Assembly: GCF_029633865.1 (NCBI RefSeq)
Contig: NC_079217.1
Location: 53,521,979 to 53,585,978 of the forward strand
Length of the DNA stretch: 64,000 bases
DNA from: Lampris incognitus
Lineage: Eukaryota > Chordata > Actinopteri > Lampriformes > Lampridae
Direction: 5' to 3'
In this document: piece after piece, positions 1-64,000 of the stretch
Numbering within the stretch: position 1 is the first letter of the stretch
How the letters are laid out: the number at the start of each line of letters is the position of its first letter
Made by a program: the position numbers and the translations under genes
The notes under the pieces: generated by a model
What the model saw: the letters and a program-made list of their open reading frames with translations, nothing else
Database searches by the model: none
Told to the model about the DNA's origin: nothing

Positions 1-569
1 CTTCCTCTTGATTTATAGCAGGTTAAAAATGCTGAGGTAGGTTATCCCCCTGTGGTCTCTACGGCCCGAGGCAGCGCCACAAACATATAATGCTTTCCTG
101 GATGGCACACTCTGTGATTATCTCACTGCACATGGGGTCCAACAAGCTGAATCCCCGCTCATTGTCAGGAAAACATCTGGATATAAACATTGGGGATTTT
201 TCTACAAGTTGTTCGATGTGTGGGGGGCCAACAACTTCAACTGAAAGAGTGAATTTACACCTCTGTATTACAATCTCAACATCAGTTTCTCCCAACCTCA
301 GTCTTTTTTCTTTTTTCTTTTTTTTAGAATTTAAGTTTGGTTTTGTTTATGAACTATAAAGCTCTGTTTCAGTTCTGAGTAATTATGCTTTCTTTTAATT
401 TTTTCAAAGTGATTTCCCCCTACTTTTATGTATTGTCCTCAATATAAACACTTAAAAGATTTCTTTGCGTCAAGATGTAAGACATATTGGATGCTTGAAA
501 GATGCTGCATAGGCTAATTAAACTTATTAGTACAACTGTTTGAGAAAAAAAGTGATTTGTACAAAATGT

Positions 570-1130
570 TAATGACAATGATCCCGTGGGTGCTGCAGTG
601 CTGGAGCACCCACCGAAAAGCTGGAGCACCCGCGGGAAAGGCCGATCAAAAAATGGATGAGTAGGGTGTCTAGGTAGCGTGGCAGCCTATTCCGTTGCCT
701 ACCAACACGGGGATCGTAGGTTTGAATCCCCGTGTTACCTCCGGCTTGGTCTGGGCGTCCCTACAGACACAATTGGCCGTGTCTGCGGGTGGGAAGCCTG
801 ATGTGGGTATGTTTCCTGGTCGCTGCACCAGCGCCTCCTCTGGTCGGTCAGGGCGCCTGTTCGGGGGGGATGGGGAACTGGGGGGAATAGCGTGATCCTC
901 CCACATGATACAATCCCCTTGTGAAACTCCTCACTATCGGGTGTTTTGTATCTGTCCAAAAGAGGACAGCCGCCTAGTAAGCCTAGACCACGGTAATTAC
1001 TACTTTGTTTTATTTATTTATTTTATTGCAACCGCAATAAAAGTGATGTTGTGACAATAATCATCTCGGTGGTATTCGCTTAATTTGGGCACCCGCGGGC
1101 AAAAAAAAAAAATTGGCGCCCATGAACGTT
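570..1130 (+). repeat. Unclassified interspersed repeat, split by a SINE
   Basis: The outer parts of this segment (about 570-660 and 955-1130) match, in order, a second segment at about 41625-41925. Shared blocks include the stretch around 'gacagccgcctagtaagcc' and the stretch around 'gggcacccgcgggcaaaaa'. The material between them here is a SINE that the other copy lacks, so the second copy shows what the site looked like without the SINE. No coding capacity is visible. Confidence 0.6.
662..950 (+). mobile_element. tRNA-derived SINE family S1, 3'-truncated copy
   Basis: It begins with a tRNA-like head ('ggtagcgtggc', then a B-box-like 'ggtttgaatcc'). The S1 body follows, including a 'cagacacaattggccgtgtc' block and a 'cgcctcctctggtcggtc' block. 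The copy stops soon after the 'aaactcctcac' block, so the last third of the family consensus is missing. Related copies lie near 12585, 15600, 16395, 17645 and 48960. Confidence 0.75.
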
Positions 1131-1370
1131 AATACCGGTAACATCTCTCAAAACCTCAAACTCATTCAGGTGAAGCATGGAATGTTAAAAATATTTTATA
1201 TCAGATTGAAAAAAGTGCTTTCATATAACATGTTAAGGGCAAAAAGGGCAACGTAAAGCTGCCTCACATTAGCCATATGTTGGATGCGTGTATGATAATT
1301 CTGTCAAAGTTGCTTATCCCACTTTAATTCTCCTAATCCTTGTGAAAACCTGTACCTCTTGCCCCAGCAG

Positions 1371-1551
1371 GTGAAAACCCCAGCCAAGCCTCAACGACCC
1401 TTGACCTGTGCGTTCCCCATGACCTGCCCTAATGTCCCCCCTCGAGGGTTTCAGCTGAGGAGCTCAGGAACTGCCCCTACCCAGAGTTACAGTCACAATC
1501 TGCAGCCATGCAGTGTCATCAATCCCCTGAGCCGGCCAGGACACAGACAAG
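1371..1551 (+). CDS. Coding exon of an unidentified gene entering from the left
   Basis: A pyrimidine-rich tract ending in CAGCAG precedes this exon and a GT donor (GTAACA) follows it. The reading frame is open throughout, is Ser/Pro-rich, and ends in phase 1, which fits the next exon exactly (1784-2412). The acceptor is a tandem CAGCAG, so the exon could start at 1368 instead. I do not recognise the protein. The two exons give the C-terminal 269 or so residues, which look like a disordered tail with no known domain. Neighbours of MMP28 and TAF15 in mammals include GAS2L2 and AP2B1. GAS2L2 is only a guess from context, and I see no diagnostic motif for it. Confidence 0.7.
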
Positions 1552-1783
1552 GTAACATAACGGAGGAAAGTGAGGGCTGTACCGAACAAAAGGATGTAGT
1601 GTCAGGATCATGTGCAGCCAATCTGACTTTTAGAAACCGTAAAAAAAAAGTTGTTTTTTTTAAAAGTCAGTGTTTCTGTTGTCTTCATACAAGTTCATGG
1701 CATCATAACCTGGCAAATTGTCAGGACTGTCACAAAGCTTCCACTCTTGTGACATGGGTGTATTTGTTTTTGGCTGTTCCTAG

Positions 1784-2412
1784 GCCACAGACCCCTTACT
1801 GACCCAGGCCTGGAGAAGCTTTATGTAGGAGGAGGAGAGAGTCTGGGTTCAGACAGCTGCTGCAGCACCCCCCCAGGCAGCTCGTGCTATTCTTCCCAGC
1901 GCAGCAGCCCCGCCCTGCCCTCTGCCCCCATTCACCATGACTCTCCTCTGCGCCCCTCCATCTCTCGCTCCCTCTCCCACCTCCTCCTGGAAGAGGAGGA
2001 GGGTGAAGATCCAGAGACCAACGTGGACACAGGTGTCCCCATCTCGTCGCATTCCAATGCAGCTGTTACTGTGGTAACACGTTCCTCCTCCACAGACGCT
2101 CTGTTGGGCCTGCGCACTGAGAGGCCTGCAGCCGTTGGTGCGTCGGCCCTGGAGAGTTTAGCCAGGGAGCTGACTGAGTGTTTGCCCAGGACGCCTATTC
2201 ACCCTACAGGTAGCTCCAGGACATGGGATCCTGCTGGTTTTAAGAATGGCTCTTCCTCCAAGGAGACCTGTGGCAGCAGGACAGTAGCAGTGGGGCAGAG
2301 TCCCTCCAAAGGGCCTGTGGTGGAGGGAGACAGGACTGCAGCAAAGCCCACGGCCAAGCCTCTGTCAGTGCACACACAGGGCAATGAGCCTGTGGATGAG
2401 TTCTTCATCTGA
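1784..2412 (+). CDS. Terminal coding exon of the same unidentified gene
   Basis: The acceptor is 'gttcctag' just before 1784. Joined to the 1371-1551 exon in phase 1, the frame stays open for 208 more codons and stops at TGA 2410-2412, with the C-terminus ending DEFFI. The region is rich in Ser, Pro, Thr and Gly, with an acidic patch (LLLEEEEGEDPE) in the first third, and reads as an unstructured regulatory tail. The intron from 1552 to 1783 is short. The gene is convergent with mmp28, whose stop codon is at 4905. Its function cannot be called from this part alone. Confidence 0.75.
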
Positions 2413-3560
2413 ATTTCTACCACTATACAACATTGTCATGGTGCAGTTAAATGCATATCTCACCACTCTATTGTAAGGACCAAGGAGGAAAAAGGAAGAA
2501 GAACCACTAGCCTGAGGATCCGAAGGAGAGTCGTCGCGCTGGAGGGATCAGCTTGGTTGCTTGATAAATGAGCTGGAGCCATAGAGGTTACAATCATACT
2601 TCAACTGTAGGGGATACTTTCCACTCTTAAATTGTAGCTCTTAATTTTGAACAACCCCTGATGAATTTTAACAATGCAATGACATAATTATACCAGTCCT
2701 TTCTTTTCTAGTTCCAGCTGCTGCATAAGTGATATTGCCAGTCATAACAATAATGTTTAATGTCAGATATATTTTGGGATTTTATACACTCTTAGCCAAT
2801 GATTGTGCAGCAGAAATGAGGAAAAGAAGAAACTACTTGTAGTCAGCATACTAAAAATGACCAGTCTAGGTTTTTCTAGTTTTATACTGTGATGCTAGTT
2901 AGCTAGTGTTTCCTTCCAGTTGACGGCATTAAAATCTTGTCTTACTGACTTGCCAAGGGATAAAACTTGTCGTAGTGCCAAGATACTCCTTGAAAACTAA
3001 ACCCTGAGATCATGATTAAGTTTCTTCGTATATGTCATTGTGATGTAGCCTTCAAGCTAACCTCAATCAATCACTGTCATTCTACCAGACTATGTAGCAG
3101 CTGTTAACTCCGAGCTTTGTTTGCCTTAACCGGCTTGACAACCTTGGATTTCTCGGATAGCACCTCAAGACTGATCGTTGTTGTTTGTTAAACTGTGTAG
3201 TAGACATATGTTACGTGGCTCTTCAATAGACCCTTGCTGAATCATTGCATTGTGGAGACATCTCAATCTATTCTGGAAAAATATGGATGGAGGGATTGAC
3301 TGTTCTTGCTTAAATTCTAATACTGAAACAGCCTTTTGTGAAATAATAAGGGGTATGCCTTCACCATCTTCTACAACTGGACTGTGCAAACATCAAGGGT
3401 CAGAATGTGAAATATTTCTTCTTCATCAGTATTTAATTGTAAATAAGTTGATAACACAGTGTTCAGGAAAAGAAAAAAAAATAGCCCAGCAGTGTCCTAA
3501 GCCCAAAAAGTGTTAAATACTGCAAGGCTTAAATAAACTTGCGGATCAGAAGCTTACAAT
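2413..3560 (+). other. Probable 3' UTR of the unidentified + strand gene
   Basis: No supported coding sequence follows the stop at 2412. The region is AT-rich, unique-looking sequence ending near an AATAAA at 3532-3537. Its extent is inferred only from the stop codon and the poly(A) hexamer. Confidence 0.5.
3532..3537 (+). promoter_or_regulatory. Candidate poly(A) signal AATAAA for the + strand gene
   Basis: A canonical AATAAA lies 1.1 kb after the stop codon. A second candidate, ATAATAAAT, occurs near 3775. Confidence 0.4.
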
Positions 3561-4904
3561 GAGGGATTAACTACAGCGAAACGTTTAAGTATTGCATGTG
3601 TTTACTGGGATCACCCGAGCTGCAGTCAGGTTTGACAGATGGGAGTTGAAACCCACATCTATTTGCGCGGAGCTCTTGATGTAGTCGCTTAGAGACAAAG
3701 GAGCTGTGAGGTGAATTGCTTTTATTTCAAAAAAAGGAATACATACATTTAACCCTGTAATTGTATTGTGTATAATAAATTATTTCTATGGTCATGTGTT
3801 CTTGCATAGCAGAGGGGTCTCTTCAGCAGATCCACGTATTTCATCATCCTAGCTGTCTCGTTGTCATACCTTCATGAAGAATGTGGCCGAGGCCTCTGAC
3901 ATTTGCTCACCATAGAGGATTACTTACATCTGGTGTTCATTTTGGATCTCGATATTTGATCAAACTAACAAATGTGATGATAGATGATACGAAGGACCAA
4001 CTAACCACGAGGCTGTGGTGTCCAGAGTATTGTGTGAGATGCAGATGGGTTAACAGCTGTCTTTTTACTCTGTCTTAATTATAAGGGCTAACGGGTTAAA
4101 TTCAGGCAGTCAGTGGACATCATCTAAGTTACCTAGGCACTATTTTCTCCCTCCAGCTGTATCCAGACCGCTAACCAAAACTGAATTAGGGGTTGTCTTA
4201 TATACTTATACTGAGAAAGATTGGTGGAGGAAAAAAACTGAGAAAGATTGGTGGGGAGGAAAAACTGTCAGGTGCTGCTTTGTGATCACCATGTGATGGC
4301 AGTATTGCTCAGAAGACGTGGACCTCAGTTGTCAGGGGATACAGCACACCAACACGAGCCAAAATTAGCAGTATTTATTAATGTTGTATCAGAAATACTT
4401 TTCAGTCGTTGAAGAAATCTAAGACAAATACAATTTCCACCTTGTTATCCGCGTGCAAATATTGAGGAGATATCACAACAGAGTCAAGTCAACAAAACAC
4501 ATCATGTTGACTGAGAAGGCCCGTCTGGGCCTTATTCCAGCTGTGGTCGAACAGCTGAGAACACCGGTGTTATTGTTTCCGGCACAAGCTAAAGCAGTTT
4601 TTGGTCTGCTGACTGAAGTGTTTTTACAGGCCAGTGCAGGTCTCAGCTGAAATGTTGGGGCCTATCGTTGCATATTCATAAAGCCTTTGCATTGAGTATT
4701 TGCTTCCGCAGCTACAAATCAGGAACCAATACCACCGGCCAGCTTTCCTGGTGGCTTTTATATGAGAAGAGTGATAGTCTGGGTTATCAAAGCAGGGTCA
4801 AAATCCAGCACTCCACCCGCCTTTGAACCCGTTTTTATGTTACAGTACATATCAACAAATATTTAATTGCACTTTGCCTAAAGCTCACAGGCTCAACCTG
4901 TAGG
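3561..4904. other. Convergent intergenic stretch and mmp28 3' UTR
   Basis: No gene is supported here. On the - strand an AATAAA (TTTATT at 4374-4379 on +) lies about 0.53 kb beyond the mmp28 stop and is a plausible end for its transcript. A second - strand hexamer lies near 3720. Short ORFs in this stretch have no recognisable content. Confidence 0.4.
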
Positions 4905-5299
4905 TCAAAGAATGATATTGCTTATGGGAGAGTTCCTGCAACCAGTCCAGCTCAGATCTTGGGCCCAATGGCCTTCTCTTGTGACCCGCACCTTAACTGG
5001 GTCAAATCTCCAGAACCGCTGCTCCCTGAACAGGTAGAGGCAGCCGTCTGGACGGGTCAGCGCCCCGTTTGTCCCCTGTGGCACACCACTCCAGTCTGTC
5101 AGCTTTCGGGGGTAGTAGGGCTCCGAGTGCAGCGTTCTGAGGTTCAGGACAGAGTAGCGGGAGCCCTTGAGGAGGACCATGTGGCCGAGAGGGGCGTAAT
5201 AGAAAGCACAGTCGGGATGCTGGGGGAGCCCCAGCTCACTGCTCCTCCGGGGGAACCCTGGGTCCAGCAGGCTGCCAGAGTAGCGCCACAGCCGCTTAC
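4905..5299 (-). CDS. mmp28: mmp28 exon 8 (last hemopexin blades, stop)
   Basis: The acceptor is TTGTCTAG and the exon joins in phase 1. It encodes residues 390-520, including [10 protein letters not shown] and [10 protein letters not shown]. The final Cys of the hemopexin disulfide lies in WTGC near the C-terminus. The stop codon is TGA at 4905-4907 on the - strand. Confidence 0.92.
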
Positions 5300-5454
5300 C
5301 TAGACAACCCAGATGCCAATATTGAAAATATAAGTCACAGATTCCAGAAGGTGACAATTGTAAATTTTACAGCAATGATTTACATGAAGCACATCATATT
5401 TCAACTGTAATGGACTGGTGCCCCATCCAAGGGGTTATCATTGCGCCCAGTGCA

Positions 5455-5523
<69 letters not shown>

Positions 5524-6697
5524 TGTTTCGGTCACAAGACCTTCCTCGCGGCATGGCATACTGAATCTTCTCACTGAAGCCCAGTGAGAAAATTTTGTCA
5601 AGTGGTAAGTTTCTTAATATTCAACTGATCAGTGAAGTTTTTGTCTGCATGACACTAAAATATACCCAACAACATTTTAATGACAACGCATTCAAAAAAA
5701 GAAAAAGGAAACTGTCCTTAAGCAAAAACAATCAAGTCCAGAACAACCCAAACACTGGGCGGGATGCTTATGTTTGTCTCTGATAGTCAGACCACAGTAT
5801 GGTCGAACCCCTCCCATTTTAAAGGCAGAAAGGGTCATCTCCAACGCCTGTTTCACCACCTTGAAAAAGTGAACCGTTGGAGCCAAAGAGGAGCTAAACA
5901 GCTGTTTTCCCTCTCTGAACGCTAAGATAGGACGGCGTAGAAAAGGGAACGCATTAAGAAAGTTATTAGTTTGTTTAGGGAGGGATTTATCTATTAAATC
6001 AAGTATGAGAATGTCACTATTTGTCTGTCCTTTTTCAGAGATATAGCCCTGTGATGGCCTGGCGGCCTGTCCAGGGTGTCTCCCCGCCTGCCGGCTGCCG
6101 CCCAGTGACTGCTGGGATAGGCTCCAGCATCCCCGCCACCCTGAGAGCAGGGTAAGCGGTTTGGATAATGGATGGAGTGGATTGTTTTACATCTAGTGGA
6201 TTTAAGTGAAACCAGGTTTTAAGTTGTTGAGGAAATGTTTGGCCGTAAACAGGAAGTCTTTTAAATGGCATCTACTCCTAAGAAAGTCGTCGGCCTGCAG
6301 TAAAAGAATGGCACTAAGTAATAAATTCAAATTTTTTTTGGAATTTTTGTATTTAAGGAGCTGGAAAAGTAAAAGCAATGCCTAAACTGCCGCTTTACTT
6401 CCTAATACACTGATTCCTTATTGGTCTGTAACCGACACAGAGCTTTTTCCGAGCTGGGTGATGTCTGAGAGAGCGCTGCAAGCATCGAGGAGGCGAGGGA
6501 ACGCCTGGGTGGTACCTTTAAAAAAGTACCACTTGGAGTCCTGCGGTGAGAAGGCTGCGGCCTCGATGGCTGGGGGGAGGTGTGACCAGCGCTGACGGAG
6601 AGGGAGCGGCACACTCACGTTCCCCTCAGCCGACACCGTCCAGTACATGCTGCCACGGAACACCAGCACCGTCTCATTCTGGTCTGGACACACGCAC

Positions 6698-6739
<42 letters not shown>

Positions 6740-9700
6740 CCATCCATTACAATACTTCTGATGCTTCGAAGGGTCAAACCCTACTGAAGGTTTATTTCTT
6801 GGGTTTTTACAGTTGCTGTAGCTACGTTCTGCCACAAGGGGCGATGTTGCTAGCTGCATGCTGCGTGTTCCGGCCGGACCGTGGCCAGCGTGTCGTTGCA
6901 GGCGGACCTTACCCACGGTGATGGCGTCAAAGATGCCCTGGCAGTACTCGGGCCGGGACGTGTCGTTATCCCCCACGGAGGCGGCTGTTTGCTCCCATTC
7001 CTGCAGCGCAGAGCGGAACACCTGGCCGGCCAGCCGCACCGGCCGCCCCCCCGCCGGCTTACCTGAGGGCAACAAGGCTCGCAAGTTCACATACTGCTTC
7101 AGGAGGAGGAAGACGAAGAAGAAGAAGAAGAAGCTTAGTGGTGTAAACTAGTAATAAGACAAGTTAGCCCCTAGTTAACGGGTCTGACCCTTTAGCCGAG
7201 CGGTTAGTGACGTCCCCTTGTGGTGCAGTACACCTCGTATCGAATCCCGCACCGGGCAAGAAAATAACCGGTTACATTGGTGGCAGCGGTGGGATACGGA
7301 AGTGTGCAGATCCTCAGAAGTCTCTTGGGGGCGCGGGAATAACAAAGCGCGAGGGCGCGCTTCCGGGGAGGGTGACGACTGTAAACTATCAATAAGACAC
7401 GTTAGTCCCCAGCTAATGGGTATCAAATCCCGCACCGGGCAAGAAAATAACCGGTTACAGTGGGAATAATAATAATAATATGTACATAGCAGTTTTCTAA
7501 AAAATTTTTTACAAATTGCTCTACAAAGACATACAACCAGACAAGGCAAAAGTAAGCGTAAGACCAAATAAGTAAGAGTAAAAAAAAAAACAGTATAAAT
7601 AAATTAAAACAAATATCAAACATTTGTAAATGCTTTCATAAAAAGAAAAGTTTCAACTCAGTTTTATTTACAAATTCGCTTCAGGGGGCTTTACAGCAAC
7701 ATCGGATAAAAACCAAAAAAAAACCTTTTAAGAGGGGGAAACAATGGGCGGAAAGCTTAGGGGGAGCAACAGAGAAGGGGTCTCTCTCCCAAGACAGACA
7801 GACGTGTAATGGATGTTGTTTACACAATGTACACAATACAACATTGAAAGAGGATAACAGAATTATAAGGGAGTTGTAAACTATATGAAGACTGGTGAGG
7901 AGGAGGCCAAGCAGTGTAGAGACGCCGCTTGAACAGCCCAGGACCTGAGCCGCGCAACCACCGTCACCATGTAAACAAAACAAACAAGTGTAAACTACTA
8001 ATAAGACCCGTTAGTCCCTAGCTAACGGGTCTGACCCTTTAGCCGAGCGGTTAGTGACGTCGCCTTGTGGTGCAGTACACCTCATATCGAATCCCGCACC
8101 GGGCAAGAAAATAACCGGTTACACTAACAAAAAACACGTTAGTCACACGTCTGAGTGTGAGAAGGACGTAACACTGACACAGGACACGCCGCGAACTCAC
8201 GATTGCAGCGCCCAAAAAGGAAGCTCCGAGGGCGGCCTGACGGGACGCGGAGGCAGGGCAGGCTAAGCTAACTGCTAGCCCGTGCAGACTGGCAATTCCT
8301 CGCCTGGCGTTGACTGTGTTTTAGTGTCGTCGTGCGGGGAGGTGTGTTGATGAGGGTGTCTGGCTGGGAGAGCTGGCGTTGGATCTGCTGAGGGAGCCTG
8401 GTCTGCTGTATCCGGTGGGCCAAGGGACCACGGCCCTGACCGGAGCTGCACCCGAAGAGGAAGCAACGAGGGCGGGCGGTGCGCCCTCGACAGCGCGGCA
8501 GGCTAAGCTAACTGCTAGCCCACGCAGACCAGCAGTTCCCACAGTCATCCCGGCTGGCTGGCGTTCGCTCTCTGGACAGTGATTTATTTTTTGGACTGTG
8601 TTGCACTGAGTTAACTGTTTGTGTGTTGTTGTTTGTTTTGTTGTTGTTTTTTTTATTTGTTCTCTCTGTTTTTGGTGATGTCGTTTTTTGGAGGTTTTTG
8701 ATGTGTGTTTTAATCTTTCACTGCTGTGGGCTGGGTGAAACGAAATTTCGTTTCTTTTGTGTACGCAAGTATATTATAAGGTGCATGGATATGTGACACG
8801 TTGGTCCTTGCCTAACGGGTCGGACCCTTTAGTCGACTGGTTAACGTTGTTGCTTGCGGAGCGGTAAACACGGGTTCGCGTCCCGGCTGTGGCGGTTCCC
8901 GGACTGCTCCACGAATTTGCTACATTGGTGTCAGAAGTGGGATGGTGAGACCATGAGGTCATCGGAAGCGCGTGCGCCCAGAGGCGTGAGGGCGCTGATA
9001 TGCTGAAGGGAGGGTGGTAGTGTAACGTGCATGGATAAGTAGACACGTTGGTCCTCGACTAACGGGTCGGACCCTTTAGTCGACTGGTTAACGTTGTCGC
9101 TGGCGGAGCGGTAGACACGGGTTCGCGTCCCGGCTGTGGCGACGGTCTCTCAGACTGCCCCCCGAATTCGCTACAATATGAAAAAAACAAAAGTAAATTG
9201 TTCCTGATTGAATTATATGGATTTATAAAATATATAATAAGAAAATGTGATGAGGGGGGTGCCAAGCAGTATCCTGGTGGCGACCACTATCACCATGGAA
9301 ATTGGTGGTCTTAAATTTTTGCTTCTATGTAACTATAACATTGACAAAATTCCCCTCAAACTTTCTTCGTTCCACAAACAAATGTTACTGGCATGGTGTC
9401 TAATTTACAAACACAACTTTTCTCCTCACAAGTTTTTTATTTGGAATAATAGATATTTGCTGTATAAAAACAAATCTATCTTTTTCAAACAGTGGTTTGA
9501 CAACAATATTCTTTTGATTAGTCAGTTGTTTAACCAACATGGGCAACTTTACAATTATGTTGAATTCATTCAACATTATAGATTCCCTGTTACACCTAAA
9601 GAATTTTCTATTGTTTTTGATGCTGTTCCCTCTGGTATTGTTTCAATTTTCAAAGGTGTTAATGTGAATGTTAATCTCCCTATATCAGTAGATGTAACTG

Positions 9701-12700
9701 AAACAACTGCTGGGAAAGCATGCTTTTCATGGAACACCAAGAACAAAAACAAGATTATTCGTCAAATGTTTCAACAAGATATTATTAGCTCACCCTCTGC
9801 CTTATCTTATTGGTCTGCCTTTGTTGGTGAAAAAATTGTTTGGGAAAAAATTTGGCTTTTACCTCATAAGTTCCTCTTGACTAATAAAGTAAAAGACATA
9901 TCTTTCAAAATTATTCATAGATTCTATCCAACTAATAATTATTTGCAGAGACTTAAGAAGGACATTGATGTGAGTTGTTCTCTTTGTGGTTTGTTTAATT
10001 GGTTCATTTATTTTGGTCTTGCCCACACACTAAACAACTGTGGAGTAGGTTGTCTCGTTTGATTATTGATCATATTTACCCTCATTTCACCCAGAGTTGG
10101 AAAAATGTATTGTTTGGATATACTGAATTTGATAGGAACCTCGATTCTCAGTTTTATTTAATCAATTTGCCAATTATCTTAACAAAATTTTATATTCAGA
10201 GATCTAAATTCTCTAGCAAGAAACCTAATTTTCCTGAGCTGTCTGCGTATATCAAACAATATATTTCATCAATATCTGATAGTGAAAATAAAAAAGCTGT
10301 AAAAACATATAAGCACTTTATGATTTACAAAATATTTAGTTAAATATGTAATTTATTTGTTTTACTTTATACAACCCCCTGGCATATTTATGTTAATGTT
10401 TATGATAATATATGTGTTAATGTTTTATACATTTGATAATGTGACTATTGTTGATTGACATTGTTGTATACTATTTTTGTACACTTTTGTTAATAAAGTT
10501 CTTTAAAAAAAACTATCACCATGGAGACTTGGGAGGAGGACAGACAACACGTGCGCACGGGGGAGACTCACACCACACCATTCACATACACAGAAGAAGA
10601 AAAAGGAGAAGACGTAATTAAGCGAGAGAGAAAAGACGTGAGAGAAGAGAACAGTTTGCAATAGTCATAACCTATACGCTATATGTAATCTGGTCGGCAG
10701 AACAGTGGTTGGTAAATTCACTGAGACAGAAACCGACCCGCCATGCAGTACAGGTTGTGAAGCACTCAACTTAAAGACAACTAATTGGTAGGTTAAGGCA
10801 GAAAGATGAGTTTTAAGTTTGGATTTAAAGGACTCAACAGACTCTTATTGTCTGACAGCAGCAGGCCGAAGAAGAAGAAGAAGAAGATGATGATGATGAT
10901 GATGATGCAGCGGCAGCACTGCTTCAATCTCCCATGATTCACTTGTTCATCTTGTACAGACTTGGTAGGCGGGTAAATGTCACATTTGTAGAAAATGTAG
11001 GTAGAGCTGCTGTAGTTTTGACCACATGCAGCATTTAAACGATGCTTTCCGGGAAGTGGCCGGCTTGGTGTTTACACACCGGGAGATACCGTACCGCACA
11101 GGAAGTGAAGACCGCACTCAGAGATACCATACATGTAAATCCTCACTTGTAGTGCTAAAAAAATACGAATCCATTTTCATTTGGGGGCCTGTTTTCCCCC
11201 TCGTTAACTCGCACATTCCCCGGCCCTCGAATCAAAGTAACGATGTGAACTGTAAATGCAAAGCAAGGGAGCTGCTCGGCGTTATGAATAGTTTGTGTGT
11301 CGTGATGGTGCACGAGACGTCATTATGGCCATTTTGTTTGCAAGGCGCTGAACAAACATTTGTCTAAGAGGAGGATAAAATCAGCGCTCCCCAGGAAACA
11401 AAGGCAGACGGGAGGGGAACTGGATGTACAGCTGGCCTGGAGGATACACCACAGCCATACTATAGGCTTGGGTCCAGCTGCTCGGCCGTGGAAACACATT
11501 TCATGAAGCTCCCGGTGAACACTTGTTGTGCTGACACTGCTTCCAGGGGCAGTGTGGCGCTCAGCAGTGAGTGTTGCAACGGAGGGAGACCATTTTTACA
11601 CACTTCATTACTCGCTGGTCCCATTCTGTGGTCTTATGTGTCCTACTGTTTCACGGCTGAGCTGTTGTTGCTCCGAGATGTTTCTGCTTCACAGTAACAG
11701 TTGACCGGGGCAGATCTAGCATGGCAGAAATTTGATGAACTGACTTGTTAGAAAGGTGGCACCCTATGACGGAGCCACGCTGAAAGTCACTGAGCTCTTC
11801 ATTACGACACATTCTGCTGCCAGTGTTTGTCTATAGACGCCGAATGGCTGTATGCTTGATTTTGTGCATCTACCAACAAATGGGTGTGGCTGAAATAGCC
11901 AAATCCACTCATTAAAAGGGGTGTCCATATACTTGTGGCCATATTTGACTCATTAGTTCATTAATGAATTCATGATTCATTACGGTTGTTTCAGACATCT
12001 GCTTCTCATCAGGTCACAGTGACATTACCAAGCACCTGGGAGAGTTCACACACACACACACACTCACACAAGGCACTTCTCCTAACAGCTGGGACACTTG
12101 TCCATGATTATTTCTGGTATCGCTTAAAGTGTAAGTGGGAACAGCTGAAGTCTCCTGGCATGACCAACTAGGTGAAAATCAGGCCGACAACCACTCTATT
12201 CTGCCAGATGACTGCATCACAAGATGACCGGTTATAACAGATTATGACAGACACAACCTTCCTGGATATCCTAACTAAAAAAACAATAATAACTCTTTAT
12301 GTCATAATACAGCACTGCCCTGCTTTCTGTATCAGTGAACCTGTGGTTATCTTTATAGTTTGATTCACAAGCATTTCCACCCCTAAAACACATAAAAACT
12401 CAGCGTAACGTGATAAAGTGGTCAAACATGAAAGCTTTCTTACCTATGAGTACTACTTACGACCTCTGATTACTGGTTTTAGATATTACTGGCTAATTTC
12501 CCTGTGATTTAATTGGGGTAGTTTTTTTAGGACCGTTGTTCCCTTCAAAAGAATAAAATTGGGAGGATGAGGAGGCGTGCTAAAATGTCCCCCCCCCTTT
12601 TTCTCCCCAACTGTATCCTGCCAATTACCCTACTCTTACGAGCTGTCCCGGTCACTGCTCCACCCCCTCTGCCGATCGGGGGGGGGGGGCTGCAAACTAC

Positions 12701-14353
12701 CACATACTTCCTCTGATACATGTGGAGTCGCCAGCTGCTTCTTTTCACCTGACAGTGAGGAGTTTCACCAGGGGGACGCGGCGCGTGGGAGGATCATGCT
12801 ACCCCCCCCCCCCATTCCAGTGAGCCCCATTTGACTACACGTTATTGCCTTGTAGTCAACACAACGCTATCCTTAAGCGGTTTGGATAATGGGTGGATGG
12901 ATATATGCATCTATATAACGGGTGAATGACAAAGGCCCTACCTAAGGCAACAGGTTTGGGAAATGGGGCTTTAACAGCATTTCCATGGGGAGAGCAGATG
13001 TTGTCCTTCAGATACAAAGCAAACAGAAAGGCATCTGGACTTGACCTGCCTGCAAAAGTCTGCTGAATTATCCAGGTTTCTGCATGATTAACGCCATTGG
13101 ACCTGGTTGAGGAGGAGAACGGGGGGGGGGGGGGGGGGGTCACATTTTCGCCGCTCTGTTTGCAACACATTGTGCATGAAAGGTTTGGTGTTTAAGCGAG
13201 TGAAGACTTGGATGTGATGAGGGGGCACCAAGTAGGGCTGACTGTACAAGCCAAGGCGAGGAGGCCAAGCAGGATGAGAAACCAGACGGTTTAAAAGAGA
13301 GTTTGTTACGAAACCCTTGCAGCAAGATGAGTTTCAGTGTGAAGTCAGAGAACAGAACGTAACTGATGAGAGGCCTCTCCTCAGCCGCACATGTGGGAAC
13401 CTGTCCTACACATGCCGTGAGGGGACAGCACGCTCACACTTATCACAAATGTGCTTGTGTTTGCGCAGTTGAGTCCTGTGTTGAGATGGAAGACAATCAG
13501 GTCACCGAGTCTGCGCACATGAATGTGGTGTGGTGTGGTGTGGTGTGGTTGGGTGTGGTGTGGTGTGGTGTGGTGTGGTGTGGTGTGGTGTGTGTGGGGG
13601 GGTCTTGTCAAGCAGAGATAGCATGTTAACTGAACTTAGATGACCTCTGCTGCCCATCTTGTTTAAACTTCTGTCTCTGTCTGTCCTGGATCTGTGGCCC
13701 CAGAACAGCAGGGAACAGACTCTTCATATCCTTTATTTATTACTGCAATTATGTTTTTTCATGTATACCAGTAGCATCTAAGGACCCTCATGATTAAAAT
13801 GTATTAAAAGAATTTTCATAGTCCACAAAAGGCAAAAGTTATGTCTTATAAGGGCCTTATTACCTATGAACTAATGCTTATTATAGTCTTATCAATGGAT
13901 AACAATGTCAATAAGCACTTTGCAGGGACCTACAAGGGCCACATTACATATCAGCTACATGCGCTTAATGTAAAGCGCTCCTGAAAAAATAATCCTTGCC
14001 AGTACAAGTGAGCAGGTTAAGTTTTCATTTTGTATGCAGATTGGATTTACAACCTCAGACGAGTGTGGAAAGGTAGGTTTTGCACATTTCGCATGCGTCA
14101 CCTAGTGGCCGAAAACGTGTTTATTACGCTATCATTAACACTTCGTAGCACGGTCGCCTCACAGCAAGAATGTCCTGGGTTCAAGCCCGGGGTAGTCCAA
14201 CCTTGGTGGGTCGTCCCGGGTCGTCCTCTGTGTGGAGTTTGCATGTTGTCCCCGTGTCTGCGTGGGTTTCCTCCGGGGGCTCCGGTTTCCTTCCACAGTC
14301 CAAAGACACGTAGGTCAGGCAGATCGGCCGTACTAAATGGTCCCTAGGTGTGA

Positions 14354-14445
<92 letters not shown>

Positions 14446-17400
14446 CGGCCCTGTGATGGCCTGGCAGCCTGTCCAGGGTGTCTCCCTGCCTGCCGCCTAG
14501 TGACTACTGGGATAGGCTCCAGCATCCCCACGACCCTGAGAGCAGGGTAAGTGGTTCTGATAATGGATGGATGGATGGATGGATGGATGGATGGATGGAT
14601 GGATGGATGGATGGATGTTTTTTCATGTATACAGGTAATTCTAACATTTTTTGTGAGACCTGTTGTTTTGTTTTGTTTTTTTCCATATTTTGCCTGCGAC
14701 AAAAATCGATCAGCTCTAGGTCGCATAGGTTTAAAATGTGATGAGGTTTCATCAATCCATGTTTGGCACAGAAGGGTAAGCTGTACATGGTTTGATTAAC
14801 GGGTCTGTCATATAATTTCACCCCATCTGTCGTAGAAATTAGCTTTTAACACAGGAGACCTCCTTGGAGAGACTGAGCACAGAACACCATCTGAAAAGCT
14901 GAATGACTTTCTTGACCCTGATCACTCCTCTCCTCCTCTCCTGTGGTTGCTGTTAACGGCCTTGGGGCCTCTCCCTGGCATTTTCACAGCTCGGTGACTT
15001 GACTCTGAATGTTAATGAGTGTCAGAGGAAGAAGTCACACAATCCCGCTTTACTCTCCGTTCCTTTATACCTGTCAGAGAACATGAAGTCTGGCTCCATA
15101 ACGAGTTAACTTTAATGGCGGGATAAAATGTTTTGCATCCAAACAATGGAAATCCCACACGCATTTCACTATGCCAAACTAAGACCAGGATCTGTCTGAG
15201 CTGGGGTCAGGGAGTGAGACATTTGTCGCCCATTTCACCGAGGGCCTTTTTCCATCGTCCCTAGAGAGACCTTTGACCTCAAGTTAAAGTGATCAAAATA
15301 TTTCTGGACACACAGTGAGGAGAGCCGCCATGAACGATGCAAACCAGTAACATCTGTCCCCCCGCTGGCCACAAATTAAATACCACCGGTCATTCCTCAT
15401 CCTTTAAATGACTTTGTCTATAAATATATATATATAGACAAATTTGAAGTTTTTTTCTTGTTTGATTTTGTCAAATCCTAACTGCACTGGGAACCTTTCT
15501 TCAGATGCTCTGATGGTAACTAAGTAATTTATATTTGTTCCCTGTTTGCTCTTGTTGCAAGTCATCTTCAATACACATCAAGTTAGAGATGGGCAGTATC
15601 GGGCATCTGGGTAGCGTGGCGGTCTATTCCGTTGCCTACCAACATGGAGATCACCGGTTCGAATCCTCATGTTTCCTCCGGCTTGGTTGGGCGTCCCTAC
15701 AGACACAATTGGCCGTGTCTGCAGGTGGGAAACCGGATGTGGGTATGTGTCCTGGTCGCTGCATTAGCGCCTCCTCTGGTCGGTCAGGGTGCCTGTTCGG
15801 GGGGGAGGGGGAACTGGGGGGGAATAGCGTGATCTTCCCACGTGCCACGTCCCTCTGGCGAAACTCCTCACTGTCAGGTGAGAAGAAGCGGCTAGCGACT
15901 CCATATGTATTGGAGGAGACTTGGAAGTCTGCAGCCCTCCCCGGCTCGGCAGAGGGGGTGGAGCAGCGACCGGGACCGCTCAAAAGAGCGGGGTAATTGG
16001 ATGGGTACAATTGGGGAGAAAAGGGGGGGGCTGGGCGATATTGATATAATATCGATATCGTGAGATGAGACTAGATATCATCTGGGATTTTGGTGTGAGT
16101 AACATCAGAATCCGAACACTTCATTCATCCCCGAGGAGAAATTGGGGATATGCTGCCATAACTTAAAGTGTTGTCAGGCCCTGGTCTTAGACACTGCATT
16201 ACAGTACAGCAATACAATCCTGTGAACTTATTCCACTGTTTTAGCTGACTGAATCAAACAATCAACACGTCTACCTGCTTGGTCAACATATCCGCATCAC
16301 TAACAATCATTTATCAAACCTTTCTTGTGTGTTGACACTGTCACATTATCAATTTTGAGGTATTCAGTAAACAAAAATCTTTGGTATTTGTTTTTTTTTG
16401 GGGGGGGATTTTTCTCCCCCTTTTTCTCCCCAATTGTATCTGGCCAATTACCCCACTCTTCCAAGCCGTCCCAATCTCTGCTCTACCCCCTCTGCCGAGC
16501 CGGGGAGGGCTGCAGACTACCACGTGCCTCCTCCGATACATATGGAGTCGCCAGCCGCTTCTTTTCACCTGACAGTGAGGAGTTTCACCAGGGGAACGTA
16601 GCGCGTGGGAGGATCACGCTATTCCCCCCCAGTCCCCCCCCCGAACAGGTGCCCCAACCGACCAGAGGAGGCGCTAGTGCAGCGACCAGGACACATACCC
16701 ACATCCGGTTTCCCACCCGCAGACACGGCCAATTGTGTCTGTAGGGGCGCCAGACCAAGCCGGAGGTAACACGGGGATTCGAACCGGCGATCCCCGTGTC
16801 TGTAGGCGACGGAACAGACCACCACACTGATTCGGTCAATATCATCCGCCCCTACATCAACTATGGATATCTTGCATCAGCTAAACCTGTCAAATGTAAC
16901 GGTAACGCCCCCTCACCATAGAGCTGCTGCACTGCGGTGACGTCGTCCCAGCTCAGCACCAGTTTGCGGCCCAGCTTCCTGTAGTACGGCGACATGAGGG
17001 CGTGACGGACAGGAGAGTGCTCCAATCCCAGGGTGTGTCCGATCTCATGGGCGGTCACCATGAACAGGTTGTGTCCCTTGTGCCCATTAAGGGTCCACCT
17101 CTCTGCCATGTCGAAGTGGGCTTCTCCCCGGCGGGGGAGGAAGGCATGGGCCAATGTTCCTCCTGAGGAAAAATGTTACAGCAGTCGGTGTAGGAAGGTC
17201 ACCTGAGCTGTATGTTTTACAGTTCAACAATTATACATTTAGTGAATGGGATCAACTTTTGTGTTCACAAAAAATGGACAGCTAGGGATAGTTTGGTAGA
17301 ATAGACAATACCTAACCAGCACACTAGCACATAGCTAAGGATGCACCCCACACTGGCATTAAGGTACGAGGTGCTCGTGTCAGGTGCAATGACTCTAAAT

Positions 17401-19738
17401 GATTGTATTTCTCTGAAGTAGTGGAAATTCATGAGAAGATAGTAAAAAACCTTTAGAAAACTACAAATCTAGCTCTTTGGCTACCAGAATTGACTAATGA
17501 CACTTTGTGATAAGCATACTCGTCCATGTGGGATGTTTATGTGAAGAAAAACAGACCATCCAGCTGCTTGGCTGTATGGTTCATAGAACATGTTTACTCA
17601 GCGGGTTTGGATATTGAGCAAATTGAGATATTAAGATACTCTGTTTCTTTCTCTTTTTTTCCATTTTCCCCATTTTCCCCCAATTGTACTTGGCCAATTA
17701 ACCCACTCTTCCGAGCCTTCCCGGTTGCTGCTCCACCCCCTCTGCCGATCCGGGGAGGGCTGCAGACTACCACATGCTTCCTCCGATACATGTGGAGTCG
17801 CCAGCCGCTTCTTTTCACCTGACAGTGAGGAGTTTCACCAGGGGAACGTAGCGCATGGGAGGATCTCGTTATTCCCCCCAGTCCCCAAACAGGCGCCCTG
17901 ATCGACCAGAAGAGGTGCTAGTGCAGCAACCAGGACACATTTGCACATCCGACTTCCCACCCGTAGACACGGCCAATTGTGTCTGTAGGGATGCCCGACC
18001 AAGCCGGAGGTAACACGGGGATTTGAACCAGCGATCCCCATGTTGGTAGGCAACGGAATAGATCGCCACACCATCCGGACGCCCCTTCTGTGTTTCTTTT
18101 GGGCTTTAGTTGAAGATACATCCTCCATCAGGTCTCTTCACATCATTGCACAGGCTGTTCAGGAGACAGCATCTGCTCCATCTCCATTGTGATTTAGTGA
18201 ACAAAAGTGTTCACAAGCCTAAAAACATTACGCACTCATTATTTTCAATGTTCTTAAGATAGACTCAATACATAGTAAGAATCAGGGATGGTCTCCTATC
18301 CTGGAGACACACATGAATAAACACTGAATTAAAGACTCGCCATTGACCTGTCCTGCAAATACCTGTGTCATCTCTGACAGGCCCCTGCTATTCTGGCTCC
18401 GCGGTTGACTGTACTGTATTCTAAGGGATTTCTACCGACTCCACTGCCACACAGGCAACTGTGACACAACAGAATTTAGCTGGGAGAAACTGTGCCGCTG
18501 GACCCCCACCTGGTCCATCGAAGGCGTTGCTGGCCCCGTCGTTGTGGTCTCCCTCGTAAAAGGCCAGCCGGATGTCTGCGTGGCCCTCAGGGACCTCCTG
18601 GAAGACCAGGCCCGACACATTGCTCCACAGCTGGAAGGCGGCACGCACCGCCAGCCGTACAGGAGCCGGGGACAGGTGGCGAGGCCAGTTCACTATCTGA
18701 TAGGTCAGGTGGCGCTTGTACCACTTCTCACCTAAAGGGCGCCCACACAGAGAAGACAGTTAATTGTTGTTTCATTGTTTGTCATGGATCCGTTACCCTA
18801 CGTAGAGAAGAGCCATATTGGGCAGCATGGTGGCCCAGTGGTTAGCACTGTTGCCTCACAGCAAGAAGGTCCTGAATTCAAACCCCAGGCCATCCCATGG
18901 CCTTTCTGTGTGGAGTTTGCATGTTCTCCCCGTGTCTGCATGGGTTTCCTCCGGGTGCTCCGGTTTCCTCCCACCATCAAAAAGACATGCATGTTAGGGT
19001 TAATACCCTAATACCCAGGGTCTGTGCCCCTGAGCAAGGCAATGAAAAGAGGAACTGGAGTTGGTCCCCGGGTGCTGCAGCTGCCCACTGCTCCTATACT
19101 ATAGGATGGGTTAAATGCAGAGAACACGTTTCATTGTAACCAAACAACTGTACAATGACAAAAATAAAGCGGCTTTCCTCTATTCTTCTCAATTAAAGTT
19201 TCTATAGTATCTAATCCTAAAATTGGGCATCACAAAAAGAATTATTCAACAAAGCCCAGGTTAAATGCAAATGCTGTGAAGTGTGGACATGTTTCAAAAC
19301 GATAGGATGCTAACTGTGTTAGCCACCGGAGCTCAGCTGGGTAAATTCACATGCGCTCTAAGTACACGCTTCAGTGAGCAATTTACTAAAACCTGTGTTG
19401 GCGGTTTCTCAAATCAGGCACGATTACATATGTGGTGAACAACGCCACACTCGCACACATTTCTTCAGGGACCGACCAGAATGAGGGTGAGTGAGGCGGA
19501 GCGCAACGTTCAGCGTTTCTTCCATTTCCGTGACGGTAATCTCTTGGTGTACACAGAGGATTTACACAATGTAATAATCTAGGAGGCAAAGCAAACATGT
19601 CTGCCCCAACAAACACACACAAACACACAGCCACAAACACACACATCATCATCATCATCATCATTATCATCATCATCGGCAGCCAGCCAGCCAGACAGAC
19701 AGAAAGACACGGACAGACAGAGAGACAGACAGCCAGAC

Positions 19739-19827
<89 letters not shown>

Positions 19828-19845
19828 GCCAGCCAGCCAGCCAGC

Positions 19846-19889
<44 letters not shown>

Positions 19890-19978
19890 GAGACAGACAG
19901 ACAACCAGACAGACAGAGAGACCGACAGACAGACAGCCAGACAGTCAGACAGAGAGACAGCCAGCCAGCCAGCCAGCC

Positions 19979-20009
<31 letters not shown>

Positions 20010-20010
20010 G

Positions 20011-20041
<31 letters not shown>

Positions 20042-23000
20042 GAGACAGAGAGGCTGTGCTGCAGGAAACAATCAGTGGATAATGTCGTGTGTCAGAAGAG
20101 CCAGCTGAAGATCTCAGCCTGAAATCTGCCATGCTGGTTTTCTAAACCCAAAAGACAGCGTGGAAGCTGAAACAAGGAGGACCAAGGCAAAATAAAGTTT
20201 AATTCGCTTTGAACGACTTCGTGCATTGCTTCATAACATTTTTTTTAATTGTGTTATTATTGGGAGTGCATGGGGGAGAAACAGCTTCATGATGTCAGAG
20301 GTAGTCTACATCTGATAAGACCACTCAGCCACAAGGATTCTCTGGTAACATAAATTGTTTTTATCTTGTTAGCGATTTGTTCTCTTTGAGGCTTTAGTAG
20401 CGAGTGGCCAGATAAATCAAGCTTACTTAAAAGTTGTCCAAACATTGAGAAGCATTCAAAATAGATTTGCCCAAGATGTGGAGGGCAGTTCTGAGTGGGA
20501 GGTCTCTGTGCACTCCTAAACGTGTGGAACTACGACACGCGCTTGGGTTTTCCCAGGAGTGGGCTGTCAGCACCATCAGGGCCTTCTCTGCTGGCCCTGT
20601 CAAAATTAAAATCATAACTTGTTTTTCATGGCCTGGCGGCCTGTCCAGGGTGTCTCCCTGCCTGCTGCCCAATGACTGCTGGGATAGGCTCCGGCACCCC
20701 CGCAACCCTGAGTAGGATAAGCAGTTTGGATAATGGATGGATGGATGGGTGGTTAAATTCAAGTGTGCCTGAAATGTGTCTGAATTCAATTACTTGTTTT
20801 CTGCTGGGGCTGAGCAGGGATTTCCTACGTCATCTAAACCCACCACAGCTCCTTGGACCAGCACTAGCTTGTATTGCTAGCCTTTCGTTGAAGCCCAAAG
20901 CTGCGAACTGATTACAAGATTTGAGTCACCGTATCATCAGCCAATCAAATTTTGATGTGTAGTGACAGAACACCCCAGGGCCTTGGGATGTATCAGTGTT
21001 AGCCCTGGTATCTTCATCAACTTTGAGCTTGAGCTTTTGGTGGGTTGTGAGCAAACTAAACACAATGGCTGCTGCCTTCACTGTCACTGACGAGCTTGTT
21101 GCCGAGCTACACCGTGTTTTTTTGCAACTCTGGTAGGATTGTCTGCATTTTTTACACATTCTCCCTAACGGACTTAATTACTGAATGAATTTTGCGAGAG
21201 AAGGCCGCAACAAGTCTCTCAAGTGAGGTGGTGCACTGATAATATTATGACTACACTTTATTGAAGTTGCTGAAGTTGCGTGAGTGACTGGTGAACACTA
21301 CATGAACTGTGGAAACTTGTTTGCTGTTTTTGTTCCTGTGCCATGTGGCATGCCTGTGCAATCTGGTTGCTGAGTGACATAAAGGAAAATTTGATAGTGA
21401 TGCTGCAATAACTGCTGTAGTGCACAGTGGTGTGCTTGTGTGTAGTGGTTGTTGAAGATCAGCTGTCTTGTTGGTGTTGATGCAGTAGTGCATATAGTGT
21501 GTGATAGTGTATTTTGTATGTGGTTGTGTTGGCTGTGTGTGGGGGGGGGGCAGAGCCCAAATAGGGGGCAGAGGACATGGGCTGGCAGTTGTGAACATCT
21601 TATTTAGATATGAATTAAATCATTCTCACATAATGGGATCGATCCACCAAGTGATATCATTCCCAAAAACAAAATATAGAGATATAAAGAAAAAAAATCA
21701 AATCCAGTTGAGGATTCATGTTATTGAAATGGTGTCTGTGTTTAGCTTCTTTGATTTTTATCCTTGATTCAGTACATTCTTAAAGAGCAACTAAACCCTA
21801 GGCCGTTTGCGTGAGTGTACTGGCATCTACAGGTTAAAAACCATGTAAAGGTTAAAAACATGGCAGGCTGGTCTTGGTACTCTGTGATGTAAGCATAGCA
21901 GGATAAACATAGCTGCAGCCATCCATCCATTATCTGAACCGCTTATCCTGCTCTCAGGGTCGTGGGGATGCTGGAGCCTATTTCCAGCAGTCATTGGGCA
22001 GCAGGCGGGGAGACACCCTGGACAGGCTGCCAGGCCATCACAGGGCTGACACACACACACACACACACACACATTCATACCTAGGGACAATTTAGTATGG
22101 CCGATTCACCTGACTTACTGCAAACAATAACATGAACAATGGATCTGTTGGATTTAGGTGTGTCAGTACATCTATCGGCATTGACAGACAGGCAGAGCCA
22201 GCACTAACAATTGTCAAAAATACTGTCAATACTGGTTCTTTGGTACACCCATATCCAACACAGCCATTATTAATGTTATTATCTGCAGCTGTGTTTTCCT
22301 GCTATGCTAACATCACAGAATACTAAGACCAACCTGACATGTTTTTAACCTTTACATAGTTTTTAACCTGCAGATGTCAGCAAACACAATTAAACGGTCT
22401 AGGGTTTAGTTACTCTTTAATGACGTTCCCAGCATATCAGAACGCTGTCATGTCAATAACACCTGTGGGCATGCTTTCAAACGAGACTGTTTTTTCTAAC
22501 TGAATTTGACCAGTAACTCTATTTTCAAGATGTGCACATGTTTAAGTGCAAAGCTGAATTGGGTCTACTGCCAAATTCTGTGTCGAAATCTGCCCACCCC
22601 ACTCCAGGGAATACTCGGGCGCCTGGCCTCCCTCTCAGACCTCCACAGAGTAAGAGGTCCCTCAGGACACCAGAGGGGCCAGGAAGTCAGATACTGAAGA
22701 CATTCCACAACTTCCCTTATGGAAGCAATTAGTACTATGCCTTCTATTGCAGCAGTGGCAGGGGACGGGGGGGGGGGCTATCATAATCATTAGGAAGTGA
22801 TCAAGATCACCTGATAGCAGTGTGGTAATGGCGCTTTTCTCTTTAATTTGTAGAGGAGAACGCTTGAGGTGCATTGTGTTATAACCTGTGTATATGTAAA
22901 GATGCATGTCGGATGCATGCACAGCCAACCTACCCGGGATCTTTATTGCTGCTGCACCGATTTGATTTCTCTGTTTTGCTGTCAGTAGGTTTATCTTATT

Positions 23001-26000
23001 AGATGTTTTGGGAGAATCCATGGAAGAGGGAGAGAGAGACCTTGAGCTGAGAAGCCCTAGAAATCTGCCACTAATGTAAATACTTATTTTCTGTGAATTC
23101 CAAATCTGTGTATCCTATCATCAAATCCATATGCATCCTATCATTCATATCCTGCCATAATGACACTTTTAAAAGAAAACAGCATGTCAGAGAGAAGAGT
23201 GTGACAGTGTGTCACTAGTTAAATAGAGGTCTGGGTATGGCATGAATCTATAACCACACGCCTCTGAGAAATACGCAGACCTATCACAACTTGCACCGCT
23301 TATCTTTAACAAGGGTGATGGAATGTCAGCTCAGTAAATATCGGTGAGAACGGGTGCTACCCAAAAAGCCTTTTAGAGAGTCAAGGGTTGATATGCGTTC
23401 CCATGAGGGGGTTCACACAATACAAAATCAAGACATGACACAGCTGGGAATGAATAACTGTCATGCCTGCCTATCTTTGCCATTTTATACTGCAGCCTTT
23501 CATACTCTCTGTTCGACATAGTTTGCCAGACAGTTTAGCAGCCAGTGTGAGCTGGCTAGCAAAGACGATGTGGACTGAGACATTGACGAGCTTTTCAGTC
23601 AAATAGGTTGTATGTGCTTCCCAAGCCATAGTCTGTTGCCTTGAAAACCTTTGGTGAACATGCATTGCTAAAACAATAGGAAGCTGCTAAGAGAAGGCTT
23701 GTACCGGCACACAGGGCCTATGGGGCAGAAATCTATCTCCTCTCTCCGTGAAAGGACACTCTTTTTTGATAAATCAGTTGTTAGACACAATTACTGCCCA
23801 TTTTAAAGCTATTCCTCATCAAATTATTCAGCCACTGTACCACATTAATGGATATGTATGTACAGTCAGGTGTGGACCAAGTTTGGCCGGAGGGTGATAC
23901 TGTATCTACTATTTAAGCTTGTGTTTGTGTAACACTACTGCTGCCTTTCATATGAGTCATGCCTAGAAGCGGACAGATGACAGCCCGATAGGCTTCCTGG
24001 TTGTCTTACAGGTAGAACAGCCAGTCAGCCAGGTAGCCAGTCACTCAGCCAACCCACACATCTGTCAAGCCAACAAGTCATCTGGCGAGCTTGCCAATCA
24101 AGCAAGTTGGCCAGCCGCTGAATCAACCAGTGAGTCAGCTAAAACGGGCAGTAACTCAAAAAAAATCAGTCAGCCAGCCAAACAGTCAGTCAGCGATGTG
24201 TTTGCCCAAGCAGCAGTTGGAACACATCAGGTACTGACACGAAGAGGCAGCGGCAAACATCGACCACAGCTACATTCCCCAAACATTAGCCAATCTATTC
24301 AGTGACAGGGAGGAATGCAGATATTTCACAGTTTAGGCTGGAGGCTGGAGGCTGGAGGCAGGAGTGGAGGGGGGGGGGCTTTTTCATTCAGAAAAGAGAA
24401 GTAAGGAGTGAGAGATGAAGAAAAAAATAACAGAAGTAATAGAGAAGATATGGGGAAAAAATAGACATGTCAGTTTCTGAGACGCTATTATATCACTTGA
24501 AGGATTGAACCTGAAACTTGATCAATTCTTACTTTACCTGGACTGTTTGTATAGAAATGTCTGCAACTCTGACATATGAGACTGTCAAAAGCAAAATTAT
24601 TAATATTAGCAGCAAAACAATGTGCACCACACAAATTTCTAAAATTCAGAGCAAAATTATACCTCATACTTTTCTCATAGGTTTTTTAAAATCTAAATCT
24701 AGAGAACTTTGATAGAAGGAAAACTTCTACTTTAATTATTTCATGTAATCTGCAAGACATTTTGTAGTGTTTAGCCCCTCTTAACCACCGTTAACAACCG
24801 TAACTACTTTAGTCTTCAGCCAGTTCAAAGTGGAGGTAATCGGTTCATTAATGAGTGCTTTTATTGCAATGGTTATAGCGGAAAATTGCAATGATTTTTG
24901 AAAATTGCTGTACTGTTTTTTAAAGTTGGGTGAGAGGGGTTACACAATTAAAGAGCAAGCATTAGCCAAGCCTTTAAGCCTTTCAATATTAGTGGTGGAA
25001 AATTGAATCATTGTGTCCTGGAGGGAGACCCCAGGGAAGAATTGCTTGGATATAATTTGTTATTCATACTGGACTGATGTAAGATGGAAGGACTTGGCAA
25101 CCCAATGCGGTAGTCAACTGGGTGATGTGTGCAACGTCAGACTCTACACAAGCCTTAATGACAACCTTCAGACCTATTAGTGTTTTAGTTTATGACAGTG
25201 GACACTCCCAGCTTGCTGTGGGTACTCTATGACCTCTGCACAAAAGAATGTAAAAAACCTAACCATATATGAACACCATGGTCTGCCTACAGTCATCTCA
25301 TCTCATCTTCAGCCGCTTTTCCGGAGTTGGGTCGCGGTGGCAGCAAGCTAAGTAGGGCACTCCAGGCGTCCCTCTCCCTACCAACACCCTCCAGCTCCTC
25401 CTGGGGGATCCCAAGGCATTCCCAGGCCAGATTGGACATGTAGTCCCTCCAGCAAGTTCTGGGTCTACCTCAGGGTCTCCTCCCAGTTGGCCGTGCCCGG
25501 TAAACTTCCAAAGGAAGGCGCCCAGGAGGCATCCTAATCAGATGCCTGAACCATCTCAACTGGCTCCTTTCGATGCGAAGGAGCAGTGGCTCTACTCCAA
25601 GCTCCCTCCAGATATCTGAGCTCCTCACCCTATCTCTAAGGCTGAGCCCAGACACCCTACAGAGGAAACTTATTTCAGCTGCTTGTATCGACAATCTCAC
25701 CCCTTCAGTCACTACCCAAAGCTCATGACCATAGGTGAGGATCGGAACAGTCAAGGAACATAAACTGCCTACAGTCAAGGAACATAAACAGATGCATAAA
25801 CACTCATTTACAGATACGTATAGCCCCCATTGCAAACACATACACTCGAAAACGCACAAACAGATTACTGTCTTCAAGTGCTTCTTAAAAGGCCATGGCA
25901 GTCAGTTAGAAGCACTTTCCCTGCATATATAGAAAAACAGTTATTCAATACCAAACTCAGCTGGTGTACAAACACACATACGTGCGCCATAACAGAGTTT

Positions 26001-29000
26001 CACAAAATGCACACATACACATGCACACATTACCTTGTGCAGAGCGTTTCTTTCGGAGATGTGGTCGGCGGACAGGTGCTCCTCTCCCGGTGAAGATAGC
26101 TTCCACCCTCTGGGTCCACACCTGGTGACTGCCTTCATCTGTTACCCCGCAACGTGGCTCCGCCATCTGCCTCAGGGTGGCGCTGTCGAGTCTGCCCGTG
26201 ACGGGCAAGCGGGACAGCCACTGGAACTCCCTGTGGTGATCGAATAGTTTGCATGATAATGAATTGGTGTACAGTTCATTTCATCGGAAACTCCGTTCAA
26301 TGAGGTTATTTTACAATGCCAAAACAGAATTCATCATACAATTTGGAAATGAACGGTGACTGGATCCTCCTTATCGAACCAGAGAAATCTGAACTGGACA
26401 TCATGAAATCCTGCTGTGCACATGTTTACGCTGACAATTGTTACTGAAATGAGCGAAGATCTGTTTTGGTGTTGACACGACTGGCCTGTGCATGAGCATA
26501 AAGACCTCTGAACTGATTAGCTAGCTCCAATGCTTACGTGGTGTAAACATGGCTCCAAATTCAAGGAGCTGGAACCAAGCAAGGCAGAGATAATGTTGTA
26601 ATGACCACGGATGATTAGACTCGCTAGCCCTTAGCTAACAGATCCGGACCCTTTAGTCGACTGGTTAGCGCAATCGCCCATGGTGCGGACGACCGGGGTT
26701 CGCGTCTCGGCTGCGGCGGATTCCCAGCTGCCCCCTGAATTCACTACATTGGAGTCAGAAGTGGGATGGCAAGACCGTGAAGCCACCAGAAGCTCGTGAG
26801 CTCAGAGGTGTGAGGGAGCTGATATGCTGAAGCGCGGGGACGCGCGTCCCGAGGGAGTGGGGTAGTGTGACGACCACGGATGACTAGACTCGCTAGGCCT
26901 TGGCTAACGGGTCAGACCCTCTAGTTGACTGATTAGTGCAGTCGCCCTGGGTTAGCGTCCCTGCAGCCCCCCTGAATCCGCTACATTGCTGTTAGAAGTG
27001 GGATGGGGGGACCGTGAGGCCATCGGAAGTGCGTACGCCCAGAGGCGTGAGATAGCTGATACGTTGAATCGCGGGGACGTGTTTCCCGAAGGAGGAGGGG
27101 GGGGGATGTAATGACCATGGATGACTAGACTCGCTAGTCCTTGCTAACGGGTCGGATGCTTTAGTCGACTGGTTAGCGCAGTCGCCCATGGTGCGGGTGA
27201 CCTGGGTTCACGTCTCGGCTGCGGCGGATACCTGGCTGCCCCCTGAATTCGCTACAATATATACATTATTCATAATTGCATATGGATGACAGATTTGTTG
27301 TTGGAACGAGTTGAAGTAACTTTAAAGTGTGGAAGTGAAATTGATTTCATTAACCCGTCACTGTCTGTCGAAACACACAAGTAGGCAACCGTGTCAGCTA
27401 AGAAGACGGACCTGTAAGTTCATACTACAAGTTAGCTCCATCGACTATTACAGACTTCGATAGGCTCAGTTTTGTTTTTTTAAAGCGAGCCAATTTTCGG
27501 ACACAACCTCCAAGACACCAGATTTTGACTAAGAGTGGCAGGTTACACAATTGCATAGTGGCATTGCTTAACATTCAGTACAGGCTTTAGGAAAACGGCA
27601 AAGGTTTTCATTCTTTGCTACTTTCAAACATTTCCTATTACAGTTAGCAGTTAGTATACAGGCCAGAGGGTGAGGCTGCTGAAATTCCTGACTGGTTCAG
27701 AAAGAGTTCAGGACAGGAAGTTTCCCAGTGCCCAGGTGAGGGTCTTGAGCTGTGTTGACTTTCATCCTGAGGGTGTGTAACCCCCCCCCCCCATATAAAC
27801 ATTTAAAACACAAACCTGGGACTTTAAACAGCACACACATACTCTGGAGCCCTAAACAATTCCCCTGGATGGAACTGAACAAATTTGTCCTGTATTCATT
27901 GGCTTTGGCATCAAACGATAACAAATACAAAAGCCTGCATACTTTGCAATTTCCATGCAAAGACAAATGAGGTTCGTCTCATTTTGCCAAACAGTCAAAT
28001 CGATGCAGGTCTCATCGTTGGCCATTGTACTTTTAGAGTCAATTAAACGACCAGGACTTCACTCCTACCTAAAACGACCATGGGCGGTCAAAATGACCGC
28101 TGGTGTTTAAACTCTACATTCTGTCAAGAAAAATACCCAACTGAGATATTAATGCATTGCATATGTGAGTATGCTGTTAGGAAACGACTGACACCAAATT
28201 TAACATTTTAACAACTATAATACTATTTTTAAACAATTTAAACTTCAGACAGCCATGGTCGAACTTGAATAGCAAAATTGAAAAAGTGAAAATATTACCT
28301 GAAAAACAAACAGAAAACACATATTGCTAATCTAACAATCTTAAAAAGGCCTATAAAACGTGAAATGTAAAAAAGACCTCAAAATTGTTGTTATTCTCGA
28401 TAATAATGAGGCAGAGAGTGAGGTTGCCGTTAACACGTTTACTTCCGAACAAAAACCACACACTTCCGTATAAGTATTCTCATTCTGATTCTGATTACTT
28501 GGCTACCGCACTTAACTGTGGTTAACCCATTATACAACCTACTACTACTACTACTACTTTCGGCCGCTCCCGTTAGGGGTTGCCACAGCGGATCATCCGT
28601 TTCCATTTCTTCCTGTCCTCTGCATCTTCCTCTGACACACCAGCCACCTGCATGTCCTCCCTCATCACATCCACATCCCTCACCAAATCCTCACCACTCT
28701 CTACTGGTGCAAGGGGCATTCATTCATTCATTCATACTGTCTTACGTTGAAGAGTAAATGCACTGATATTCACCTCTCCTCCCAGACTTACAAAATGGTT
28801 GCATTAAGTCAAAAGACCTTTCAAAAGACAGCATAATTTTAGCCTTTTAACACCCGCCCCCCCCCAACCGCAAATAGGGGACCCCCCATGACTGGTCACT
28901 CAATTCGAGCACTGCATAAACCTCCTCTTTGGCCTTCCTCTTTTCCTCTTCCCTGGCAGCTCCATATTCAGCATCTCTTCTCCCAATATACTCAGCATCT

Positions 29001-32000
29001 CTCCTCCACACATGTCCAAGCCATCTGAATCTTGCCTCTCTTGCTTTGTCTCCAAACCGTCCAACCTGAGCTGTCCCTCTAATATAATCGTTCCTAATCC
29101 TGTCCTTCTTCGTCACTCCCAATGAAAATCTTAGCATCTCCAACTCTGCCACCTCCAGCTCCGCCTCCTGTCTTTTCGTTAGTGCCGCTGTCTCCAAACC
29201 ATATAACATAGCTGGTCTCACAACCATCTTGTAAACCTTCCCTTTAACTCTTGCTGCTACCCTGCTGTCGCAAATCATTCCTGACATTCTTCTCCACCTG
29301 TTATACAACATCTCTCCCTTTTAAGTAAGAAAAATTTTCCCTCTCTCTAGCATTGAACATAAAATGCTTAGCCTTATTTTTTTTCCACATCAATAATCCC
29401 ATTCATTTCTTTTGAACTAAAACTGCTTTAACTGAAATAGCAACACGTGTAACACTTATGTTTCTCACTAACGTGCACCTTTATTCGTCCAGTCTCTTGG
29501 GCAGACCTAAGTCTCTGTCTGATCTTGTAACATATGTGGTGTCAGGATCACCTGCCGTTTTGTCCACACTACCTGCGTCTGTGTCATCTTGGGCGTTTGC
29601 ACCAGATGTTGACTGATGAGTTACACGCAGATGTGTGCAGTTTCTTCTCAACAGTCCAATCTCTGGTCTGACAATGTATGACCTCGGGGCTGCTGTCTGT
29701 TGAGTGACAGTCTCATGAGTGTTCTCCGTGGTGATCCATACACTTCTGGCCTGGGTGCAAGTCAGGTAAGTAGTGTGTTCTGTTACATTTGTTGTAGAGT
29801 TGCTCTTGTTCTTTTCTTGCCTTGTGTCTCCATACTCTGGAACTGCTTGATGTTGGGCTAGTGTGGAGACAACATTTTGGGCACTTGAGGCAGAGTGGTC
29901 CTTAGCTGTCTCCCCAAGAGAAGCTGTGCTGGAGAATAATCATTCTCCATTGGAGTGGCTCGATAACTGAGTAGAGCTTTAGCATAATCTCCTCCCTCTT
30001 TCCACAAGCCTTTCACGGTGGCCACAGCTCGCTCAGCCTCTCCATTGGCTTGTGGGTATCTTGAGCTGTTGGTTATGTGAGTGAATCCATTCTCCTTGGC
30101 AAAGTCTTTGAAAAGAGTACAGGCATACTGTGGGCCATTGTCTGACAACAGCAGCTCTGGGACCCCATGCCAACCAAAGATGTTCTGCAGAGCTGATATG
30201 ACTGTGTTGGTGGATGTAACATGGAGATTGGCAACTTCAATGTATCAGGAGAAATAGTCAACCACTACAAGGTAGGCGGTCTTATCCCAGATGAATATGT
30301 CTGTACCCACACATTGCCACAGTCTCTCAGGTACAGGAGTCGTCAACAGGGGTTCCCTCTGTGCTGTTCTGTGTTTTGTGCATATGGGACAGTTTTCAAC
30401 TTTGTGGCTAATGTTAGCTGAAAGCCCTGGCCATCAGACTGACTGAAAGGCCCTGGCTCGGCACTTCACTATCCCTTGGTGGCCCTGATGGAGGATGTCG
30501 AGCATTTCTTCTCTTAACAAGCTGGGGATGACAATTCTTTGTCCTTTCAGGTGAAGAACCCCAGCCAGGGCCAGGTTCTGTTTCTCCTTCCATTATAATG
30601 CTATATCAGGTGCCAGGTGGGCTTTGTCAGGCCACTCAGTGCGACAGTAGTGAATTAGTGTACTGCAGATGGGGTCTTTTTTCTGTCTCTCTGCAAGCTG
30701 GTGCAGTCTAGCTTCAGTAGCTGGAAGAGACTGTCTGATTGGGTCCACAAATATTTGGATGTCTGCTTCCTACTCCTTCTCTATCTGAGTGACTGTATAC
30801 TCCACTGGTGCTCGTGACCGTGTGTCTGTGGTGATGAGCAGCTTTCCAGGCACATGTACAATGTCATATGAGAATTTCAACAGGCTCAGTCGGAATCTCA
30901 GGATTCAAGGAGAAAGCTCATACAGTGCCTTAGTACTTAGTAGGGGCAGCAGAGGTTTGTGATCTGTCTCAATTGTGAACCTCATACCAAGCAGGTACGA
31001 TTGTGGGCACTCACATGACCAGGTCACTGCTAGTGCCTCCTTCTCAATCTGAGCATGGTGTTTTTCAGCATTAGAAAAACCTCTGGAGATGAACACAACT
31101 GGCTTCAAGTCACTACTCTCTGGGCATTTCTGGAACAGAAGGGCTCCCAGACCGAAGGACGATGCGTCATCTGACACACACGTTTCTGCATTGGGTGAGT
31201 ATACAGTGAGGACTCTGGGTGAGCTTAGTTCTGACTTCAGCTTCTGAAAAGCCTCTCGTTGTGGTGCTCCCCAACACCATTCTGTCTTCTCAGACAGAAG
31301 ATCTTTCAGAGGTTGTGTGAATGATGCTAGGTGGGACAGGAACTTGCCCAGGTAATTAGCCATGCCCATCACTCTTCTGATGTCAGCAACGCAGGCTGGC
31401 TCTGGCATTTCCAGAATGGCTTTAACCTTGCTTGGGTCAGGGTTGACTCCCTCGGTGGTGATGCAGTGTCAAAGAAACATAATTTTTCTCCTGGCAAATT
31501 CATATTTGTCCTTGTTCCGAGGTAGCCCTTCATCTCTCAGTCTCCTGAGTACCTGGTGTAGCCAGGTATCATGTTCAGCTTGGTCTTTGCCATACACCAA
31601 ATGTCATTGACATGGCATACCACTCCTTCGCAGTCCTCCAACATTTGTGTCATCCGTCGCTGGAAATGTTCTGGGGCTGAGGATATCCTAAATGGCAGCC
31701 TGTTGAAATGGTAGCGACAAATGGGATTATGAAGGTGGCCAAGAGAGTGCTGTCTTCGGTCAAGGGAATTTGTCAAAATCCTGACATGGCATCCAGTTTG
31801 GTGAAAACTTTCGATCCTGAGAGCATAGGTAGCGTGTGATCCACAGCTGTCAGGATATGTCTCTCCCACTTGACCCATTTATTCAAGGGTGTCAGATCTA
31901 CACACAGGCTGCTATTCTCCTTTGATCTCACTTTGGGCACAACCACTAGGCCGGCCCACCATGGAGTGGGTTGAGTGACCTTAGATATCACTCCCATTGC

Positions 32001-35000
32001 TTCCATGTGATTCAGTTCTGCCCTGACTTTATTCCACATTGGAAGAGATACTCAATGTGGGGCAGACAGCCCCACGTTGGGGCAGACAGCCCCAACTGCT
32101 GGTGTGGCCCCTGGCTCCAGTTCAATTTTGTATGAGTCCTTCAGCTTCCCCAACCCTTTGAACACCATGGGGTATTGATTTCTGACATCTTCACCCACCT
32201 GAACTGTGTGCACTCGTTTAACAAGAGTCAAGGCCTCAATGGCTAGAAGCCCCAACAGCAGTTTCATCAGGTTGACCGCCACATAAATGTCCTGTTCAGT
32301 TATCTTGTTTCCAAACTCCAGTTTTCCTTTGAAATATCTTTTTACATTCAAAAGCTGCCTGCCTGGACCATACAGGGGTATCCTGGGTGGCTGCAGTTTC
32401 CCATGCTTGTCTGTGGAGTAATGGTGGCTCAGAATAGCTGTAACTCCAGCTCCAGTGTATAATTTGAACTCTGTTGTCTCCCCATTCAACTCAAGAGTTT
32501 CTGTCCGCTCATGTTCAACACCGTCAATTTCAATAACCCCCTCACCAAGAAAGGTGACATCTTCTGCTCCATGGTCCGTCCGCAGAATCTTCTGTGATAT
32601 CACAGATGCCACCGGCTGATTGACAGTTCCGGGCAAAATGTCCTTTTCGTTTGCATTTACGGCATTCCGCATCTTTGACAGGGCAATCCTTCCACTGGTG
32701 CTTTATTGCGTTTCCACATCTACCACAACCTGTATTTCTGTTTTCATTTTCTGGCTTGACTTGTAAGCTGTATTTTTGCCCTTTTGTGCCTCTTTGGGTC
32801 TGTCGCCTTGCACTTATTGCATTTAAGTTCTCTAACTGCTTCTCATTTAAGATGCCCTGTTATAGGCTGCTGCTTCTTTATTTCCTCAATGTGATGCACT
32901 CTGGCTATAGTTTTGACTAATGCGAGTTCAGGATCTAACTGCAATGACTCAAGATAGTTTTGCACCTCTTAGACCAACAACTATTGTGTCTCTGATCAGT
33001 TCTTCTCTTGGATCTCCAAATGCACAACAATGCTCTGCTAGGCTATGGACAGAATAAATCCTTCAGCACTTTCCCCTGGCTCTTGATTGCACCTGTTAAA
33101 CCGTGCACGTTCAAAAATAATGTTCCTTTTGCTCACACAGTGTTTCTCAAAAGCCTGCTTCACATCTTCATAAGAGTTTCTCTGATCATGACTTAAGAGC
33201 AAGACGTTCAGTATTTCCTCAGCTTCGTCCCCTAGAGTGTACATCAGTGTATTTACTTGATATTCTTGTGTCTGTTTATCCAGGCTTGACACTATTCTGA
33301 AGCACTCGAAACGTCGTATCCACTTTGGCCATCCGCTTGCATTATTTGAATCAAACCTGCCTGGTGGAGTCAACTGCACGCTGCTTGCCGGAGCTGCTGC
33401 TGCTTGTCCTGGCTGGCTCATCTTTCCTGCCTTGCCTCGGTGACATTGCTAGCTTGTTCGTATAAGGTTAGCTCGTTTAGCAACTCTTCACACGGGAGGA
33501 CGTGCAGAGCAGCGTTTTTTTTCCTTCAAACTCTTATGGAGACGCATCTATCTCCTCCCCTCATGCGACTTTACATGACTTTTTCCAGCTTCACTCTGAC
33601 GCCATGTTATGTTATTCTCGATAATAACGAGGCAGAGTGAGGTTGCTGTTAACACGTTTACTTCTGAACAAAATCCATACACTTCCGTATAACCCTTGAC
33701 CTTGTATCTAATTGGCTACCACACTTAACTGTGGTTAGCCCGTTATACAACAAAAATAAAGGTTGAAACAGTCCCAAACAACGACCGGAACTTAAAAACT
33801 ACTTGAACGACCGTGGGCGGTCATTTTGACCGCCACGGTTTTTAAACTCTATATTCGGTCAAGATAAACACCCAGTTGAGATATCAATGCATTACATGTG
33901 TTAGAATGTCTGTTAAGAGACTAACTGACACCAAAATTAACATTTTGACAATTTTTGACACTATTTTTCAAACAATTTAAAATGGCCGCTGTCCTATGCC
34001 TGTAAATACTGCAGCGCCTCATGGTGCGTCTGTACCCAGACATGTTGGCAATAATCAAAAATCAGATGTGGACTATTACTCTGCACTGGAGAAGGCTTTA
34101 TATTTCTTTTCTAGGACAGAGCGATGACCCTCGCGGAGGAAATGATGCGACCACAATACGTCATAAATAGTGACATGACGCGCACGATCGTTTTAGATAG
34201 ACCTTATAACTTTTTTTTTGGTGCAGTTGATCTAAAACTCATTTAAAATGCAAATACGTGCAATTTTAGGAGAATTCAGGGAACGGCAGGTCTGTATCCA
34301 CCCCCCCACAGAGTTATTAAAAGTTGAAAATCCAAAACGGTCACAATGACCGCCGTAGAATATGCGCAAACCAAAGATGGCGGACTTTTTCAAAATGGCG
34401 ACCAACTTTATTCATTCACTCAGCTCAGTCTCATCTGCCTATAATCCCACCATGCTTTCGACTATTTTTTATTTTTTTGTCCCAAACTCGAATACCCCTC
34501 CATCAGCTGTCCTGCTTTAGAGGATGGATTTACAAACGAGCCAATCAAACCTATTTATTTATAATAATTTATAACCCATTTATTGTAACTGTGTGTTTTT
34601 AAAAGTGCTATATAAATAAAATTGTATTTGTTTTAACTTTGACGTCATCTAAATTTCCTTCTCTTGCGAGACTGATCTGATTCTTAAGTGTGCTTTTTGA
34701 ACAGAACCAACTCGTGACGCTGGGATGTGGGGGTTCACAACTTTGTGAAGGAAACAAGAGTGCACTGAATGAATAACTGGTCACACCTACCGAATGGCTG
34801 ACTGCACCTCGGCTGTGCTGTGGATGTGGTTGTCCTGATGCAGGTAGCCATATTTTTCCAGATAAATCTGCAATCGTAATATCACATTTGCATCACTGAA
34901 TCATTGTGCAGACAGGGTTACTGTGAAACAGTTAATGAGTAGGCTGCAAACACCTGTACGGTCTCTGTGGGAGCTGCCTACGTCCCACTTGACACAGATG

Positions 35001-35377
35001 CTGTATTCACTAAATGATTTTACGAATCAGAGAGGTCTCGTAAACCCCCCTAACCATTCATATCTAAGCCAACTATGGAAAAAAAAATTTTTTTCCATCT
35101 CTTGTTGTAATTAGTCAGGTAGCGACATGTAAGGCTACATGATACCCTGGTAGGATAAACTATAGGGTGCTGGACCACCCAAATCATTGAGAGATGGAGA
35201 GACCCTTGGGCTGTTCGCCAACATGGTTATTTAACAAGGATTTTTGCGTAAAGTGCTATCCAAGAATATTCTCAAGTTTAATGGCATAAATATAATGATG
35301 CATTGATGTTTGAGGTAGGCACACAGTCATCTTTACAATGGAGTCACTCGAGCTCGAGCCCCCCCCCCCCCCCAGGT

Positions 35378-35442
<65 letters not shown>

Positions 35443-35601
35443 CATCGGGTTTTCGTGTTTGGGCATCATCAGACAGCTCTGATTACAGACGTAGTGAAGG
35501 TGGAGGGGAAACTGAAATTGAACAGATGTGTTTAAAAACGACGGAATGTGAAACACGTAGCAGGAGTCTTTTTTTTGTCTACTTACAAGTACACATGCAA
35601 T

Positions 35602-35674
<73 letters not shown>

Positions 35675-36659
35675 TTCTTCAATTTGGGCACTTTTGGCTT
35701 TCAAATTTTTTGAGAAAATAAAAAATAAATTTCTTCAAAATCTGTTTTTTTTTTCCCCCAAACAAAGCTCTATTAAGTGGTCCGGAACAAATATCTTAGT
35801 ATAGCGTTGATCGTCCTACAAGATAAGTTTGATATTGTGATGCTTTTTTCAAAGTTGCAACAGCAAAATGTGACGCAATGACACGTGACGGTAATGACAG
35901 TTTTAAAAGCTGGCTGAGTAGACTTGCTAAGCTAACTCGTTAGCTAGCATACAGTGTGCAATGAATATACGTGAATAAAGTGAAATGTCCTACTTCTGAA
36001 CTAAAACACTCAGTTAGTAACGTGTTTGGCAATGACGCCTAATAAACATACTCTCAGATTAGGACGTGTAAATCTTCAAATCACTTACATTTGTGGACAT
36101 GAAAAGTCATGCTTCTGCCACGACCGCGCTTCTGGCACTTCTCGTTTCCATGGCAACCACGTTTTCGTTGTTTGAAAAACCGTTACCGCTCTCTAAAATG
36201 CTCGGTGACGGTAATGACAGATGTGAGGGACCGCGACATTCAACTATTAAACATGTGCAAATTGCACATACGTAAACCATATGGATTTTAAATATGTCTT
36301 TTTAAATTATGAGAAAATGCAAAGTAAAAAAAAAGTTTTTAATGAATTTAAACCATTTTCATTACTTTATTATAGAGGGGAAGTTTAAAAAGTCTGGGCT
36401 GGGGACAAGCCCAAAACAGTGACATTCTGGCACATTTGAATTTTCAACATGCTGAGAAAGTATTAAAATGTCATCACTTTCATGGCCAACACAACCTAAC
36501 TCTAACAAATACAATCAATGTTTTTCAAAAAAAAGTTTTTTTTCCTGAAAAATCTACCCTGGGGACTGAAGAACTCCCTTAATGGAAGAATCACCCATAT
36601 ATATGGGTGATTCTTCCATTAAGGGAGTTCTTCAGTCTATATATGTATACATACATACA

Positions 36660-36693
<34 letters not shown>

Positions 36694-37692
36694 ACTTTGT
36701 TAAAAGAAACACTCAACGATAGGGAACGTGCTCAACAAATAAGGAGCAAAATAATCCATTCAAGTGAATTTTCTGAGACAGCAAGAGCCTGTTTCATGCT
36801 ATAAGCAATCATCAGCTGCCAATGAAACTATTCCATAACATAAAAAGAGAGTAGTTTAATTGACAGCTGATGATTGCTTATAGCGAGAAACAGTCTTGTA
36901 CCGTCTCATAGAAAATGTACTTAACTGGATTTTTTTCATATATATATATGTATGTATGTGTATATAATCCAGTGGGTCAAGTAAATTCTTTATGAGACAG
37001 TACAAGCCTTGTATTTTGCTCCTTATTTGCTGAGCACTTTCCCTACTGGTGGATGTTTCTTTTAACAACGTATATATATATATATATATCTCCCCAGTAA
37101 GTCTACAGTGCGAGACAGGTCCACAAAGGCAGATGTCAAATCAAACATTAATTTTCCAAGACGGAACTGAAGCGTGCCAATGTGAAGTTTTAACAAGAAG
37201 CCTGGATGGGGCGCCTTCATTTCATCGATGGGGGGTTTGTGACGAGTGGAAGGTCATTTTAAACCCTCCTCTTGCAATACACCGAGTGGAATTAAAACCA
37301 ACTCATGGGGTCTCCACTTTAATCAGTTGATGCAAAGATTTACTTTTAAGAACCACCCCGTGTCGAGCAACATGTGTTGGCTGTTAAGAGAAATACTTTT
37401 GTCATCATTTCAGCTCTTGTCGAAATAGTGCAAAATGTCACTTTTGTTCGGCATGCCCGGTAATGTTCATCCCACTTCAGCCAACTCCCTGCCAACTACC
37501 ATGCGGTGTACTACCGCCGTACGAGGCGGCGTCCCTCCTCACATTACACTCCGTCTCCTTCCTCCGACCCGATCAAAACTGTACCTGGGGGGGGTCGTGT
37601 CCCTGTCGCCCGGCCGCCGAACAAGCCGCAGGTTGGTGGACGGTCAGCGCGGTGAGCAGCAGGAGCCACGCCGCCCGCTCCGGAGGACTCAT
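4905..37692 (-). CDS. mmp28: Matrix metalloproteinase-28 (epilysin), complete, 8 exons
   Basis: This encodes a secreted zinc endopeptidase of the M10A family. I joined eight exons: 37692-37585, 34867-34791, 26230-26034, 18731-18510, 17162-16917, 7062-6913, 6683-6516 and 5299-4905. All introns are GT-AG and all phases agree, giving 520 codons plus stop. Residues 1-25 are a signal peptide (hydrophobic [10 protein letters not shown] core). The propeptide has the cysteine switch PRCGVTD (Cys about 89) and a furin site RKKR (121-124). The catalytic domain has [11 protein letters not shown] (240-250) and a Met-turn ALM (256-258). A four-bladed hemopexin domain fills the C-terminal half. The [14 protein letters not shown] and SWDDV segments and the 520-residue length match MMP28 as I know it rather than other MMPs. 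Introns are loaded with transposons, especially the 9.9-kb intron between exons 5 and 6. No frameshift or stop is seen. Confidence 0.95.
5459..5526. repeat. (TA)n(TG)n microsatellite
   Basis: About 13 TA units are followed by about 15 TG units and a short TA tail, in mmp28 intron 7. Confidence 0.9.
6046..6177 (+). mobile_element. SINE family S2, 3' end fragment
   Basis: This has the 'ctgtgatggcctggcggcc ... ggataggctccagcatcc ... gataatggatgg' block that forms the 3' end of the full S2 copy at 14133-14618. It lacks the tRNA-like head. Confidence 0.75.
6516..6683 (-). CDS. mmp28: mmp28 exon 7 (hemopexin blade)
   Basis: The exon starts right after a CA-repeat that serves as the end of intron 6 (acceptor TGTCCAG) and ends AAAG|GTACC. 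It encodes residues 334-390: [32 protein letters not shown] and YFFKG. Confidence 0.92.
6692..6738. repeat. (CA)n microsatellite beside the exon 7 acceptor
   Basis: A CA repeat of about 22 units lies within 10 bp of the mmp28 exon 7 acceptor. It occupies the position of the polypyrimidine tract on the - strand as (TG)n. Confidence 0.9.
6913..7062 (-). CDS. mmp28: mmp28 exon 6 (linker and start of hemopexin domain)
   Basis: The acceptor is TTGCCCTCAG and the donor GTAAG. It encodes residues 284-334: a linker KPAGGRPVR, then [13 protein letters not shown], which contains the first hemopexin Cys. Confidence 0.92.
7142..7459 (+). mobile_element. Miniature LTR retrotransposon, family A (copy 1)
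   Basis: The 5' LTR is 7142-7276 (TGTAAACTA...GGTTACA) and the internal region is 7277-7379. The 3' LTR is 7380-7459, shortened to 80 bp by a 55-bp internal deletion that removes the A box. A 4-bp target-site duplication (gtgg) flanks the element at 7138-7141 and 7460-7463. The internal region opens with TGGTGGCAGCGGTGGGAT one base after the LTR. That is complementary to the 3' end plus CCA of vertebrate tRNA-Leu(AAG) as I recall it. A purine-rich tract ('ggggagggtgacgac') precedes the 3' LTR. There is no coding capacity. The intact LTR carries an A box (TAGCCGAGCGG) and a degenerate B box (GTATCGAATCC) 33 bp apart. Confidence 0.85.
7460..7988. other. AT-rich, repeat-like intron sequence
   Basis: An (AAT)n run, a poly(A) stretch and AT-rich sequence are present. 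The piece near 7890-7975 ('gaggaggccaagcagtgtag ... accgtcaccatg') resembles sequence flanking the LINE at 9250-9299 and sequence near 13250. It is probably an old, unclassified repeat. No gene is supported. Confidence 0.4.
7989..8123 (+). mobile_element. Solo LTR of miniature LTR family A
   Basis: This is a complete 135-bp LTR (TGTAAACTACTAATAAG...CCGGTTACA) with the same A and B boxes as copy 1, without an internal region. The flanking 4-mers do not match, so no target-site duplication is claimed. It could result from recombination between LTRs. Confidence 0.75.
8255..8775 (+). repeat. Unclassified repeat with an internal duplicated unit
   Basis: A block 'ggcaggctaagctaactgc' plus its downstream 25 bp occurs at about 8261-8305 and again at about 8503-8548. 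A T-rich segment follows, with a 'gaaacgaaatttcgtttc' palindrome. The ORFs across it have no recognisable domain. Confidence 0.45.
8775..9175 (+). mobile_element. Miniature LTR retrotransposon, family B (copy 1)
   Basis: The 5' LTR is 8775-8924, the internal region 8925-9020 (96 bp) and the 3' LTR 9021-9175. A perfect 4-bp target-site duplication (atat) flanks it at 8771-8774 and 9176-9179. The internal region begins TTGGTGTCAGAAGTGGGAT, whose last 18 bases are complementary to the tRNA-Leu(CAA) 3' end plus CCA as I recall it. A purine-rich tract ('gaagggagggtggtag') abuts the 3' LTR. The LTR contains an A box (TAGTCGACTGG) and B box (GGTTCGCGTCC). No ORF of note is present. The first base pair of the 5' LTR end is decayed (TATAA for TGTAA). 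Confidence 0.85.
9300..10511 (+). mobile_element. 5'-truncated LINE (L1/Tx1-like) with 14-bp TSD
   Basis: The insert is bounded by 'actatcaccatgga' at 9286-9299 and again at 10512-10525, and ends in AATAAAG plus a short A run. The + strand reads as the C-terminal end of an ORF2 protein. It has a [12 protein letters not shown] segment and a Cys-rich end (CSLCG, then [13 protein letters not shown] after a frame change). One frameshift near 10000 splits the frame (9300-10062 and 9999-10343). The endonuclease and reverse transcriptase core are absent. The clade call rests on the HLFW-CP-T--LW signature and is an inference. Confidence 0.85.
10526..11470. other. mmp28 intron 5 sequence, no gene
   Basis: The sequence has (GAA)n(GAT)n triplet repeats near 10870-10910, and 'gaagaagaaaaag' purine runs near 10590. 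It is otherwise unremarkable. ORFs here are short and unrecognised. Confidence 0.4.
11485..11945 (-). mobile_element. Tc1-like transposon remnant
   Basis: On the - strand this matches, in pieces, the Tc1-like element at 43387-44622. One shared piece is the region encoding the FKRG...CHLCNNKSVREIS helix-turn-helix part, another the ISTKTVHWELH part. The catalytic two thirds of the transposase is missing, so this is an internally deleted relic. Confidence 0.65.
12585..12840 (-). mobile_element. SINE family S1, partial copy
   Basis: It matches the 3' half of S1 in - orientation: a 'tctccccaactgtatcctg' tail, 'ccaccccctctgccgatcg', and 'cacctgacagtgaggagttt'. It lacks the tRNA-like head. A short S2 tail fragment ('aagcggtttggataatggg') follows at about 12875. 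Confidence 0.7.
13524..13597. repeat. (TGGTG)n minisatellite
   Basis: About 14 near-perfect copies of a 5-bp GGTGT unit lie in mmp28 intron 5. Confidence 0.9.
14133..14618 (+). mobile_element. SINE family S2, long copy with (TG)n and (ATGG)n
   Basis: The tRNA-like head contains 'tcctgggttcaagcccggg' (B-box-like). The body has 'tgtggagtttgcatgtt', 'gtgggtttcctccggg' and 'ccaaagacacgtaggtc'. A (TG)n tract of about 45 units (14351-14442) interrupts it. The 3' block 'ctgtgatggcctggcagcc ... gataggctccagcatcc' ends in (ATGG)n at 14562-14618. This is the most complete S2 copy in the window. Confidence 0.8.
14619..15590. other. mmp28 intron 5 sequence, no gene
   Basis: I see no gene, no recognised repeat and only short random ORFs. 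A short (TA)n run occurs near 15425. Confidence 0.4.
15600..16025 (+). mobile_element. tRNA-derived SINE family S1, near full-length
   Basis: The tRNA-like head starts with 'gggtagcgtggcggtc' and has a B box 'ggttcgaatcc' near 15656. The body and tail follow, with 'gtcaggtgagaagaagcgg', 'ggcagagggggtggagcag' and the terminal 'caattggggagaaaag' G/A-rich tail. This is the best + strand example of the family. Confidence 0.8.
16390..16855 (-). mobile_element. tRNA-derived SINE family S1, near full-length
   Basis: This copy carries the same blocks as 15600-16025 in - orientation, from the pyrimidine-rich tail (16390-16440) to the tRNA-like head with 'ggattcgaacc' near 16775. It lies just upstream, in + coordinates, of mmp28 exon 5. 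Confidence 0.8.
16917..17162 (-). CDS. mmp28: mmp28 exon 5 (catalytic zinc site)
   Basis: The acceptor is TTTTTCCTCAG and the donor GTGAGG, phase 1 in and out. It encodes residues 202-284. The zinc-binding [11 protein letters not shown] and Met-turn (HALMSPYY) are both here, along with RRGEAHFD and [13 protein letters not shown]. Confidence 0.95.
17640..18095 (-). mobile_element. tRNA-derived SINE family S1, near full-length
   Basis: This is a third near-complete copy, in - orientation like its neighbour at 16390. The pyrimidine-rich tail is at 17650-17690 and the tRNA-like head near 18015-18080. Confidence 0.8.
18510..18731 (-). CDS. mmp28: mmp28 exon 4 (start of catalytic domain)
   Basis: The acceptor is GCCCTTTAG and the donor GTGGGG. 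It encodes residues 128-202: [35 protein letters not shown], and the structural zinc/calcium region [15 protein letters not shown]...AFDGPGG. Confidence 0.95.
18817..19175 (+). mobile_element. SINE family S2-related copy, different tail
   Basis: It begins 'gggcagcatggtggcccagtg' and shares the S2 head and 'tgtggagtttgcatgttctc' body. It then diverges to a tail with 'gggttaaatgcagagaacac' and ends 'aaaataaagcggctttcc'. This looks like a sibling SINE that shares the tRNA-derived 5' part with S2. Confidence 0.7.
19645..20054. repeat. (ATC)n then long (CAGA)n / (CAGC)n satellite-like tract
   Basis: A short (CAT)n run is followed by about 370 bp of CAGA repeats interspersed with CAGC and GAGA variants. 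Long apparent ORFs on both strands (RQTDRQTD and CLSVCLSV) are artefacts of the repeat. Confidence 0.95.
20055..20620. other. mmp28 intron sequence, no gene
   Basis: Nothing recognisable is seen apart from short A/T runs. Confidence 0.35.
20627..20745 (+). mobile_element. SINE family S2, 3' end fragment
   Basis: It matches the S2 3' block ('catggcctggcggcc ... gataggctccggcacc ... gataatggatggatgg'). Confidence 0.75.
21780..22420. mobile_element. Inverted-repeat element (MITE-like) with nested SINE tail
   Basis: The two ends are inverted repeats of about 145 bp. The left arm starts TTAAAGAGCAACTAAACC at 21780 and the right arm is its inverted, slightly diverged copy ending TTAA at 22420. 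Both arms share GGTTAAAAAC blocks and the CTGTGATGT...GCATAGCAGG block. The left arm is followed by an inserted S2 SINE 3' fragment in - orientation (about 21918-22110). There is no coding capacity and the superfamily is not clear. TTAA at both tips could be a target duplication or part of the termini. Confidence 0.7.
22421..25282. other. mmp28 intron 3 sequence, no gene
   Basis: There is a degenerate CAGC/CAGT-type repeat at about 24010-24190 and a 'ggaggctggaggctgg' run near 24340. Otherwise this is AT-rich intron sequence with no supported gene or mobile element. Confidence 0.4.
25296..25764 (-). mobile_element. LINE 3' fragment with 13-bp TSD
   Basis: It is flanked by 'ctgcctacagtca' at 25283-25295 and 25765-25777. 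On the - strand it reads as the C-terminus of a non-LTR retrotransposon ORF2, ending [17 protein letters not shown], after an intact [13 protein letters not shown] segment and [14 protein letters not shown]. The 3' end is a short (GATGA)n tail. It is strongly 5'-truncated. Confidence 0.8.
26034..26230 (-). CDS. mmp28: mmp28 exon 3 (cysteine switch and furin site)
   Basis: The acceptor is ATCACCACAG and the donor GTAATG. It encodes residues 62-128. PRCGVTD, the latency Cys motif, is at about 87-93 and RKKRSAQ, the furin cleavage site, at about 121-127. Confidence 0.95.
26597..27256 (+). mobile_element. Miniature LTR retrotransposon family B, tandem LTR-int-LTR-int-LTR
   Basis: LTR 1 is 26597-26748, internal 1 26749-26865, LTR 2 26866-26985 (about 30 bp shorter), internal 2 26986-27106 and LTR 3 27107-27256. 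LTRs run TGTAATGACC...CGCTACA. Both internal parts begin with a tRNA-Leu(CAA)-type primer-binding site (TTGGAGTCAGAAGTGGGAT and a more decayed TTGCTGTTAGAAGTGGGAT). Both end in purine-rich tracts, the second being 'gaaggaggagggggggg'. The outer flanks are atgt (26593-26596) and atat (27257-27260), a 3 of 4 match. LTR 1 and LTR 3 carry A box TAGTCGACTGG. The B box is GGTTCGCGTCT in LTR 1 and a more diverged GGTTCACGTCT in LTR 3. No coding capacity is present. Confidence 0.85.
27257..28045. other. mmp28 intron 2 sequence, no gene
   Basis: AT-rich sequence with a short poly(C) run near 27781. No supported feature. Confidence 0.35.
28047..28388. mobile_element. Palindrome-motif element, copy 1, left part
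   Basis: It starts 'acgaccaggacttcactcc' and carries a GGCGGTCAAAATGACCGC motif near 28087. It aligns, inverted, with 40438 back to about 40110. The element is interrupted at 28389 by a gypsy retrotransposon and resumes at 33750. The superfamily is unknown. Confidence 0.65.
28539..29300 (-). mobile_element. RTE-like LINE 3' fragment nested in the gypsy element
   Basis: It is flanked by 'ttatacaac' at 28530-28538 and 29301-29309, a 9-bp target duplication copied from the gypsy LTR edge. On the - strand it encodes [18 protein letters not shown] and [12 protein letters not shown], the C-terminus of an RTE-type ORF. It ends in (AGT)n, as does the full-length relative at 52737-56373. About 200 bp in the middle (28700-28910) is unrelated to the relative. 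Confidence 0.8.
29858..30148 (-). pseudogene. Gypsy integrase fragment
   Basis: The segment reads SDNGPQY and [17 protein letters not shown] followed by LSYRATP, the second half of the DD-35-E core of a Ty3/gypsy integrase. The N-terminal part upstream is disrupted. Confidence 0.8.
30905..32672 (-). pseudogene. Gypsy protease, reverse transcriptase and RNase H remnants
   Basis: From the N-terminal side on the - strand, the protease-like region has [12 protein letters not shown], where a catalytic D is expected before TGA. The reverse transcriptase pieces are LVVVPKV, LNKWV and KLDAMSGF, with the catalytic YVDD-like box decayed to CHVNDI. The RNase H piece carries ALAVTWSCE and TDHKPL. The frames are broken between 31408 and 32039. 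Confidence 0.8.
33038..33421 (-). pseudogene. Gypsy gag N-terminal region
   Basis: The ORF starts [14 protein letters not shown] and contains [12 protein letters not shown] and [15 protein letters not shown], a layout typical of fish gypsy Gag/capsid. It lies just inside the 5' LTR. The frame breaks before the nucleocapsid. Confidence 0.7.
33750..34365. mobile_element. Palindrome-motif element, copy 1, right part
   Basis: This continues the element broken at 28388. It carries two further motifs: GGCGGTCATTTTGACCGCC near 33818 and GGTCACAATGACCGCC near 34341. It aligns with the inverted sequence from about 40110 back to about 39470. It includes the 'aggagaattcagggaacgg' block also seen twice in copy 2. 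Confidence 0.65.
34791..34867 (-). CDS. mmp28: mmp28 exon 2 (propeptide)
   Basis: The acceptor is CGATTGCAG and the donor GTAGGTGTG. It encodes residues 37-62 ([13 protein letters not shown]...VQSAIR), the start of the propeptide helix bundle. It is too short to show up as an obvious ORF. Confidence 0.93.
35379..35440. repeat. (TG)n microsatellite
   Basis: About 30 TG units are preceded by a poly(C) run. Confidence 0.95.
35599..35674. repeat. (TG)n microsatellite
   Basis: About 37 TG units end exactly where a terminal-repeat-like sequence ('gtgattcttc') begins. Confidence 0.95.
35671..36600. mobile_element. Possible non-autonomous DNA transposon
   Basis: The left tip reads GTGATTCTTCAATTTGGG and the inverted right tip GTGATTCTTCCATTAAGGG. 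The two are near-matching terminal inverted repeats. The interior is non-coding and AT-rich. The right tip forms half of a 72-bp perfect palindrome (36565-36636). Confidence 0.5.
36565..36636. repeat. 72-bp perfect palindrome
   Basis: Positions 36565-36600 are the exact reverse complement of 36601-36636, with no spacer. The centre is 'cccatat|atatggg'. A (CATA)n microsatellite follows at 36647-36690. Confidence 0.9.
36692..37072. mobile_element. Foldback / inverted-repeat MITE
   Basis: The left arm begins about 36692 ('ttgttaaaagaaacactc') and its inverted copy ends about 37072. Both arms share 'caaataaggagcaaaata' and 'ctataagcaatcatcagct'. The arms differ by short indels, including a (TA)n tract in the right arm. 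No coding capacity is visible. Confidence 0.7.
37585..37692 (-). CDS. mmp28: mmp28 exon 1 (start codon and signal peptide)
   Basis: ATG is at 37692-37690 and the donor CCCCCAG|GTACAG. It encodes [20 protein letters not shown] and on to PPQ (36 residues). This start was chosen because it opens a clean signal peptide and joins exon 2 in phase 0. Three upstream ATGs exist (37747, 37740, 37714), but none continues in frame into exon 2. Confidence 0.9.
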
Positions 37693-37799
37693 GGCGCCGC
37701 AGCGACACCGGCATCACACGCTGCACCCCGCCGCGGCCATGACGCATCTCTAGCCAGGTGCTTTATTCCAGCGGGCGACTGACGAGGACACCAGCCGCC

Positions 37800-37811
37800 T
37801 CCTTTAAATAG
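37800..37811 (-). promoter_or_regulatory. Candidate mmp28 TATA-like box
   Basis: On the - strand TATTTAAAGG lies about 110 bp upstream of the mmp28 ATG in a GC-rich, CpG-rich stretch (about 37450-37930). A transcription start near 37775 would fit. This is inference from sequence only. Confidence 0.4.
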
Positions 37812-38001
37812 GAGCAGACTCTTGGCGGTGCGCTCCTTGTCGACGGCAGGATGGAGCATATCCTCCAACTCACATGACAGAGGGGCAGCACCGCCCCTCT
37901 CACCCCTTGGGCAATACATTACCGCCGCGCGCGCACACACATTCTCTCTCTCTCTCACACACACGCACACACACTTGTGACTCTCGAGCTTTAAAAGCAA
38001 C

Positions 38002-38007
38002 TTTATT
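38002..38007 (-). promoter_or_regulatory. Candidate taf15 poly(A) signal
   Basis: TTTATT on + is AATAAA on -. It lies about 0.5 kb after the taf15 stop and about 0.3 kb upstream of the mmp28 start codon. Confidence 0.5.
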
Positions 38008-38010
38008 TCC

Positions 38011-38070
38011 AAGTTGCCAGCGCACAGTTCTAGAACCTCCAAGTTGCTAGCGCACAGTTCTAGAACCGGA
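38011..38070. repeat. 30-bp tandem duplication in the taf15 3' end
   Basis: The unit at 38011-38040 is repeated at 38041-38070 with few changes. Both carry 'gcgcacagttctagaacc'. Confidence 0.8.
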
Positions 38071-38500
38071 TATTATTTTGTACACGGGAAATAAAAAGTA
38101 TTACAACAGGCAAAAGGACAAGCTTTTAATGTTTTGGGAAAAAAAGTACTCCAGTAAAACACTTTAATTCTTTCATACAAAACAATGATACCAAGTCTAC
38201 CACACAAATAAGATCTGGGCCTAGAATCAAGAAATTAAGATGTACAAAGAAATGAAACCAAACAAAAGAAGAAAAAAAAAACCCAACATATGAACCTAAC
38301 TGATGCTTCCAATCAGCCTAAAGGTCCCATCACAGTAGCTGTGCATCCTTCCCTCACTGACAGACCAGAAAGCAAAACATGGGATGCAATGGTAATGAAT
38401 GGTATGAAAAACAGAATCTCCATCTACCCCCCCCCCTTTCCTCAAACCCTAAGAAACCAACATCAACCACCCCTGGGCTCGAATGGTGTCTGCTGAACAC

Positions 38501-59882
<21,382 letters not shown>

Positions 59883-60089
59883 TCTGGTTTCCGTTTGACG
59901 CTTTAAAATCCGATGTACACTTTTTACCAATATTTAGCTGATTAAATGATCACGCGCAGCGACTGGCGGCTTACACTGCGGAACTTCCCCTGTGAAAATA
60001 ACCTTCTTCCTTATTTTCTTATGGGCTCGGCAAGTGGTGTTCAATAGTGAATTTTAGTGTCGCCACCTGCTGCTTCGGAGGGTGAACCA

Positions 60090-60168
60090 GCCTATATCTA
60101 TCGATCTATCGATCTATCGATCGATCTATCTATATAGATATAGTTATATCTATATAGATATAGATATA
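60090..60168. repeat. (ATCT)n/(ATCG)n and (ATAT AG) microsatellite
   Basis: Short tandem repeats with internal palindromes, just upstream of taf15. Confidence 0.85.
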
Positions 60169-60526
60169 GTCAGGGCATTCTTATTTAGCAGTAATCTAGT
60201 GTTATTTGCGGTGATCTTGCGCCATCTAGCGGCTTCCCTTAAAATAGAAATGATTGCGTAAATACGTAGTAGTCAAAGGGCCGTGACGTCGCAGGTCAAA
60301 GTTCATTCTAATTCCGGAAGCCGATTGACATAAATTGTGTGGTTACGCTGTTCTCAAGGAAATCTTTTAAATTTCCGACTAACTCTTGAAAGCGTTCATG
60401 CCTTGGGAAAGCTTTGCTTGTTTTATTTATTTATTTATTTATTTATTGTTTATTTTTCGAATGTTACATTTTAAAAAAAAAAGTATAATAAAAGAAAACA
60501 AAATCAAAACAAGCAAGCAATATCAA

Positions 60527-60898
60527 TATAACCGGTTATTTTCTTGCCCGGTGCGGGATTCGATACGGATGTATTGCGCCACAAAGCGACATCACTAACC
60601 GCTCGGCTAAAGGGTCAGACCAGTTAGCTAAGGATTAACGTGTCTTATTAGTAGTTTACAGTCGTCACCCTCCCCGGAAGCGCGCCCTCGCGCTTTGTTA
60701 TTCCCGCGCTCCGAAAAGACTTCTGAGGATCTGCACACTTCCGGATCCCACCGCTGCCACCAATGTGACCGGTTATTTTCTTGCCCGGTGCGGGATTCGA
60801 TACGGGGTGTACTGCACCACAAGGCGACATCACTAACCGCTCTGCTAAAGGGTCAGACCCGTTAGTTATGGACTAACGTGTCTTATTAGTAGTTTACA
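60527..60898 (-). mobile_element. Miniature LTR retrotransposon, family A, full-length copy
   Basis: In element orientation (-) the 5' LTR is 60898-60764 (135 bp), the internal region 60763-60661 (103 bp) and the 3' LTR 60660-60527 (134 bp). The internal region starts TTGGTGGCAGCGGTGGGAT, matching tRNA-Leu(AAG), and ends in a purine-rich tract. Both LTRs hold A and B boxes. The outer flanks are tcaa and tcat (3 of 4). No ORF is present. The 3' LTR terminus is decayed (TTATA for TTACA). Confidence 0.85.
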
Positions 60899-61458
60899 TC
60901 ATCATCAAAAATTTGTTTTAAATCTCGGCAGTTCGAAAAGCACTGACTTATAAATTGTAAGTATTGACTTATAAATGTATTTAAGAATATACCGATAGAA
61001 TGTTTTGAATGCTCATTTAAATCGCGTAAGCCACGTTAGCTTCGAAAGCTATTCTATGTAGCTTGATTGATAGGCTAGGCTAGTGCATATCTGTTTGTAT
61101 GGAATTTGAATAATGACAAGACACATTTATAATGTACATTTTGTGTTTGTTTGCAGTTTTATGGGAAAAAAAGAATAACACTCCATTGCTGAACTGAAGA
61201 CAAGTAAAAGCCTGGAAACCACATCTTGCCTCTGAAGCTCATTGGACGTGTTAGCTGTTAGCTGTCTGTCTAGTTGAGCGAACGGGCGTGAGATAAGGAC
61301 AGAACGGTAAAAAAAAAAAAAGCAACCTCACGGCGGGCAGAACTACCCAGGAAGAGTGGTCTTCAGTCCCAACGCTTGTCATCATCTTCACCACTGCTCA
61401 CGCTAGGCTCACAGCAGCACTGAATGATGGAAGTAAAGCAGGGATCTGAAGAAACACA
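60899..61458. other. Flank between miniature LTR element and BEL/Pao element
   Basis: The 5' LTR of the BEL/Pao element should lie here or just left of here, but I could not find its borders without the matching 3' LTR. No host gene is seen. Confidence 0.35.
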
Positions 61459-64000
61459 GTGGTCACTGTTGAAACCAGGTCAGTCGCCTCTATAACATCC
61501 AGCAGATCAACAGCTAGCAGAGCTACTGCGGCTCGCGCTAAAGTTGAAGCAGCTCGCGCACTAGCTAACTTTGCTAAAATGGAATCAGAAATAATGATTG
61601 AAAAAGCCCCCATAGAAGCAAGATTGAACACACTGAAGCATGAAAAGGAGGTGGCAGCAGCCATTGCTGAGGCTAGTGTGCTCAAAGAGGCAGCAGAAGA
61701 GTTTGAAAAAGGTGATAGACACTCAGTTGTTGAAGAGGCAACTGAAAGAACGCGCCAGTATGTTGAACACCAGCAACTGCACCATCTGAAAGCGTCAACC
61801 CTTATTCACAGCCCGTAGAGCCTATTGCTCACGTAATGAGACCTGGGACTCAACCCAGACAACGCTTCACCACTTGTGTCTCCAACAGGAGAAATGGAGC
61901 ACTTCTAGGCAGCGTCGCTTCAAAGGTCAAATAACCTGCTTCATCGCCCTTCTCCAGCACAGCCGTCAGCCAACGCAGTTCAGTGCTCATTCAAAAGAGC
62001 CATTCTACAACAGCCACTAGATGGCACTGCTGAGATTAGTAATGTAGCGAGATACTTGGCACGCAGAGATCTTATCACCTCTGGTCTCACAATGTTTGAT
62101 GACTGCCCCGAGAACTACTGGGCGTGGAAATCTTTCCTTAATGCGACTGATGGATTGCAGCTGAGCGCCAGTGAAGAGCTGGCTCCTCATTAAGTGGCTG
62201 GGGCAGGAATCTGCAAAACATGTAAGGAGAATAAGAGCAGTGCTTGTTCGTCATCCTCCTGCTGGATTAAGCAAAGCCTGGCAGCGTTTAGAAGAATGCT
62301 TTGGGGCTCCAGATATAATTGAGAAATCACTCTTTGACAGGGTCATGAACTTTCCAAAGGTCAGTGGTAAAGATCCTGTGAAGCTGAGAGAGCTTGGCGA
62401 TCTGCTGCAAGAGGTAGAAGCTGCCAAATTAGAGGGTCGCCTCCCTGGCCTAAGCTATCTCGACACTGCACGTGGTATCGCCCCAATAGTTGAAAAGTTA
62501 CCGCACAATATCCAAGAACGGTGGCTCTATCAGGGTTTTGAGTATAAGACTGACAATGGCGTGACCTTCCCTCCATTCTCATTTTTCTGCGATTTCGTCT
62601 GCAAAGAAGCACAAGCACGTAACGACCCAGGTTTCAGGCTGACAACAGGTAGCACAGATAACCTCAAGTCAGATGCGTCTGTAAAGAGACCATACAAAAG
62701 CCTAGTTTCTTCTCACAAGACAGATATACCACAGGAGAAGGGCAAGCAGGAAGGATGTAGCTATAAAGCAGGTGATGTTGCGAGACAGTGCCCTCTCCAT
62801 AAGAAGCCGCATCCCCTCAATCGCTGCAGAGGGTTCCGCAGCAAACCTATTGAGGAGCGTAAGGCCTTTCTTAAGGACAATGGTGTTTGTTTTAGATGCT
62901 GCTCCTCAACCAGCCACGTGGCCAAAGACTGCAACGCAGCCATCAAGTGTAGAGAGTGTGAAAGTGAGAACCACATCTCTGCTCTTTATCCTGGACCGCC
63001 GCCGTCTCCACTTTCTGGGCATGGCGGGGAGGGAACAGAAACAACACCTCAGCCTACTGTCTTGTCAAACTGCATTGAAGTCTGTGGAGAAGGTCAGAGC
63101 ACAAGGTCTTGCTCCAAGATCTGCTTAGTGAAGGTCTTCCCTAAAGTACACCCAGAAAGAGTGACAAGAGCATATGTTGTGCTTGATGACCAAAGTAACC
63201 GGTGTCTTGCCAGGTCTGACTTCTTTGACATGTGCAGTATCAAGGGGACTGCCTCGCCATTTACACTCCGTACATGTGCTGAACAACAGAGATGACCGGG
63301 AGAAGGGCTACAGGTTTTGTGGTGGAATCACTAGATGGAGCTTCGACAGTCACACTGCCTATGCTGATCGAGTGCAACAACATTCCAAGTGACAGAGCTG
63401 AAATACCAACTCCTGAGGCGGCACTACATCACCCTCACCTCAAGCCAATAGCACACTCTATCCCACCTCTCGATCCTAAAGCTAAGATCCTCCTCCCCCT
63501 GGGTCGAGACGTACTTAGAGTTCACAAGGTGAGAGAGCAACGGAATGGTCCACACGATGCCCCATACGCACAGAGATTAGACGTGGGATGGGTTATCGTA
63601 GGCAACGTTTGCTTAGGGGACGCTTACAAGCCTGAAGCTGTTCATACTTACCGCACCAATATCCTTGAAAACAAATGCCCTTCCTTCTTCAGCCCATGCC
63701 CAAACAAAATTCGCGTCATAGAGAAGTATGGGTCCAATTCTGAGCACAGACTCTTCCCCATCCCTGAAATGCTTGCACCCTATGAATGCACTCTAGGAGA
63801 AACCGTCTTTAATACAGCCAATGACAACAACAAAATAGGGCTCTCTGTTGAAGACAGACTTTTCCTGGATGTCATGAACAGAGAGATGTACATGGACGAT
63901 GGCAACAGCAGGGTGGCGCCACTCCCTTTCAGAACACCCCGCCAGCACCTCCCTCACAATTGGGACCAGGTCCTCACACGGCTGGCATCTCTCCAGCACA
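61459..64000 (+). pseudogene. BEL/Pao retrotransposon gag-protease region, decayed, runs off the window
   Basis: In three broken frames on + it reads as follows. The N-terminal Gag-like coiled region (61459-61818) has TASRATAARAKVEAARALA. The Gag/capsid-like part (62171-62880) has FGAPDIIEKSLFDRVMNFPK. A zinc knuckle has CFRCCSSTSHVAKDC. A Pao-type (A17) protease has VVLDDQSNRCLA, and the following frame (63292-64000) has GRRATGFVVESLDG and ALLHHPH-like segments. That frame is still open at the window end. A one-base frame change lies near 63290, and a stop-rich gap at 61819-62170. The reverse transcriptase and integrase would lie beyond the window. Confidence 0.8.

Follow-up and report, generated by a model that had tools for sequence, protein, structure and literature searches.

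A probable Helenus-type TRIM in Lampris incognitus with tRNA-like motifs in its LTRs and genomic fusions to its tRNA-Leu primer

tRNA-derived SINEs carry Pol III A and B boxes, lack LTRs, and have a LINE-type 3' tail. Helenus elements, in the sections of the published description compared here, are TRIMs with tRNA-derived sequence in their LTRs that occur in fungi, animals, and plants, and for which the term TRIMp3 was coined (Kojima 2024, PMC10886601). Those sections name coelacanth, sturgeon/paddlefish, zebrafish, and other Ostariophysi as vertebrate hosts; report 4-bp TSDs in animals and vertebrate PBSs for tRNA-His, tRNA-Leu, or tRNA-Lys; report tandem arrays, with thousands of zebrafish copies of LTR-11_DR; and treat Pol III transcription as unproven (PMC10886601). 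The description is repeated, in the part seen, in PMC12859917.

Here we analyze a 64,000-nucleotide stretch of the Lampris incognitus genome ('the window'). We consider it probable that positions 60527-60898 hold a single copy of a TRIM of Helenus type (TRIMp3), a non-autonomous LTR retrotransposon, with the proposed Pol III/Gypsy-in-trans cycle set out below. The host genome contains many Helenus-type elements, in three related LTR families that use two tRNA-Leu isoacceptor primers. A sequence-only reading of the locus had proposed a TRIM with a tRNA-type promoter and had known of no described family like it; the idea is sound but already published, Helenus with tRNA-derived LTR sequence being in print (Kojima 2024, PMC10886601, in the sections compared).

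Anatomy and copies of the element

The element at 60527-60898 (F1a) has the order LTR-PBS-INT-LTR when read on the minus strand, a strand absent from the sequence-only reading. Two LTRs of about 135 bp, with about 91% identity, lie around a 103-bp INT. The 5' LTR (60764..60898, -; 135 bp, TGTAAAC..GGTCACA) carries the A-box-like motif TAGCAGAGCGG (60837..60847, -), which fits TRGYNNANNGG, and the B-box-like motif GTATCGAATCC (60793..60803, -), which matches GGTTCGANNCC at 9 of 11 positions. The 3' LTR (60527..60660, -) carries, by A-box and A/B pattern searches, the A-box-like motif TAGCCGAGCGG (60599..60609, -) and the same B-box-like motif, GTATCGAATCC (60556..60566, -). The spacing from A box to B-box-like motif is 32-33 bp. 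The PBS, TGGTGGCAGCGGTGGGAT (60745..60762, -), is an exact complement of the 3' end of host tRNA-Leu-AAG including CCA; an 18-mer of this kind with up to 3 mismatches is expected 0.05 times per shuffled window. The INT (60661..60763, -) is non-coding, and a purine-rich tract, GGGGAGGGTGACGAC (60661..60676, -), precedes the 3' LTR. The anatomy proposed from sequence alone is confirmed in its LTR and INT lengths, non-coding INT, exact 18-base PBS, fitting A box in each LTR, and 9-of-11 B-box-like match downstream. Two of its elements hold in part: the TG...CA ends are present in the 5' LTR and lost from the 3' LTR of this copy, which ends GGTTATA with the CA mutated, and the purine-rich tract is present and, by eye, imperfect. 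The flanks, ATGA/TTGA, form an imperfect TSD (3/4).

An LTR profile search (matches >25 bits) finds ten related LTRs in the window, in three families (F1, F2, and F3). A second F1 copy, F1b (7142..7459, +), comprises an LTR (7142-7276), a PBS (7278-7295) within its INT (7277-7379), and a second LTR with an internal deletion (7380-7459, +), and has a perfect TSD, GTGG (7138-7141 / 7460-7463). There is also an F1 solo LTR (7989..8123, +), the flanks of which agree at 2/4 positions. The F2 copy (8775..9175, +) has LTRs at 8775-8924 and 9021-9175, an exact PBS of tRNA-Leu-CAG type (8926-8943), and a perfect TSD, ATAT (8771-8774 / 9176-9179). F3 is represented by a tandem unit, LTR-INT-LTR-INT-LTR (26597..27256, +), with LTRs at 26597-26748, 26866-26985, and 27107-27256, PBSs at 26750-26767 and 26987-27004 (+), and flanks, ATGT/ATAT, that match 3/4. 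The PBS is exact in F1a, F1b, and F2, and has 1 and 2 mismatches in the two F3 PBSs. The five INTs in the window are only 96-121 bp and hold no gag-pol of the kind that marks an autonomous Gypsy element. Pairs of a perfect A box and a B box with up to 2 mismatches, 25-55 bp apart, number 10 in the window, against 0.9 on average across 20 Markov sequences (six proper LTR pairs, three alternative A-like matches inside LTRs, and one unrelated pair at 55605, -), a count that is not one of independent events, since the window LTRs are related by descent.

Other features of the window include a SINE-like repeat at 15600-16030, with a near-perfect A box and a perfect B box (GGTTCGAATCC), which we take to be of a type common in fish genomes; ORF fragments similar to that repeat near 16.3-16.7 and 48.8-49.4 kb; open frames at 62165-63999 that by eye resemble BEL/Pao gag-pol and that have no Pfam match; and matrix metalloprotease exons (Matrixin and Hemopexin domains) at about 4900-18760 (-).

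A search of the host assembly (1.48 Gb, 537 contigs) gives 1549, 5068, and 3605 first-look candidates for the F1, F2, and F3 LTR queries, bearing out the proposal of a multicopy family. The 40 best per query were scored, and the resulting sets are biased toward copies nearest to the query. The 135,178 bases that flank 68 loci contain 15 further LTR matches, or about 7 per 64 kb; naive extrapolation yields about 1.6 × 10⁵ LTRs, a rough figure, since copies cluster and 4 of the 68 loci lie inside the window. Outside the host, we find no matches in phages, no matches to two patterns in viral contigs, and, in prokaryote genome contigs, a short degenerate pattern that matches three times, by estimate no more often than chance would give.

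The 4-bp TSDs expected of full-length copies are found in F1 and F2. Perfect TSDs flank 29 of 42 F1 units, and at least 3 of 4 bases agree in 36 of 42; this set comprises 40 loci, F1a among them, plus the two other window copies, counts one segmental duplication three times (L007, L008, and L012), and includes at least two loci, L011 and L030, where the script misplaced or missed ends. For F2, TSDs are perfect in 15 of 30 units and agree at 3 or more bases in 24 of 30; the F2 set of 31 also takes in the window's F3 unit (3/4). For F3 LTR chains the numbers are 1/30 and 9/30, in a set where 14 of 30 chains consist of one LTR alone and where the F3 unit of the window accounts for two of the 30 loci. 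Perfect TSDs have the form NTAN at 18 of 27 distinct F1 sites and 14 of 15 F2 sites, and the form RTAY at 13 of 15 F2 sites. Identity between the LTRs of a unit averages 0.947 for F1 (range 0.911-0.970; 36 two-LTR units) and 0.917 for the F2 set (range 0.864-0.980; 31 units), indicating that the sampled copies are not very young. Most F1 and F2 copies examined are two-LTR units of 371-417 bp, and at several loci at least 3 LTRs stand in a row. The features that characterize Helenus are found: a non-coding two-LTR unit under about 1.3 kb, A and B boxes in the LTR, 4-bp TSDs, a PBS, and, by eye, an imperfect PPT. We conclude that the miniature, non-coding LTR retrotransposon with tRNA-like A/B motifs in its LTRs that had been read from one copy recurs, with PBS and TSDs, in many.

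Promoter motifs in the LTRs

On the motifs that the LTRs carry, their use by Pol III is plausible. Loss of the A and B boxes across copies had been named in advance as a reason to give up this reading; this is not what is seen, since 60 of 88 F1 LTRs, and 42 of the 65 LTRs in the F2 set, carry the commonest A box unchanged. The A box is perfect in the majority sequence of all three families, and the B box is imperfect in all three, with 1-2 mismatches (GTATCGAATCC in F1, GGTTCGCGTCC in F2 and F3). By our own count, each majority B box matches 8 of 9 positions of the consensus GWTCRANNC. The B-box core is GGTTC in F2 and F3 and GTATC in F1; GGTTC is the conserved form in the Helenus description, in the sections compared. 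According to the proposed cycle, transcription by Pol III would begin in the 5' LTR, some 10-20 nt before the A box, and the transcript would pass through the INT and the 3' LTR and end at a T-run in the flank; Gypsy-type RT and integrase would be supplied in trans; and cDNA would be primed by tRNA-Leu and then inserted with 4-bp TSDs.

The main alternative, which we regard as possible but doubtful, is that Pol II transcribes the LTRs, whose tRNA-like motifs would be relics of a SINE or tRNA that had inserted into an ancestral LTR. The B boxes fit this alternative: they are imperfect in the family majorities, indicating that amplified source copies already had the imperfect form, and 57 of 88 F1 LTRs carry GTATCGAATC. 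Comparison between families points the same way, since the A and B boxes do not stand out in conservation from the rest of the LTR (the A box has 8/11 invariant positions, a level matched by 32/125 windows along the LTR, and the B box 7/11, matched by 57/125). Stable structure is also lacking: none of four LTR RNA folds is better than shuffles, and we reject a structured LTR RNA. Against transcription by Pol II, all 10 window LTRs lack TATAWA and AATAAA/ATTAAA (TTTT is absent from all 10 as well), whereas a distinct LTR described below, LTR-P, has AATAAA; and, as a weak point, the three A-box positions that differ between F1 and F2/F3 are all ones that the consensus leaves free. TTTT, a possible Pol III stop, occurs once in the F1a INT and is absent from the other four window INTs.

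Across F1, F2, and F3, the best-conserved LTR block falls outside the boxes, in the roughly 20 bp that immediately precede the A box; under the proposed cycle it would coincide with the Pol III start site and the beginning of R.

Similarity to tRNA was scored against human tRNAs, and by this yardstick six of seven LTRs score above all 300 shuffles and the seventh is reached by 6 of 300. For 400 random 150-nt stretches of the window, which may include TRIM elements themselves, the 99th percentile of the score is 32.0 and the maximum 44: the F1 and F2 LTRs (34-39) lie above that percentile and below the maximum, and the F3 LTRs (32 and 30) are not above the percentile. A search of the LTRs against Rfam finds no tRNA match at E values up to 10, and a SINE-head control likewise has none.

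tRNA-Leu primers and tRNA-LTR fusions

PBS typing in 100 loci (L004-L103; LTR matches >60 bits, PBS with up to 4 mismatches) shows a clean split by LTR family: the PBS is of tRNA-Leu-AAG type in 43 of 43 F1 LTRs with a PBS, and of tRNA-Leu-CAG type in 33 of 33 F2 and 13 of 13 F3 LTRs. A further 118 LTR matches in these loci have no such PBS, as expected for 3' and solo LTRs. Host tRNA genes supply both types. The genome contains 48 sites with the 22-base tRNA-Leu 3' end; ARAGORN finds intact tRNA-Leu genes at 4 of 15 sites tested, namely a tRNA-Leu-AAG gene with the 3' end ...CCACCGCTGCCA (L118), two tRNA-Leu-CAG genes with the 3' end ...CCACTTCTGACA (L114 and L116), and an AAG gene one base off (L106), and several further sites resemble, by eye, intron-bearing tRNA-Leu-CAA genes. 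The human tRNA-Leu-AAG 3' fragment is given, in the part of the source seen, as ATCCCACCGCTGCCACCA (PMC9161985). The split of PBS types by LTR family, together with the host tRNA genes, indicates that one LTR lineage has used two Leu isoacceptors. Two loci, L113 and L134, show by eye an F2/F3-like LTR end followed by a PBS of Leu-AAG type, a combination absent from the 89 typed LTR-PBS pairs. Derivation of the INT from tRNA-Leu was considered and rejected, with only INT1b versus tRNA-Leu-AAG marginal (5/500 shuffles) among 10 comparisons.

Eukaryotic tRNA genes do not encode CCA. In the 42 sites examined of these 48, CCA directly follows the tRNA-Leu 3' end at 21, CTA at one (L110), and neither at 20. 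At 15 of the 21 CCA sites the CCA adjoins the end of a TRIM LTR in reverse complement, for example at L142 468-515 and L148 479-526. BLAST shows this for 11 sites in 1-kb loci and for one L156 site, and inspection by eye for L122 and for L113 and L134, the last two being near-identical duplicates. The remaining sites are L111, where CCA-tailed tRNA-Leu is joined to LTR-P; a second L156 site, which runs into a TRIM LTR of opposite orientation; and L107, L132, L136, and L153, where CCA is followed by non-TRIM sequence. The order in the fusions is tRNA, CCA, minus-strand cDNA. Because the CCA is untemplated, the fusions provide physical evidence, beyond complementarity, for priming by mature tRNA-Leu: that is, they are rare genomic copies of elements still attached to their own tRNA primer. 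Reportedly, it was proposed in 1993 that SINEs arose from strong-stop DNA with its tRNA primer. Literature searches on neighbouring topics, none aimed exactly at tRNA fusions at Helenus LTRs, returned none in open-access titles and abstract openings.

The fusions may also record where copying of the tRNA ended. In the junction set (n = 22: L110 and the 21 CCA sites), the first retained tRNA base lies at index 39 (four junctions), 38, 40, 40, 41, 42, 43, 47, 28, 22, 60, and 61 in long loci or L156, and at index 41, 41, 52, 55, 56, 57, and 58 in the shorter loci, with ends good to 1-2 bases. Since index 38 is standard position 37, 12 of the 22 junctions (index 38-43) fall at or just after position 37, and the other ten fall outside. 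A binomial estimate for this clustering, corrected for the choice of interval, is 2 × 10⁻⁵; without two probable duplicates (10/20) it is 5 × 10⁻⁴. The search pattern required an intact A58 and is blind to misincorporation there. Eukaryotic tRNA-Leu carries m1G37. In the parts of the sources seen, m1G37 is listed as occurring in eukaryotes (PMC4033218), and HIV-1 plus-strand synthesis normally halts at m1A58 and, when m1A58 is passed, yields a minor product that ends at modified position 37 (PMC13191261). Our own reading of the junctions is that RT copied tRNA-Leu past A58, often stopping at modified base 37.

Candidate partner and comparison with known systems

The sequence-only reading had itself named a finding that would undo it: that these are merely the LTRs of a long, known Gypsy element. 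We judge this very improbable. The 4-bp TSDs and the tRNA-Leu PBS are Gypsy-like, and the 14 single-LTR chains among 30 F3 chains could be read in this way; against this, only three PBS-bearing LTRs (L069, L084, and L094) are without a second LTR within 300 bp, and complete units of 371-417 bp, with TSDs of their own, are found repeatedly. L084, considered as an autonomous copy, proves to be a rearranged TRIM in which ORF length nowhere exceeds 158 aa, and no coding element bearing F1, F2, or F3 LTRs was found. More improbable still are tandem SINEs, in which a double insertion mimics two LTRs: SINE-like motifs and runs of at least 3 LTRs do occur, but the exact PBS adjoining the LTR, the TG..CA ends, the 4-bp TSDs around whole units, and the CCA-tRNA fusions speak against them.

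For a Helenus-type TRIM mobilized in trans, the fusions bring a candidate partner into view. At L141 and L157, tRNA-Leu-AAG is joined to LTR-P, which is about 255 bp, runs TGTAACC..GGTTACA, contains AATAAA, and lacks both a perfect A box and a B box at up to 2 mismatches. At L158 (C1:36251800-36256050), the reverse strand at about 50-532 reads LTR-P, then an F1 INT that is complete (104 bp, 94%), then an F1 LTR that has both ends and is internally shortened (121 bp, 84%), with flanks ATAG / GTAG (3/4 match). In L158, a single unit, LTR-P and F1 have the INT in common, and they probably replicate together. The LTR-P family is thereby a candidate partner, as a coding Gypsy or a Pol II-type TRIM. 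A different candidate, the Gypsy element at 28100-33910 (-) in the window, was rejected: its PBS, TGGCGTCAGAGTG, differs by eye from the TRIM PBSs. It is degenerate: RNase H and integrase appear as separate ORF fragments.

To the question of who mobilizes Helenus in vertebrates, LTR-P offers a concrete candidate answer, being Pol II-like and having the same tRNA-Leu-AAG primer and INT. As a speculation to which we give rather little credence, the TRIMs and LTR-P may share INT, tRNA-Leu primer, and particles, an LTR swap may convert Pol II-driven into Pol III-driven elements and back, and CCA-tRNA cDNAs may have been inserted repeatedly. If this were true, CCA-tRNA fossils would offer a general means of reading tRNA modification and primer identity out of genomes, and would display a tRNA-to-LTR fusion step able to bring tRNA promoters into LTRs.

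Compared with tRNA-derived SINEs, the elements described here are alike in being small and non-coding with A and B boxes, and unlike in having LTRs, a PBS, and 4-bp TSDs. Cassandra of plants, in the parts of its descriptions seen (PMC7215508, PMC10853983), is likewise a TRIM with a Pol III-type promoter in its LTRs and tandem arrays; here, in contrast, the boxes are of tRNA type (A/B), not 5S type, and the host is an animal. Rfam gives no match of any kind in the window at gathering threshold, and none to 5S rRNA in the LTRs up to E 10. The fusions resemble the HIV-1 plus-strand strong-stop product, as described in the part of PMC13191261 seen, in that they extend past A58 and, in about half of the cases, terminate at position 37 or just beyond it, and differ in being tRNA-Leu and fossil genomic copies, whereas the HIV-1 products are cDNA made in vitro or in infected cells. 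The closest likeness is to Helenus (zebrafish LTR-11_DR, coelacanth LTR1_LCh), a likeness drawn from features and description: in the sections compared, the two agree in TRIM size, a tRNA-like A/B region in the LTR, 4-bp TSDs, a PBS to a tRNA 3' end, tandem arrays, several families per genome, high copy number, and a presumed Gypsy partner. Among those sections, two features are found only here: the tRNA-readthrough fusions and the hybrid unit with a Pol II-like LTR.
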